Below are positions 1 through 43,193 of a stretch of DNA of 43,193 nucleotides, piece by piece. The stretch's first letter is position 1. Each line of letters opens with the position of its first letter. The DNA lies in assembly GCA_012689325.1 (NCBI GenBank), contig JAAYEA010000376.1, positions 1 to 43,193 of the forward strand, read 5' to 3'. The stretch is from Chloroflexota bacterium. Its GTDB lineage: Bacteria; Chloroflexota; Anaerolineae; JAAYEA01. The notes beneath the pieces are model-generated. The model was given only the letters and a program-made list of their open reading frames with translations. It searched no databases and was not told where the DNA came from. The translations under genes were made by a program, and so were the position numbers.

Positions 1-63
1 ATACCGTGCGCTCGTCAACGCCTGGCGCCCGTTATTGAAAGAGTATGTGCCCACGATGATCAT
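1..63 (-). CDS. N-terminus of possible BstYI/BglII-like type II restriction endonuclease (partial)
   Basis: Twenty-one codons are visible before the window ends; the reading frame is open to base 1. The ATG at 63-61 overlaps the TGA of the methyltransferase gene (ATGA), so the two are translationally coupled. The peptide begins MIIVGTYSFNNG. From memory this resembles the start of BstYI-type endonucleases, which have an M-x-I-V-x-x-Y-S-x-x-N-G pattern, and BstYI/BglII-family enzymes are accompanied by methyltransferases of the same broad class as the neighbour. What is seen is the overlap and the short motif; the endonuclease identity is inference from context and a very short match. Any other small gene coupled to the methylase remains possible. 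Confidence 0.4.
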   Translation of the reverse strand, partial: MIIVGTYSFNNGRQALTSARY

Positions 64-1049
64 TCGTATTTCTCTGGCCTTTCCAACAGGCTGGCTTGGG
101 CGTTTTGTTTCCACTCCTCAGGCATCTGAGATACCTTTTCTCGACCCGTCGGTTCGTAAACAGGCTTGCCTAGGGGACGATAGCGCAAGGTACCATTGAA
201 ATACGCGACAAGCCGCTCTCGTGCTAACTGGACGTACTCTGCTTCTTGATCACTGCCCAGAGCGCGCCGATTGCGCATAACCGCAGCTACGACTGAAGTC
301 CCAACACCCATGTAAGGATCAAAAACCCAATCGCCCTCGTTGGTAAGCGCGAGCACGCACCGCTCAACCAACTCGATAGGAAACTGGCAGGGGTGGTCAG
401 TTTTCTCTGGGTGGTTCGATTTGACGTTAGGAATATCCCAGATGGCCTCCTCCCACTCCTGAGCCATGATCTCCCAGACATCCGAAGGGTTCTTGCCCAA
501 TGGATTGCCGGAAAGCTCTCCCCTGTTGGGCCCTTTGAAGTGACGTTTGCCGGGGTATTTGGCGGGCACGCGTACTGCGTCTAGGTTAAAAACATAGTTT
601 TCACTCTTGGTAAACCAGAGGATCGTCTCGTAACGCCCGGAGAAACGCTTTGAAGCGTGCAAGCCATGTCCAAAGCGCCAGATAATCCGATTGCGGAGCT
701 TGAGGCCAAGTCTCTTGAAAATCGGATAGTATAGGGTATCCAGCGGATATACTTCGCCGTCCTCCACGAAGTTACCCACCTGCCAACAGATGCTGCCATC
801 ATGGCGCAACACACGATACAGATGGGCGATAACTGAAGCTTGTGTCTCCAGATATCGCTCGATTGAAACGCGATCCTCGTATTCTTTGCCAAGATTGTAA
901 GGTGGAGAGGTAACGATGAGACTAATCGAGTCATCAGGCACTTGGGTCAGCAGATCGTTGACGCCACCCTGATAAAGCACAATCTCTGCATTCTCATCAA
1001 AGGCGTCAGCGATCGGCTTAAAGCCACGGAAGAGAGGGGGCTCCATCAT
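60..1049 (-). CDS. Type II DNA methyltransferase, beta-class (probably N4-cytosine)
   Basis: This is an S-adenosylmethionine-dependent amino-methyltransferase that modifies the exocyclic amino group of a base in a restriction site. The catalytic motif IV, TSPPYN, lies at residues 47-52, and the cofactor motif I, FDPYMGVGTS, follows near residues 243-252. Motif IV before motif I defines the beta class, and an SPPY core is typical of N4-cytosine enzymes. A motif-X-like HPCQFPIELVERC precedes motif I. The ATG at 1049 is preferred because GGAG lies 6 nt upstream; a TTG at 1061 is in frame but sits just 5' of that site. The gene is AT-richer than its neighbours: by hand count bases 601-660 and 721-780 are 33/60 and 31/60 G+C against 44/60 at 1261-1320. 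It also has its own promoter-like sequence. Both suggest acquisition by transfer. Sequence specificity cannot be read from the sequence. Confidence 0.9.
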   Translation of the reverse strand: MMEPPLFRGFKPIADAFDENAEIVLYQGGVNDLLTQVPDDSISLIVTSPPYNLGKEYEDRVSIERYLETQASVIAHLYRVLRHDGSICWQVGNFVEDGEVYPLDTLYYPIFKRLGLKLRNRIIWRFGHGLHASKRFSGRYETILWFTKSENYVFNLDAVRVPAKYPGKRHFKGPNRGELSGNPLGKNPSDVWEIMAQEWEEAIWDIPNVKSNHPEKTDHPCQFPIELVERCVLALTNEGDWVFDPYMGVGTSVVAAVMRNRRALGSDQEAEYVQLARERLVAYFNGTLRYRPLGKPVYEPTGREKVSQMPEEWKQNAQASLLERPEKYE

Positions 1050-1082
1050 AGCTTTCTCCAAAGATCAAAGGTTCTACTACAT

Positions 1083-1111
1083 ATTATACGCATAAAGACG
1101 CACCATCACAA
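1083..1111 (-). promoter_or_regulatory. Sigma-70-type promoter of the methyltransferase
   Basis: On the minus strand TTGTGA (1111-1106) and a perfect TATAAT (1088-1083) are separated by 17 bp. The predicted transcript starts about 30 nt upstream of the ATG at 1049. The hexamers are seen; activity is inferred. Confidence 0.6.
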
Positions 1112-1117
1112 CCGTGG

Positions 1118-1783
1118 TTAGCGATAAATACCCCGATACGCTTCCGGCAACAGCTCGGCCAGCCGCCGCATGATCAACTCCGTGGCCGCCTCCAGCTCCT
1201 CCCGGCTGGCCTTGCCGTCCACCTCGGGCAGGTAAAAGACCGGCCCGACCTTCGCCGTCACCCGGGCCCGGCGCAGCCGCCGAAGCGAGGGAAAAACCTT
1301 CTCCACCCCCGCGATGGCGACCGGCAGGAGCGGCGCGCCGCTGCGGTAGGCCAGATAGGCGGCCCCGCGCTTGCCCTGCTGCAAGCCGCCGGTCTTGGAC
1401 CGCGTCCCCTCGGGAGCGATCCCGATGACCCTGCCCGCCTCCAGGATCGCCAACGCCTGGCGCAGGGCCTGGCGGTCCACCTCGCCGCGCTGCACAAAGA
1501 TCACCCCCAACGGGCGCATGAAAAGGCCTTGGTACCGACGCTCATACTTTTCAGCGGCCATGACCGTGGCGGGGAAGGGCAGGATCGCGAATAGCAGCAG
1601 CGGATCGAGCCAGTGCAGGTGGTTGGTGAGCAGCAACAGAGGGCCGCCCGGAGGCAGATTCTCCAGGCCGGTGACCTCGAGCCGCGTGAACGCGCCGAAC
1701 AGGGCGCGACACAACGCTCGAAACAGGGTGCGGTAGAGGGGGTTCTGGGGCTGCAGACGCTCTTGTCGCATCGACTCGGCCAT
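1118..1783 (-). CDS. plsC: 1-acyl-sn-glycerol-3-phosphate acyltransferase (PlsC family)
   Basis: This enzyme transfers an acyl chain to lysophosphatidic acid to make phosphatidic acid at the cytoplasmic face of the membrane. The PlsC block I motif NHLHWLD is near residues 54-60, with the required H-x4-D, and the EGTRS motif is near 125-129. The length of about 221 residues is normal for the family. The start chosen is ATG at 1783; a TTG directly upstream is also in frame, and a GAGGAG sits about 15 nt upstream inside the end of the preceding gene. Only 9 nt separate it from the membrane ATPase gene, so it is probably co-transcribed with the two ATPase genes. Whether it serves general phospholipid synthesis or modifies the membrane for those proteins cannot be told. 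Confidence 0.88.
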   Translation of the reverse strand: MAESMRQERLQPQNPLYRTLFRALCRALFGAFTRLEVTGLENLPPGGPLLLLTNHLHWLDPLLLFAILPFPATVMAAEKYERRYQGLFMRPLGVIFVQRGEVDRQALRQALAILEAGRVIGIAPEGTRSKTGGLQQGKRGAAYLAYRSGAPLLPVAIAGVEKVFPSLRRLRRARVTAKVGPVFYLPEVDGKASREELEAATELIMRRLAELLPEAYRGIYR

Positions 1784-1792
1784 CAAGGGAGT

Positions 1793-3499
1793 CTAGCTCT
1801 CCTCTCGCTTCTTGAGCACTTCGCCCAGGTGCGAGCGCCAATCGCCGATGACATCAAGGTGGCCCAAGATGCTGCCCAGGCCCGCGAACAGGCTCACCGC
1901 CCACACCACCACCGACCCGATAAAGCTGGAGAAATAGTCCAGCTTCATGGTGGCGGTATAGGCCGGCACGCGGTTGGCCCCCTGGCCCTCGCCAGCGGCG
2001 GGGTATATATAGAGGTCCAGACGGCGCTCCCGCTCCATCAAGAACGGCAGGATCACATCCTGGAGGCGCACGTTCTTGTTGAGCCAGACGCCAAAACTCT
2101 GGCTCGCGTGCGGCTGGTTGAAGGTCAGCACATAGTTGCCGTCCACCGTGGTGATGTCTTGCTCATGCGGCGCCAGCTCGACCCGCACGGGCTGGACGTC
2201 GCCGTTCTCGCCGCGCTGCAGCTCCACCTCGAGCCTTTGCTCCTTCCCCAGGCTGAGCAGCGAGTCGTGGCGCACATAGCCGGTCACATTGAGCGCCGAG
2301 AGGGCGATGCGCTGGTTGACGTAGCGGTCGGCGAACAGGACCTCGGCGGAATAGAGCACGATGGTCGGGAGCGGCAACAGCAGCAGCAAGGCCAGGATAG
2401 CCGTCAGCGCATAGCGCGCGGCCCGGGCCTTCCACCCCGAAGCCTTGGGCAGGGCGCCCCGCGTCCCCTGCAGCGCCCGCTCATAGATCGGGTTGCGGAT
2501 CGCCGCCGGGCTGCTGGGGGCGATCGCCCCGATCATCGCCAGCCTGGACATCACGGGGTCCACCCGGCTAAAGAGGACGTCCCGCTTGGTCACGATCCGC
2601 TGGAGCAATTCGCGGGCGGGGCGGTCCCGCTCCAACTGCCGGGCGATGTGTTCCAGGTTGTCGTCGCTTTCCAGCACTTCAGCGATGGCCGCGTCGATGG
2701 CGGGGATGGTCAGCGCGGGCGCCTGGCGCAACTCGAGGATCGAGCAGATCCGCTGCACCAGGTAAGGATGCCCCCGGGTCTGGGCGTAGAGATAGTCGCT
2801 GGCCTTGCGGTCGATCTTGCAGCCCAGCGATTTCAGGTTGGAGACGAGTTTCCACACCTCGTCGGCATCGAGGTCCTGCAGATAGATCTTTTCGCAGATG
2901 TTGAGCGGCGAGTTCTCGCCGCTGGTCAGCTCATAGAGCTCGGTGGCCCCAGCGAGGATGAACACATACTTTTCAAAGGCCTGCTCGCTCTCTTTGCGAC
3001 GGCTGGTAAAGACGCTGCGGATGGTGCCGAAAAAGGTGCTCGAGATGCCCGCCGGGATCGCCCTTGCCTCGTCCAGCATGATCACGAGGCGTGGGGTCCG
3101 AGAGCGCTGGGCCACCTCCAAGAGAAAGCTCCGGAAAGCGAGCGGCCCCGTGACCTCCTCCAGTTCCTCGCGCGCCTGCTTGGTCAAGCGGAGTTGCCCG
3201 CCCAGGTCAGAGATGATCTGCCGGCAGACGAAACGATAGCAGTCCTCTTCCTGGCGATTCTCCAGAGGTGAGAGGTCCACGAAAGCCACGGCGCAATCCC
3301 GCTCCGCCAATAGGGCGCGGGCGTGGTAGAGCAGCGTCGTCTTGCCGGTCTGGCGGGGGCCGAGCACCGCGCCATAGCTGTGCACCCCAGGCTGGGTCGC
3401 CAGTCGCAGAACCTGCCACACCTCGCGGCGCTCGATCAGCACGTCGCGGTCCTGGGCCGGGTCCAGGGGCCCCTTAGTCTTGAACTTGCGGTCCCGCAT
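1793..3499 (-). CDS. Membrane-anchored AAA/STAND-like ATPase with extracytoplasmic domain
   Basis: The first 350 residues form a P-loop ATPase: Walker A GPRQTGKTT at 47-55, Walker B LVIMLDEA at 138-145, and a C-terminal subdomain with the RGHPYLVQ-type motif (243-250) common in AAA_35 and novel-STAND proteins. Two hydrophobic helices, about 363-388 and 526-545, enclose about 140 residues that would lie outside the membrane and look beta-rich; the last 20 residues return to the cytoplasm. The ATG at 3499 has AGGAG 6 nt upstream and lies inside the end of the propeller-ATPase gene (26 nt overlap), so the pair is translationally coupled. Signalling or a scaffolding role is inference. No effector domain (nuclease, TIR, protease) is visible. 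The ectodomain matches no family I recognise. Confidence 0.82.
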   Translation of the reverse strand: MRDRKFKTKGPLDPAQDRDVLIERREVWQVLRLATQPGVHSYGAVLGPRQTGKTTLLYHARALLAERDCAVAFVDLSPLENRQEEDCYRFVCRQIISDLGGQLRLTKQAREELEEVTGPLAFRSFLLEVAQRSRTPRLVIMLDEARAIPAGISSTFFGTIRSVFTSRRKESEQAFEKYVFILAGATELYELTSGENSPLNICEKIYLQDLDADEVWKLVSNLKSLGCKIDRKASDYLYAQTRGHPYLVQRICSILELRQAPALTIPAIDAAIAEVLESDDNLEHIARQLERDRPARELLQRIVTKRDVLFSRVDPVMSRLAMIGAIAPSSPAAIRNPIYERALQGTRGALPKASGWKARAARYALTAILALLLLLPLPTIVLYSAEVLFADRYVNQRIALSALNVTGYVRHDSLLSLGKEQRLEVELQRGENGDVQPVRVELAPHEQDITTVDGNYVLTFNQPHASQSFGVWLNKNVRLQDVILPFLMERERRLDLYIYPAAGEGQGANRVPAYTATMKLDYFSSFIGSVVVWAVSLFAGLGSILGHLDVIGDWRSHLGEVLKKREES

Positions 3500-6400
3500 C
3501 AGCTTCTCCTTCGGGGTGAGGCGCGGCGATCTGCTGCTGCAGCCCCTCGATCAGCGCCGGCACATCCTGGGTGCCCTCCACGATATCGGGGAAGGACTGC
3601 GCGGCAAAGGCGTAATACTGCCGCTGCCGATCCAGCACCGAGCAGAGCACCAGATGCTCCAGCGCCTCGTCCAGGGCCGCTGTCTGGACCTCCAGCGCGC
3701 AGCGATCGCGCAGGAGGCCGGCCAGGTCGCTCGCCGTCACCAGCGGGTTGTCGATCATCAACAGGGTGATCAGCCGCTCCAGGGGACTGGCGCTGCCCCA
3801 GATCACGGCCATATAGTACTCGGCGAAAAAGCGCGACCCGATGACCCCCTCCAGCGCCTCAACCGTCGCTTGCCGGGGCTCCTGCGCGCTGATCCCCAGC
3901 AAGAGCTGCTGGCAGATATACTGCACGACGTTGGGATGGCAGGAAGAGACGTCGCGGATCGCCTCCACCAGGGCGTCGGGGTCGGGAACCTGGATGCCCA
4001 TCTCGAGCATCGGCTCCAGGATGACCCGTTCCGCATCCGCGGGCAAGAGGTGGGTCAGGCGCAGCGTCTGGCAAAAGTTGAACAGGGGCGATTGCGCGTC
4101 GTTCAGCCGCGCGTTGAGCACCCGCTCCCCGCAAAAGACAAAGCGGCAGCGGTTCTCTTGCGAGAGCGCGCGGAAGGCGCGGAAGAGCTTTTCCTGGCGC
4201 GCCACGTCATGCGCCAGGAGCTCGTCCACCTCATCCAACAGGAACACGCGCAGTGCCTCGGCATCGCCCTTCTTGGCGGGCAACCGCGCCAGCATCTGCT
4301 CAAAGGCGTCCTCGGCGGAAGCGGGCGCGTCGACGCCCCAGCGGCTGCGAAACGCCTCCAAAAAGGCGGCCTCATCCTGGACGGCCTGGCAATCCACGTA
4401 GAACGGCTGATAGCCCGGCGTCTCGCCCAACAGGCGGTTCGCCTGCATCAGTACCGAGGTCTTGCCGATCTTGCGCCCGCCCACGATGGCAAAGCTGCGG
4501 TCCTGCACGGTGCGCAAGATGGTCTTGATCTCGGCGTCGCGACCAAAGAACATGCTCTCCGGGACCGGCCCGAAAGTAACGTATGGGCAGACCACCGCCA
4601 GATCGATCTGTTGCAGCAGCAGGCGAGTCAGGTGCTGCTCGCGCCGCCGGGCCGCGATGGTGCCGAAAACATCGGGGAAATCCAGCACGACGAAATCGTG
4701 CGCCCCCGTTTTGGCCAGCTCGCGCAGATCGGCAGCGCGGCTGGGCTGCGTCGCGTCCGCCCCAAAGACCAGCACCAGGGCGAAATAGCTGGTCATGTGC
4801 AAAACATCCATGACGTTGCGCAGGTCCTGGATATCCTCTGGCCCAAAGCTGGACTGGCGCATAAAGATGATGGGGAAACGCGGCGGAAGGCGCAGGCGCA
4901 GCGTGGGGCCCTCCACGACGTAGGCATGGAGCTGCTTGTAGGTCCGGCTCGTGACCCGCGTAAAGCCCATAAAGTTGCACAACTGGTTGATAAGTCGCGA
5001 GGTGGCCGCGCGAAAGGAGGCGGGGTCCGCCAGGCTGTCCTGCGCCGCCCGCCAGTTGCGCAGGAACGTCTCCACGCGCTTGGAGTCGGGCAGCTCCAGG
5101 CTTTCGGACTCGGCCCGCCAGGTCAAGTCCTGCTCGGGGTGCACCTCCCGGTAGCATTGCAGCGCCCCCGGCCGCAGCTCGAGCGGTATGCTGGGCAGGG
5201 CCTCGGCGGCCGCGCGCCCCGATGCCATGAGCGCCGCCCCGATCTCGGCATCCCACTGCTCCCAGTGTTCCTCCAGCGCCTGCACCGGGGTCGGCTCCTC
5301 GGACGTCCGGTTGCGACGGGCCCACCAAAGCCCGCCCGCCGCGCCTGCCGCCACCAGGCCGCCCACGCCCAGCCACGCCCACGGGAACCCGGCCGGCAGG
5401 CGGTCCTCGCCGGCCCAGACGCCGCTGTCGCGCACGGCGGCATAGAGCTTGCCCGGCTCCGCGGGATCGGCCAGCACGGCGCTCACCCAGCCGCCGGCAA
5501 AGAGCGGCGCCCACGTTTGACCGCCGTCGCGGCTCGCCAGGATGCCGGCATCCGTGCCCGCGTAGAGCGCTGGCTTGCTGCCCCCGCGCGCGGCCAGACA
5601 TTGCAGGGCCGCGTCGTGGGCCGCCAGCGAGCGCGCGCCCACGACCGCCCAGGATTTGCCGTTATCCTCGCTGCGATAGAGGCCATCGGACAGGGCCGCA
5701 TAGACGACCTGGCCCGAATCCACAGCGAGCACGGCCACGACCTCCGCCGCCGGCACAGCAGCGAGTCGCTGCCAGGTTGGGCGCTTGCCGGAAGAAGCAA
5801 GCTCGGCGCGGAACAGCCCATCGCGCGTCCCCGCGTAAAGGGCGCAGCGTTCGGAGCAAACGGCAGCCAGGGAGAGGATGCTGGCATCCGCCAACCCCTC
5901 GCCCAGCGCCTCCCAGGTCGCGCCCTGGTCCTGGCTCCAATAGACCCCCGCCCCATCGGTCCCGGCCACCAGCCGCGGCGCCCCCGGCTCGCCGGACAGG
6001 GCCGCCAGCGCCGTGACGGGAGCTCCCGACGCCACATCGTCGCACGCCAGCCGCCAGGACGCGCCGCGGTCATCGCTGCGATAGACCTGGCTGCCCCAGG
6101 TTCCCGCGTACAAGGGGCCCGCCTCGGCCAGGGCCAGGACGTTGAGCCCCTCGCCCCCGCGGCTATCCGACCAGGATTGGCCCCCGTCATCGCTATAGTG
6201 CATGCCCCAGTGCGTCGCCGCCACCAGGCGCCCGCGGCCCTCCGGCCACGCGAGCAACGCCTGGACGTCGCTGCCCACCAGGCCCGCGGACGCTGGCTCC
6301 CACGAGGCGCCCGCATCGCCGCTGCGCAAAATGCCGGCCCCCGTGCCCGCATATAACGCCCCAGGGCGACCGGGGTCCGTCGCCAAGGCGGTCACCATCC

Positions 6401-7310
6401 CCAGGCTCGACCCCACGGAGATCAACTCCCAGGTCGCCCCGCCGTCCTCGCTGCGCGCCAGGCCCCGGTCCCGGACCGCGGCATAGAGCGCGCCGGATGA
6501 GGCCGCTTGCGCCAGCCCGCCGATTGGCCCGCTCAGCTTCTCGCCGCCGACCGCCTGCCAGCTCTGGCCCGCGTCCGCGCTGCGATAGAGGCCCCGCTGC
6601 GTTCCGGCCAGCACGATCGGCGAGGGCGCGGCGCAGAGCAGCGACTCCACGCCAACCGCGGGCAGCCCCTCGGCTGCCTGCCAGGAGAGCCCCCCATCGC
6701 GACTGATGAACAAGCCCTGATCGGTGCCGACATACATGGCGTCCCCGCGCTCGGCGAGGGCCAGCGCCGTCACGCGCGTGGCCGCCAAGGGCTGCGCGCT
6801 CCAGGAGCGCCCGCCATCCAGGCTGCGATAGAGCGCGTCGCTGCCAGCAAAAAGGTGTGCGGGCTCGGAGGGGTGCGCGGCGAGGGCCCAGATGATCTTG
6901 GAGGGAGAAACAGAGCCCAGCAGCTCCCAGGTCTCGCCCGCATCGGCGCTCTGGTAAACCTGGCCGCTCTGGGTGCCAACCAAAACGCGCGCGATCGGGG
7001 AGGCGGGGGCAAAAGCGATGGATTGCGCGACCTCCGGCAAGGCCAGCCGCCAGCTCGCGCCGCCATCTTGGCTGCGGAACAAGCCCGCGCGCGTTCCGGC
7101 ATAGAGCACGCCTGGGCGCGCCGGGTCCGCCTGCAGGGCATAGACCTGCGCCCCGGCCGGCCCGGAGGTCTGCCGCCAGAGAGGCTCCTCGGCCAGGCAG
7201 GGTAGAGCCACCAGCGCCCAGGCAATGGCGAGCATACACAGCGCCCGCCGCGTCCGCTGCGCGCCATGCCGCTGCCCCTCGCCCCCTCGCGTGCGCCGCC
7301 TCGCTGGCAT
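3474..7310 (-). CDS. Transmembrane fusion: extracytoplasmic Asp-box beta-propeller, one TM helix, cytoplasmic STAND/AAA-like ATPase
   Basis: A signal sequence (about 20-40) is followed by a propeller region to about residue 635. It carries twelve canonical S/T-x-D-x-G-x-S/T-W Asp-boxes at about 80, 121, 163, 203, 244, 287, 330, 373, 412, 459, 547 and 593, plus two decayed units near 505 and 632. Unit spacing of 38-46 residues fits two seven-bladed propellers or one large VPS10/sialidase-like array. A membrane helix spans 643-664. Residues about 700-920 form an unrecognised domain, ending in a GPVPESMFFGRDAEI entry motif. The ATPase follows: Walker A GGRKIGKTS (944-952), Walker B RVFLLDEVDE (1021-1030) and a winged-helix-like tail. 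The start ATG has GAGG 5 nt upstream. The layout suggests a receptor whose outside propeller controls an inside NTPase; ligand and output are unknown. Confidence 0.85.
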   Translation of the reverse strand: MPARRRTRGGEGQRHGAQRTRRALCMLAIAWALVALPCLAEEPLWRQTSGPAGAQVYALQADPARPGVLYAGTRAGLFRSQDGGASWRLALPEVAQSIAFAPASPIARVLVGTQSGQVYQSADAGETWELLGSVSPSKIIWALAAHPSEPAHLFAGSDALYRSLDGGRSWSAQPLAATRVTALALAERGDAMYVGTDQGLFISRDGGLSWQAAEGLPAVGVESLLCAAPSPIVLAGTQRGLYRSADAGQSWQAVGGEKLSGPIGGLAQAASSGALYAAVRDRGLARSEDGGATWELISVGSSLGMVTALATDPGRPGALYAGTGAGILRSGDAGASWEPASAGLVGSDVQALLAWPEGRGRLVAATHWGMHYSDDGGQSWSDSRGGEGLNVLALAEAGPLYAGTWGSQVYRSDDRGASWRLACDDVASGAPVTALAALSGEPGAPRLVAGTDGAGVYWSQDQGATWEALGEGLADASILSLAAVCSERCALYAGTRDGLFRAELASSGKRPTWQRLAAVPAAEVVAVLAVDSGQVVYAALSDGLYRSEDNGKSWAVVGARSLAAHDAALQCLAARGGSKPALYAGTDAGILASRDGGQTWAPLFAGGWVSAVLADPAEPGKLYAAVRDSGVWAGEDRLPAGFPWAWLGVGGLVAAGAAGGLWWARRNRTSEEPTPVQALEEHWEQWDAEIGAALMASGRAAAEALPSIPLELRPGALQCYREVHPEQDLTWRAESESLELPDSKRVETFLRNWRAAQDSLADPASFRAATSRLINQLCNFMGFTRVTSRTYKQLHAYVVEGPTLRLRLPPRFPIIFMRQSSFGPEDIQDLRNVMDVLHMTSYFALVLVFGADATQPSRAADLRELAKTGAHDFVVLDFPDVFGTIAARRREQHLTRLLLQQIDLAVVCPYVTFGPVPESMFFGRDAEIKTILRTVQDRSFAIVGGRKIGKTSVLMQANRLLGETPGYQPFYVDCQAVQDEAAFLEAFRSRWGVDAPASAEDAFEQMLARLPAKKGDAEALRVFLLDEVDELLAHDVARQEKLFRAFRALSQENRCRFVFCGERVLNARLNDAQSPLFNFCQTLRLTHLLPADAERVILEPMLEMGIQVPDPDALVEAIRDVSSCHPNVVQYICQQLLLGISAQEPRQATVEALEGVIGSRFFAEYYMAVIWGSASPLERLITLLMIDNPLVTASDLAGLLRDRCALEVQTAALDEALEHLVLCSVLDRQRQYYAFAAQSFPDIVEGTQDVPALIEGLQQQIAAPHPEGEADAGPQVQD

Positions 7311-7388
7311 GCTACCTCACCGACCCGCCGCGAGTCGCGCTGGACCCAAGGTTGTGCGCTCCGCGATCAGCCATCAGCGTCCCGCCCT

Positions 7389-10300
7389 CTACGCCCAATC
7401 CAGTTGCACCGAGTCCTGTCCCAAGAGATCATCGAGCTTGCGGCGCAGCTCGGGGTTATACTTGGTGGTATAGTTGGGGAAATCCACCTGAAAAACCCCG
7501 GCCTGGCTGATCACCTTGAGGCAGTAGCGGTCGTGCCCGTTATAGCTCTTGAGCAGCTCGCAGATCTGGTTCAGCCGGCGCCGGTCCTGGTCCAGATCCC
7601 TGGTCCGCTGGAAGGTGATGCTGAGCTGCCGAGGCCGATCGGCCAGGGGATGATCTTCCCTGATCTCGGTAGGGTTGAACTCCCGAGCCGATTGGCAGAT
7701 CAACTTGGCGCGCTCGTCGCGATCATCCACCCGCCCCTTGACCACCAGAACCGTGTCCTCGGTCCACAACGCCTCCATGTCCTGATAGGCGTTGGGAAAG
7801 ACCACGACCTCCACGGAGCCGTGCAGATCCTCGAGCTGGACGAAGGCCATGGCCTTCTCGGTCTTGGTGGTGATGACGCGCACGCTGGTGACCATGCCGG
7901 CCACCTCCACCATCTGGCCCTTCATCGAGACGTCAAGCTGGCTGCAAGGGATCACGCCGGCGGGCAAGCGCATCAGCGCCTGCAGCGGGTGCTCGGAGAC
8001 ATACGTGTTGAGCAGCTCTTTCTCCCAGGCGCTCAGCGCCTTGGCCGGGATCGGGTCGATCCGCGGCAAGGGGTAGAACAGGGAGGCGCCGTCCTTGCTG
8101 TCGCTCAGGCCGTCCAGGTCGAAAAAGCTGCGTTGCCCAATGTCCTGGGCCGCATGGCGCTGGTGGCTATAGTTCACCATGCGCTCCGCGATCTCGAGCA
8201 ACTGGCCGCGCCCGCCAAAGCTATCCAGCGCGCCAGCTTTGATCAGGCATTCCAACACGCGACGGTTCACCTGGCGCAGGTCCACCCGCTCGCAAAAGTC
8301 GTCGATGCTCTGGAAAGGTTGCCCGTTCCGGCCCTGCAGAATGGCCTGCACCGGCCCCTCGCCGACATTCTTGATGGCGCTCAGGCCAAAACGGATGGCC
8401 GGCCGGCCAGTCACGCCCGGCGGCAGGCTTAGCGCCAGCCCGGCATTGTCGGCGGCCCACTTGACCTGGTCCTCGGGGATATAGGTGATCGCAAAGTCCA
8501 GGTCGCTCTCGTTCACGCTCGGCGGCAACACCTCGATGCCCATCCGCCGCGCTTCATTGGTCAACAAGCCCAGCTTTTCCGTGTTGTTCCGCTCGACGGA
8601 GAGGAGCGACGTCATGTACTCTACCGGATAGTTGGCCTTGAGATAAGCCGTATAGAGGGTGACCATGGCATAGGCGGCGCTGTGCGGCTTGTTGAAGCCA
8701 TAGTTGGCAAAATACATGATCGAGTCAAAGATAGTGTTGGCTTCTTCCGCGGACAGGCCGCGCTCCATCGCCCCCGCGACAAACTTTTCGCGGTGAGCGG
8801 TCAGCTCCTTCTCCTTCTTTTTGGAGACGGCGCGGCGCAACAGGTCGGCATCGCCGATGGAATAACCGGCCACGTCGCGAGCCATGCGCAGGATCTGCTC
8901 CTGGTAGACGCAGACGCCATAGGTTTCCTTGAGGATCGGCTCCAGCGCGGGGTGCGGATACTCGATCGGTTCTTCGCCATGCTTGCGCTTGATATAGTTG
9001 GGGATGAACTGCATCGGGCCGGGGCGATACAGTGAGATCAGGACCACCACGTCCTCGAACACCGTGGGGCGCAGCTCCACCAGGGTCCGCCGCATGCCCG
9101 CGCTCTCGAGCTGAAAGAGGCCGGTCACCTCGCCAGCGCAGAGGATCTGGAACGCCTTGGGATCGTCGAGCGGGATCGTCTCCAGGGTCAGCTCGATGCC
9201 ATGTTGCTGCTTGACCAGATCCATGGCGCGCTGCAAGATGGTCAGCGTCGAAAGCCCCAAAAAGTCGATCTTGAGCAGGCCGATCTCTTCCAGGGCCGTC
9301 ATGGAATAGGTGGCCAGGGTGCCCTCGCCATTGGGCGCGCGCTGCAGGGCCACATACTCGGTGAGCGGTTTATCGCCGATGACCACGCCCGCCGCGTGGG
9401 TGGAGGCATGGCGAGCCACGCCTTCCAGCGCCAGCGACTTGTCGATCCAATCCTTGACATAGTCCTGCGACGCGTACATCTGCTGGAGGGGTGAGCCTTC
9501 CTCCAGCGCGTCCTTGAGCTTGACCTTGGGGCCATAGGGCACCAGCTTGGCCACGCGGTCCACTTCCGGCAGCGGGACGCCCAGCGCCCGGCCCACGTCG
9601 CGGATCACGCCGCGGGCCGCCATGGTGCCAAAGGTGATGATCTGCGCCACGCGGTCCTGGCCGTACTTTTGGACCGTGTACTGGATCATCTCTTCGCGGC
9701 GGTCGTCGGGGATATCCAGGTCGATATCGGGCATGGTCACCCGGCCAGGGTTCAGGAAACGCTCAAAGAGCAGGTCGTGCTTGAGCGGGTCCAGCGCCGT
9801 GATGTTCAGCGAATAGGCCACGATGCTGCCCGCGCCGGAGCCACGCACCGACATGAGGATGCCGTGCTCTCGCGCATAGCGGCAGAGGTCCCAGACGATG
9901 AGGAAATAGGTGTCAAAGCCAAGCCGATGGATCAGGTCCAGCTCGTAATACAGGCGCTGCGTGACCTCAGCCGTGATGACGCTATAGCGCCTTTTGATAC
10001 CCTCCTCGCTCAGGTAGCGGAGGTAGCTCTCGGCGTCATATCCCGCCGGCACATCGAACGGGGGCAGGTGATATTGGGTGCGGTTGAGATTGACATGGCA
10101 GCGCTCCGCGATGGCCAGCGTGTTGGTCAGCGACTGTGGGACCGAGGCAAAAAGCTCGGCCATCTCGTCGGGGCTGCGCAGATAGTAATCCGGCGAGGAC
10201 ATGGTCATGCGCTTGGGGTCATCCATGGTGGTGCCGGTCTGGATGGCCAGCAGCAGCTCCTGGGCGGCAGCGTCCTCTTTGCGGATATAGTGGACATCGT

Positions 10301-10916
10301 TGGTCGCCACCAAGCCGAGATCCAACTCCCGGCTCAGGGCAATCAATTCGGCATTGACCTGGTCCAGCTCGGGCACGCCAGCATGCCGCTGCAGCTCGAG
10401 GTAAAAGTGGTCCTTGCCAAAAGTGTCGCGATGCCAGATGGCCGCTTCGCGGGCCTTCTCCCGGCTCCCCTGCGCGATCAGGCGCGGGACCTCGCCCGAG
10501 ATGCAGGCCGAAAGAAAGATGATCCCCTCGGTATTCTGGGATAGGAGCGCATGGTCCACGCGCGGGCGATAGTAAAAGCCCTCCATGTGCGCGCGGGAGA
10601 CGAGCTTGAGCAGGTTCTGATAGCCCTGTTGGTTCTCCGCCAGCGCCACCAAGTGGTAGGGGTGCGTGTCCAACTTGGGGTCTTTGTCGGTCATGGAGCG
10701 CGGGGCGACATACAGCTCGCAGCCGATGATGGGGTTGACGCCATAGTCCTGGGCCGCGTGGGCGAAATCGATCGCGCCATACATCACGCCATGGTCCGTG
10801 AGGGCGATGGCGGGCGAGCCCGCGTCGTGAGCGCGATGGCAAAGGCCTCTTAGCCGGCTCATGCCATCCAGCAACGAATACTCGCTGTGCACGTGGAGAT
10901 GTACGAATTCGGCCAT
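7389..10916 (-). CDS. dnaE: DNA polymerase III alpha subunit
   Basis: This is the replicative polymerase catalytic subunit. The N-terminal PHP domain opens with HLHVHSEYSLLDG. It keeps all expected metal ligands: H6, H8, H10, D41-H42, E67, H88, C138, D207 and H209. The polymerase aspartates are in PDIDLDIPD (D397, D399) and KIDFLGL (D551), and a C-terminal OB-fold is near residues 970-1070. The length of 1175 residues is normal for DnaE. The ATG at 10916 is chosen because the classic MAEFVHLHVHS start lies there; upstream in-frame codons would run into the glycosyltransferase gene, which stops at 10946. No intein is seen. It lies in a row of same-strand genes with no obvious functional partner among them. 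Confidence 0.97.
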   Translation of the reverse strand: MAEFVHLHVHSEYSLLDGMSRLRGLCHRAHDAGSPAIALTDHGVMYGAIDFAHAAQDYGVNPIIGCELYVAPRSMTDKDPKLDTHPYHLVALAENQQGYQNLLKLVSRAHMEGFYYRPRVDHALLSQNTEGIIFLSACISGEVPRLIAQGSREKAREAAIWHRDTFGKDHFYLELQRHAGVPELDQVNAELIALSRELDLGLVATNDVHYIRKEDAAAQELLLAIQTGTTMDDPKRMTMSSPDYYLRSPDEMAELFASVPQSLTNTLAIAERCHVNLNRTQYHLPPFDVPAGYDAESYLRYLSEEGIKRRYSVITAEVTQRLYYELDLIHRLGFDTYFLIVWDLCRYAREHGILMSVRGSGAGSIVAYSLNITALDPLKHDLLFERFLNPGRVTMPDIDLDIPDDRREEMIQYTVQKYGQDRVAQIITFGTMAARGVIRDVGRALGVPLPEVDRVAKLVPYGPKVKLKDALEEGSPLQQMYASQDYVKDWIDKSLALEGVARHASTHAAGVVIGDKPLTEYVALQRAPNGEGTLATYSMTALEEIGLLKIDFLGLSTLTILQRAMDLVKQQHGIELTLETIPLDDPKAFQILCAGEVTGLFQLESAGMRRTLVELRPTVFEDVVVLISLYRPGPMQFIPNYIKRKHGEEPIEYPHPALEPILKETYGVCVYQEQILRMARDVAGYSIGDADLLRRAVSKKKEKELTAHREKFVAGAMERGLSAEEANTIFDSIMYFANYGFNKPHSAAYAMVTLYTAYLKANYPVEYMTSLLSVERNNTEKLGLLTNEARRMGIEVLPPSVNESDLDFAITYIPEDQVKWAADNAGLALSLPPGVTGRPAIRFGLSAIKNVGEGPVQAILQGRNGQPFQSIDDFCERVDLRQVNRRVLECLIKAGALDSFGGRGQLLEIAERMVNYSHQRHAAQDIGQRSFFDLDGLSDSKDGASLFYPLPRIDPIPAKALSAWEKELLNTYVSEHPLQALMRLPAGVIPCSQLDVSMKGQMVEVAGMVTSVRVITTKTEKAMAFVQLEDLHGSVEVVVFPNAYQDMEALWTEDTVLVVKGRVDDRDERAKLICQSAREFNPTEIREDHPLADRPRQLSITFQRTRDLDQDRRRLNQICELLKSYNGHDRYCLKVISQAGVFQVDFPNYTTKYNPELRRKLDDLLGQDSVQLDWA

Positions 10917-10945
10917 GCTCAACTCGCAGTTCCCTTGCGCCAGGG

Positions 10946-12139
10946 TCAGCTCAGCAGCCCCTGATAGATGTTGGTGATCTGCCCGCCGGCCCAATCCCAG
11001 GAGTAGCGGTCCACCGCGCGCTGGCGCAATTGCTGCCCCAACGACGCGGCCCGCTGCGGGTCGTCCAACAAGGCAATGAGCGCCTCGGCGAATGCGGCCA
11101 CGTCCCCTGGCGGCGCATAGACGCCATGCTCGCCCATGTACTCCCGGCTGACCGGCGTATCGAAAGCCACCACCGGCATAGCCATGGACATATAGTTGAG
11201 CAGCTTGCCACTGCCCTCGGTGGCGGAGAGCTTGGGAGCCACCGCGATATCGCCCATCGCCAGAAAGCGCGGCGCGCCCTCCGGATAGGGCACCCGCCCG
11301 GTAAAGGTCACATAATCATCGAGCCCCAGGCCGTGCGCCTGCATCCGATAGCGCTCCACGCCCGGGTAGCCCATGATCAAAAAGTGCGTCTTGGGGCGGG
11401 CGCGGACCACCTGCTTGGCGGCCTCCAAGAGCAGCCCGGTCCCCTGGTACTCGGCCAGCAACCCCAGGTAGGCCACGACCTGCCGCTCGGCCGGGATCCC
11501 CCATTGCATCTTGAGCACGCGCGCGCTCTGGCGCAACGTTGGCGAAAAGACATCGGCGTTGACGCAATCGGGGATGGGCGTGATCAGCGACGTGTCCACA
11601 TGGAACTGGTCCTGCAAAAGCTGCGCCGCATGGAGCGAACTGGTGAGGATCGCATGCGGCAGCCGGTTCAGCGTCTTTTCCAGGCGCAGCCAGGGCTTGA
11701 AAAGCCACCCCTCCGGGTTCAAAAAATGGTGGTCCACCATCTCGCTGGTCATGCTGCCCTGAAAGTCGAACACCAGCGGCACATCCCACAGCAGGCTCAT
11801 GGGATAGCCGGCGAAAACGCCCTCATGCAGGTGCGCATGGATGATATCGGGGCGCCGCCTGGTGAAACTGGCGCATTTGGCGGCCAGCAAGAGATCGAAG
11901 GCCACCTTGTGGCGAGACGACCCCACCTCATAGCCCTTGCGCCAGGGGACGGGCAGGGTCCGCTCGATGCGCAACCCCTCCACGTCCTGCCCGTTGTGAT
12001 AGGTCACGATGGTCACTTCATGGCCCATCTTGACCAGGACGCGCGCCTCTTCCAGTATTCTAACATGGCATCCGTACGAGGCAAAAAAGCTCGTCGGAGC
12101 GATCATGAGGACATTATAGCTGCTCTTGTTTTCTCTCAT
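10946..12139 (-). CDS. Glycosyltransferase family 4 (GT-B fold)
   Basis: This is a retaining, nucleotide-sugar-dependent glycosyltransferase. The N-terminal Rossmann start VLMIAPTSFFASYG with HVRILEEA and the C-terminal donor site ATEGSGKLLNYMSMAMPVVAF are typical of the GT4 (glycogen-synthase/RfaB-like) family. The length is about 397 residues. The ATG at 12139 gives a normal N-terminus but overlaps the end of the preceding glycosyltransferase gene by 26 nt and has no clear Shine-Dalgarno site. A GTG at 12151 and an ATG at 12106 are alternatives. It pairs with the upstream GT2 gene, so both probably work on a lipid-linked or surface polysaccharide. The acceptor cannot be inferred. Confidence 0.9.
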   Translation of the reverse strand: MRENKSSYNVLMIAPTSFFASYGCHVRILEEARVLVKMGHEVTIVTYHNGQDVEGLRIERTLPVPWRKGYEVGSSRHKVAFDLLLAAKCASFTRRRPDIIHAHLHEGVFAGYPMSLLWDVPLVFDFQGSMTSEMVDHHFLNPEGWLFKPWLRLEKTLNRLPHAILTSSLHAAQLLQDQFHVDTSLITPIPDCVNADVFSPTLRQSARVLKMQWGIPAERQVVAYLGLLAEYQGTGLLLEAAKQVVRARPKTHFLIMGYPGVERYRMQAHGLGLDDYVTFTGRVPYPEGAPRFLAMGDIAVAPKLSATEGSGKLLNYMSMAMPVVAFDTPVSREYMGEHGVYAPPGDVAAFAEALIALLDDPQRAASLGQQLRQRAVDRYSWDWAGGQITNIYQGLLS

Positions 12140-12851
12140 TCGCCAGCTCACGCCTCAGACGCCACCAATAACGGATCAGTTCGCGAAAAGCCTTGAGAAT
12201 CACTCTGAGCTTGGCGCCTGTCTGTGAACCAGCGGTGCGAGGAAGGTGTGTGACGGGGGTTTCCACGATGCGCAGGCCGCGCGCCTTGGCCCCCACCAAT
12301 AGCTCCGTATCCAAAAAGGCCCCATTGGAGGTCAGCGTCACGCGATTGATGACCGCGCGCCTAAACAGCTTGAAGCCGCAGTCGATATCCCGGGCCACAT
12401 ACCCAAAGAGCAGCCGCATCAGACCGTTCCAGGCGGCCGCGTTCAGGCGGCGATGGGCGGGGTCCTGGCGATTGGCGCGATAGGGGTTGATGATATCCGC
12501 CTCGGGGATCAGCGGCAAGAGCTTGTGCAACTCCTGAACGTCGAACTGGTTATCCGCCGGGGTCAAAAAGACGAGCTCTTTGGTGGCCGCCGTGAACCCC
12601 GAGCGCAGCGCGCCGCCATACCCGCGGTTCACGGGGTGCGGCACCAATCGCAGGCGCGGGAACTCGGGCATCAGCCCCTTGACCACCTCGCCGGTGCGGT
12701 CCCGGCTCCCATCATCCACGACGATCACCTCAAAGTCGCCGCCCAGGGACTCTAGCACCGCGGTCACGTCGCGGACCGCTTTTTCCACGTTGGCCTCTTC
12801 GTTCCAGGCTGGCAGCACTGCCGAGATGCTAGGGACTGTGCTTTCTCCCAT
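12114..12851 (-). CDS. Glycosyltransferase family 2, dolichol-phosphate-mannose-synthase-like
   Basis: This is an inverting GT-A glycosyltransferase. ISAVLPAWNEEANV starts the nucleotide-binding fold, VDDGS lies at 45-49, and the metal-site region TPADNQFD is at 97-104, a form common in DPM1/GtrB-like enzymes that load a sugar onto a polyprenyl phosphate. At 245 residues it lacks the C-terminal membrane helices seen in some relatives. The ATG at 12851 is supported by AAGGA 6-7 nt upstream; the frame remains open further upstream but would run into the end of the TyrA-family gene. Likely to act with the GT4 gene that overlaps its end. Confidence 0.9.
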   Translation of the reverse strand: MGESTVPSISAVLPAWNEEANVEKAVRDVTAVLESLGGDFEVIVVDDGSRDRTGEVVKGLMPEFPRLRLVPHPVNRGYGGALRSGFTAATKELVFLTPADNQFDVQELHKLLPLIPEADIINPYRANRQDPAHRRLNAAAWNGLMRLLFGYVARDIDCGFKLFRRAVINRVTLTSNGAFLDTELLVGAKARGLRIVETPVTHLPRTAGSQTGAKLRVILKAFRELIRYWWRLRRELANERKQEQL

Positions 12852-12888
12852 CTTGGTCCTTTCTCCCGCAAATCGCGTGATCATCCTG

Positions 12889-13872
12889 CTAAGGGGCATC
12901 ATCGGATCGCTTCTTGCCGGCGGGGCGATCCAGGCTGCGCAAGCGCCCAAAGAGCATGGAGCGCATGGAGGGCATCACATCGCTGAGCGACACCTCGCTG
13001 GTTTCGGCGCTCTCGCCGCGTTGCCATTGGCGCCAACTGGCGCGCGCCTCCTCGAAAAAGGCGCCCACCTGCGCCTCGTCGCCGCCGGCGAGCAACTCGT
13101 GCACCTCGCGCAGGGTGGCTTGCATGACCTCCAGCCAGCGGAGGATGTTCTCCTGGTTCAGCAAGCAGACGTCCCGCGACGTGGCCGCCTCGGCCCAGGC
13201 CGGCAAGGTGGCCACCGCCAACTGCTGGCTGCCCACCTTGCGCATCTCGCGCAGCGCCGGGCTGGCGCCCACCGCCTTCAGCAACGCCGCGGCCAATACC
13301 GTCGGCAGGTGGTCGGTGGCGGCCAAGAGCCCATCGTGCTCATAGACATCCACAAAGTAGGGTTTGGCCCCGCAGGACGTCACCACGTTCGTCACGAGCT
13401 GGATCGCGTCAGAAGAGGCGGGAGCAGAGGAGACAACGCACCAGGTGGCTTCCTGGAAAAGGTCAGCCTTGGCTGCGTCGGCGCCGGCGCCCTCCGTGGC
13501 CACAATGGGGTTCCCGCCCACATAGTACACTCCCTGGGGCAGGGATTCCGCGGCCCACGCCGCCACCGGGGTCTTGACCGTGGCGGTATCGGTCACCACG
13601 CAGCCGGAGCGCAGTTCGCCGCCCAGCGCCTTCAGGGTATCGCGGATGCCCTGCAGCGGGATCGCCAGGACGACCAGGTCAGCGCCATCGCAGGCCGAGA
13701 TCAAGTTCCAGTGGGTCTTGTGCACCGCGCCGATCTTTTGTGCCTGACGCGAAGCCAAGGGCTCCTTATCGTGGCCGGTGATCTCGACCTCGGCGCCGGA
13801 TCGCTGCAACGCCAGGCCCAGGGAGCAACCGATCGCCCCCAAACCCACAATGGTCACGCGCGTCTTGGTCAT
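12889..13872 (-). CDS. Prephenate dehydrogenase family (TyrA-like), active-site His replaced
   Basis: The 327-residue protein has the NAD(P)-binding GLGAIG at 10-15, a TDTATVK segment where TyrA enzymes have D-x-x-S-x-K, and the helical C-terminal domain with DHLP (H188). In prephenate and arogenate dehydrogenases the second active-site block reads HPMAG or a close variant, its histidine being catalytic. Here the aligned stretch is GGNPIVATEGAG, giving Asn at residue 121. The start ATG has AAGGA 6 nt upstream. The family is clear; whether it still makes tyrosine precursors is uncertain. No other aromatic-pathway gene is nearby, so a divergent dehydrogenase is possible. Confidence 0.8.
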   Translation of the reverse strand: MTKTRVTIVGLGAIGCSLGLALQRSGAEVEITGHDKEPLASRQAQKIGAVHKTHWNLISACDGADLVVLAIPLQGIRDTLKALGGELRSGCVVTDTATVKTPVAAWAAESLPQGVYYVGGNPIVATEGAGADAAKADLFQEATWCVVSSAPASSDAIQLVTNVVTSCGAKPYFVDVYEHDGLLAATDHLPTVLAAALLKAVGASPALREMRKVGSQQLAVATLPAWAEAATSRDVCLLNQENILRWLEVMQATLREVHELLAGGDEAQVGAFFEEARASWRQWQRGESAETSEVSLSDVMPSMRSMLFGRLRSLDRPAGKKRSDDAP

Positions 13873-13897
13873 TTCGTGTCCTTCCGCCAAAGGGCCG

Positions 13898-14437
13898 TTA
13901 GTTCGACGCATCCGCTTGGCGCAGCAGCGCGAGCCGCCAGGCCAGCGCGGGCTGGTCCTCGCCGCCCTCTTGATGATAGCGCACCAGATCGATCACCAGC
14001 GCAGGCGCGCCGAGGCCCAGCACCAGTTCGGCGCCGATGGCCGCGTGGTGCTCCTGCACGTAAAAGGCGTGGCGCCAATCCCCAGGGCGGCTCTGGGCGA
14101 GCCGCCGCCAGGCGGCGGGCGCCACAGCCCGCAACAGGACATGGATCACGCGATGCGCCAGGGTAATCCGGCCGCTGGCCCCGTCCGCTCCCGCCTTGCC
14201 CACATCATGCAACAGCGCGGCCTTCAGCAAATCCGGGTCGGCGACCCCGCGCGCGCGGAGCGTCTGCCAAACCGCCACGCTATGCCGCTGATCGGCGCGC
14301 GAAAGGCGCCGGAAGATCGCCCCCTCCGCCTCGCCCAGCGCGCCGCGCAGGTCCGGGAGCGGCGTGGGCCATAGCTCAGCTCGCAGCGCCGCCGCGAACT
14401 GCCGGACGCGATACGCCGCCCTGGCAAGCGCGCTCAT
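13898..14437 (-). CDS. HD-domain phosphohydrolase-like protein
   Basis: A 179-residue protein with an HD superfamily metal-binding pattern: H52, the H77-D78 pair in LLHDVGK, and H130/H131 followed by the acidic/aromatic C-terminal part. Such domains hydrolyse phosphomonoesters or phosphodiesters of nucleotides or signalling molecules. The ATG at 14437 overlaps the TGA of the protease gene by four bases (ATGA), indicating coupling with it. It lies 25 nt before the TyrA-like gene. No second domain (for example GGDEF or RelA) is attached, so the substrate is unknown. Confidence 0.82.
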   Translation of the reverse strand: MSALARAAYRVRQFAAALRAELWPTPLPDLRGALGEAEGAIFRRLSRADQRHSVAVWQTLRARGVADPDLLKAALLHDVGKAGADGASGRITLAHRVIHVLLRAVAPAAWRRLAQSRPGDWRHAFYVQEHHAAIGAELVLGLGAPALVIDLVRYHQEGGEDQPALAWRLALLRQADASN

Positions 14438-15090
14438 ATCCCCAGGACGAGCTTGCTAAAGAGCCGTATCGGCGGGCCGATCAGCAGCCCCATCAAGCTA
14501 AAGGGCATGAACGAGTCGGCCATGATCAGCAGCAACAGAAGCATCGGCCCGTGCGCTTCCAACCGCGCCAGCGTCTGAAACGCCCGGTAGGCCCAGGGCT
14601 TGCGGATGAGGTTTAGGATCGCCATCAACACACTATAGCCGTCCAGCGGGGGGAAGGGCAAGAGGTTAAAGGCCGCCAGGCTGATGTTTACGCTCGCCAG
14701 CACGTACAGGAATTCGTACGCGACCCCCGAGGTCAGGGTCCCGAACCGCAATGGCATGGCGACCACCGTCGCCAGGATCAGGTTGGAGACCGGCCCCATG
14801 GCGCCGATGATGCCCATCGCCGTGCGCGGGTCCCGGCGCGTGTTGTAGGGGTTCACCGGCACCGGCTTGCCCCAGCCCAACCCAATGCCGCTATAGACGG
14901 CCATCAGCATCATCACCGATCCCATGGGGTCCAGATGCACCAGAGGGTTCAGCGAGACGCGGCCCATGCGCTTGGCTGTCGAATCGCCGAGATAGTTGGC
15001 CATCCAGGCATGGAAAAACTCGTGAACGGTGATGCTCAAGACCAGGCTCACGAGCATGTAGAGCATGAATATCAGGTCACGACCGTACAA
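14434..15090 (-). CDS. Site-2 protease family (M50) membrane metalloprotease
   Basis: A polytopic zinc metalloprotease homologue of 218 residues. HEFFH (23-27) supplies zinc ligands and the catalytic Glu, and NLLPFPPLDG (142-151) is the variant of the NPDG motif. The short form without PDZ or CBS domains is the widespread prokaryotic type (FwdE/Rv-like, often annotated 'site-2 protease family protein'). The TTG at 15090 is the preferred start because AGGAG lies exactly 6 nt upstream; an ATG at 15114 has no ribosome-binding site. It is the first gene after the promoter-like element near 15160 and overlaps the HD gene. Substrate unknown; cleavage of an anti-sigma factor is a general possibility for the family. 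Confidence 0.88.
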   Translation of the reverse strand: MYGRDLIFMLYMLVSLVLSITVHEFFHAWMANYLGDSTAKRMGRVSLNPLVHLDPMGSVMMLMAVYSGIGLGWGKPVPVNPYNTRRDPRTAMGIIGAMGPVSNLILATVVAMPLRFGTLTSGVAYEFLYVLASVNISLAAFNLLPFPPLDGYSVLMAILNLIRKPWAYRAFQTLARLEAHGPMLLLLLIMADSFMPFSLMGLLIGPPIRLFSKLVLGI

Positions 15091-15158
15091 TGAACGCTCC
15101 TTGCGACGTCCCATGCCAAGGGCACGAGGCGCCGGTGCGAGGGTGGGCCACACCCGCT

Positions 15159-15167
15159 ATTATAGCA
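15159..15167 (-). promoter_or_regulatory. Extended -10 promoter upstream of the M50 protease
   Basis: On the minus strand TGC directly precedes a perfect TATAAT (15164-15159), the TGn extended -10 form. The -35 region (TTCAGG at 17 bp) is poor. The predicted transcript would start near 15152, about 60 nt before the TTG start. Confidence 0.55.
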
Positions 15168-15205
15168 CAAAACGGAGGCGGCCTGAAACCTACGGCGGAG
15201 GGCGC

Positions 15206-16210
15206 CTATACCCCTTGCGGCTGCGCGGGCTCCGGCAGGGTGCGCACAAACTCGGCCAACGGCACCCCTACCGTATTGGGGTCGGCAAAGAGGTCCTTGT
15301 GCACCTTGCGCGGCAGGAGAACATTGAGGCTCTTGGGCAGCACGCGGATCTCCAGGGGCGTCTCGCCCGCCGGCGCGCCATCCAGATGCACAGGCATGGG
15401 GCGGTTCGTTTCGATCTTGAGGTGGCGCACCCGGTGATAGGAAACCCGCGGGTTGCGCATATGCTGCTCGGTCAGCAGGCCCAGCACGTGCAGCACCGTG
15501 GCCAGCGGGCCCTGCCCCTCGCAAACAAAGACATCAAAGTAGCCATCGTCAAAGCAAGCCTGGGGCGCGGGACGGATCAAGCCGCCGCCATATTTCTGCG
15601 TGTTACTGACCAGGATGAGGATCACGCGCTGGCGAAGGTACTGGCCGTCCAGGGTAATCCGGGCCCGGGTGCCCACGAAATTCGTCGCCAACGCCACGCC
15701 GGCGACGATGAAAACCAGCGCGCCCCAGCGGCGCTTGGCCTCATACTGTGGCTCCACGTCCGCCACCACCTTGGCGTCAAAGCCGATGCCGCTCCAGAGC
15801 AGAAAGCGGCGCTCGTTGGCCTGCCCGGTATCGACGGGATAGACGGCGCCCTCTTCCAGCGAATGCAGCGCCTGCAACAACGAGGTGTGATGCAGCGGCG
15901 TCGAGACCGGGATGCCGATCTCTTTGGCCCACACGTTGCTCGTACCGATTGGCAAGACGCCCAGCACCACCGGGCTCTCCGCCAGGCCGTTCACCACCTC
16001 GTTCAGCGTGCCGTCCCCGCCCGCCGCCAACACCAGGTGGCACCCCGCCAGGACCGCCTGCCTGGCGTATTCCGTGGCCTCGCCAGCGGCGCGCGTCTCG
16101 GCGCTCTGCACCTGCCAGCCACGTGCCTGAAGATAGGCGGCGACCTGCTTGACCTCGGCGCGAACGTCACGCTGCCCAGCCACAGGGTTGTAGATCACTT
16201 GGACTTTCAT
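15206..16210 (-). CDS. Diacylglycerol/lipid kinase family protein (YegS/DgkB-like)
   Basis: An ATP-dependent kinase phosphorylating diacylglycerol or a related lipid. The DAGKc nucleotide motif GGDGT is at 64-68 in LVLAAGGDGTLNEVVNGL, and PIGTSNVWA (88-95) replaces the common GTxNDFA block. The length of 334 residues is usual. The second ATG (16210) is chosen: AGGAG lies 9 nt upstream, whereas the in-frame ATG at 16219 directly abuts that site. It is transcribed away from the amidohydrolase operon, from the promoter-like element at 16260-16288. A role in phosphatidate or polyprenol-lipid recycling fits the family. Confidence 0.88.
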   Translation of the reverse strand: MKVQVIYNPVAGQRDVRAEVKQVAAYLQARGWQVQSAETRAAGEATEYARQAVLAGCHLVLAAGGDGTLNEVVNGLAESPVVLGVLPIGTSNVWAKEIGIPVSTPLHHTSLLQALHSLEEGAVYPVDTGQANERRFLLWSGIGFDAKVVADVEPQYEAKRRWGALVFIVAGVALATNFVGTRARITLDGQYLRQRVILILVSNTQKYGGGLIRPAPQACFDDGYFDVFVCEGQGPLATVLHVLGLLTEQHMRNPRVSYHRVRHLKIETNRPMPVHLDGAPAGETPLEIRVLPKSLNVLLPRKVHKDLFADPNTVGVPLAEFVRTLPEPAQPQGV

Positions 16211-16259
16211 GGGGCACATCTCCTGAACGGGGCCTCGGGGGCGCCACGTCTTCTACCCT

Positions 16260-16288
16260 ATGATATGCTAAAACACCCCTTTTGCCAA
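16260..16288 (-). promoter_or_regulatory. Sigma-70-type promoter of the lipid kinase
   Basis: Minus-strand TTGGCA (16288-16283) and TATCAT (16265-16260), each five of six consensus bases, with 17 bp between. The -35 box lies in the left arm of the hairpin described at 16284-16339. Confidence 0.6.
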
Positions 16289-16339
16289 GCCGCCCGGCTT
16301 TCCATGCCGCCCGGCTTTCCATGCCGCCGGTGGCTTGGC
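16284..16339. repeat. 17-bp tandem repeat inside an inverted repeat between two divergent promoters
   Basis: The unit GCCGCCCGGCTTTCCAT occurs twice in perfect tandem (16289-16305 and 16306-16322) with six bases of a third copy. The array is flanked by GCCAAGCC (16284-16291) and its complement GGCTTGGC (16332-16339). With one G-T pair the arms extend to 11 bp. The block fills the space between the two divergent -35 boxes, so an operator or a structure that insulates the promoters is plausible. Confidence 0.7.
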
Positions 16340-16345
16340 GCCGCT

Positions 16346-16374
16346 TTGACAATTGCCCTCGCTTGTGCCAAAAT
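16346..16374 (+). promoter_or_regulatory. Promoter of the amidohydrolase operon, predicting a leaderless mRNA
   Basis: Consensus TTGACA (16346-16351), 17 bp, then CAAAAT (16369-16374) preceded by TGC (extended -10). The start point predicted 6-7 bases downstream coincides with the ATG at 16381, and no Shine-Dalgarno sequence precedes that ATG. Confidence 0.6.
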
Positions 16375-16380
16375 GTGCCC

Positions 16381-17232
16381 ATGAAGATCATCGACCTGCA
16401 CACCCACATCCTGTCGCCAGAGGTCATCCGCGACCGGGCGCGCTACCTGGAGCGGGATGGCTGGTTTCGGTCCCTCTACCAGAACCCCAAGGCCCGGCTC
16501 GCGACCGCCGACGAGCTCGTGGCCGACATGGATCGCGATGGGGTGGACCAGGCCGTGACCTTTGGCTTTGCCTGGGCCGATGAGGGGCTGTGCCGCGCCT
16601 CGAACGATTATGTCGCCGAGGCCATCCGGCGCTATCCCGACCGGCTGATCGGCTTTGCCGTGGTCAACCCGCGCTCCGGCGCGGCGGCGATCCGCGAGGT
16701 GGAGCGCTGTGTTGAGCTGGGCTTTCGCGGCGTGGGCGAGCTCTTGCCCGATGGGCAGGGCTACACGCTGGACGAGGCGGACGTGCTGGACCCTCTGCTG
16801 AATTGGCTGGAGGAGCAGGGGCTGCCGCTGCTGGCGCACACCAACGAGCCCGTGGGCCACGCCTATTGCGGCAAGGGCTGCAATACGCCGGAGGTCGTCT
16901 ACCGCCTGGCGAAGCGCCATCCGCGGGCCACGCTCATCTGCGCCCACTGGGGCGGTGGGTTGCCCTTTTACGAGCTCATGCCGGAGGTGCGGCGCGTCCT
17001 GGCCAGGGTCTATTACGATACGGCCGCCTCTCCGTTTCTCTACGATAGCAGCATCTTTGCCCTGGCCGCGCGGATCATCAGGCCCAAGATCCTGTTCGCC
17101 ACGGACTATCCACTGCTTGGCTATCCGCGCGCGCTGCGGCACCTGCGGGCCGCGGAGCTCGCTGAGGATGACCTGGCCCGCATCCTGGGCGGCAACGCCG
17201 AGAGGCTGCTCTGGCCGCCCGAGCAAACCTAA
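16381..17232 (+). CDS. Amidohydrolase (amidohydro-rel/TIM-barrel metal-dependent hydrolase)
   Basis: A 283-residue TIM-barrel hydrolase of the amidohydrolase-2 type. The metal site is complete: H7 and H9 in IDLHTHI, H153 in LLAHTNEP, H189 in ICAHWGGG and D242 in FATDYPLL. Family members hydrolyse or decarboxylate small carboxylates and amides; the substrate is not predictable. The ATG at 16381 is chosen because the conserved DLHTH follows at once and longer readings would cross the promoter and repeat. It is the first gene of a three-gene operon, followed after 15 nt by the cyclic phosphodiesterase gene. Confidence 0.88.
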   Translation: MKIIDLHTHILSPEVIRDRARYLERDGWFRSLYQNPKARLATADELVADMDRDGVDQAVTFGFAWADEGLCRASNDYVAEAIRRYPDRLIGFAVVNPRSGAAAIREVERCVELGFRGVGELLPDGQGYTLDEADVLDPLLNWLEEQGLPLLAHTNEPVGHAYCGKGCNTPEVVYRLAKRHPRATLICAHWGGGLPFYELMPEVRRVLARVYYDTAASPFLYDSSIFALAARIIRPKILFATDYPLLGYPRALRHLRAAELAEDDLARILGGNAERLLWPPEQT

Positions 17233-17247
17233 GCAGATGAGGCTGGC

Positions 17248-17838
17248 ATGGTCGAGAATATCCGTTCCTTCATCGCCATTGCCCTGGACCAGCGCGCGGT
17301 TGCGGCCCTGCGCCAGCTACAAGACGCCCTGGGCCGCAAACCGGGCACCCGCGCGGCCCGCTGGACAGCGCCGGGGAGCATCCACCTGACGCTCAAGTTC
17401 CTGGGAGACGTGCCCGCTGACGACATCCCAGTGATCGCCGAGGCCCTGCGGGAGCGTTGCAGCCAACACGGCCCCTTTCGCCTGGTCCTTGCCGGCCTGG
17501 GCTGCTTTCCCGACGTGCGACAACCGCGCATCGTCTGGGTGGGCCTGCAAGGCGAGACGGCGGCCCTCTTGGCCTTGCAGCGAGAGGTGGATCAGGTGAT
17601 GGACCAGTTGGGCTATCCGCCGGAGCGCCGGCCCTTTTCGCCGCACCTGACCATCGCGCGCGTGCATCAGAGCGCCACGCGCAGCGAATTGGAGACGCTG
17701 GGGCAGGCCGTGGAGCGCTCAGCGGTGGGCGAGTTGGCGGCGCTCGAGGTCGAGGCCGTGCACCTGGTGCGTAGCGACCTGCGCCCAGAGGGCCCGATCT
17801 ATACGGACCTGGCCGCCCTGCCGCTCGCCGGGAAATGA
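17248..17838 (+). CDS. thpR: RNA 2',3'-cyclic phosphodiesterase
   Basis: A 2H phosphoesterase that opens 2',3'-cyclic phosphates on RNA ends to 2'-phosphates (LigT/ThpR family). The two signature H-x-T-x motifs are present at H46-L-T48-L and H133-L-T135-I, with the expected spacing for a 196-residue protein. The ATG has GAGG 5 nt upstream and starts 15 nt after the amidohydrolase stop, so the genes are co-transcribed. Confidence 0.93.
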   Translation: MVENIRSFIAIALDQRAVAALRQLQDALGRKPGTRAARWTAPGSIHLTLKFLGDVPADDIPVIAEALRERCSQHGPFRLVLAGLGCFPDVRQPRIVWVGLQGETAALLALQREVDQVMDQLGYPPERRPFSPHLTIARVHQSATRSELETLGQAVERSAVGELAALEVEAVHLVRSDLRPEGPIYTDLAALPLAGK

Positions 17839-17876
17839 TACATCGCCTATCTGCGTAGCACAAGGAGGTGCACGTT

Positions 17877-18530
17877 ATGCAGTTTCGAGATCGACACGAG
17901 GCCGGGCAAGCCCTGGCCGAAGCGCTGAGTTTTCTGAAAGGCCAGCCGGACGTGGTGATCCTGGCCATTCCGCGCGGCGGGGTGGTGGTGGGCTACCAAG
18001 TCGCCAAGGCCCTGGGGCTGCCGCTGGACGTCTATATCACGCGCAAGCTGGGCGCCCCGTATAACTCGGAATTGGCCCTGGGCGCGGTCGCCGGCGATGG
18101 CAGCATTGTGCTGGACGAGGAGCTGATCCAGCGGTTGGGCATCCCCCGCGACTATATCGCGCGCGAGCGCGAGCGCCAGGCCAAAGAGATCGAGCGCCAG
18201 TTGGAGCGCTATCGCGGTGATCGCAAGCCGCTGGATCTGAAAGACAAGATCGTCGTCCTGGTGGATGATGGCGTGGCGACCGGCTCGACGACCCGCGCCG
18301 CGATTCAAAGCCTCCGCAAGCATCCCCTGCGCAAACTGATCCTGGCCATCCCCGTCGGACCCCCGGAAACGGCGGCGATGCTGAGCAAGGAAGTAGATCA
18401 GGGGGTCTTTCTCTCCACGCCGGAGCACTTTTGGGCGGTGGGAGGGTTCTACCTGACCTTCGACCAGACCTCCGATGACGAGGTGGTGGCTCTGCTGCGC
18501 GAGAGCGCACTGGAGCAGCCCCAGGCTTGA
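17877..18530 (+). CDS. Phosphoribosyltransferase family protein
   Basis: A type I phosphoribosyltransferase fold of 217 residues with the PRPP-binding loop VVLVDDGVATGST at 126-138 and an early PRGGVVVGY loop (32-40). This long-insert form is the stand-alone bacterial type often annotated as putative phosphoribosyltransferase and sometimes fused to hydrolases. The base acceptor is unknown. ATG 17877 is chosen over the in-frame GTG at 17868 because AAGGAGG (17862-17868) lies 8 nt upstream. Last gene of the rightward operon; a strong hairpin follows. Confidence 0.9.
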   Translation: MQFRDRHEAGQALAEALSFLKGQPDVVILAIPRGGVVVGYQVAKALGLPLDVYITRKLGAPYNSELALGAVAGDGSIVLDEELIQRLGIPRDYIARERERQAKEIERQLERYRGDRKPLDLKDKIVVLVDDGVATGSTTRAAIQSLRKHPLRKLILAIPVGPPETAAMLSKEVDQGVFLSTPEHFWAVGGFYLTFDQTSDDEVVALLRESALEQPQA

Positions 18531-18562
18531 GCTGGGCCAGGCTCCACCGCGCGACATAGCAA

Positions 18563-18597
18563 GAGGACGAGCCTGCCTCTGGGCATAGCTCGTCCTC
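18563..18597. terminator. Hairpin between convergent genes, likely bidirectional terminator
   Basis: GAGGACGAGC (18563-18572) is the exact complement of GCTCGTCCTC (18588-18597), and the 15-nt loop holds a further TGCC-TCTG-GGCA stem. It lies between the stops of the phosphoribosyltransferase (+) and gcvH (-). No long T-run follows on either strand, so termination may be only partial or factor-assisted. Confidence 0.6.
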
Positions 18598-18635
18598 CGG
18601 ATCGTTTCCTGTAGGCCGCGCTCTGGCGAGCCGCG

Positions 18636-19061
18636 CTACTGGGCGTACTTGGCCATCTCGGCCCGGACATACGCCTCATAGGCAGGGTCCGTCGCTTTGA
18701 GCAGCTTTTTCAAATCCCCCGCCAGGTTGGAAGCCTCGATCTTGACCAGCCAGCCATCCTCGTAAGGCGACTGGTTGATCAGCGCGCTATCGAACTCGAG
18801 CTCCTCGTTGGCCTCAGCGATCTTGCCGCTGACGATGGCCTGGACGCGGCCCACCCATTTGCCGGACTCCATGGACATGAAGGGTTTGCCCTGCTCCACG
18901 TCGCGCCCCGCGCGAGGAACCTCGGCATAGATGATCTCCCCCGCAATGCTCTGGCCGTAGGAGGTCATGCCCTGCACGATGGTGTCCCCGTCGATCCGGG
19001 CCCATCCGTGCTCTTTGTCATAGTAGAGATCATCGGGAAACTCGAACTCTGCGATTTTCAT
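18636..19061 (-). CDS. gcvH: Glycine cleavage system H protein (lipoyl carrier)
   Basis: A 141-residue single-domain lipoyl carrier of the GcvH fold: YYDKEHGWARIDGD near the start, GEIIYAEVP, then the lipoylation site in SMESGKWVG (K68). GcvH usually reads ESVK or ESVKA; Gly replaces Val here. The C-terminal WLVKIEASN segment is conserved. ATG 19061 has a long GGAGGAGG about 8 nt upstream. The P and T proteins of the cleavage system are not in the window, so a role as lipoate donor or carrier for another enzyme is as likely as glycine cleavage. It has its own promoter. Confidence 0.9.
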   Translation of the reverse strand: MKIAEFEFPDDLYYDKEHGWARIDGDTIVQGMTSYGQSIAGEIIYAEVPRAGRDVEQGKPFMSMESGKWVGRVQAIVSGKIAEANEELEFDSALINQSPYEDGWLVKIEASNLAGDLKKLLKATDPAYEAYVRAEMAKYAQ

Positions 19062-19116
19062 CGGTTGCTCCTCCTCCTGTCGTCAGCGCTAGCGCGCCCT
19101 GCAAACCACTGGTCCC

Positions 19117-19145
19117 ATTATAACATCGTGCGACGATTTTGTAAA
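19117..19145 (-). promoter_or_regulatory. Strong gcvH promoter with a dyad in the spacer
   Basis: Minus strand TTTACA (19145-19140), 17 bp, TATAAT (19122-19117), with TGT in front of the -10 (extended -10). The spacer contains the perfect dyad ATCGT-CGC-ACGAT (19137-19125), a plausible operator for a repressor that would block polymerase. Confidence 0.65.
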
Positions 19146-19169
19146 CTGCCCATTCACGGCCTCGGCTGT

Positions 19170-20744
19170 CTAGCGCTGGGCGGCCGAACCCGGGCGCTGG
19201 CGCCGCGAAAGCAACCGGCCTGCCAGCCAGTTGCCCACAGCGCGCACCTCGCTGACTTGGCAGATCCACGCCGAAGCGACAAAAACCCCGCCGCCGATGA
19301 TGCCCCCCGCGGCCGCCACCAGCCAGCCGGGATAGCCGCCGCCCATCACGCGCATCACGCTATACAGCGCCACGGCCATCGCTGCCGTCGCGCCCACCAC
19401 GCGCAGGGTGGCCGAGAGCAGCCTGTCACCCTCCAGGCCGTCCAGCCACTTGTGCATGAACCACAAGAGCCAGACCATCTCGACGTTGACCGCCACGGCG
19501 TTGGCCAGGGCCAGCCCGCCGATGCCCATGCTCCCCAGGAGCGCCAGGCTCAGCGCGATATTCAGCGCCACCGTGGCCGCGCCCACCAGCACGGGCGTGC
19601 GCGTGTCATGCAGGGCGTAAAAGGCCCGCGAGAGGATCTCGACGATGGCATAGGCGGGGAGGCCCAACACGTAGAACTGCAGGGCCCAGGCGACGGCTTT
19701 GGTGGAGGCGTCGGTGAAGCGGCCGCCTTCCAGCAGCACGGCGATCACTGGGTTGCGCAGGATATAGAGCCCCGCCGCGGCGGGCAAAGCCAAGAACAGG
19801 GTCGCGCGGAGCATCACCATCAGGGTGTGGCGCAACTCGGGTATCTGCTGCCTCGCCACCAGGTCGGAAAAGGCCGGGAAAGCGGCGGTGGCCAGGGCCA
19901 TGGCGAACACGCCCTGCGGGAGCATCATCAACAAGAAGGCATAATTGAGGGCGGGCAGGCTGCCCGGCTCCAGCCTGGAGGCCAGGCGCGTGCTGACGAT
20001 AAAGTTGATCTGCACCACCGCCAGCCCCAGAACGCGGGGCAACAGCAGGCGGATCACCTGGCGCACGCCGGGGAGGTGGCGCCCCCAGGTGGGGAACCAC
20101 CGCCAGCCCCGCCGCAACAAGCCAGGCAACTGGACCAGCAGGTGCAGCCCGGAGCCGACCACCACGCCGATGGCCAGGCCATGCACGCCCATCTGCGGCG
20201 CCAGCCACACGGCCCCGGCGATGATCGCCAGGTTATAGAGGATGGGGGCGATGGCAGGCAGCAAGAAATGCTGGTGGGCATTCAGCACGGCCATGGAGAC
20301 GCCGCTCAGACCAAAGATGATGGGCGTCACCAGCATGAGGCGCATCAACTGGCTGGTGAGGGCCTGCAGCTCGGGCGAGTACCCGGGAACCAACACCTGC
20401 GCCAGCGGGCGCGCCCCCGCGAAGGCCAGCAGCGCAAAGCCCGTGGTCAGGAAGCCGACGAGGTTATAGATGGCGCTGGCCAGCCGCCAGCCCTCGCGAT
20501 GCTGGCCGTGGGCCAGATACTCGGAAAGGACGGGGATCAGCGAAGAGCCTAGGGCGCCCCCCGCCAGCAGTTGAAAGATGAGGTCGGGGACGCGAAAGGC
20601 CGCCAGGTAGGCCCCCAGCTCGGCGCTGGTCCCGAATTGGCGAGCGACGATCATCTCGCGGGCCAGCCCCAACACGCGGCTCACGACGTAGGCCGCCATC
20701 ACCAGGGTGGCGGCCTGCGCGATGCGCGCCAGCCGGCTACTCAC
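19170..20744 (-). CDS. murJ: Lipid II flippase MurJ
   Basis: A 524-residue MviN/MurJ-type MOP-superfamily transporter with about 14 hydrophobic segments. It moves the peptidoglycan precursor lipid II across the cytoplasmic membrane. The N-terminal block SRVLGLAREMIVARQFG and the FRVPDLIFQLLAGGALGSSLIPV region are characteristic. The GTG start overlaps the parB TGA in GTGA, so it is coupled to parB. Its presence implies a peptidoglycan wall, in line with the penicillin-binding protein near the right edge. Confidence 0.95.
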   Translation of the reverse strand: MSSRLARIAQAATLVMAAYVVSRVLGLAREMIVARQFGTSAELGAYLAAFRVPDLIFQLLAGGALGSSLIPVLSEYLAHGQHREGWRLASAIYNLVGFLTTGFALLAFAGARPLAQVLVPGYSPELQALTSQLMRLMLVTPIIFGLSGVSMAVLNAHQHFLLPAIAPILYNLAIIAGAVWLAPQMGVHGLAIGVVVGSGLHLLVQLPGLLRRGWRWFPTWGRHLPGVRQVIRLLLPRVLGLAVVQINFIVSTRLASRLEPGSLPALNYAFLLMMLPQGVFAMALATAAFPAFSDLVARQQIPELRHTLMVMLRATLFLALPAAAGLYILRNPVIAVLLEGGRFTDASTKAVAWALQFYVLGLPAYAIVEILSRAFYALHDTRTPVLVGAATVALNIALSLALLGSMGIGGLALANAVAVNVEMVWLLWFMHKWLDGLEGDRLLSATLRVVGATAAMAVALYSVMRVMGGGYPGWLVAAAGGIIGGGVFVASAWICQVSEVRAVGNWLAGRLLSRRQRPGSAAQR

Positions 20745-21637
20745 GCTTCATCCCGCCCAGGGCGCGCGACGATCGTCTCAAAGATGGACTGCAGCTCTTC
20801 TTCGGAGTAGAAATAGATGACCAGGCGCCCGCCCCGCCGCCCACGCGAGAGGTTCACCTTGGTGCCAAGCGCGTCGCGAAAGGACTTTTCCAGGGCCAGC
20901 GTATCGGGGGAGGCGTTGGGGCGCGCTGGCGCCGCCTCGCGAGGCGCCGACAGGCGGCGGACCATCTCTTCGGTCTGCCGAACGGAGAGGCCGCGCTGTT
21001 GCACCAGTTCGGCCAGCTTGAGCTGCGCCTCGGGGCTATCCAGGGCCAGCAGGGCGCGGGCATGCCCCTCCGAGATGCTCCCCTCGGCCAGGAGCCGCTG
21101 CACGGGCTCCGGCAATCGCAGCAGCCGCAGCGCATTGGTGACGCTCACGCGGTGCTTGCCCACGCGGGCGGCCACCTGCTCCTGGGTCAGCCCGAACTCG
21201 TCCACCAGGTGTTGATAGGCCAGCGCCTCTTCCAGGGGGTTCAGGTCGGCGCGTTGGATGTTTTCCACCAGCGCCAGCTCGAGCATCTCTTGCTGGGTGG
21301 CTTCCTTGATCATGGCCGGCACCCGCTCCAGGCCCGCCATGCTCGCGGCCTGCCAGCGGCGTTCCCCGGCGATCAACTGATAGCTGGCCGTGCCCGGACG
21401 CCCCGCCCCTGGCTTGCGCGTCACCACCAACGGCTGGATCAGCCCATGCTCGCGGATGGAATCGGCCAGATCATGGAGGGTGTCCGGCTCGATGCGCGAG
21501 CGCGGCTGGCGGGGGTTCGGCTCGATATCGTTGACCTCGATCAGGGCCAGCCCTGGCGTGGTGGGCTCGAACGCCGAGGTGCTGGTGATCAGCGCTTCCA
21601 GCCCCTTCCCCAGACCGATCCTATCCTTGGGCACCAT
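20741..21637 (-). CDS. parB: Chromosome-partitioning protein ParB
   Basis: A CTP-dependent DNA clamp that loads at parS and works with ParA in origin segregation. The N-terminal CTP-binding domain has GERRW (92-96) and ENIQRADLNPLEEALAY; a central helix-turn-helix follows (VAARVGKHRVSVTNALRLL), and a C-terminal dimerisation region ends the 298 residues. A typical lead peptide, GLGKGLEALI, is near the N-terminus. AAGGAGG lies just before the ATG. It starts 8 nt after parA and overlaps murJ. No parS site was found nearby. Confidence 0.96.
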   Translation of the reverse strand: MVPKDRIGLGKGLEALITSTSAFEPTTPGLALIEVNDIEPNPRQPRSRIEPDTLHDLADSIREHGLIQPLVVTRKPGAGRPGTASYQLIAGERRWQAASMAGLERVPAMIKEATQQEMLELALVENIQRADLNPLEEALAYQHLVDEFGLTQEQVAARVGKHRVSVTNALRLLRLPEPVQRLLAEGSISEGHARALLALDSPEAQLKLAELVQQRGLSVRQTEEMVRRLSAPREAAPARPNASPDTLALEKSFRDALGTKVNLSRGRRGGRLVIYFYSEEELQSIFETIVARPGRDEA

Positions 21638-21645
21638 CCACCTCC

Positions 21646-22413
21646 TTAGGCCTTGTCGCCCGCGAGCAACTCGCGCGCCAGCTCTTCATACGCGATCGCG
21701 CCAGCGGAGGTTGGGGCGTAGGACAGGATAGGCTCGCCATAGCTGGGGCTCTCGCTCAAACGCACGCTGCGTGGGATGATCGATTTGAACACGCGGCGAT
21801 CGAAATAGCGCCGCACCTCCTGAACCACCTCTTGGGAGAGCTTGGTGCGGGTATCGAACATGGTCAGCAAGATGCCGCGAATCTCGAGCTGGGTATTCAG
21901 GTTATCGCGCACGAGGTTGATCGTCTGCAAGAGCTGCGAAAGGCCCTCCAGCGCCAGGTATTCGCACTGTATGGGGATGATCACGCCATGTCCGGCGGTG
22001 AGGGCGTTGACGGTCAGCAAGCCAAGGCTGGGCGGAGGGTCGATCAGGATGTAATCATAGTTGGGGGAGATGGGCTCCAGGGCCCGGCGCAAGCGATTCT
22101 CCCTGGAGATGAAACTGACCATCTCGACCTCGGCGCCAGCCAGGGAGGGCGAGGAAGGCACCAGGTCCAGCCTCAGGCGCTTGGTCAGCGTGATCACGTC
22201 CGCGAGAGGCACGTCCTGGACCAAGACGTTATAGATGGAGCGTTCAATGCCGCCCTTGTCGATGCCCAGGCTGCTCGTGGCATTGGCCTGGGGGTCCATG
22301 TCCACCACAAGCACGCGCTTGCCGCTCTCGGCGAGATACGCGCCCAGGTTGACCGCGGTCGTGGTCTTGCCCACGCCGCCCTTTTGGTTTGCCAGGGTAT
22401 AGATGTGGGCCAT
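21646..22413 (-). CDS. parA: Chromosome-partitioning ATPase ParA (Soj)
   Basis: A 255-residue deviant-Walker ATPase; KGGVGKTTT at 11-19 carries the signature lysine, and VLVVDMDPQANATSSLG follows. The short form without an N-terminal DNA-binding domain is the chromosomal Soj type. It is immediately followed by parB, forming the usual ParAB segregation pair. GGAG lies about 4 nt upstream of the ATG. The 56 nt before it hold no visible promoter, so it is probably read through from khpB-pfkB. Confidence 0.96.
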   Translation of the reverse strand: MAHIYTLANQKGGVGKTTTAVNLGAYLAESGKRVLVVDMDPQANATSSLGIDKGGIERSIYNVLVQDVPLADVITLTKRLRLDLVPSSPSLAGAEVEMVSFISRENRLRRALEPISPNYDYILIDPPPSLGLLTVNALTAGHGVIIPIQCEYLALEGLSQLLQTINLVRDNLNTQLEIRGILLTMFDTRTKLSQEVVQEVRRYFDRRVFKSIIPRSVRLSESPSYGEPILSYAPTSAGAIAYEELARELLAGDKA

Positions 22414-22469
22414 GGTCTCCGTCCGCCACCATGCGGCTTGCCCCGCGCCAGGGCAAGGCAGCCTCGTCG

Positions 22470-23393
22470 CTAGATCAGCACGCTGTCGATCATCTCGCGT
22501 TCCGCCGGCGTCAAGTCATCCACCAGCCGGTTCTCGCGCAAGCGCGCCTCCACCTGCTCACGGGAGGGGATGGTCGAGATCGACCGGCCCTCGATGGACA
22601 GGGAGGCCGTGCAGTTGGCAAAACGAGCGGGCTCGAAAGGATCGCCCATTTCGTGGTAAGCGACCATGTAAGCTGCGGCAAAGACATCGCCTGCGCCGGT
22701 CGGGTCCACCTCTTTGGTCTGAAAGCCAGGGAACCACTGCGACCTGCCGCCGTGATAGACGATGGCTCCCAGGTGGCTATGGGTCACCACGGCCGTCTTG
22801 GCCAGGGACGCATACGCCTTGAGCCGCTCCAGGTCATAGCCCACGTCCTCATAGCTGAAAAAGAGGACATCCACCAGCGGCAAGACCGCGTGGGCCTCGT
22901 CCCAGCGGCGGTCGTGCACCAGGCCGTCGCTGTTCCAGCGGCGCATCCATCCTTGCGCGGTGACGCCTAACAGGGCGCCCGGAAACACCGAAAGCATCTC
23001 CGCGCCCAGCTCGCGGACCAAGGGCCCCAGCAGGACGATCGGGGCTCGCCGCCAGGCCTCGGGCACGTCCGCCGCGGTCAAAGGCTCCGCCACCGCCCGC
23101 ACGAACTGGTGCCTCCGGCCGCCTTCATAGATATTCTCGAAAGCCGTCGTCGCCTGGGCGGGGCGAAGCGAGATCTGGACGCCGGGAAGCCGCTCCGCCA
23201 GCGCCAGGTCCGCCGAGGCGCTGGTGACGATGGCCGCCTGTTTGCCCAGATTGCGCGCCGTGACGGAGGCATAGGTCGCCGTGCCCCCAATCAAAAAGCC
23301 GCCATCAGCCAGCAAGTCCTTGGTCACATGCCCGACGGCCACAAAATCCGGCGGGCGCAAAGGGTTCAGATTGCTCGTGTCAGTCTGTCGCAT
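22470..23393 (-). CDS. PfkB-family carbohydrate/nucleoside kinase
   Basis: A ribokinase-fold kinase of 307 residues. The anion-hole/catalytic motif DPTGAGDVFAAAY is near 230-242, and the FVAVGHVTKDLLADG N-terminal strand and GGTATYAS block are present. The substrate cannot be assigned. Its ATG lies 5 nt after the khpB stop without a Shine-Dalgarno site, so translation probably depends on reinitiation. It occupies the place where mnmE, mnmG and rsmG usually stand in this gene cluster. Confidence 0.88.
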   Translation of the reverse strand: MRQTDTSNLNPLRPPDFVAVGHVTKDLLADGGFLIGGTATYASVTARNLGKQAAIVTSASADLALAERLPGVQISLRPAQATTAFENIYEGGRRHQFVRAVAEPLTAADVPEAWRRAPIVLLGPLVRELGAEMLSVFPGALLGVTAQGWMRRWNSDGLVHDRRWDEAHAVLPLVDVLFFSYEDVGYDLERLKAYASLAKTAVVTHSHLGAIVYHGGRSQWFPGFQTKEVDPTGAGDVFAAAYMVAYHEMGDPFEPARFANCTASLSIEGRSISTIPSREQVEARLRENRLVDDLTPAEREMIDSVLI

Positions 23394-23398
23394 AGGGT

Positions 23399-24211
23399 CT
23401 ATGGGCGCGGCATGATAACGACTTTGCGCGCCTCGTCTTCACCGGTGCTCTCGGTAAAGACGCCGGGGCAGTCGCGCAGGGCCATGTGCACGATCCTGCG
23501 CTCGTGGGCAGGCATCGGCTCCAAAGCGATGGGTTGATGATTCTGCTGGACCTTTTCCGCCATGCGCTTGGCCAAATCCACCAGCAGCTTTTCGCGCCGC
23601 ATCTTGTAGTACTCGATATCCACCACGACGTTGGGCCAGCTCTGGGTCTGCCGGCTGACGGCCAGGCGCGTGATAAACTGCACATCGCGCAGCGTCTCGC
23701 CGCGGCGCCCGATGAGGACGCCCAGATCATCGCCGGTCACGTTCAGGATGATGGTATCCTCTTGCTCCTCGCCAGACGCGGGTTGCTCCACCAACTCGAC
23801 GCGCGCGCCGCCCATGCCCATGTGCGCCAAGAGCTCTTGCAGGAACTCTTGCGCCACCGCAGCCGGATCGACGTCCGGCATCGCACCCGTCTCCCGGGCG
23901 CGGGGTCGGGCTGGGACGTACCCAGAGTCATCCTCCTCATCGCGGCGCCATCTGGCCTCGGCGCGAGGCGCGCCCGCCGCGCTAGGGGCCGGCGCGGGCG
24001 GTTCCTCTACGACCGGGGCCTCTGGCTCGGGCAGCAGGATGCTCACCAGGGCCTCCTCGGCGCCGATGCCCAGCACGCCGCGGCTGCCCTCTTTGATCAC
24101 CTGCACCTCAACCTGGTCGCGGCTCAGGCCAAGCTGGGCCAGGCCCTTTTCCACGGCCTGATCGACGGTTTTAGCGCTAACCTGAATGCTTTTTCTGGCT
24201 TTTGCTTCCAT
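23399..24211 (-). CDS. khpB: RNA-binding protein KhpB/Jag (Jag-N, KH, R3H domains)
   Basis: A 270-residue SpoIIIJ-associated protein. An N-terminal Jag-N domain (ARKSIQVSAKTVDQAVEKG, about 4-60) is followed by an acidic/proline-rich linker, a KH domain with the GRRG loop in LGVLIGRRGETL, and an R3H domain with HERRIVHMAL. KhpB binds RNA and influences cell division and envelope growth in Firmicutes. The ATG at 24211 has AAAGG 8 nt upstream and lies inside the end of yidC (35 nt overlap). This yidC-jag coupling is conserved across bacteria. Confidence 0.95.
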   Translation of the reverse strand: MEAKARKSIQVSAKTVDQAVEKGLAQLGLSRDQVEVQVIKEGSRGVLGIGAEEALVSILLPEPEAPVVEEPPAPAPSAAGAPRAEARWRRDEEDDSGYVPARPRARETGAMPDVDPAAVAQEFLQELLAHMGMGGARVELVEQPASGEEQEDTIILNVTGDDLGVLIGRRGETLRDVQFITRLAVSRQTQSWPNVVVDIEYYKMRREKLLVDLAKRMAEKVQQNHQPIALEPMPAHERRIVHMALRDCPGVFTESTGEDEARKVVIMPRP

Positions 24212-25121
24212 CGGATTTGCCTTTCGAATTCGAGGCGGGAGACGCATTGTTCCGCGCAGCGCCCGCATTGGCCGACGCTTTCTTGGGGAGAAGGCCGCCC
24301 CACCCCGTGGTAAAGTATTGCTGAACAATACTTAGAATGTTCGAGATGACAAAGTAGAGCGCCACGCCGGAAGGAGCCGAATACATGAAAAAGCCAAACA
24401 TCAGGGGCATCATCAACCCCATGCTCTGGTTCATCTGCTGTTGCTGCGCGTCCGCCGTGGGCGAAGCCATCATCTTTTGCTGCGCCCACATCAGCGCGGC
24501 CACCAGGATGGGCATGACATAGTATGGATCCGGCAGCGCCAGGTCCAGCCACAGGAAACGGCTCTGGAAAGGCACGAGCTTGGAGAGCTGCGGGAGAAAA
24601 GGATAGACGTGCTTGCCGAGCTCGAAGAGCTGCGCCGGGTTGTTGGAGAGGATGCGCAGCACCGAGTTATACAGCCCGATCCAGATGGGGAACTGGATCA
24701 GCATGGGCCCAATGCACCCCGTCGGGCTGATGCCCAACTCGCGCATGAGCTTGACCTGTTCCTGGCTCATCCGCTCCTGATCGTTCCCGTACTTTTTCTT
24801 GAGCTCTTCCAGCCGGGGCTGCATTTCCTGGGTCTTTTTGGTCGTCTCCATCTGCTTGCGCGTCATGGGCAAGGTGAGGAGCTTGATGAGGACGGTAAAG
24901 ACCAGAATGCTCAGGGCAAAGCTATGCCCCAGATACCGGTAGATCAGCAGCAGCGAGTTCAGCATCGGCTCAAAGAAGAGCAGATTCCACCATTCGCCGA
25001 GGCTTTTCATGTTCAGCAAAAAGACGGCCAGGGTGATGATCGCCACCCACTTGAAGAACTTGGCATCCAGCTTGAACTGGGGGAGCGAGGGCATCTCCGG
25101 CTTGGACTCTGTAGAAGACAC
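24177..25121 (-). CDS. yidC: Membrane protein insertase YidC/SpoIIIJ
   Basis: A YidC/Oxa1 insertase of 314 residues without the large periplasmic domain of proteobacterial YidC. The conserved core ALSILVFTVLIKLLTLPM carries Lys80 where most family members have an essential Arg in the hydrophilic groove; the positive charge is kept. The coiled cytoplasmic loop (QEMQPRLEELKKKYGND) and five core helices are visible, and the C-terminus is basic. The GTG start has AGGAGG about 10 nt upstream. It follows the PQQ-propeller lipoprotein gene by 23 nt and overlaps khpB. Confidence 0.95.
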   Translation of the reverse strand: MSSTESKPEMPSLPQFKLDAKFFKWVAIITLAVFLLNMKSLGEWWNLLFFEPMLNSLLLIYRYLGHSFALSILVFTVLIKLLTLPMTRKQMETTKKTQEMQPRLEELKKKYGNDQERMSQEQVKLMRELGISPTGCIGPMLIQFPIWIGLYNSVLRILSNNPAQLFELGKHVYPFLPQLSKLVPFQSRFLWLDLALPDPYYVMPILVAALMWAQQKMMASPTADAQQQQMNQSMGLMMPLMFGFFMYSAPSGVALYFVISNILSIVQQYFTTGWGGLLPKKASANAGAARNNASPASNSKGKSDGSKSQKKHSG

Positions 25122-25144
25122 CTACTACCTACCTCCTGGGTACG

Positions 25145-26236
25145 CTACTTGGGAGAAAACCGCCAACGCTCCGCCCCGAATCCCGCGTCCACCGCCAATA
25201 GCGAGCCGGTAGAGAGGGGCAGATAGACGATCTGGTTGTTGACGACAGGCTGCGCAAAGACGGTGCCGCCGGCCGAGGCCAGCTTGACGGGCTGTTGCGC
25301 GCCATCGATGCGGTACAGGTCGCCCTTTTCGGTGACGGCATAGAGGTACTCGCCGTTATGCGCGAATCCCGCCAGCACAGGCCCTTCCAAATCGGCCTGC
25401 CAAAGCTCCTGCCCCGTGGCCAGTTCGAGAGCGTACACCTTGCCATTCAGCGATCCCGCGAACACCACCTGATCGACGACCAGCGGCTGGCCCCAGAACC
25501 ACCGTCCGGCGGGCAATTTCCAATTCAGGAAGGGCTTGCGCGCGGTCTCGAAGGACCACTTGGGCGCGCCGGTCTGCGCGTCCAGCGCATGGACCTTGCT
25601 ATCCAGCGCGCCGACCAGGATCATCCCCTCCGCATAGCTGGGCGTCCCGGCCATGGCCGCGCCCACGCTGTATTCCCAGATCTTTTGGCCCGTGCTGGCA
25701 TCCAGGCAGTAGACCTTGTGGTCCATGGAGCTCACATAGACGCGCCCTTCCGCCACCAGCGGGGCCGACCAGACCCAGTTGCCCGTCTCGAAGGACCACT
25801 TTTTGGCCCCGGTGCTTGCCTCCAGCGCATAGACCTGGCGATCCGAAGAGGCGACATAGACCATCTGATCCTGCGCAGCGGCGGCGCCATAGATCGAGCC
25901 GCCGGTCAGAAACCGCCAACGCAACTGGCCATCCGACACGTTCAGCGCATAGAGGTTCTTATCCCCGGACCCCACCAGCAACAGCTCGCCAGCAACGATG
26001 GGACGCGCAAAGAGAGCGCCGAGGTTTTCCTTCTCCTCCACGGGATACACCCAGCGCTGCGCCCCCGATAGAGCGTCCAGGCTATAGACCTTGCCCGCGG
26101 AAGATGCGTAATAGACGACATCGTTCGCCGCCTCGGCCCCAGCCCATCCCGGCGCAACGCGGGCGCCGAAGCAGCCCGTCACAAGCAGCGCCAGCGCGAG
26201 GGCCGCCACAAGACCCTTGGTCCAGATACTCTTCAA
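25145..26236 (-). CDS. PQQ/BamB-like eight-bladed propeller lipoprotein
   Basis: A lipoprotein signal ends in the lipobox LVTGC, and the rest is eight outer-strand repeats of the form VYALDASTGxxxWxF, as in BamB and PQQ-dependent enzymes. The enzyme-type PQQ ligands are not evident, so a binding or scaffold role is more likely. The TTG at 26236 is chosen: AAGGAG lies exactly 6 nt upstream, while a TTG at 26260 would place that site inside the gene. It stands between yidD and yidC, genes that are normally adjacent, which suggests a part in membrane-protein biogenesis or quality control. That link is inference. Confidence 0.85.
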   Translation of the reverse strand: MKSIWTKGLVAALALALLVTGCFGARVAPGWAGAEAANDVVYYASSAGKVYSLDALSGAQRWVYPVEEKENLGALFARPIVAGELLLVGSGDKNLYALNVSDGQLRWRFLTGGSIYGAAAAQDQMVYVASSDRQVYALEASTGAKKWSFETGNWVWSAPLVAEGRVYVSSMDHKVYCLDASTGQKIWEYSVGAAMAGTPSYAEGMILVGALDSKVHALDAQTGAPKWSFETARKPFLNWKLPAGRWFWGQPLVVDQVVFAGSLNGKVYALELATGQELWQADLEGPVLAGFAHNGEYLYAVTEKGDLYRIDGAQQPVKLASAGGTVFAQPVVNNQIVYLPLSTGSLLAVDAGFGAERWRFSPK

Positions 26237-26261
26237 TAGATGCTCCTTATGGAAATGCAAA

Positions 26262-26275
26262 AGGCGGGCCCGCCT
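26262..26275 (-). terminator. Terminator-like palindrome after yidD
   Basis: AGGCGGGCCCGCCT is a perfect 14-bp palindrome and on the minus strand runs into TTT. A second small stem, GCCGC-CTCTA-GCGGC (26284-26298), precedes it in the direction of transcription. The U-tract is short, so attenuation rather than full termination is likely. Confidence 0.45.
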
Positions 26276-26303
26276 AATAGCGTGCCGCCTCTAGCGGCTG
26301 CCC

Positions 26304-26513
26304 TCAGGGAACGGGGTCATAGCCGCCTGGGTGAAACGGGTGACAGCGGCTGAGTCGCTTCAGCGCCATCCACCCCCCTCTGAGCAGCCCGTACTTGTCG
26401 ATCGCCTCATACGCGTAGGAGGAGCAAGTTGGCGTGAACCGACAAGAAGGCGGCTTGTGAGGAGAGATCGAATCCTTGTACCATTGGATCAAGCTGAGCG
26501 CGATTCGCCTCAT
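26304..26513 (-). CDS. yidD: Membrane protein insertion efficiency factor YidD
   Basis: A 69-residue YidD/Hlpa-type protein with the invariant cysteine pattern [15 protein letters not shown] and the [14 protein letters not shown] tail. It assists YidC-dependent insertion at the membrane. The ATG at 26513 overlaps the rnpA TGA by one base (TGATG), so it is translated by coupling. A longer in-frame reading would overlap rnpA and is not supported. Confidence 0.95.
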
Positions 26514-26878
26514 CAGGATGACGCGCTTCCTTGGGAGAGGTCTCCCTGCCACAGCCTGGCTTGGCTGAGCAATTGGAGCAAGGCCGCGGCCACTTGGTGC
26601 AGATTGGCCTGCGGTGTCCGCTTGCGCGCAATCAGCACCATATCCGATCCTGCCTTGATCGCTGTCTGGTTCAAGCGCACTGCCTCGCGCATGAGACGCT
26701 TGGCGCGGTTTCGGGCGACCGCATTGCCAACTCGCTTGCTGGCTGCAAAACCGAAGCGGCTGTGCGGCAGATCGTTGGGCATCACGCACACCACCAGCAT
26801 GGAATTGGCCCAGGAGCGGTTGCCCTTCAGCACGCGCTCCAAGTCCCGCGACTTGAGCAGGCGCTGCTCCTTCTTCAC
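26513..26878 (-). CDS. rnpA: Ribonuclease P protein component
   Basis: The basic protein subunit of RNase P, which matures the 5' ends of tRNAs. The RNR motif is in [21 protein letters not shown], and the 121 residues match the family. The GTG start begins 2 nt after the rpmH stop, so reinitiation is expected. A typical [13 protein letters not shown]-terminal region supports this start. Confidence 0.95.
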
Positions 26879-26880
26879 GC

Positions 26881-27045
26881 CTATTGCTTGGCCAGCTTGA
26901 ACGGCAGCTCCACGGTCAAACGCTTGCGCCCCTTGGCCCGTCGCTCCTTCAGCACATCCCGGCCGTCACGGGTCTTCATGCGCTGACGGAAACCATGCAC
27001 CTTGTACGTGCGACGCTTCTTGGGTTGAAAAGTCCTCTTGGTCAT
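26881..27045 (-). CDS. rpmH: 50S ribosomal protein L34
   Basis: A 54-residue protein with the L34 pattern: [20 protein letters not shown], then [21 protein letters not shown]. It begins with ATG at 27045 and ends with TAG at 26881. GAGGTG lies about 8 nt upstream. At 54 residues it is slightly longer than the usual 44-50, because of the tail [14 protein letters not shown]. First gene of the rpmH-rnpA-yidD cluster that lies beside the replication origin in most bacteria. Confidence 0.97.
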
Positions 27046-27077
27046 CTAGTTTCACCTCAAGCTATGATGGCAGTGAA

Positions 27078-27109
27078 AGGTGCGCGTCTGCAAGACCTGG
27101 CGCACACCT
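27078..27109 (-). promoter_or_regulatory. Hairpin in the rpmH 5' leader
   Basis: In the minus-strand leader AGGTGTGCG (27109-27101) pairs with CGCGCACCT (27086-27078): nine base pairs, one a G-U wobble, with a 14-nt loop. It lies within the approximately 65-nt untranslated leader. Feedback control of the L34 operon is possible but unproven. Confidence 0.5.
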
Positions 27110-27117
27110 GACAGATA

Positions 27118-27146
27118 ATTATAACCTGTTTTGACTGTAGCTGCAA
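27118..27146 (-). promoter_or_regulatory. Promoter of the rpmH-rnpA-yidD operon
   Basis: Minus strand TTGCAG (27146-27141), 17 bp, and a perfect TATAAT (27123-27118). The transcript would start about 65 nt before the rpmH ATG. Confidence 0.65.
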
Positions 27147-27219
27147 ATAGACGGGGGTTCGCGCCGGCGCGAGGATCGGGCGGCAGAGTCCTGCCACGAG
27201 CAGGAGGAGTGCGGCGGGT

Positions 27220-28413
27220 TCAGTCCACGACGATCAGGGGCAGGGTGCCGCGGTAGCGAAACTCGGGCTCAGAGGCCCCGTACATGATCTCCCAATTGCC
27301 GTCGGGCAACTGCTCGGCCCAAGCGGCATGGATGGCCCCATCCGGTCCCGCGGCCAGCACGACATCCGCCACGCCGGTGGCGCTCTCGGAGACGAGTTGC
27401 TGGCCCAGCCAGGGCAGCGTGAGGGCCAGCCGCCGCCGATAATAGAGCTGGTCGGCCTGGTCCCAAGCGATATGGGAAAAGCCCCGCCCGTCCACCGCAA
27501 TGCTGGGCAGATAGGCATCGCCGGACCCGTTGGAGACCGCTTCTTGGAGAGACCAGAAAAAGCTGCGCCCGCCGGCGTAATAGACCTGGTCCCGGCTATC
27601 CACCCGCTCTTCCCAGGTGATATGGGCCAGGCCGTCGCGATCCACGGCGATATCGGGGATGGTGGAGGGGTTATCGCTGTCCGACAGGTTTTCGGGCAAG
27701 CTCCAACTGCTGCCAGCGTATTGGGTGTGATACACTTCGTAAGGCTCGTCGAGGCTGTCGCGATCTTGCCAGACCACGTGCAAAACGTCATCGCCGCCGA
27801 TGGCCAGCGAGGCCACGCTGCCCCGCGCCTGCGGGATCGGCATGTTGATGGAGAACATGCCCGTCCAGCGGCCATGATAGATCACATTGTAGCCTGGCGA
27901 ATTGTCCGTCCAGACAAAATGCAAGGTGTTCTTGGAATCGATGGCGATATCGGGGATCGCCGAGACGCCGCTGGTGTTCGAGATGTTGCGCGGCAACGAC
28001 CAAAAGCCCCCTGTCCACTGGCAATAATAGATCTGGTACTTGCCGCGAAACTCGTTGACGAAGAGCAGGTGAGGCACGTTGTTCGAGTCGATAGCCAGCG
28101 AGGGCTGCTCGCCAACGGTCACGCGCCAGGGGATCGACCACTGCACCAGGTCCCAGTAGCTATGATAGAGGTAGCGCCCCTCTTCCCAGACGATATGCAC
28201 GTAGCCGCGCCGATCCACGGCTATGGCTGGCACTCGCGATTCGCCGACGGTCTGAGAGACGTTTTGCCGCACCGGCCAGCCCGTGGCAGGCGGCACCGCC
28301 TGCGCGCTGGCCCAACCCGCGCGCGCCACAGAGAGGAGGCCCGTCATGCCCAGCAAACAGATCCCCCCTACAAGCAGCCATGTTCTGAACCGGTCACGGG
28401 CGGTTTTGGACAC
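27220..28413 (-). CDS. Secreted seven-bladed beta-propeller protein
   Basis: A signal peptide (TWLLVGGICLLGMTGLLSV, cleavage near ASAQA) is followed by seven repeats of the pattern P-x-[IL]-A-[IV]-D-x-x-G-x-x-H-[IV]-x-W. They include IPDIAIDSKNTLHFVW and IPDIAVDRDGLAHITW. This predicts a seven-bladed propeller of the sialidase-like/exo-acting fold, but no catalytic Arg triad or Asp-box is seen, so a binding role is likely. The GTG at 28413 is chosen: GAGAGG lies 6 nt upstream; a TTG further upstream at 28464 lacks this. It follows the DUF5666 protein by about 100 nt and may respond with it. Confidence 0.75.
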   Translation of the reverse strand: MSKTARDRFRTWLLVGGICLLGMTGLLSVARAGWASAQAVPPATGWPVRQNVSQTVGESRVPAIAVDRRGYVHIVWEEGRYLYHSYWDLVQWSIPWRVTVGEQPSLAIDSNNVPHLLFVNEFRGKYQIYYCQWTGGFWSLPRNISNTSGVSAIPDIAIDSKNTLHFVWTDNSPGYNVIYHGRWTGMFSINMPIPQARGSVASLAIGGDDVLHVVWQDRDSLDEPYEVYHTQYAGSSWSLPENLSDSDNPSTIPDIAVDRDGLAHITWEERVDSRDQVYYAGGRSFFWSLQEAVSNGSGDAYLPSIAVDGRGFSHIAWDQADQLYYRRRLALTLPWLGQQLVSESATGVADVVLAAGPDGAIHAAWAEQLPDGNWEIMYGASEPEFRYRGTLPLIVVD

Positions 28414-28515
28414 GCCTTGCCTCTCTATGCCAGGAGAGCCCGGAAAACGACAGGCCGGACACAAGGCATAACCGCTCCCTGTGCCCGGTGAATGGATGGA
28501 TTGTTGCGCAGCTCG

Positions 28516-29766
28516 CTAGTTGGGCCTCTCCAAACGGATCCGCAACGCCAACAAGGTGTGATCCTGGCGCTGTATGGCCAGCACGCTGGCCAGGTTTCCT
28601 GCCGCAGCCGGCGCGCGGCTCTCGTCTATAAAAGAGCTCGCGTCCAGATAAACGACTTGCTGCACGCCCGAATCGAGCCTGAGGGTCCACGACTCGCGGG
28701 CCATCGAGACGACGCGCCCGCTGAACCGCTGCTCCTCGGACGGGTTGATCTCCTCCACGAGGATATAGGTCGCCCGCACGGAGCCGTCCGCCTGCTGCGC
28801 TCCGGACACCTCCGCGGTCAACCCCACGTGACCTTGCCGAGGGATCTCGGCGCCCGCGATCCACACGCGGGTGCCGGATACGGTCCACCAGTCGCCCTGC
28901 ATCGCCTCGATGACGCCCTCGAACTCGACCTGTTGCGCGGCCTCTCCGGGCGCTGAGGTGACGATGCGTCGGGCCAGCACCGACCCATCGGCCCGCCGCT
29001 CGCCGCGCACGTCGGCGATGCGCCCCAGGGCGATCTCGCCGACGATCTGGGTCTCGCCGTCGGTGACTACCTTGGCGCCGGACACGGTGAGCCTCAACGC
29101 CGAACCGGCGCCTTCGATGGCCTCGATGTTGCCTCTGAGCTCGTAAGGGGTCGCCTCGATGGCGCCGATGCGGACCTGGATTCGCTCGGCCACCAGCGAG
29201 CCGCTGCCATCACCGCTGGCATACACCAGCGCCCAGTCGCCGATGACGGGCTGATAGCCCGCTGGCTCCACGACGGTGGAGGCGATCACCAGCACGTCTT
29301 GGCCGGCCACGGTCCACAGCACGTCTCCCGCGCCTCCGACGGGCGTCATGGCCGAGATGCGCCCCTCGAAGCGCACCTTGGTGGGCCGCGGCGGCGTGAC
29401 CGCGGACAGGGAGACGCGCGTGTTCGCTCCCGCATGCCAGACCAGGGTCTGGTCCACGGCCACATTGGCGACCTTGAAGGTGATCGCCTCGCCTTCCTGG
29501 CCGCCATCGCGGCCCGCGCGAGCGGGATTATCGGCCGCGATATCCATCATAAAGATGGACTGGTTCAGATAGCAGTAGCAGACGCCCTCGGCGACCTTGG
29601 CATCGCCGATCCAGGCGGTGAGCGACGCATAGGGTGGTAAAGCCTTGCCATCCAGCGTGATATAGCCATAGAAACCCGCCCTGGGAGCAGCGGCGATGCT
29701 TGCTGATCTCGGCACAAGGAAGAGGGAGAGCAGGAGCAAGGAGATCAGTAAGGTTTTTCTACCCAT
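28516..29766 (-). CDS. Secreted protein with four DUF5666 repeats
   Basis: A cleavable signal peptide (KTLLISLLLLSLFLVPRSASIAAA) leads into an approximately 100-residue beta-rich domain beginning GFYGYITLDGKALPP. Four DUF5666-type repeats follow, each about 60-70 residues with a FEGxIxAM...W-x-V-x-G core and a DGSxxAxRI end (about 132-200, 208-269, 280-339 and 347-413). The same repeat forms the outside part of the anti-sigma factor encoded just upstream, which suggests that the two proteins bind a common partner or each other. ATG 29766 has AGGAGG 7 nt upstream. Confidence 0.8.
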   Translation of the reverse strand: MGRKTLLISLLLLSLFLVPRSASIAAAPRAGFYGYITLDGKALPPYASLTAWIGDAKVAEGVCYCYLNQSIFMMDIAADNPARAGRDGGQEGEAITFKVANVAVDQTLVWHAGANTRVSLSAVTPPRPTKVRFEGRISAMTPVGGAGDVLWTVAGQDVLVIASTVVEPAGYQPVIGDWALVYASGDGSGSLVAERIQVRIGAIEATPYELRGNIEAIEGAGSALRLTVSGAKVVTDGETQIVGEIALGRIADVRGERRADGSVLARRIVTSAPGEAAQQVEFEGVIEAMQGDWWTVSGTRVWIAGAEIPRQGHVGLTAEVSGAQQADGSVRATYILVEEINPSEEQRFSGRVVSMARESWTLRLDSGVQQVVYLDASSFIDESRAPAAAGNLASVLAIQRQDHTLLALRIRLERPN

Positions 29767-29869
29767 GACGAGGCCTCCTGAAGCGCCACGAACAGGCAGC
29801 AGCGCCAACGGACGTGATGGCGAGTTGTATTCCCCCAGGAACGCATCGCAACAGATTGGTGTCGCACAC

Positions 29870-31696
29870 TCAGGGCATAACGATCGGATTGGACGTTGGC
29901 CGCGGCCGCACCACGCCCGGCGTCTTGGCGGCGAGCGTCGGCTGCGTCTGCGAGATGGCCGTCTCCGTGGGCAGCGGCGACGGTTCTGGCGTCACCGCGG
30001 TGCCCTGCGTCGGCGCGGGCGTTGGCGTCGCTGGCACCAGAGCCACCGTTGGCGACGGCTCTGGCTCCGCAGACACCCGAATCCAGCGCGCCACCAAAGT
30101 GCCGTCCGCCTTTTGCACGGCCTCTACCTCGGCCAGCCGGCCCACCGCCGGAGCGCCCTCGATGGCCGTCTCGGCGGTAATCTTGATCGCGCGCCCCTCC
30201 ACGACCCACTCGGTGGCGGAAAAGCTCTGGATGGCGCCCTCGAACTGCACGACGATCTCGGGCTCCAAGACCCGGATATGCGTGGCGGTCCACGGTCCAT
30301 CTTGGAAACGCTTGGCCCGGACTGCGGCCATTCGCCCCACCACCGGCGTGCCCTCGATGGTCGTATCGGGCGCGATGCGCACCGCCTGCCCGCTGACCAC
30401 CCATGCGGCGTCGGTAAAGGACTCGATCAGGCCCTGGAACTCGGTGACCTCGGGCTCGCGCGCGGCGGGACGCTCGATGACGATCTCGAGCGCCACCAGC
30501 GCGCCATCCGAGTCGCGCCGTACCGCCGTGACCCGCGCCCAGGCTCCCACCTCGGCGGGGCCGCCGCGCTTGTCGATCACCGTCTCCGCGGTCACGAGCA
30601 CCGTCTCGCCGCCGACCTGCCAGGAATCCTGGCCGATCTGGGAGATCGAGCCGGAGAACTGCAGCTTGATCACGCGCGGCTGGGTCGGCGTCGCCGTGGC
30701 GGTCGAGGTCGCGCTAGGGGTCAGGGTGCGCGTCCGAGTCCGCGTTGAGGTGGGCTCCGCCGTCGACGTGGACGTGCGGGAAGGCGTGGGCGACGCGGTA
30801 TCCGGCGGGATCGGCGTCTTGGTGGGCTCCGCGGTCTGGGTCTCCGTAGGGATGGCCGTGGCCGTACCGACCGGCGTGTTCGTCGGCGCCGGCAGCGGCG
30901 TATCGGTGTTGACCACAGCGGGAACCGTGGCCGAGGAGGTCGGAACCGCGGTCGGCGCCGCCATGTCGCTCTCGATCTCGATCCTGCGCGCCAGCACCGA
31001 GCCGTCCGGCTGGGTCCAGGCTTCCACCTTGACCTCGGCACCGCTCCCCAGCGCGGGCGCCAGGGTCACGTCGCTGGGCAGGGTCACGGTCACACCGCCG
31101 ATCACCACCACGGTATCCGAGATGATGTCCAACGTGCCGGTGAAGGCCACGCTCGCCGCGCGCCGCTCCTCCAGGAGCGACTTGGTTTCCGCGATGCGCC
31201 GCTCCTCGAAGGCATCTCGAAGGTCTTCTTTGGCCACGTTATCGAAGGTCAGCCAGAGCTGCACCTTTTCGCGGACCAGCTTGACGGGGTAAAAGACATC
31301 ACCAGGCAGGCTGCGCGCCGAAGCGACCAGCGCGCCCCCACCCAGGGAAAGCGCCGCAAAAGCCAGGACCAGCGCCGCCGTGGCGAATCCCCTGGCCAGC
31401 GTCGCGGGCGCGCCGCCCAGGTTCCGCCACCACGCCGACGCGCGAGCCAGCAGGGAACGTTGACGGCGCTCGCGCAGGACCACGGCCTGCTCCAGAAACT
31501 GCCGGCGACCGGCCGCTAGGGCGGCTGCAGAACGCGGGGGCACGGGCTGCAATGCGCGCAACTGCCAGGCAGCACGAAGCAAGGGAGCCAGTCGTTCTGC
31601 TTCTTCGGGATGCTGTGCCAGGCAAGCACGCAGGTCTTGTTCAGACCCAATTTGGTTGAGGCACTGGTCTAGTAACGACTCAAAATCCTGGCTCAC
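29870..31696 (-). CDS. Transmembrane anti-sigma factor with DUF5667 and four DUF5666 repeats
   Basis: The cytoplasmic N-terminus (1-100) would hold the sigma factor; one helix spans about 103-127. DUF5667 follows (129-185: SLPGDVFYPVKLVREKVQLWL), then DUF5666 repeats at about 183-242, 346-408, 417-476 and 482-542. Thr/Pro/Ser-rich linkers (248-340 and 545-600) suit passage through a wall. No zinc-finger (H-x3-C-x2-C) is present, so it is not a ZAS-type anti-sigma factor. The GTG start overlaps the sigma gene by 17 nt and has GGAGGAAGG upstream, which points to a matched sigma/anti-sigma pair. How the signal is released is unknown. Confidence 0.85.
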   Translation of the reverse strand: MSQDFESLLDQCLNQIGSEQDLRACLAQHPEEAERLAPLLRAAWQLRALQPVPPRSAAALAAGRRQFLEQAVVLRERRQRSLLARASAWWRNLGGAPATLARGFATAALVLAFAALSLGGGALVASARSLPGDVFYPVKLVREKVQLWLTFDNVAKEDLRDAFEERRIAETKSLLEERRAASVAFTGTLDIISDTVVVIGGVTVTLPSDVTLAPALGSGAEVKVEAWTQPDGSVLARRIEIESDMAAPTAVPTSSATVPAVVNTDTPLPAPTNTPVGTATAIPTETQTAEPTKTPIPPDTASPTPSRTSTSTAEPTSTRTRTRTLTPSATSTATATPTQPRVIKLQFSGSISQIGQDSWQVGGETVLVTAETVIDKRGGPAEVGAWARVTAVRRDSDGALVALEIVIERPAAREPEVTEFQGLIESFTDAAWVVSGQAVRIAPDTTIEGTPVVGRMAAVRAKRFQDGPWTATHIRVLEPEIVVQFEGAIQSFSATEWVVEGRAIKITAETAIEGAPAVGRLAEVEAVQKADGTLVARWIRVSAEPEPSPTVALVPATPTPAPTQGTAVTPEPSPLPTETAISQTQPTLAAKTPGVVRPRPTSNPIVMP

Positions 31697-32240
31697 CCAA
31701 GCCTTCCTCCACCAAGATACGGCGCATCGCGTCCAGGGCGCGATGTTGCAGGGATTTGATCGCCCCCTCGGTCTTGCCCATCATCTCTGCTACTTCGACA
31801 TTGCTCATGCCCTCCACGAACTTGAGCAAGACCACATTTCCTTGCTCAGCGGTGAGTTGCCTGATCGCTGTGCGTAGCTTTTCCTGGGTCAAGTTCTCGT
31901 CCAAAGCCCTGACCGGATCCCCGCAATCAGCTACCAGGCGCTCCTCCAAGGGCAATTCACTATCCTTACGCCAACCACGAAAGTGATCCACCACCACATT
32001 ATGGGCGATGCGATACAACCACCCCGAGAAAGAGGTCCGCCAATGCTTGGCCGAAAGGATCGCCTCCAGCATTTTGGTGAACACCGCCGCCGTGAGATCC
32101 TCCGACAGGTGGGCATCGCCAACGCGGCGATAGATATAGTTGTAGATGCGCGTCGAGTACCGGTCGTAGATCTCGGCCAGCGCTTCGCCATCATACTCGC
32201 GCGCTTTATCCAGCAATGCCCAATCGTCGCCGGAGAGCAA
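31680..32240 (-). CDS. ECF-type sigma-70 family RNA polymerase sigma factor
   Basis: A 186-residue group 4 sigma factor. Region 2 (about 18-90) contains the SEDLTAAVFTKMLEAI helix and GWLYRIAHNVVVDHFR; region 4 (about 118-175) holds a helix-turn-helix, VEGMSNVEVAEMMGKTEGAIKSLQHRAL. The TTG at 32240 is accepted because AGAGGA lies about 5 nt upstream and region 2 begins soon after; no better ATG exists. It is the first gene of a minus-strand unit with its anti-sigma factor and has a long leader under a sigma-A-like promoter. Confidence 0.93.
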   Translation of the reverse strand: MLSGDDWALLDKAREYDGEALAEIYDRYSTRIYNYIYRRVGDAHLSEDLTAAVFTKMLEAILSAKHWRTSFSGWLYRIAHNVVVDHFRGWRKDSELPLEERLVADCGDPVRALDENLTQEKLRTAIRQLTAEQGNVVLLKFVEGMSNVEVAEMMGKTEGAIKSLQHRALDAMRRILVEEGLGEPGF

Positions 32241-32476
32241 GAGATCCTCTCTTTCTCACCTCTCATGACGGGAAAATGCGGCACAAGATACGCTCGTCCA
32301 ATCCAAGCCGCATACGATAGACCCACTGCGCCGCCGCGCGCGGTATAGTGCGCGGCGACAGGAAAGGGCAGCCCAGATGGCCTTGGGCAAATGCCGGCTC
32401 CACCAGCGGCCGGCAGGCCTCCGAGCCTGATCAAGCGATAGAAATGACCACAATAGGTTCACGCACCATCTTGGAA

Positions 32477-32505
32477 ATTGTATCATACTACGGTGCTCAA
32501 GTCAA
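32477..32505 (-). promoter_or_regulatory. Promoter of the sigma/anti-sigma operon
   Basis: Minus strand TTGACT (32505-32500), 17 bp, TACAAT (32482-32477) preceded by TGA (extended -10). The hexamers fit the housekeeping sigma factor rather than a typical ECF promoter. The mRNA would begin about 230 nt before the TTG start. Confidence 0.65.
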
Positions 32506-32551
32506 AGATAATCGGTTAACAAGCGCGGCTATCGCGCCCAGCAGTGCGTTT

Positions 32552-32580
32552 TTGCATCGCTTGACGATAGGCCCTATAAT
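32552..32580 (+). promoter_or_regulatory. Promoter of the XPB-partner-like operon
   Basis: TTGCAT (32552-32557), 17 bp, and a perfect TATAAT (32575-32580). The transcript would begin about 30 nt before the ATG at 32619. Confidence 0.6.
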
Positions 32581-32618
32581 GATACGATGTAGTAGTGCGT
32601 ATTGGTAGGTGAAACAGG

Positions 32619-34538
32619 ATGATCTTGCCCGACGAAATGTTCATGGAGGGCCTGGAGGAAAAAGCCAGGTCCGATCGGCATCCCGCAGCCTGGCGTGAGG
32701 TGATGCGCTGGCTGGAGGAGCGCTCTGTCCAAGAGCTGCGCCAGCTCGCCCAAGTGCGCGGCGCGTCGCCCCATGCCACGCGCAAAGTAGAGCTTGTCGC
32801 CGAGCTGGTGGGCTTGCTGACCAATCGGGAAAGCGTGGAGCGCGCCATCGCGGAGGTGAGCGAAGCCGAGCTGGCCACCCTGCAGATGGTCTATCTGCTG
32901 GCCACGGAGGAAGGGCTCTCCCGGCAAGAGGTTCAAAAGGCCCTCCTGGCCTGGTATGGCCCCCTGGTGGCCAAGGATGCGACAGCCCACCTGGAGAACC
33001 TGCGCTCTCGGGCCCTTCTCTTTGGCACGCCCGATGCCGCTGGGGCCACCGCCCGTTTCCAGCTGCCGAAAGCGGTGGCCGCCTGCCTTCACTCCCTCCG
33101 CAAACCCATCGAATCGCTGACGCTCTCGGAAGATAGCCAGACCCGCCATTTGCCCACCTCGCTCTTGCTCGAAGCCATCCTGGCGCTATGGCAATACACC
33201 AAAGAAAGCGCCATGCGCATACGGGGCCTGAGCATGGCCTCATCAGGCCAGCCGCAGGAACCGGGAGAGTATAGCGAACAGCCCAACCTGAACCGATGGC
33301 TGGAAGAACAACAGCGCGGGCAAGAGATCGACAACGACGAGTTGTACGTCGATATCCCCCTCCCTGCCCACGGTCTGGAGCCCGCCGACCTGAGCGAGCT
33401 GGCCCGGGCAACGGGCTGCCCGCCCGAGATGATCGAGTTCATTTGCGCGCTGCTGCTCGAGATGGGCTTGGTGACCCTCGCCGCCGACGAGCTTCAGGTC
33501 AACGAGCTGGCCATGGAACGCTATCGCCGGCACGGCGAGGTGCAAAAGCTCCAGGCATTGACCCTGGCCTGGTTGGGGACCTCGCGGTGGAGCGAGCTGC
33601 GCCTGGCCGCGGGACGCATGCAGGCCCGCTTGCAGCGCCATATCCGCGCCCAAGAGGTCGGGTACCGCCAGATCAGCCAGGATATCTCGCACACCCGTCA
33701 GTTCATCGCCCGGCTCCTGAGCCTGCTGGACAAGAACCGCTGGTATAGCCTGGACTCTTTGCTGGAGGCCATCGGGCAACTGTGCCCCGATCTGGCCTGC
33801 CTCGCCCAGAGCCAGGTCGCGCTGTTGCCCCGGTGGCGGCTGGCAGGTCCCGAGGCCAAGCCGATTGCCCATACCAATGCGGCGGCGTGGCGCCAAAGTT
33901 ACGGCCAGATCGTGGCCGCCACGGTAGAGGGGCCCCTGGCCTGGCTGGGATGCGTGAGCCTGGCCTATCGCGATGGCGAGCTCGTGGCCTTCCAGTTGAA
34001 CGGGCTCGGCCAATACGTGCTGGGGCGCTTCCCCCGCGCCCTCTCCAGCGGCGGCGATATGCGCCCGCTGACCGTCGCCGAGGACCTGACCATCAGCGTG
34101 CAGTTGGGGCGCGTGGATGCCGAGATCCACGACTTTCTGGGGCAATTCACCGACCTCGTCGAAGCCGAGTCCGACATCTTTCGGTATCGCATCTCGCCTC
34201 AGCAGCTCAACCAGGCGCTGGAAAGCGGGATCACGCTCCAGGGTATCCTCTCCTTTCTCGAACGGGTGAGCGGCGCGGCGCTGCCCGATAGCGCCAAACG
34301 CAAGCTGACCGAATGGTGCGATTCCTATGGCTCGGTTCGCCTTTATGAAGGGCTGACGGTCATCGAGTTCGCCGATGACTATGCCCTTCGGGAGCTGATG
34401 AACACCACCTCCCTGGCGGACCACCTGATCTACCAGCTCTCACCGCGCATGGTGGTGATCGAGCCGGACTCCCTGGAGGCCCTCATGTCCGAGATGGTCA
34501 AGAAGGGGTACACTCCCAAAGTCGAGGAGGCGCCCTGA
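32619..34538 (+). CDS. SAP-like plus XPB/Ssl2 N-terminal-like (Helicase_C_3) protein
   Basis: A 639-residue cytoplasmic protein. Residues about 35-68 fit the SAP DNA-binding pattern (SVQELRQLAQVRG...RKVELVAEL). A winged-helix-like middle part and a C-terminal region at about 482-632 resemble PF13625 (helicase XPB/Ssl2 N-terminal domain): ISVQLGRVDAEIHDFL, YRISPQQLNQALESG and GILSFLERVSGAALP. It is a diverged paralogue of the next gene: both also share an AWLGCVSLAY / HWLGVVSLGW block followed by VAFQLNGLGQYVLG / VAFRVTPIGAQILG. No Walker motif is present. AGGTG lies 7 nt upstream of the ATG, and the stop overlaps the next start (TGATG). Confidence 0.75.
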   Translation: MILPDEMFMEGLEEKARSDRHPAAWREVMRWLEERSVQELRQLAQVRGASPHATRKVELVAELVGLLTNRESVERAIAEVSEAELATLQMVYLLATEEGLSRQEVQKALLAWYGPLVAKDATAHLENLRSRALLFGTPDAAGATARFQLPKAVAACLHSLRKPIESLTLSEDSQTRHLPTSLLLEAILALWQYTKESAMRIRGLSMASSGQPQEPGEYSEQPNLNRWLEEQQRGQEIDNDELYVDIPLPAHGLEPADLSELARATGCPPEMIEFICALLLEMGLVTLAADELQVNELAMERYRRHGEVQKLQALTLAWLGTSRWSELRLAAGRMQARLQRHIRAQEVGYRQISQDISHTRQFIARLLSLLDKNRWYSLDSLLEAIGQLCPDLACLAQSQVALLPRWRLAGPEAKPIAHTNAAAWRQSYGQIVAATVEGPLAWLGCVSLAYRDGELVAFQLNGLGQYVLGRFPRALSSGGDMRPLTVAEDLTISVQLGRVDAEIHDFLGQFTDLVEAESDIFRYRISPQQLNQALESGITLQGILSFLERVSGAALPDSAKRKLTEWCDSYGSVRLYEGLTVIEFADDYALRELMNTTSLADHLIYQLSPRMVVIEPDSLEALMSEMVKKGYTPKVEEAP

Positions 34539-36796
34539 TGAGTTCAGCGCTGGAGGACCTGCTCCGGAGCTATAGCCCCAACGCCCAGCAGACCATCGCC
34601 AAGATGAACGGTCTGGATCCCGAGGCCCTGCCAGGTACGCCAGATCATGTGCGCGTCCTGGCGCAGGCGCTGGCGCGCCCGGAGCGGATCGAGCGCGTCC
34701 TGTCCGATCTGGATGGCGTGGAGCGGTTGGTGCTGGAGCGCCTGCTGCTTCAGAACGGACAGGCCAAAACCGACCTGTTGCGCCAGGAGCTGTTGCAGAG
34801 CGGCTTCATCCCCGAGTCACCCTCGGCGAAATACGTCGGCTCGCCTTACCGCCAGCTTCCGCGCTACTTTGAGGATGTCCTGGCTCGCCTGGCCGCCCTG
34901 GGTCTGGTCCTCTCCACCGGCGACAGCGAGCACAACGACCTCGCCGAGCCTGCCGAGCTCAGCCCTAGCGCCAGGGTGCTGATCCCCGACGAGATCCGCC
35001 GGACCCTGCCCTCCTCGCCCACGTGGCTGCCCACCCTGCCGCCTGACGGCCTCTCCCAGATCGTCGAGGGCGCGCCCGACGAGTTCCAACGTGACCTGTT
35101 TCTCTTCTGGAGCTATGCCAATAGCCATCAGATGGTGCTAACCTCGCGCGGATGGATTCCCAAACGGCATTGGACGCACCTTAACGAGGAGTTCAGGTAC
35201 AAGGAAAGCCTGCGCGGGCTCCGCAACGAAGGAGAGACCGGCCGCTTTGGTTTCTTGCACATCCTCATGGAAGAGATGGGCCTTTTGCAGCAGGCGGAAC
35301 GCGAGCTCAAGCCCGCACCCAACTCGCGCGAATTCCTGGCCCTGAGCCTGCGAGCGCGCACCGAGCGCGCCTTGCGAGCCTGGTTAAGGGCCTCGGCCTG
35401 GAACGAGTTGTCGCGCATCCAGGAGCTTTCCAGCAACTCGCCGCGCCCGCCCAGCAGCCGCCTGACCTCCGCCCTCAAAGGCGCGCGGCAATTCGTCGCG
35501 GGGCTGCTGCGGCATGCCCCTCCCGACCAGTGGGTCTCCTTAAAGGGCTTTATCGAGCGCGCCAGGGCAGTCAATGACGAGTTTTTGCTGCCGCGCTACC
35601 ATAGCTACTATGGCTTCCACAACCCCTATCATGGCCACGGCAACGCCGTCTCTTGGGAGTTCCCCGCCTTTGACGAAGCCAAGGGCTGGGACCTGGTCGA
35701 GGCGCGCCTGATCGCCAATATGCTGCAAGAGCCGCTGCATTGGCTGGGCGTGGTCTCGCTCGGCTGGGCCGCCAACGAGCCGGTCGCCTTTCGCGTGACC
35801 CCCATCGGCGCGCAGATTCTCGGCATCAGCTCGCCGCAGCCCGAGCAGGCGCCGGAGCGCCGTATCATCGTGCAGCCCAACTTTCAGATCTTTGCGCTGG
35901 ATCCGATCAGCGACTATACCCTGTCCCTGCTGGACGAATTCGCCGAGCGGGTCAAAAGCGAGCGGGTGTTCGAGTACCAGCTCTCCCGCGAGTCGGTCTA
36001 TGAGGCGCAGCAAAAGGGGGTGACCGCGGCCCAGATCGCAGCGTTCCTGGATCGCGAGAGCAACACCCCCGTGCCGCAGAATGTCAAGATGACCCTGCAC
36101 GAGTGGGGGCGCTACCACGAGCGCATCGTCTTTTACCAGGGCGTCGCCCTCTGCCAGGTGGCGGAACCGGACATCCTGGACCGCATCCTCAACGATCCGC
36201 GGGTATCCGCGCACCTAGCCGCCCGCATCTCCCCGACGACCGCGATGGCGCGGGGCAGCGGCGCGGGCTTGCAGGGGCTGCGCAAAGCCCTGCACGGCAA
36301 GGGGATCCTGTCCACTTCAACCAGGTCGATGCCGCCCTATGCCGTGCAACCAGATGGGCGCATCCGCTTCCGGCACCGCGTCCCGGATTTCCACATCCTG
36401 CACCAGTTGGCGCCCTTTACCCTGGAGCGGGATGGCGACCTGCGCATCACGGAGGAGGCGGTGGCCAAAGCGGCCTCCACGGGATGGACGGCCGCCAGGA
36501 TCATCCAGACCCTTTCCGCGCAACAGCAAGAGGCCTTGCCCCTCGATGTGGTATCCAAAATCAAGGTATGGGGCAAGCACTATGGGGATGCTGCCATCAG
36601 CAAGGTGACGCTGGTGCAGTTCAAAAGCGCGGATATCCTGCGCGAGTTGGCCGAGGACCTGGAGATCGGCCCGCTGATCGTGCCGTTTTCGCCCACGGGC
36701 GCGCTGGCCATCGTCCGCGACGAGAACGTGGATGCGCTTCGTGCCGCCCTGCGCCAGCGGGGCATGGGCCTGGATAGCCAACTCCGCTCCGGCTGA
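34538..36796 (+). CDS. Helicase-associated (XPB-partner-like, PF13625) protein
   Basis: A 752-residue protein in the size range of the actinobacterial helicase-associated proteins encoded beside XPB (for example Rv0862c with Rv0861c). Two copies of the XPB-N-like fold are suggested. One is at about 440-560 (IIVQPNFQIFALDP, YQLSRESVYEAQQKG, IAAFLDRES...VPQNVK). The other is at about 603-735 (DLRITEEAVAKAASTG and a closing IVPFSPTGALAIVRD). No ATPase motif is seen. Its ATG overlaps the preceding stop by one base, so the two paralogues are made together and may form a heterodimer. A DNA-repair or DNA-remodelling role is inferred only from the family. Confidence 0.78.
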   Translation: MSSALEDLLRSYSPNAQQTIAKMNGLDPEALPGTPDHVRVLAQALARPERIERVLSDLDGVERLVLERLLLQNGQAKTDLLRQELLQSGFIPESPSAKYVGSPYRQLPRYFEDVLARLAALGLVLSTGDSEHNDLAEPAELSPSARVLIPDEIRRTLPSSPTWLPTLPPDGLSQIVEGAPDEFQRDLFLFWSYANSHQMVLTSRGWIPKRHWTHLNEEFRYKESLRGLRNEGETGRFGFLHILMEEMGLLQQAERELKPAPNSREFLALSLRARTERALRAWLRASAWNELSRIQELSSNSPRPPSSRLTSALKGARQFVAGLLRHAPPDQWVSLKGFIERARAVNDEFLLPRYHSYYGFHNPYHGHGNAVSWEFPAFDEAKGWDLVEARLIANMLQEPLHWLGVVSLGWAANEPVAFRVTPIGAQILGISSPQPEQAPERRIIVQPNFQIFALDPISDYTLSLLDEFAERVKSERVFEYQLSRESVYEAQQKGVTAAQIAAFLDRESNTPVPQNVKMTLHEWGRYHERIVFYQGVALCQVAEPDILDRILNDPRVSAHLAARISPTTAMARGSGAGLQGLRKALHGKGILSTSTRSMPPYAVQPDGRIRFRHRVPDFHILHQLAPFTLERDGDLRITEEAVAKAASTGWTAARIIQTLSAQQQEALPLDVVSKIKVWGKHYGDAAISKVTLVQFKSADILRELAEDLEIGPLIVPFSPTGALAIVRDENVDALRAALRQRGMGLDSQLRSG

Positions 36797-36826
36797 TTTG
36801 GCGCGGCTCCGCGCCGCCCTTAGCAC

Positions 36827-36855
36827 TTGCTTCGGCACCCCAACGATGTTACAAT
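36827..36855 (+). promoter_or_regulatory. Promoter of the AlbA/HEAT membrane protein
   Basis: TTGCTT (36827-36832), 17 bp, TACAAT (36850-36855) with TGT in front of the -10 (extended -10). The predicted start is near 36862, leaving a leader of about 115 nt. A small GC stem at 36799-36814 precedes it, just after the previous stop. Confidence 0.6.
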
Positions 36856-36861
36856 CCCGCC

Positions 36862-36908
36862 AGAGCCTGCTTGGGCTCTCGAGAACGGTTGGCCAGAGAC
36901 GGCTGGCC
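36862..36908 (+). promoter_or_regulatory. Two consecutive hairpins in the 5' leader
   Basis: AGAGCC (36862-36867) pairs with GGCTCT (36874-36879), and GGCCAG (36891-36896) pairs with CTGGCC (36903-36908); the second stem extends by T-G and T-A pairs. No poly-U follows. They lie at the start of the predicted transcript and could stabilise it or control translation. Confidence 0.45.
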
Positions 36909-36976
36909 GATCCCATACCTCACCGGCCAAGACGGCGCAGGGCCGAGCAAACCACCATTGGGAGGCAGGTTAAGAG

Positions 36977-39900
36977 ATGACGTCCCCCGAATCGCTCAAC
37001 CAGATTCTGGATGCAGGCCCTCGACCAGGCGTCGTTTTTCTACCCACCCTCGACCTGGATGACGTCCCGCGAGTCGATGCCGAGCGCGATATCACGCCAT
37101 CCACCCTAAAGCAGGCCCGTGAAGCCACGCTGGCCATGCGGATCATGGCGCTGGCCAATGGCCCCAGCGGATGGGGAGACCGGCGCTACCTGATCCTCGG
37201 CGCCCGCCCCACGGGCGAACTCGTGGGCCTGGCCGAAGGGGCGCTCAGCAACGACATGGTGCAACGGATCGCCCAGCGCTATTGCGACCCACTGGTCCTT
37301 TGCTACTATCAGGAGCAGCGCACGCGAGGCCAGCGGGTGGGCATGGTGGTCATCTCGGATAGTCCGGCGAAACCCTTCCGCTTCGCCGAGGATGTTAGCT
37401 ATCAGCAGGGCGGGCGCGCCAAGCCGGCCTACCGGCGCGGCGAGATCTGGCTGCAGGCGGCCGACCAGGCCCGCGAGGCCACCGCGGACGAGATCGTGGC
37501 GATCAAACTCGACGCGGCGCGGGTCAAGGCCGCGCGCGGGTCGTCCCTCGTCGCCGCGGGCGACCAGGCCGACGAAGCGATAGACGCCGCCGCATGGCAG
37601 CCGCGCCGGGGCCTCTCGCTCATCACCGACGAGTCGCCCGCCATCGAGATGAACCCCGCCGTGCAGGAAGCGCTGGCGCGCACGATCCTCGAGCAGCGCG
37701 TGCTCGTCCTGTGCGGCCCGCGGCAGGAGACCTGCGCGATTGCAGAACACCTCGCCCGGCAACTGGGTCGCGAGCTGGACAACCCCGTGTACCGCGCCGC
37801 GTCCGAGGCCACCTCCTCCGAGTTCTTGTCCGCGGTGGCAACCCGGCAGCGGTTGGTGGCCCTGGCTTGCGAGACGGCGCCGCGCGAATGGCGAGGCGCC
37901 CTGGCCGAACTGCAACGCCTCGCCCAGCGCCAGGATGCTTTCATCCTGCTGGCGTCCGGCGCCCCGGCCAGCGCATGGCGGATTTCGCCGGACCTGCAGC
38001 CCAGCCTGGTGGACCTGGCCACCCAATCAGCCTACACGCAAGAGGCCCTGGCCGAGCTGGCGCAGGCTCAGATCGTCCCGGGGATTCCCAGCCAGGCCCT
38101 GGCCGGCCAGAGCGTGGAGGCCGTCACGGCGCCGTTGGGCAGCCCGGAAGCCATCGGCCGCCTGGCCGAGATCACCGGGCGCGCTCCGCTGCGCAGCCCA
38201 GCGCAACTGGAGGACGCCGTCGCCTTGGCCGCCGACCCGCTCCGCGACGCCGTGGAGTGGTTCTGGGCGCTCGACTATCACCAGCGCTACTTTGTCCTGG
38301 CGGTCTGCCTGCTGGGCAACCTGCCCGCCACGACCTTTTGGCGCTACTATGAGCAGCTCGCCGCCGAAAGCTGGCGCACCCGCGAGCCGACCTTGCGAGC
38401 CCTCCCCGGCCTCGATCACCTCCTGAGACGGCACCTGCAGGAGGACCTGAGCTTCCGGTACCCGGAGGCCAGGGAGGCGATCCTCGCCGAGGCGCTGCGC
38501 CGCTACACCCGTCCCCTGGTCTGGGCCCTGCCCAACCTGCGGGACATCATCGTCCAGCTCGGCGAAAATGTCCTGCATGCGGACACGGCGCCGACGCGAG
38601 CGGCCCGCCAAAACGTGGCCGAGGCCCTGGGCGCGCTGGCGCTTAGCGATTGGGAGGCCGTGCTGCCGGTCTTGCAGCGTTGGGCGACCCAGCGCGTTCC
38701 CGAGACGCGGCTGGTCGCCTCGCGGACGCTGGCGCGCGCCATCGCCGAGGGCGATGCCGGATTCACGGAGCGCGTGCTGGCCGTGCTCGACGGCTGGACC
38801 AACAATGTGGCCCTGGAGGCCGGCTGGGCGGCGCCCCGACAGGCCTACCGCGTCCGCTGGACGGCCGCCTGGGCGCTGGGGCAGGCTTGGCGCTATCTGG
38901 AATCGGAGGCGGCGCGGGTCGCCGCGCTGGCTCCCCTCTGGACCCTGGCGCGCGACACGGACCCCCGGGTGCGGCAGGGCGTGGCGCAGGCCATCGCCTC
39001 GCTCGCGCCCCTGGGCTTCCAGGACCTGGCGGGCATCCTGGGCTACCTGGCCGACGACCTGAGCAAGCCGGTGCGCTCTCACGTGGCTGCCGCCATGGGC
39101 GCCTACGCCGCGGCCGCGCCCCAAGAGACGCCAAGTATCCTGCGCGGCTGGGCTAGCGAGCCGGACACGCTGCGGCGCTGGACAGCCGCCGCGAGCCTGC
39201 TCCAATCCTGCAACCAAGGCCAGCCCTGCGACGAGCTCCTGGCCCTGGCCCCGCAGAACCCTGCGGGAGAGGACATCGTCGCGGAGATACTGACCGAGGT
39301 CGGCGAGACCCCGGGGGTCGCGCCGGAGGCCCTCGCGCCGCTGCTGGAGCGAACCGCCCAACAGGACCACCCCGCCGCTCGTTCCTGGACTGGGGCTGCC
39401 TTGCAGGCCCTGGCGCAATCGCCTGAGAAGCGTCCCGCGGCCCAAAAGCTGGTGGAAGGCTGGCGCTCCGCCAGCGACCCCGCGCTGGCCGCGGCAGCCG
39501 TCGAGTGGGATCGGCTCCTTAAGCAAGCGCCCTTCCGGCCGGTCCGCGCGCCAGTTCAGCCAGCAACGCCGCTGGATACCGCCCTGGAAGAGCTGGAAAC
39601 GGAGCAACCCGCCCCGGCCGCCGCCCCGCTGCGCATCGAGGAGCGCGCCAAAGAGCCCGCCGCGGAACCGGCGGTGGTTCAGGGCCCCCGTCGCTGGCTG
39701 CGACAGGCTTCGCTGGAGGCCGAGAAGGCCCAGAGCCGCTACAGGCTCTTGGCCAATATCGCGCGCGGCCTGTTGCGCGCGGCGGCCATGGCGGGCATGA
39801 CCTACGCAGTGCTTCGGCGATTCCCGTACTATGACGACCAATGGCTTCCCGTGCTGGTCCTCGCCGTCCTGGCGCTGGGATATGCCAAACCAGCGCTCGG

Positions 39901-40717
39901 CACAGCCCTGGGGGCCGTGATCGCCCTCCTCCCGCTGCTCTATCACGCGCCGGCGCTGGCGCTGGGGGTCGTGGTGTTCGGGGCCATCCTGTTCGCCCTA
40001 TCCGGCTCCCTGGGCGAAGAACACCTGCTGGAGAAACGGCTGGCCGTGTTGGCCTTCCCCATGCTGGTGGTGACGCCATGGGCGCTGTTGCTCCCCTTCC
40101 TGGCGGGCAGCCTCTTCCGCAAGCGCGCGGCCTGGGTGGTGGTGGCGGGGATACTGCTGGCCATCGTCGTGGGGGTGGCCCTGGGGCAGGACGCGATGGG
40201 AACCTATCTGGTGACCGGCGTCGCGCCCACGGAGAGCTTGGTGCTGGAGCGCGCCGCGCCGGAACGATGGCAGTCGCTGGGGTGGCTGCTCGACTTGGAC
40301 ATGTTCAAGATGGCTGGAACCGGCCTGCTTGCGCTGGCGCGGCAACTCGTCGACGCTTTTATCACCACCCCGCTGCCGCTGGTCCAGCTCGCCCTCTGGG
40401 GGCTGGTGGCCTGGCTGGCTGGCTGGGGAGCCAGCCAACCCCGGGTCAAGACGGGCGGGCCGTTGATCGCCCTGGCCGCCCTGCTCATGATCGCTTGCTA
40501 CAGTTTTGTCTTTCCCGAGCTGCTGAGCTGGGAGCTGCCTTTCGGGACGGGCGGGACCATGAACGGGCGGATCGTGCTGGGCGCCCTGGCGGCGCTGCTG
40601 ATCGCCTTCGGCTGGCCCTGGGCGCGCGCGACTCTTGGGCAAGCGAGAACCTGGGAGATGCTGCGACGTTACCTGACCGACGGAAAGGACTGGCTGGTTT
40701 CCGCCCTGCGCAAGTAG
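36977..40717 (+). CDS. Schlafen/AlbA_2-like, degenerate NTPase, HEAT-repeat and polytopic membrane fusion protein
   Basis: A 1246-residue protein of unusual layout. Residues about 45-180 resemble the Schlafen AlbA_2 domain: MRIMALANGPSGWGDRRY, LILGARPTGELVGLAEG, and the late AYRRGEIWLQAADQA with ATADEIV. Residues 225-400 look like a STAND/NTPase core whose P-loop is decayed: VLVLCGPRQETCA has no G-K-S/T. Helical pairs at about 500-850 (for example DTDPRVRQGVAQAIASLAPLG, KPVRSHVAAAMGAYA) are HEAT-like. After a Pro/Ala/Glu linker, about 925-1215 holds some eight membrane helices; the N-terminal domains would be cytoplasmic. GGAGG lies 11 nt before the ATG. Its stop is 7 nt from the convergent penicillin-binding-protein gene. 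Function unknown; nucleic-acid sensing at the membrane is a hypothesis. Confidence 0.75.
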   Translation: MTSPESLNQILDAGPRPGVVFLPTLDLDDVPRVDAERDITPSTLKQAREATLAMRIMALANGPSGWGDRRYLILGARPTGELVGLAEGALSNDMVQRIAQRYCDPLVLCYYQEQRTRGQRVGMVVISDSPAKPFRFAEDVSYQQGGRAKPAYRRGEIWLQAADQAREATADEIVAIKLDAARVKAARGSSLVAAGDQADEAIDAAAWQPRRGLSLITDESPAIEMNPAVQEALARTILEQRVLVLCGPRQETCAIAEHLARQLGRELDNPVYRAASEATSSEFLSAVATRQRLVALACETAPREWRGALAELQRLAQRQDAFILLASGAPASAWRISPDLQPSLVDLATQSAYTQEALAELAQAQIVPGIPSQALAGQSVEAVTAPLGSPEAIGRLAEITGRAPLRSPAQLEDAVALAADPLRDAVEWFWALDYHQRYFVLAVCLLGNLPATTFWRYYEQLAAESWRTREPTLRALPGLDHLLRRHLQEDLSFRYPEAREAILAEALRRYTRPLVWALPNLRDIIVQLGENVLHADTAPTRAARQNVAEALGALALSDWEAVLPVLQRWATQRVPETRLVASRTLARAIAEGDAGFTERVLAVLDGWTNNVALEAGWAAPRQAYRVRWTAAWALGQAWRYLESEAARVAALAPLWTLARDTDPRVRQGVAQAIASLAPLGFQDLAGILGYLADDLSKPVRSHVAAAMGAYAAAAPQETPSILRGWASEPDTLRRWTAAASLLQSCNQGQPCDELLALAPQNPAGEDIVAEILTEVGETPGVAPEALAPLLERTAQQDHPAARSWTGAALQALAQSPEKRPAAQKLVEGWRSASDPALAAAAVEWDRLLKQAPFRPVRAPVQPATPLDTALEELETEQPAPAAAPLRIEERAKEPAAEPAVVQGPRRWLRQASLEAEKAQSRYRLLANIARGLLRAAAMAGMTYAVLRRFPYYDDQWLPVLVLAVLALGYAKPALGTALGAVIALLPLLYHAPALALGVVVFGAILFALSGSLGEEHLLEKRLAVLAFPMLVVTPWALLLPFLAGSLFRKRAAWVVVAGILLAIVVGVALGQDAMGTYLVTGVAPTESLVLERAAPERWQSLGWLLDLDMFKMAGTGLLALARQLVDAFITTPLPLVQLALWGLVAWLAGWGASQPRVKTGGPLIALAALLMIACYSFVFPELLSWELPFGTGGTMNGRIVLGALAALLIAFGWPWARATLGQARTWEMLRRYLTDGKDWLVSALRK

Positions 40718-40724
40718 CGCCGCC

Positions 40725-42848
40725 TCAGGGAGCCGCCTGCGCCAGGCCGAGATAGCTCTCCACCGCCTTGCGGAAAATGGGCGCGGACTCGACCCCACCT
40801 TCGCCGCCATGGTCAACGACCACGGCCACGGCGATGGTGGGGTTTTCTGTGGGCGCATAACCCGCGAACCAGGCGTGCGGCTCCGTCGGGCCGGCCTCCG
40901 CCGTGCCCGTCTTGCCTGCCACGGGCACCTGAATGCCCGCGAAAGCCAGGTAGGCCGTGCCGTAGGGCTCCATGGCGACCTCGCGCAGCGCCTCTTGGAT
41001 CAGGTCCAGATGCTCCGGCGAGATAGGGAGTTGGCCGATGGACTCTACGGCGAAGGCCGTCTCCGTCCCCCCGCCCAACGACATGATCCGGTGCACCAGC
41101 CGGGGGCGATAGAGCGTGCCGCCGTTGCCCACCGCCGCCAGCAGGTTGGCGGCCTGCAGCGGCGTCACCAGCATATACCCCTGCCCGATAGCCATGTTGA
41201 CGGCATCCTGCGTCGTCCAGAAGGGGTTGGAGACCTGGTCAGGGTGAGCCTGCTTCCACGCGGGGTTGGGCACCAGGCCAGCCGCCTCGTCCACGCCCTG
41301 GATTCCGGTCAGTTGCCCCAGGCCGAACTTGGACGCATACCCGGGCAGGATTTCGGCGTTGGTCTCGTCCAGCGCCTTGCCCACCTCGTAAAAGACCACG
41401 TCGCAGGACTGGACCAGCCCATAAAACAGGTCGATAGTATTGTGCCCCGTTTTGAGCCAGCAATTGCGCACCAGGCCATCGTTCAGCCCCATCCATGAGC
41501 CGGGGCAAAAGAACGACGACTCGGCCGCAAAAGCGCCCTCTTGCAGGGCCGCCGTCATGCTCACGATCTTGAAAACCGAGGCGGGAGGATACTGCCCCAG
41601 CGTTGCCCGGTTGACCAGGGGATGCAGGGGGTTATCGAGCAGCGCCTGCCACTGCGCGGCCGAGAGCCCCCGGCTCATCTCGTTGGCGTTGAACGAGGGC
41701 CGGCTCACCATCGCCAGGACATCGCCGTTGGTCGGGTCGAGCGCCACCACGGCGCCGGCCCGGTCACCCAACGCCTCATAGGCGGCCTTTTGCAGCGCCG
41801 GGTCCAACGCGAGATAGACGCTCTGTGAGGGCTGCGCGGCCACGTCCTTGAGCACCTTGACCGTCTGCTCGCCGGACATGATCGCCAGCGTGCCCCCGCG
41901 TTTCCCTGCCAGGGGGCGTTCCGCCCACCTTTCCACGCCCGCCTTGCCTACCGTATCATCCACCATGTAGCCCAACGAGCGCCACTGCTCCCACTCTTCC
42001 GCGCTGATCTGCCCCGTATAGCCCACGATGTGCGCGAACAGGTCGCCCTGCGGGTACGCCCGCACCAACTTTTCCTGGCGCGAGACCCCAGATAGGTTCG
42101 CGAGGACGCCCTGCAAAGCGGCGTTCTGTTCCTGGGTGATATCGGCGACGGGCATGAACCAATCCTGGCGCGCGGCGGAGGCGTACTTGTTCCGGATCGC
42201 CTCCCGCGGCATCCCCAGCGCAGAGGAGAGGGTATCCAGGAGCTTGTTCTCATCCTGGATCCACTGCGGCACCACGCCCACCGAGATGACCTTCTCCTGT
42301 ATCGCCAGGGCGGTCCCATCTCGCGCATAAATGTTGCCGCGCTGCGGGGACTTGATGGAGAGCCGGACCAGCATGCCCTCCTGCAAATCCTCCAGCATGG
42401 CCTGTGGGGTCCAGGCGATGCGCCAGGCGGCGCCCTCGGGCACGAACGCGAGTCGATTTCGCGCGTTCACCGGCCCTAGCAGCGTCGTCTCCAAGACCAG
42501 GTCATAGAGGACATCGACGCGCTCCGGGGATATAGCCTCGGTGCCCGCCCGCTGAGCCTGAAGTTTGAGCAGCGCCATCTCGTTGTGCAGCCCGCGGTAG
42601 CGCTGGGTAAAGGCCCCCTGCGAGATGGATTGCTGGGCCGCGGAGGCGAGCAGGCCGTACATGGCGCCCCAATCGCTCCGCTGCCACGCCTCCATGAAGG
42701 TTTGGGCCGTCTGGGCGATCTGCTCCAGCGGCGGCGCCGGCGTGGGCGACGGCGTGGGCGTCGTCGGGCTCAAGGCGAGTTGCTCGCAGGCCGCGAGCGC
42801 CAGAGCGAGAGCCAGAACCATCACGAACGCGAGGCTTTTTATCTTCAC
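40725..42848 (-). CDS. Class B penicillin-binding protein (transpeptidase), lipoprotein, MecA_N-type
   Basis: A D,D-transpeptidase that cross-links peptidoglycan outside the membrane. A lipoprotein signal ends at LALAAC (C21). A Pro/Thr linker and an NTF2-like MecA_N domain (about 40-155) precede the dimerisation domain (about 160-330) and the transpeptidase domain. Its motifs are S424-V-F-K427, S481-C-D (in place of the usual SxN) and K646-T-G. The GTG at 42848 is chosen because AGGAG lies 7 nt upstream; a GTG at 42899 would put that site inside the gene. It is convergent with the AlbA/HEAT protein gene. The MecA_N domain does not by itself imply beta-lactam resistance. Confidence 0.9.
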   Translation of the reverse strand: MKIKSLAFVMVLALALALAACEQLALSPTTPTPSPTPAPPLEQIAQTAQTFMEAWQRSDWGAMYGLLASAAQQSISQGAFTQRYRGLHNEMALLKLQAQRAGTEAISPERVDVLYDLVLETTLLGPVNARNRLAFVPEGAAWRIAWTPQAMLEDLQEGMLVRLSIKSPQRGNIYARDGTALAIQEKVISVGVVPQWIQDENKLLDTLSSALGMPREAIRNKYASAARQDWFMPVADITQEQNAALQGVLANLSGVSRQEKLVRAYPQGDLFAHIVGYTGQISAEEWEQWRSLGYMVDDTVGKAGVERWAERPLAGKRGGTLAIMSGEQTVKVLKDVAAQPSQSVYLALDPALQKAAYEALGDRAGAVVALDPTNGDVLAMVSRPSFNANEMSRGLSAAQWQALLDNPLHPLVNRATLGQYPPASVFKIVSMTAALQEGAFAAESSFFCPGSWMGLNDGLVRNCWLKTGHNTIDLFYGLVQSCDVVFYEVGKALDETNAEILPGYASKFGLGQLTGIQGVDEAAGLVPNPAWKQAHPDQVSNPFWTTQDAVNMAIGQGYMLVTPLQAANLLAAVGNGGTLYRPRLVHRIMSLGGGTETAFAVESIGQLPISPEHLDLIQEALREVAMEPYGTAYLAFAGIQVPVAGKTGTAEAGPTEPHAWFAGYAPTENPTIAVAVVVDHGGEGGVESAPIFRKAVESYLGLAQAAP

Positions 42849-42902
42849 GAGCGAACTCCTGGCCTCCAATACGAGGCCGGGCTTTGGATGGCGTATCACG
42901 GC

Positions 42903-43193
42903 TTAACCGCTCGGGACGCCCCCGCCGGATTCGGTCCCCGATAACCTGGATAACAGCTCCGAGTCCACCAACCCCATAGCCTGGGCCTGCTCCCAAGAAA
43001 GCAGGTCATCCTCGCCCTGGGGGGCGCTTTGCGCGCGCTCCGCCCCGACCGGCGGCAGCGGTGCGCCCCCCGGCAACAGGCCGGCCAGCTCCGGCGCCGC
43101 GGCCCTGAGCTTGTCCAAGACGGACTTGGCGCGGTGCGCCGCTCGGGCATAGACCACGCCCACCAGCCAGCGGGCGCCGACCGCCGCCGCGCC
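42903..43193 (-). CDS. C-terminal part of an unidentified protein (partial)
   Basis: Ninety-six codons stay open to the right edge of the window and end in TAA at 42903. The visible part begins with a hydrophobic AAAVGARWLVGVVYARAA, perhaps the end of a membrane helix or an amphipathic helix. It continues with an Ala/Pro/Gly-rich stretch and an acidic tail (EDDLLSWEQAQAMGLVDSELL). It stops 54 nt before the penicillin-binding-protein start on the same strand, so it probably shares its operon. No family recognised. Confidence 0.5.
   Translation of the reverse strand, partial: GAAAVGARWLVGVVYARAAHRAKSVLDKLRAAAPELAGLLPGGAPLPPVGAERAQSAPQGEDDLLSWEQAQAMGLVDSELLSRLSGTESGGGVPSG

What the first reader, a model, noticed from the sequence alone, without database searches (positions are those of the whole stretch)
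3474..7310. Asp-box propeller receptor fused across the membrane to a STAND/AAA-like ATPase
One polypeptide joins a signal peptide, at least twelve Asp-box repeats, one membrane helix, an unrecognised 200-residue domain and a P-loop ATPase with intact Walker A and B. The outside-sensor/inside-NTPase layout resembles a receptor form of STAND immune or signalling ATPases, which are mostly soluble. I know of no described system with this architecture.
Basis: partly seen in the sequence, partly recalled or inferred. Interest (0 to 1): 0.72.

Follow-up and report, generated by a model that had tools for sequence, protein, structure and literature searches.

The report
Membrane propeller receptor with paired ATPase
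A bacterial gene pair encodes an outside-facing double propeller joined through the membrane to an immune-type ATPase plus a partner ATPase; relatives swap sensors on the first protein and enzymes such as caspases, TIRs, kinases and cyclases on the second, which suggests a little-described modular way of passing signals across the membrane.

Summary
ORF 3474-7310 (-) is one 1278-aa protein, "A": export signal, 12 strict Asp boxes, membrane helix, cytosolic domain and P-loop ATPase. AlphaFold2 plus Foldseek place the ectodomain with GH74-type tandem seven-bladed propellers. The "unrecognised" domain is predicted as a PD-(D/E)XK-like fold without the catalytic motif. The ATPase matches Pfam nSTAND1 (33 of 33 homologues). 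The join is no artefact: about 25 independent Anaerolineae genomes carry it.

The overlapping next gene (1793-3499) encodes a second ATPase, "B" (AAA_35), with two membrane helices and an ectodomain. A and B co-occur (33 genomes both, 10 A only, 6 B only, 347 neither) and diverge together (r = 0.95). Across relatives A's N-terminus varies (propeller, tubulin-like, EAD7, TIR, receiver) and B's appended module varies (CHAT, caspase-like, TIR, kinase, cyclase, SpoIIE, membrane module).

Best reading: A senses, B delivers the output; a receptor-type variant of nSTAND/EAD systems. Ligand, direction of signalling and this B's own output are inferred. In several families A sits directly behind dnaE, which argues against a mobile defence island. 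New variant of a known kind; interest about 0.62.

The parts
3474..7310 (-). Protein A (1278 aa): receptor ATPase
   Evidence: homologues
7188..7244 (-). Signal peptide / N-terminal hydrophobic segment, aa 23-41
   Evidence: hydropathy; same feature in many homologues
5391..7178 (-). Extracytoplasmic tandem beta-propeller, aa 45-640: 14 blade tryptophans, read as 2 x 7 blades, 12 strict Asp boxes
   Evidence: pLDDT 87; GH74 tandem propellers, E 5e-28
5313..5381 (-). Single membrane helix, aa 644-666
   Evidence: AlphaFold2 helix; homologue hydropathy; weak by hydropathy in this copy
4653..5024 (-). Degenerate PD-(D/E)XK-like core, aa 763-886, preceded by a helical segment aa 675-760
   Evidence: AlphaFold2 pLDDT 90; weak Foldseek hits EcoT38I, EndoMS, PaqCI, RPB5; no ExK on the third strand
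3951..4574 (-). nSTAND1/AAA_22 P-loop ATPase, aa 913-1120
   Evidence: Cdc6/Orc-like distant PDB matches
4458..4481 (-). Walker A GGRKIGKT, aa 944-951
4227..4247 (-). Walker B (LLDEVD), about aa 1022-1028
3474..3499 (-). 26-bp overlap of A's end with B's start (translational coupling likely)
1793..3499 (-). Protein B (568 aa): partner ATPase
   Evidence: AAA_35 2.5e-20; 15/15 homologues
2465..3484 (-). AAA_35 ATPase of B, aa 6-345, Walker A GPRQTGKT at aa 47
2354..2410 (-). B membrane helix 1, aa 364-382
1922..2353 (-). B extracytoplasmic domain, aa 383-526 (looks beta-rich, not modelled)
   Evidence: between the two helices; alignable in 13 of 15 B proteins
1865..1921 (-). B membrane helix 2, aa 527-545
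7389..10994 (-). dnaE (DNA polymerase III alpha), 78 bp upstream of A; neighbour, not part of the claimed module

Best explanation
A and B form a two-protein, ATP-driven transmembrane signalling relay. A is the input half: its double propeller outside the membrane binds a ligand (unknown; a glycan or a surface protein is most likely), and the event is passed through one helix to a cytosolic non-catalytic PD-(D/E)XK-like domain and an nSTAND1 ATPase, which then exchanges nucleotide and/or multimerises as STAND ATPases do. A then engages B, a second STAND-like ATPase (AAA_35). In most relatives B carries the output enzyme. In this genome B carries two membrane helices and an ectodomain, so the output is either a membrane event or B is a co-receptor handing on to something else. 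Shown by computation: architecture, intact ATPase motifs, conserved pairing, swapping of modules. Inferred: ligand binding, nucleotide switch, direction A to B, the output.
For: One-polypeptide architecture conserved in about 25 genomes of the class. B lies directly downstream, often overlapping; 39 linked pairs plus 9 pairs with B elsewhere in the genome. Co-occurrence 33/10/6/347. A and B distances correlate: r = 0.95 over 39 linked pairs, r = 0.79 in the propeller clade, 0 of 5000 permutations as high. Inputs swap on A: propeller, Tubulin_2, EAD7, TIR_2, Response_reg. Outputs swap on B: TIR (L041), CHAT (L046, L193, L195), Pkinase (L138, L142, L149), Guanylate_cyc (L125), SpoIIE with or without GAF (L049, L052, L141), ProA-like (L200), caspase-like by its SGHG and DACHSG motifs (L144). 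Where A has lost the propeller but keeps the helix (L041, L042, L046), B carries a soluble TIR or CHAT instead of the membrane module. The only residues invariant in the propellers are Trp/Gly/Ser/Thr/Ala, with no invariant acidic pair as an enzyme would need. Two-propeller sensor ectodomains such as BT4663 are among the structural matches.
Against: No ligand, no activity and no physical A-B contact have been shown. The window's B has no recognisable enzyme. Some genomes have B without a detectable A (G036, G094, G194) or A without B (G234). The distance correlation and co-occurrence partly reflect linkage and vertical descent. The nSTAND1 match of the full-length window protein is just under the curated cut-off (26.8 against 27.1), and above it for the cytosolic half (28.9).
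Confidence: 0.6

Rival explanations
1. The pair is specifically an immune or programmed-cell-death system: the propeller recognises phage or hostile cells at the surface, and A/B triggers a suicidal effector.
For: Effectors on B in relatives are classic conflict modules: CHAT, caspase-like, TIR, antiphage_ProA-like, EAD7. nSTAND1 and EAD7 belong to the conflict systems of PMC8195603.
Against: Other B outputs are ordinary signalling enzymes (kinase, cyclase, SpoIIE phosphatase). One copy per genome here. Conserved position behind dnaE in f1, f36 and f42. No convincing PADLOC hit for the window's A or B. The propeller is less conserved than the cytosolic half but not hypervariable (31-42% against 38-53% identity, L048 apart).
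Confidence: 0.3
2. Envelope enzyme or transporter: the propeller is a glycan hydrolase or glycan binder and the ATPases drive an envelope process rather than signalling.
For: Closest solved structures are GH74 xyloglucanases; NCBIfam names the propeller an F510_1955 'glycosylhydrolase' above cut-off; an acyltransferase and a glycosyltransferase lie nearby.
Against: No invariant acidic pair in 22 propellers. The same A core occurs without a propeller or a membrane helix, with tubulin-like, EAD7, TIR or receiver N-termini. B carries signalling or effector enzymes in relatives.
Confidence: 0.12
3. A replication- or repair-linked ATPase: cotranscription with dnaE, the Cdc6-like ATPase and the REase-like fold point to DNA.
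For: dnaE lies directly upstream, with overlapping ends in f42; Cdc6/Orc matches; PD-(D/E)XK-like topology.
Against: No dnaE upstream in f39, f7 or f3, which share A and B. The outside propeller and the helix. The Cdc6 similarity is shared by STAND-like ATPases in general (general knowledge). Catalytic residues of the nuclease fold are missing.
Confidence: 0.05
4. The join of propeller and ATPase is an assembly artefact.
For: Metagenome assembly of 580 contigs.
Against: Same fusion in about 25 independent assemblies and several GTDB families.
Confidence: 0.005

Closest known systems
nSTAND1-centred EAD conflict systems (Kaur et al. 2021, eLife 10:e70394, PMC8195603)
   Same: nSTAND1-family ATPase in A; relatives with EAD7, TIR, caspase-like and kinase modules
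   Different: Sensor is an extracytoplasmic N-terminal propeller across a membrane helix; a degenerate REase-like domain precedes the ATPase; a second AAA_35 ATPase partner carries the output
nSTAND2 two-gene operon (same paper, Fig. 6C)
   Same: Two adjacent genes, each with a STAND ATPase; one protein carries variable effector modules
   Different: There one ATPase is eroded and the effectors are mostly GT4 or HEPN; here both Walker sets are intact, A1 members match nSTAND1 and not nSTAND2, and B matches AAA_35. One distant A relative (L049) does match nSTAND2 at 27.5 bits
GH74 xyloglucanases and other Asp-box tandem propellers
   Same: Two seven-bladed Asp-box propellers; best PDB matches
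   Different: No conserved acidic pair found; fused to a membrane helix and an ATPase
Bacteroides hybrid two-component glycan sensors (BT4663 type)
   Same: Tandem propellers outside, signalling domain inside
   Different: Output is a STAND-like ATPase pair, not histidine kinase and receiver
Vps10/sortilin receptors
   Same: Asp-box propeller plus one membrane helix; Pfam Sortilin-Vps10 5.5e-23
   Different: Sortilins have one ten-bladed propeller and no ATPase (general knowledge; PMC2716378 for the ten-bladed fold)

Membership tests
STAND NTPases (nSTAND1) | Walker A and B intact | tested here: met
STAND NTPases (nSTAND1) | Pfam PF20703 match above curated cut-off | tested here: met
   cytosolic half 28.9 against 27.1; 33/33 homologues match at E <= 0.01; full-length protein 26.8, just under
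STAND NTPases (nSTAND1) | C-terminal winged-helix after the ATPase | not tested
   aa 1121-1250 are conserved but were not modelled
STAND NTPases (nSTAND1) | Sensor repeats at the C-terminus, effector at the N-terminus (classical order) | tested here: not met
   sensor-like propeller is N-terminal, no repeats after the ATPase
STAND NTPases (nSTAND1) | Ligand-induced nucleotide exchange and multimerisation | not testable with these tools
   needs protein
nSTAND2 two-gene system | Both proteins of the nSTAND2 family, one with eroded NTP motifs | tested here: not met
AAA_35 family (protein B) | PF14516 above cut-off | tested here: met
   73 bits against 27; 15/15 members match
PD-(D/E)XK fold (domain aa 763-886) | alpha-beta-beta-beta-alpha-beta core | tested here: inconclusive
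   topology fits with high model confidence, but Foldseek hits are weak: EcoT38I E 0.016, EndoMS E 0.086; no sequence match
PD-(D/E)XK nucleases | Catalytic D and (D/E)xK | tested here: not met
   no conserved acid/Lys pattern on strands 2-3
GH74 glycoside hydrolases | Tandem seven-bladed Asp-box propellers | tested here: met
GH74 glycoside hydrolases | Catalytic Asp pair | tested here: inconclusive
   no invariant Asp/Glu among 22 propellers; GH74 catalytic positions not aligned one by one
Known anti-phage defence systems | PADLOC model match | tested here: not met
   A only PDC-S27 at E 0.002, B none; some relatives' B modules hit effector models

The most novel reading that the evidence does not exclude
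A general bacterial signalling design not described in the literature I could search: a STAND-to-STAND relay, comparable in logic to two-component systems, in which interchangeable sensors (including a transmembrane propeller receptor) sit on one ATPase and interchangeable outputs (caspase, CHAT, TIR, kinase, cyclase, phosphatase, membrane module) sit on a co-inherited partner ATPase.
Probability: 0.35. Interest if true: 0.85.

Novelty: new variant of a known kind. Interest (0 to 1): 0.62.

Why it matters
STAND ATPases are mostly known as single soluble proteins that sense inside the cell. Here one is wired to an outside-facing double propeller, and its partner ATPase carries the output. If right, bacteria have a receptor form of this switch, and the natural swaps of sensor and output make it directly testable which half senses and which acts. 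It also gives a function hypothesis for AAA_35 proteins, for which the held literature has no paper naming the Pfam accession.

Tried and rejected
Assembly artefact: rejected. Propeller only on loosely related ATPases: rejected. The short (about 700 aa) homologues have no separate propeller gene upstream; upstream are kinase/FecR, histidine kinase, peptidase or dnaE genes, so these are losses or replacements. nSTAND2 two-gene system: considered, family test not met. Sequence search of the PDB with the cytosolic domain: nothing useful. Paper searches for Asp-box plus STAND, AAA_35 or PF14516, paired STAND, and nSTAND1 found no description of this layout. First attempt at the C-terminal query used a wrong frame; first A-B distance script read a wrong column, corrected.

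Full report
OBSERVATION. The open frame 3474-7310 on the minus strand encodes one 1278-residue protein, here called A. It holds a hydrophobic export segment (aa 23-41), 12 strict Asp boxes against 0.003 expected from shuffles, a helix at aa 644-666, and a P-loop ATPase with intact Walker A and B. The membrane helix is weak by hydropathy in this copy because it is rich in Gly and Ala, but it is modelled as a helix and is clearly hydrophobic in 24 of 25 other propeller-bearing homologues. The window is from a metagenome assembly of 580 contigs; the nearest named record is a Chloroflexi MAG and most relatives are Anaerolineae.

FOLD OF THE PARTS. AlphaFold2 with 22 homologues models aa 36-690 with mean pLDDT 87 and pTM 0.81. 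The best solved matches are GH74 xyloglucanases, which are tandem seven-bladed Asp-box propellers (E 5e-28; TM-score by query length mostly 0.61-0.66, lower for a few); periplasmic sensor ectodomains of BT4663 type follow. The 14 regularly spaced blade tryptophans agree with 2 x 7 blades, and two f36 homologues (L090, L071) have an ectodomain of about half the length. The only residues invariant in 22 propellers are Trp, Gly, Ser, Thr and Ala, with no invariant acid, so a binding role is more likely than hydrolysis (inference). Foldseek hits are weak but include members of that fold class (EcoT38I, EndoMS, PaqCI and RPB5; that RPB5 belongs there is from general knowledge), among other hits such as acetyl-CoA carboxylase and clamp loader chains. 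The catalytic acid/Lys pattern is absent. I take it as a degenerate REase-like domain with moderate confidence.

FAMILY. All 33 aligned cytosolic halves match Pfam nSTAND1 and 32 match AAA_22; distant PDB matches are Cdc6/Orc ATPases.

CONSERVATION OF THE FUSION. In 396 genomes of the class, 43 have the cytosolic half at E <= 1e-30. In the tree of ATPase cores the window lies in a well-supported clade of 29 rows: 24 with propeller, 4 with only a membrane helix, 1 cut off at its end. The helix-only forms arise at least twice within it. In 400 genomes drawn from the phylum only three match at E <= 1e-40, one of them outside the class.

THE PARTNER. The next gene, 1793-3499, overlaps A by 26 bp. 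It is a second ATPase (AAA_35, 2.5e-20; 15/15 homologues) with intact Walker motifs, two membrane helices and a 144-residue segment between them. B follows A directly in family f1 and in f39, f7, f3, f12, f14 and more distant lineages. Where it does not (f36, f42) a B-like gene lies elsewhere in most of the genomes tested. Co-occurrence over 396 genomes is 33 both, 10 A only, 6 B only, 347 neither (Fisher p 3e-33, not corrected for relatedness). A and B distances correlate with r = 0.95 in 39 linked pairs and 0.79 in the propeller clade; linkage and descent contribute to this.

MODULE SWAPPING. N-termini of A: propeller plus helix; helix only; Tubulin_2 (L124-L126, L130, L132, L134-L143 except L141, L145, L147; Pfam tested on four of them, the rest by phmmer); EAD7 twice (L096); TIR_2 (L144) and a receiver domain (L133); none. 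Modules on B: membrane-ectodomain-membrane (window, L040 and f39); TIR (L041; L042 is its near twin by alignment); CHAT (L046 C-terminal, f36 N-terminal); Ser/Thr kinase; guanylate/adenylate cyclase; SpoIIE phosphatase with or without GAF; an antiphage_ProA-like region in f42; a caspase-like domain in L144 by motif; EAD7 inside B in L095. When A lost the propeller in L041, L042 and L046, B carried a soluble effector instead of the membrane module. This pattern, inputs on A and outputs on B, is the main reason for the relay reading.

MECHANISM. Shown: parts, pairing, intact ATPase sites, swapping. Inferred from knowledge of STAND ATPases: ligand binding outside changes A's nucleotide state or clustering, A engages B, B's attached module acts. 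For this genome the output is unknown, since B has no enzyme; a membrane event or a co-receptor role are the open options.

ROLE. For conflict: the effectors in relatives and the nSTAND1/EAD7 families described in PMC8195603. Against a mobile defence system here: single copy, dnaE directly upstream in the f1, f36 and f42 loci that hold enough upstream sequence to judge, no convincing PADLOC hit, and signalling enzymes among the outputs. I leave the role open, about 0.3 for immunity or cell death.

NOVELTY. PMC8195603 describes a two-gene operon of two nSTAND2 ATPases, one eroded, with GT4 or HEPN effectors. The present pair differs in family, in both ATPases being intact and in having an outside receptor. 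PMC10907252 reports STAND systems with a predicted periplasmic sensor protein in one bacterium, so outside-facing STAND sensors are not wholly unheard of. I found no paper on the present architecture in the held library, which lacks most subscription journals. Hence: new variant of a known kind.

Noticed in passing
window 3474-10994: A lies directly behind dnaE in three GTDB families (f1, f36, f42), with overlapping ends in f42, but not in f39, f7 or f3; no reason for the link is evident.
   Followed up: partly
L124-L126, L130, L132, L134-L140, L142, L143, L145, L147: A-type ATPases fused to a tubulin-like (Tubulin_2) N-terminus, many followed by a B protein with kinase or cyclase; seen in Chloroflexota, UBP9, CPR1 and a Burkholderiales-labelled MAG (the last nearly identical to UBP9, perhaps mis-binned).
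   Followed up: partly
L193-L199 (f36 genomes): B-type ATPases with an N-terminal CHAT protease domain, unlinked from the propeller A gene; some f36 genomes (G036, G094, G194) have a B-type gene without a detectable A.
   Followed up: partly
own genome C417, C552, C481, C328, C40, C79, C406, C148, C122: Nine other contigs carry Asp-box propeller genes, several in long open frames (up to 1506 aa); architectures not examined.
   Followed up: no
window 28516-31696: Two neighbouring paralogues with DUF5666 repeats, one with DUF5667.
   Followed up: no
window 32619-36796: Two adjacent genes with Helicase_C_3 domains, the second with Tfb2 similarity (XPB/TFIIH-like parts).
   Followed up: no
window 1118-1786: Acyltransferase (PlsC-like) gene just downstream of B; a homologue also lies next to the pair in L040 and near it in L041.
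   Followed up: no

Follow-up and report, generated by a model that had tools for sequence, protein, structure and literature searches.

Two adjacent genes on a 43,193-nucleotide contig of a Chloroflexota bacterium (JAAYEA010000376.1; this whole stretch of DNA is referred to here as the window) probably encode p52-like subunits of a bacterial XPB complex, their binding and function being what we infer from predicted folds, profile matches and operon linkage. In humans, p52 belongs to TFIIH, where it holds the DNA-opening motor of XPB and controls it. A preliminary description of this DNA had called the pair XPB-partner-like, which was right and understated, as both proteins are predicted from their models to be of p52-like build. 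The genes, referred to as P1 and P2, and the elements at their junction are as follows.

32619..34538, + strand: P1, candidate p52-like XPB-partner protein of 639 aa, with PF13625 at aa 484-604
34538..36796, + strand: P2, candidate p52-like XPB-partner protein of 752 aa, with two PF13625 stretches and a Tfb2 match at aa 399-508 that is over the Pfam cut-off
34536..34540, + strand: TGATG stop/start overlap read from the sequence, in which the TGA of P1 and the ATG of P2 have one base in common
34524..34530, + strand: GAGGAGG, a strong Shine-Dalgarno-like motif 7 nt before the P2 start, likewise read from the sequence and of presumed function

P1 and P2 are two coupled genes and not a fusion, which corrects the earlier wording that they are fused, and the proposal of tandem, TGATG-coupled diverged paralogues was confirmed in both open reading frames and in their overlap. 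The two proteins share 26% identity by BLASTP and align with an hhalign probability of 100% over 552 columns, and on this comparison they are diverged paralogues. The best PADLOC match in the window has an E-value of 0.16 and concerns a third gene only, so there is no link to anti-phage defence. As had been noted before, no helicase stands beside the pair: the XPB profile finds no helicase motor in the window, its matches to P1 and P2 being confined to their PF13625 parts, with NF045503 aligning only through model positions 1-155 in P1 and 24-134 in the best stretch of P2, and with no RecA-type motor. No Pfam nuclease family exceeds its cut-off in either protein.

Both proteins pass the cut-off for PF13625 (Helicase_C_3; 34.2 bits), as the preliminary description had anticipated, with 67.5 bits for P1 and 102.5 bits, in two stretches, for P2. 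P2 also passes the Pfam Tfb2 family (PF03849) at aa 399-508, with 38.4 bits (34.6 bits in the genome search) against a cut-off of 34.5, a match that covers only model positions 247-356 of 358. The window P2 alone passes this cut-off among 251 genomes, and matches with an E-value of 0.1 or below are found in 15 of the 26 members of the P2 family alignment. There is no Tfb2 match to P1 at the cut-off of 34.5, and we therefore term P1 p52-like and not a Tfb2 member.

The AlphaFold models (pLDDT 82.7 for P1 and 86.5 for P2) suggest the following domains, beginning with those of P1.

32688..32843, + strand: SAP-like helical module, P1 aa 24-75; weak sequence support, helices in the predicted model
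32844..33098, + strand: predicted winged-helix domain, P1 aa 76-160, resembling MarR/Fur DNA-binding domains at Z about 10
33348..34031, + strand: pre-clutch region, P1 aa 244-471, which together with N-terminal parts matches the N-terminal half of p52 (6tru_B; Z 10.5, 164 aa, 3.7 Å)
34053..34337, + strand: clutch-like domain, P1 aa 479-573, with the XPB N-terminal domain fold (Z 15.0, 94 aa, 1.9 Å)
34338..34535, + strand: CTD-like domain, P1 aa 574-639, the most conserved part of P1
35024..35848, + strand: domains that match the N-terminal half of p52, P2 aa 163-437 (6tru_D, a clutch-less chain; Z 10.9, 157 aa, 3.7 Å)
35849..36130, + strand: predicted clutch domain A, P2 aa 438-531, with invariant Q446-P447 and the highest conservation in P2
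36131..36313, + strand: CTD-like domain A, P2 aa 532-592, at the p52 C-terminal (p8-binding) position
36323..36793, + strand: second clutch-like plus CTD-like unit, P2 aa 596-752, holding the second PF13625 stretch and lying outside the p52 matches

The SAP-like motif proposed earlier for one of the two proteins finds some echo in the P1 family and none by Pfam in the window protein, where PF02037 (cut-off 23.9) has no match. Five of the 28 members of the P1 family alignment have a SAP match with an E-value of 0.1 or below, the P1 orthologue at locus L080 has one at 5.6e-4 that is under the cut-off, and the family profile touches the solved chains 1zrj (E 0.034) and 7cq2 of SLX4 (E 0.099), which we take to be SAP domains; all of these signals are weak. 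A SWIM zinc finger also occurs in five of the 28 members, the window P1 not being among them.

Likeness to p52 is seen in the predicted structures. For the P2 model, Foldseek lists 18 p52/TFB2 chains (best E 2.1e-10, in an alignment of 625 columns) before any other match, with XPB chains following from E 5.8e-6, and the first 17 matches of the P1 model are p52/TFB2 chains too (best E 1.4e-10). By VIA, P2 matches the p52 chain 7nvv_2 at Z 14.7 and 6tru, a p52 half with no clutch, at Z 10.9, the best unrelated row having a Z of 8.1. Against whole p52 chains, TM-scores reach only 0.13-0.40 and rmsd is as high as 8-29 Å, so the match to p52 is one made domain by domain, with the relative placement of the domains differing. 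P1 and P2 share a predicted p52 build, in which helical and winged-helix domains are followed by a clutch that has the fold of the XPB N-terminal domain, and this in turn by a CTD-like domain. The pair resembles TFIIH p52/TFB2 in predicted domain order along most of its length, in the clutch of XPB N-terminal fold with the CTD next to it, and in having XPB as partner by operon linkage, and differs in being bacterial and made up of two paralogues, in the additional clutch/CTD unit of P2, in the N-terminal SAP-like module of P1 and in the SWIM zinc finger of some P1 relatives.

The same domains could be read in another way, in which p52 and the two bacterial proteins are unrelated, an XPB-type N-terminal domain having been joined to winged helices independently in bacteria and eukaryotes, proteins of this origin perhaps still binding XPB. 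The clutch and the XPB N-terminal domain (NF045503, PF13625) are of one common fold, as set out in a section of PMC6422496, and P1 and P2 match XPB N-terminal domains too in their clutch folds (Z 14.7-15.0, 1.5-1.9 Å), the helicase motor being missing from both. Winged helices are common, and outside the clutch P1 matches 6tru (Z 10.5) no better than it does common winged helices (Z about 10-11). We nevertheless hold this origin to be rather unlikely, since the Foldseek E-value for p52 is four orders of magnitude better than that for XPB, since P2 matches a 6tru chain that has no clutch, and since Tfb2 matches P2 and neither of the two XPB proteins of the source genome.

One position in the clutch deserves a separate remark. 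The hot spot E359 of ctp52, where the exchange E359K leaves 5% activation according to a passage of PMC7708078, falls on the invariant Q446 of P2, as judged from the yeast TFB2 alignment and residue spacing. This correspondence was not counted as proof, because the consensus of bacterial XPB N-terminal domains also has VQ there.

The partnership with XPB is suggested by gene order in relatives. XPB is followed by P1 and P2 in 24, and preceded by them in two, of 80 XPB loci (ORFs under 130 aa left out), and the sum of 26 in 80 is not a frequency, as these loci are the best 80 of 561 fetched by an XPB query and some share genomes with the other locus set (L166 with L087 and L169 with L082, for example). 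Gaps within these operons are mostly of -11 to +68 bases, which makes them tight three-gene operons, and no other gene family recurs near them in more than four of 27 loci. XPB is present in 19 of 20 pair genomes against 38 of 251 genomes overall (Fisher p 4e-17, kinship not corrected), the 20 being those fetched and annotated, a sample from the 251. The sole exception, G244, is 88% complete and lies in about 1,760 contigs.

The preliminary description had offered two options, a heterodimer working without XPB or one working with a helicase coded elsewhere. In its first form, the two clutch-bearing DNA-binding proteins would pair mutually and be self-sufficient, for which one may cite the winged helix and SAP-like module of P1, the separation of the pair from XPB here and in 12 other sampled genomes (in 12 of the 20 pair genomes XPB is found only elsewhere), and, among 75 genomes that have a P2-type match, the 37 that lack XPB, including the single-contig, 99% complete G005, G112 and G176. 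Against this, the proteins of the XPB-free genomes are single and more distant PF13625-type proteins and not a tandem pair, nearly all of the 20 sampled pair genomes hold XPB, the exception being fragmentary, and clutch A, the domain that binds XPB in p52, is the best conserved of P2 (0.60 vs 0.34-0.47 for its other domains). Self-sufficiency is thus improbable for the tandem pair, and working without XPB may apply to the other, single and distant proteins.

The second option is supported by the source genome, which has two full XPB genes, both on contigs other than that of the window, and the phrase "without XPB" is misleading as a description of the pair. One of these genes stands alone and the other heads an operon of XPB, P1-like and P2-like genes, the latter two together carrying two large deletions, so that, of the pairs found in the genome, only that of the window is intact. 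Contamination was rejected as the source of the second XPB, as the G+C content and tetranucleotides of contigs C281, C486 and C102 agree with those of the genome, unlike those of 15 tested loci of other genomes. A uvrC gene near the second XPB is peculiar to that one locus among all annotated loci, 126 of which have an XPB match. In the P1 tree, the window protein falls within a supported set of 10 rows, seven of them XPB-linked. The XPB trees do not single out one XPB as the partner (AU p 0.10-0.11; L018 grouped with L113 at support 80/39); the XPB tree was built from rows longer than 500 aa, and L121, L127 and L131 were omitted from the later placement analysis.

With the other pair broken, the window pair unlinked and its P1 without the SWIM zinc finger of some relatives, it might also be asked whether the genes are a drifting remnant cut off from XPB. 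This seems very improbable, because both frames are open and coupled and the proteins retain 43 of 49 (P2) and 17 of 19 (P1) strongly conserved columns, the level of XPB-linked relatives.

As p52-like subunits, the window pair would work in trans with one of the genome's XPB helicases or with both. In TFIIH, p52 docks on the N-terminal domain of XPB; clutch A of P2 would bind there likewise, and by setting the two RecA lobes this docking could both switch on and limit the XPB ATPase. The part of p8 in completing the cradle might fall to P1, acting perhaps by its own conserved CTD or by way of the second clutch of P2. The SAP-like module and winged helix of P1 might lead the complex to DNA, which could be opened either during repair or at promoters. 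In the source genome, p8 (Tfb5, PF06331) gave no match in a search whose control was silent, and p44 (Ssl1) and p34 (Tfb4) gave none in searches where the Tfb4 control was silent and the Ssl1 control appeared only below the cut-off.

A passage of the 2012 paper on mycobacterial XPB states that homologues of p44 and p52 were not found in bacteria, and that bacterial XPB was not believed, for that reason, to work within a complex like TFIIH (PMC3353954); in the literature on PF13625, Tfb2, XPB operons and TFIIH evolution we found no later report of a bacterial p52. The pair described here may represent a TFIIH-like module in bacteria. More tentatively, and with somewhat more doubt than confidence, we suggest a bacterial XPB-p52 module with two p52-like subunits, kept in one operon in Chloroflexota, from which the XPB/p52 half of eukaryotic TFIIH descends or with which it shares ancestry. 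XPB and P1 would each bring one clutch domain to this module and P2 would bring two, the four making up two pseudo-symmetric pairs. Such a pair would give bacterial XPB a concrete partner, would make XPB, P1 and P2 a three-protein minimal system for the control of XPB by p52, and would bear on the origin of the TFIIH core.

Other XPB partners offer points of comparison. The single actinobacterial protein that had been said to stand beside XPB is indeed single in the one Tsukamurella record (L226), a helicase-associated domain-containing protein with one PF13625 stretch (137.2 bits) and hhalign values of 96.7% to P1 and, over 475 columns, 98.2% to P2; it is not adjacent to XPB, its gene ending 3.5 kb upstream with five genes between. 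By sequence, this protein and the single Paenibacillus partner have no p52 or XPB match in the PDB. In archaea, Bax1 is a dedicated XPB partner, as the pair is proposed to be, one that alters the XPB ATPase and binds the thumb/HD2 region, as reported in parts of PMC7293015, and it differs in being a nuclease.

The two neighbouring window genes P1 and P2 encode proteins of PF13625, a family that is already known and annotated as helicase-associated, so that its members are not in themselves new; reading them as a p52-like tandem pair in an XPB operon, p52 (TFB2 or Tfb2) being the TFIIH subunit that holds and controls XPB, appears to be new.

32619-34538, + strand: P1 gene, 639 aa
34538-36796, + strand: P2 gene, 752 aa
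34536-34540, + strand: TGATG sequence common to P1 and P2

The preliminary description of two genes coupled through TGATG, of PF13625 type and with no helicase alongside, is borne out: the overlap is present, both proteins exceed the Pfam cut-off of 34.2 bits (P1 67.5, P2 102.5), and an XPB profile found no helicase motor in the window. GAGGAGG precedes the P2 start at seven bases. The NCBIfam XPB model matches both proteins through its N-terminal part only. P1 and P2 align in hhalign at 100% across 552 columns with 20% identity and, judged from sequence, are paralogues along most of their length; SWIM and SAP matches at E <= 0.1 each occur in 5 of 28 P1 members.

Both proteins are p52-like, P2 passing the Tfb2 cut-off (PF03849, TFIIH p52; 38.4 bits vs 34.5 in Pfam) and P1 not. 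AlphaFold2 models were built from 26 aligned proteins for P2 and 28 for P1 (mean pLDDT 86.5 and 82.7), and in Foldseek searches of the PDB the top 18 matches for P2 (best E 2.1e-10, 625 columns) and the top 17 for P1 (best E 1.4e-10) were p52/TFB2 chains, XPB chains ranking directly after them for P2. The chains were identified from named chain letters and entry titles, and in a few entries the chain is one that we take to be p52/TFB2. In VIA comparisons of the predicted models, P2 residues 439-530 superimpose on the XPB N-terminal domain (Z 14.7, 91 aa, 1.5 Å), and P2 on p52 chain 7nvv_2 (Z 14.7, 271 aa, 8.3 Å) and on the clutch-less p52 half 6tru_D (Z 10.9, 157 aa, 3.7 Å; best unrelated row 8.1). 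The P1 clutch reaches Z 15.0, and P1 on 6tru gives Z 10.5, equal to common winged helices; its model contains a MarR/Fur-like winged helix at about residues 79-159. Overall TM-scores are low because the domains are differently placed. Human p52, as described in one account, runs from N-terminal winged helix domains through the clutch, which has the XPB N-terminal domain fold, to a C-terminal domain binding its small partner p8 (PMC6422496), an order that P2 residues 40-594 cover in the predicted model; residues 596-752, from a second PF13625 stretch, are by sequence a second clutch/CTD-like unit. A 2012 paper on mycobacterial XPB describes p44 and p52 homologues as unfound in bacteria (PMC3353954), and no report of a bacterial one was found in the open-licence literature.

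Among named XPB loci (the best 80 of 561), the order XPB, P1, P2 occurs in 24 and P1, P2, XPB in two; in three more the contig stops after XPB and P1, in one a weak P1-type gene and two P2-type genes come after XPB, 19 have P2-type partners only, and 31 have no partner in the stretch examined. The operon loci are titled mostly as Chloroflexota or Anaerolineae bins, and no additional gene family occurs in more than 4 of 27 of them (among the same best 80 of 561). Single partners adjoin or neighbour XPB in Paenibacillus, Deinococcus, Gloeocapsopsis and Tsukamurella records. A single XPB partner at L207 5336-7273 carries a C-terminal WYL domain.

Across 251 genomes of the phylum, XPB was found in 38 and P1-type matches in 67; P2-type matches occur in 75, including all 38 XPB genomes, although the XPB N-terminal domain itself can yield weak P2-type matches. 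Pair and XPB co-occur (Fisher's p 4e-17, uncorrected for kinship). The tandem pair was followed in 20 fetched and annotated genomes from eight family codes: XPB immediately precedes it in six, the present genome not among them, and lies elsewhere in twelve; no XPB was found in one fragmentary assembly (G244), and the present genome has both a broken XPB-linked pair and the intact, unlinked window pair. In XPB-free genomes there are single PF13625-type proteins, many of them about 550-690 aa long (e.g. L138 6493-8151, genome G005).

The suggested search for XPB elsewhere in this genome (5.29 Mb, 580 contigs, 96.8% complete) yielded two full genes, 65.6% identical, on contigs C102 (874.6 bits) and C486 (838.3 bits); contigs C281, C486 and C102 are compositionally consistent with one genome. 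Downstream of XPB on C486, and in the same orientation, lie a P1-like gene and then a P2-like one.

L017 7666-10588 (C486:22665-25587): XPB-linked copy of the pair, with two large deletions

Compared with the relative in L080, the P1-like gene lacks about 280 middle residues in frame, and a second loss, with a frame change, removes the last part of the P1-like gene and roughly 280 residues from the start of the P2-like protein, so that what is left of the P1-like gene is joined to the middle of the P2-like one. These deletions may be real decay or, the assembly being draft, assembly error. No P1/P2-type pair was found near the C102 XPB within the stretch examined, and the window pair is thus the sole intact one found in the genome. 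At L018 2175-7662, a divergent uvrC lies 1.8 kb from the C102 XPB; uvrC was seen at none of the other annotated loci. Further PF13625 sequences in the genome are a fragment truncated at the end of contig C99 (L019 5006-5674) and a 631-aa protein encoded divergently to XPB (L017 12474-14369, +).

With the window row left out of the scoring, window P2 retains 43 of 49 strongly conserved columns and window P1 17 of 19, inside the range of XPB-linked relatives. Clutch A (residues 438-531) is the best-conserved P2 domain (mean 0.60; rest 0.34-0.47), and the CTD that of P1 (0.51). In TFIIH, according to one study, p52 together with p8 both activates XPB and caps its maximum rate, 5% of activation remaining with ctp52 E359K (PMC7708078). 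From fold and linkage we infer that P2 clutch A would dock onto the N-terminal domain of XPB, with P1 completing the cradle; co-occurrence and retained constraint suggest that the window pair may act on XPB in trans.

Following the pair, a large gene (36977-40717, +) encodes a weak SLFN_AlbA_2 N-terminus, HEAT repeats and an apparently hydrophobic C-terminal part; no relative was found near other pairs. Elsewhere in the window are a penicillin-binding transpeptidase that carries a MecA_N-type NTF2-like domain (40725-42899, -), an ECF-type sigma factor gene beside a DUF5667/DUF5666 protein, divergent from P1 (29870-32240, -), and a single protein that has both BNR/sortilin-like repeats and a STAND-type ATPase region (3474-7310, -).

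What the first reader, a model, noticed from the sequence alone, without database searches (positions are those of the whole stretch)
36977..40717. Membrane-bound Schlafen/HEAT protein with a dead P-loop
AlbA_2-like, degenerate NTPase, HEAT repeats and about eight membrane helices in one chain is a combination I cannot assign to a known family. AlbA_2/Schlafen domains act on nucleic acids in defence and regulation, and STAND-type cores sense foreign molecules. Together with the neighbouring DNA-binding paralogues it may be a membrane-tethered sensor of nucleic acid or chromosome position.
Basis: partly seen in the sequence, partly recalled or inferred. Interest (0 to 1): 0.68.

Follow-up and report, generated by a model that had tools for sequence, protein, structure and literature searches.

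The report
Membrane-anchored Schlafen-STAND protein, dead ATPase
A large Chloroflexota membrane protein joins a Schlafen-type nucleic-acid-binding domain to an immune-receptor-like (STAND) core whose ATPase has died in this lineage while a sister genus keeps its key motifs; it looks like a rare, membrane-anchored variant of a known sensor design, function unproven.

Summary
ORF 36977-40717 (+, 1246 aa) encodes AlbA_2 (about 1-185), a degenerate P-loop domain (226-345), a STAND C-terminal part (346-545), HEAT repeats (546-850), a linker, and about 8 membrane helices (924-1216), predicted N-in/C-in. The only full-length relative found, in a sister genus, keeps the whole architecture (37% identity) but has an intact Walker A (GAAGVGKRT) and best matches nSTAND3. 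So the P-loop is a STAND NTPase that died in the window's lineage; identity there is 20%, against 50% in AlbA_2 and 40% in the membrane part. AlbA_2 lacks the third acidic residue of the Schlafen RNase triad in both genera, so binding without cleavage is more likely than RNase. The link to the upstream DNA-binding paralogues fails: in the sister genome they lie on another contig, and the conserved neighbour is a convergent PBP2 gene. No defence island. Verdict: new variant of the STAND/NLR-like kind, related in plan to SAMD9 and Avs5, member of neither. Stronger side lead: AlbA_2-NACHT genes between cas10 and csm2 of type III-A CRISPR operons in 11 of 298 genomes of the class.

The parts
36977..40717 (+). 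Whole gene, 1246 aa AlbA_2 - dead STAND - HEAT - 8 TM protein
   Evidence: orthologue 37% identical over full length in G001
36977..37531 (+). AlbA_2 (Schlafen-type) domain with N-terminal extension, residues 1-185; acidic residues D29 and D34 at the two Schlafen Glu positions, third acidic position replaced (LILGARP)
   Evidence: Pfam; profile link to L013; alignment; Foldseek of a low-confidence model
37652..38011 (+). Degenerate P-loop NTPase domain, residues 226-345
   Evidence: aligned to intact nSTAND3-like domain of orthologue, 20% identity
37703..37738 (+). Walker A remnant LVLCGPRQETCA, residues 243-254
   Evidence: orthologue has LVVLYGAAGVGKRTL
37853..37873 (+). Walker B remnant LVALACE, residues 293-299
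   Evidence: orthologue has CILVVEDAN
38012..38611 (+). STAND C-terminal (helical, winged-helix-like) part, residues 346-545
   Evidence: 36% identical to orthologue; with the HEAT region shared with a CHAT-STAND-HEAT protein in G021, E 1.1e-37
38612..39526 (+). HEAT repeats, residues 546-850
   Evidence: Pfam HEAT_2 1.4e-7; PP2A scaffold HEAT chains in PDB
39527..39745 (+). Pro/Ala-rich linker and basic stretch, residues 851-923
   Evidence: 18% identity over residues 851-902
39746..40624 (+). Membrane domain, about 8 helices, residues 924-1216, with an outside loop of about 57 residues (1070-1126)
   Evidence: 40% identical to orthologue; no Pfam match
40725..42899 (-). Convergent PBP2-like transpeptidase gene (MecA_N - PBP_dimer - Transpeptidase); conserved neighbour, not an operon partner
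   Evidence: Pfam/NCBIfam; 51% identical gene in the same place in G001
32619..34538 (+). Helicase_C_3 protein 1 (XPB-associated type); neighbour, linkage not conserved
34538..36796 (+). Helicase_C_3 protein 2 (Tfb2/XPB-associated type); neighbour, linkage not conserved

Best explanation
A membrane-anchored, STAND-derived (NLR-like) sensor or scaffold. Shown from sequence: an AlbA_2 head, a STAND core that lost its NTPase in this lineage, a HEAT superhelix and an eight-helix membrane domain, with everything but the membrane part predicted to be cytoplasmic. Inferred: the AlbA_2 head binds nucleic acid (RNA or DNA) without cutting it, the HEAT repeats bind a protein or other ligand, and the membrane domain either holds the complex at the membrane or is the output that changes when the head or repeats are occupied. 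In the sister genus nucleotide binding by the STAND core would gate the switch; in the window species gating must be by ligand or oligomerisation alone.
For: Architecture conserved across two genera. The orthologue's core best matches nSTAND3, 4.8e-6, with an intact P-loop, the STAND type of Avs5 (PMC12931631). The STAND-C/HEAT part is homologous to a CHAT-STAND-HEAT protein that sits beside NACHT-FGE and phosphorylase-domain genes in G021, as expected of a swappable-head STAND design. AlbA_2 fused to a STAND-class NTPase recurs in this bacterial class. The NTPase segment alone has lost constraint: 20% identity against 50% AlbA_2, 36% STAND-C, 39% HEAT, 40% TM. Charge bias supports N-in/C-in. 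The AlbA_2 triad is lost at its third position in both genera.
Against: No functional data. Only two lineages carry the gene, so conservation rests on one pairwise comparison plus a truncated second copy. Pfam does not recognise AlbA_2 in the orthologue at E up to 0.1, and a two-sequence profile of the domain finds no AlbA_2 chain in the PDB. Structure models were poor (mean pLDDT 43 and 46). The gene neighbourhood gives no functional partner and no defence island. C-terminal, rather than N-terminal, membrane segments are unusual for STAND proteins (own knowledge).
Confidence: 0.45

Rival explanations
1. A housekeeping membrane-bound nucleic-acid-binding organiser or regulator: the AlbA_2 head tethers DNA or RNA at the membrane, and the STAND/HEAT part is only a stalk.
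For: Low mobility: the gene stays next to the same PBP2 gene in two genera; AlbA_2 is the best conserved part; a small AlbA_2 protein with one membrane segment exists in G158.
Against: Rare: found in only one family among several hundred genomes of the class, unlike a housekeeping organiser; the DNA-binding neighbours are not conserved partners.
Confidence: 0.25
2. A STAND receptor in decay: the window copy has lost its NTPase and is drifting to a non-functional remnant.
For: Walker A, Walker B and the sensor-like strand are all degraded only in the window copy.
Against: No stop codons in 1246 codons; AlbA_2, HEAT and membrane parts remain 39-50% identical between genera, so selection continued after or despite NTPase loss. 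Inactive STAND domains are known working parts of conflict systems (iSTAND, PMC7159879).
Confidence: 0.15
3. An envelope-stress or cell-wall sensor working with the convergent PBP2: the outside loop senses the wall and the inside parts signal.
For: Conserved convergent PBP2 neighbour in both genera; some iSTAND systems carry cell-wall-associating parts (PMC7159879).
Against: Convergent genes are not co-transcribed; shared position can simply reflect descent; no peptidoglycan-binding domain found.
Confidence: 0.1

Closest known systems
SAMD9/SAMD9L family (AlbA_2 - SIR2-like - STAND-like P-loop - TPR - OB; PMC5445408, PMC11221667)
   Same: AlbA_2 head in front of a STAND-like NTPase with an altered P-loop, then a superhelical repeat array; bacterial members exist.
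   Different: No SIR2-like or OB domain found, HEAT instead of TPR, membrane helices added, AlbA_2 triad incomplete (SAMD9 keeps E184/E196/D241).
Avs5 and other nSTAND3 STAND NTPases (PMC12931631)
   Same: nSTAND3-type core (in the orthologue) followed by a C-terminal repeat array; effector-type domain at the N-terminus.
   Different: Head is AlbA_2, not Sir2; membrane domain after the repeats; NTPase dead in the window copy; no defence context.
AlbA_2-NACHT proteins of the same bacterial class, inside type III-A CRISPR operons
   Same: AlbA_2 head fused to a STAND-class NTPase.
   Different: Shorter; Pfam shows no HEAT repeats in the two full-length ones scanned at E up to 0.001; triad candidates and Walker motifs intact; found in a CRISPR operon.
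iSTAND proteins of MoxR-vWA ternary systems (PMC7159879)
   Same: Inactive STAND domain kept as a working part.
   Different: No MoxR or vWA gene among the neighbours scanned (not searched genome-wide); different heads.
COG2865-type AlbA_2 proteins, e.g. PDB 3lmm
   Same: AlbA_2 fold (top Foldseek hits).
   Different: Soluble proteins without STAND, HEAT or membrane parts. Two further AlbA_2 matches lie elsewhere in the same genome; the frame read in L001 looks like this type by eye.

Membership tests
SLFN_AlbA_2 (PF04326) | Significant match to the family profile | tested here: inconclusive
   E 5.4e-4, 20.9 bits, below the 25.3 cut-off; 26.4 bits in the genome search; orthologue not matched at E up to 0.1
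SLFN_AlbA_2 (PF04326) | Homology to undisputed members | tested here: met
   Profile of the orthologues without L013 finds L013 at 6e-13; L013 is AlbA_2 at 1.2e-12; tblastn to the AlbA_2 part of L073 2.6e-7 (E for a single small subject)
Schlafen-type RNase | Three acidic active-site residues (two Glu, one Asp) | tested here: not met
   D29 and D34 fill the first two positions; the third is R/P in the window protein and R/E in the orthologue (positions mapped by alignment, not structure)
STAND NTPase (nSTAND3) | Walker A and Walker B motifs | tested here: not met
   Degenerate in the window copy; in the orthologue Walker A is intact and Walker B-like ILVVED is present; nSTAND3 score there 26.8 against cut-off 27.2
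STAND NTPase (nSTAND3) | Head - NTPase - helical/wH region - superhelical repeats | tested here: met
SAMD9 family | SIR2-like, TPR and OB domains | tested here: not met
   None reported by Pfam at E up to 1 for the window protein or 0.1 for the orthologue
Anti-phage defence system (PADLOC) | Match to a known defence protein family | tested here: not met
   No match for the window protein; orthologue only weak P-loop matches
Anti-phage defence system | Protection against phage | not testable with these tools
   needs experiment

The most novel reading that the evidence does not exclude
A membrane-embedded, ATP-independent NLR-like receptor: a STAND protein in which nucleic-acid binding by an inactive Schlafen domain is coupled through HEAT repeats directly to an eight-helix membrane output (channel, pore or envelope signal), with NTPase gating discarded in one genus.
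Probability: 0.15. Interest if true: 0.75.

Novelty: new variant of a known kind. Interest (0 to 1): 0.42.

Why it matters
If right, it is a natural pair of orthologues, one with and one without a working STAND NTPase, in an otherwise conserved receptor. That would let one ask directly what the NTPase does in an NLR-like switch and how a STAND receptor can work without it. It also adds a membrane-embedded layout to a class usually described as soluble or with N-terminal membrane effectors.

Tried and rejected
Defence-island reading: rejected for this gene, since both copies with visible surroundings sit beside ordinary chromosomal genes. Partnership with the Helicase_C_3 pair: rejected on synteny. 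CbCash (PDB 9ylu) as closest solved relative: the hit (5e-6) is carried by L013; with the window and its orthologue alone it vanishes. Structure prediction: both models poor, so the membrane model was not searched; the Foldseek result is used only as weak support, because AlbA_2-fold entries (3lmm, SLFN13, 2kyy) hold ranks 1-4 and 6 and the SAMD9 tRNase domain rank 11. Search for relatives of the membrane domain alone: only chance-level hits outside the family. Relatives in viral contigs and plasmids: none. Promoter/terminator scan ahead of the gene: nothing.

Full report
What is there. The window is a whole contig (C281) of a 5.29 Mb genome in 580 contigs. The nearest genome with a name is a Chloroflexota MAG. 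The reading frame 36977-40717 (+) is open for 1246 codons. Pfam finds HEAT_2 (1.4e-7) and a sub-threshold AlbA_2 match at residues 49-149 (5.4e-4). NCBIfam and PADLOC find nothing in the window protein.

The orthologue settles the architecture. In the only other held genome of the same family that the searches listed (G001, another genus) a protein of about 1290 aa aligns end to end at 37% identity. The same genome holds a second, contig-truncated copy (L007/L015), 79-81% identical to the first over the STAND-C, HEAT and TM parts. The full-length orthologue has an intact Walker A (LYGAAGVGKRTL) and a hydrophobic strand ending ILVVED, and its best match in that region is nSTAND3 (4.8e-6, 26.8 bits against a cut-off of 27.2). 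In the window protein the same stretches read LVLCGPRQETCA and LVALACE.

Constraint differs by part. Between the two genera identity is 50% in AlbA_2 (55% in the N-terminal 40 residues), 20% in the NTPase, 36% in the STAND C-terminal part, 39% in HEAT, 18% in the Pro/Ala linker and 40% in the membrane part. The NTPase region score is 52 against a shuffled mean of 33 (sd 6, maximum 61 in 1000), so its homology rests mainly on its position between conserved parts.

AlbA_2. Three lines support it: the Pfam matches; a profile of P0001 and its orthologues that picks out L013, a small AlbA_2 protein with one membrane segment in another family of the class (6e-13; Pfam 1.2e-12); and Foldseek of a low-confidence model, whose best hits are DIP2311 (3lmm), the SLFN13 N-domain, a RecG-related N-terminal domain and, lower, the SAMD9 tRNase domain. 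Against: Pfam does not list AlbA_2 in the orthologue, and the two-sequence profile finds no AlbA_2 chain in the PDB. Aligned with eleven other AlbA_2 domains, the first two acidic positions are D29/D34 (E/E in the orthologue), but the Asp of the IGVDD strand end is replaced (LGARP; IKPRE). The Schlafen active site is described as three acids, and mutation of E198/D243 in SAMD9L abolishes its effect (PMC11221667). RNase activity is therefore unlikely; binding is inferred.

Membrane domain. Seven strong hydrophobic segments plus a weaker first one, with 21 K+R in inside loops against 8 outside, fit N-in/C-in and eight helices. The domain has no Pfam match, and no relatives outside the family beyond chance.

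Distribution. In 60 relatives, 396 genomes of the class and 350 of the phylum, full-length relatives occur only in the one family; GTDB species contigs add only the same sister genome; viral contigs and plasmids none. The STAND-C/HEAT part is shared with a CHAT-STAND-HEAT protein in G021 (1.1e-37), which lies beside NACHT-FGE and phosphorylase-domain genes. This is the swappable-head pattern of STAND proteins.

Context. In both genera the gene is convergent with a PBP2-like gene (51% identical). In the window the other side is a pair of Helicase_C_3 proteins; in G001 their counterparts lie on another contig beside an HDAC-like gene and epimerase- and SurE-like genes. So the link to DNA-binding paralogues is not supported, and nothing marks a defence island.

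What it most likely does. The best reading is a membrane-anchored STAND-derived sensor or scaffold. The parts, the NTPase loss and the topology bias are shown from sequence; nucleic acid binding, ligand sensing by HEAT and the membrane output are inferred. In plan it resembles SAMD9 (AlbA_2 - SIR2 - STAND with altered P-loop - TPR - OB; PMC5445408) and Avs5 (Sir2 - nSTAND3 - repeats; PMC12931631), but it fails membership in SAMD9 (no SIR2, TPR or OB found) and is not a catalytic STAND NTPase in the window species. Inactive STAND domains as working parts are known from iSTAND systems (PMC7159879).

Side lead. Searching for the AlbA_2 domain uncovered an AlbA_2-NACHT fusion, open frames of about 680-745 aa where complete, lying between cas10/csm1 and csm2 in type III-A CRISPR operons. 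A profile of three such proteins finds it in 11 of 298 genomes of the class, 10 genera. In 9 of the 11 genomes one fetched stretch shows cas10 on one side and csm2 and csm3 on the other; in G079 the gene is split over two contig ends, with cas10 on one and csm2-csm5 on the other; in G152 only cas10 is seen beside a gene near the contig end. Pfam and NCBIfam confirm Cas10/Csm1, Csm2, Csm3, SLFN_AlbA_2 and NACHT in the loci scanned. Acidic triad candidates and Walker motifs are invariant in three proteins. The held library gave no paper on it, which does not show that it is unknown. This deserves its own study and may be worth more than the finding given.

Noticed in passing
L071 2303-4381 (G182), L072 1709-3844 (G295), L076 about 7878-9848 (G247), L089 5157-7154 (G031), L090 5368-7365 (G266), L091 5039-6799 (G023), L092 4174-6048 (G124), L093 1951-3291 (G273), L094 5434-6753 (G236), L073 2344-2913 with L096 40-822 (G079), L095 166-1131 (G152): AlbA_2 (Schlafen)-NACHT fusion gene between cas10/csm1 and csm2 of type III-A CRISPR operons, in 11 of 298 genomes of the class; order cas10 - AlbA_2-NACHT - csm2 - csm3 - csm4 - csm5, in several with a csx1-like gene after. 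Looks like a dedicated immune effector or switch of these operons.
   Followed up: partly
L067/L076, open frame of 676 aa, and row for G247: The G247 AlbA_2-NACHT open frame as listed overlaps the end of cas10, so its true start is probably later; the profile search reports one TAA inside the matched stretch, which runs just past the end of the frame.
   Followed up: no
L074 1297-2742 (G108): AlbA_2 fused to TPR repeats (481 aa), another AlbA_2-plus-repeats layout in the class.
   Followed up: no
L013 1351-1986 (G158): Small AlbA_2 protein with one strong C-terminal membrane segment: a second possibly membrane-tethered AlbA_2 protein in the class.
   Followed up: no
L010 6621-10532, 3304-5940, 1717-3219 (G021): CHAT-STAND-HEAT protein next to a NACHT-FGE-sulfatase-fold protein and a phosphorylase-domain protein: a likely conflict-system cluster.
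   Followed up: no
L007 (G001:C161): Second, contig-truncated copy of the orthologue in the sister genome, about 80% identical to the first in shared parts; it could be a paralogue or strain mixture in the bin (contamination 7%).
   Followed up: no
window 1793-3499 and 3474-7310 (-): Two adjacent ATPase-like proteins, the first ending in hydrophobic segments, the second with sialidase/YCF48-like repeats, a membrane segment and a P-loop (GGRKIGKTS); by eye only.
   Followed up: no
window 28516-29808 and 29870-31696 (-): Neighbouring genes with four DUF5666 stretches each, the second also with DUF5667.
   Followed up: no
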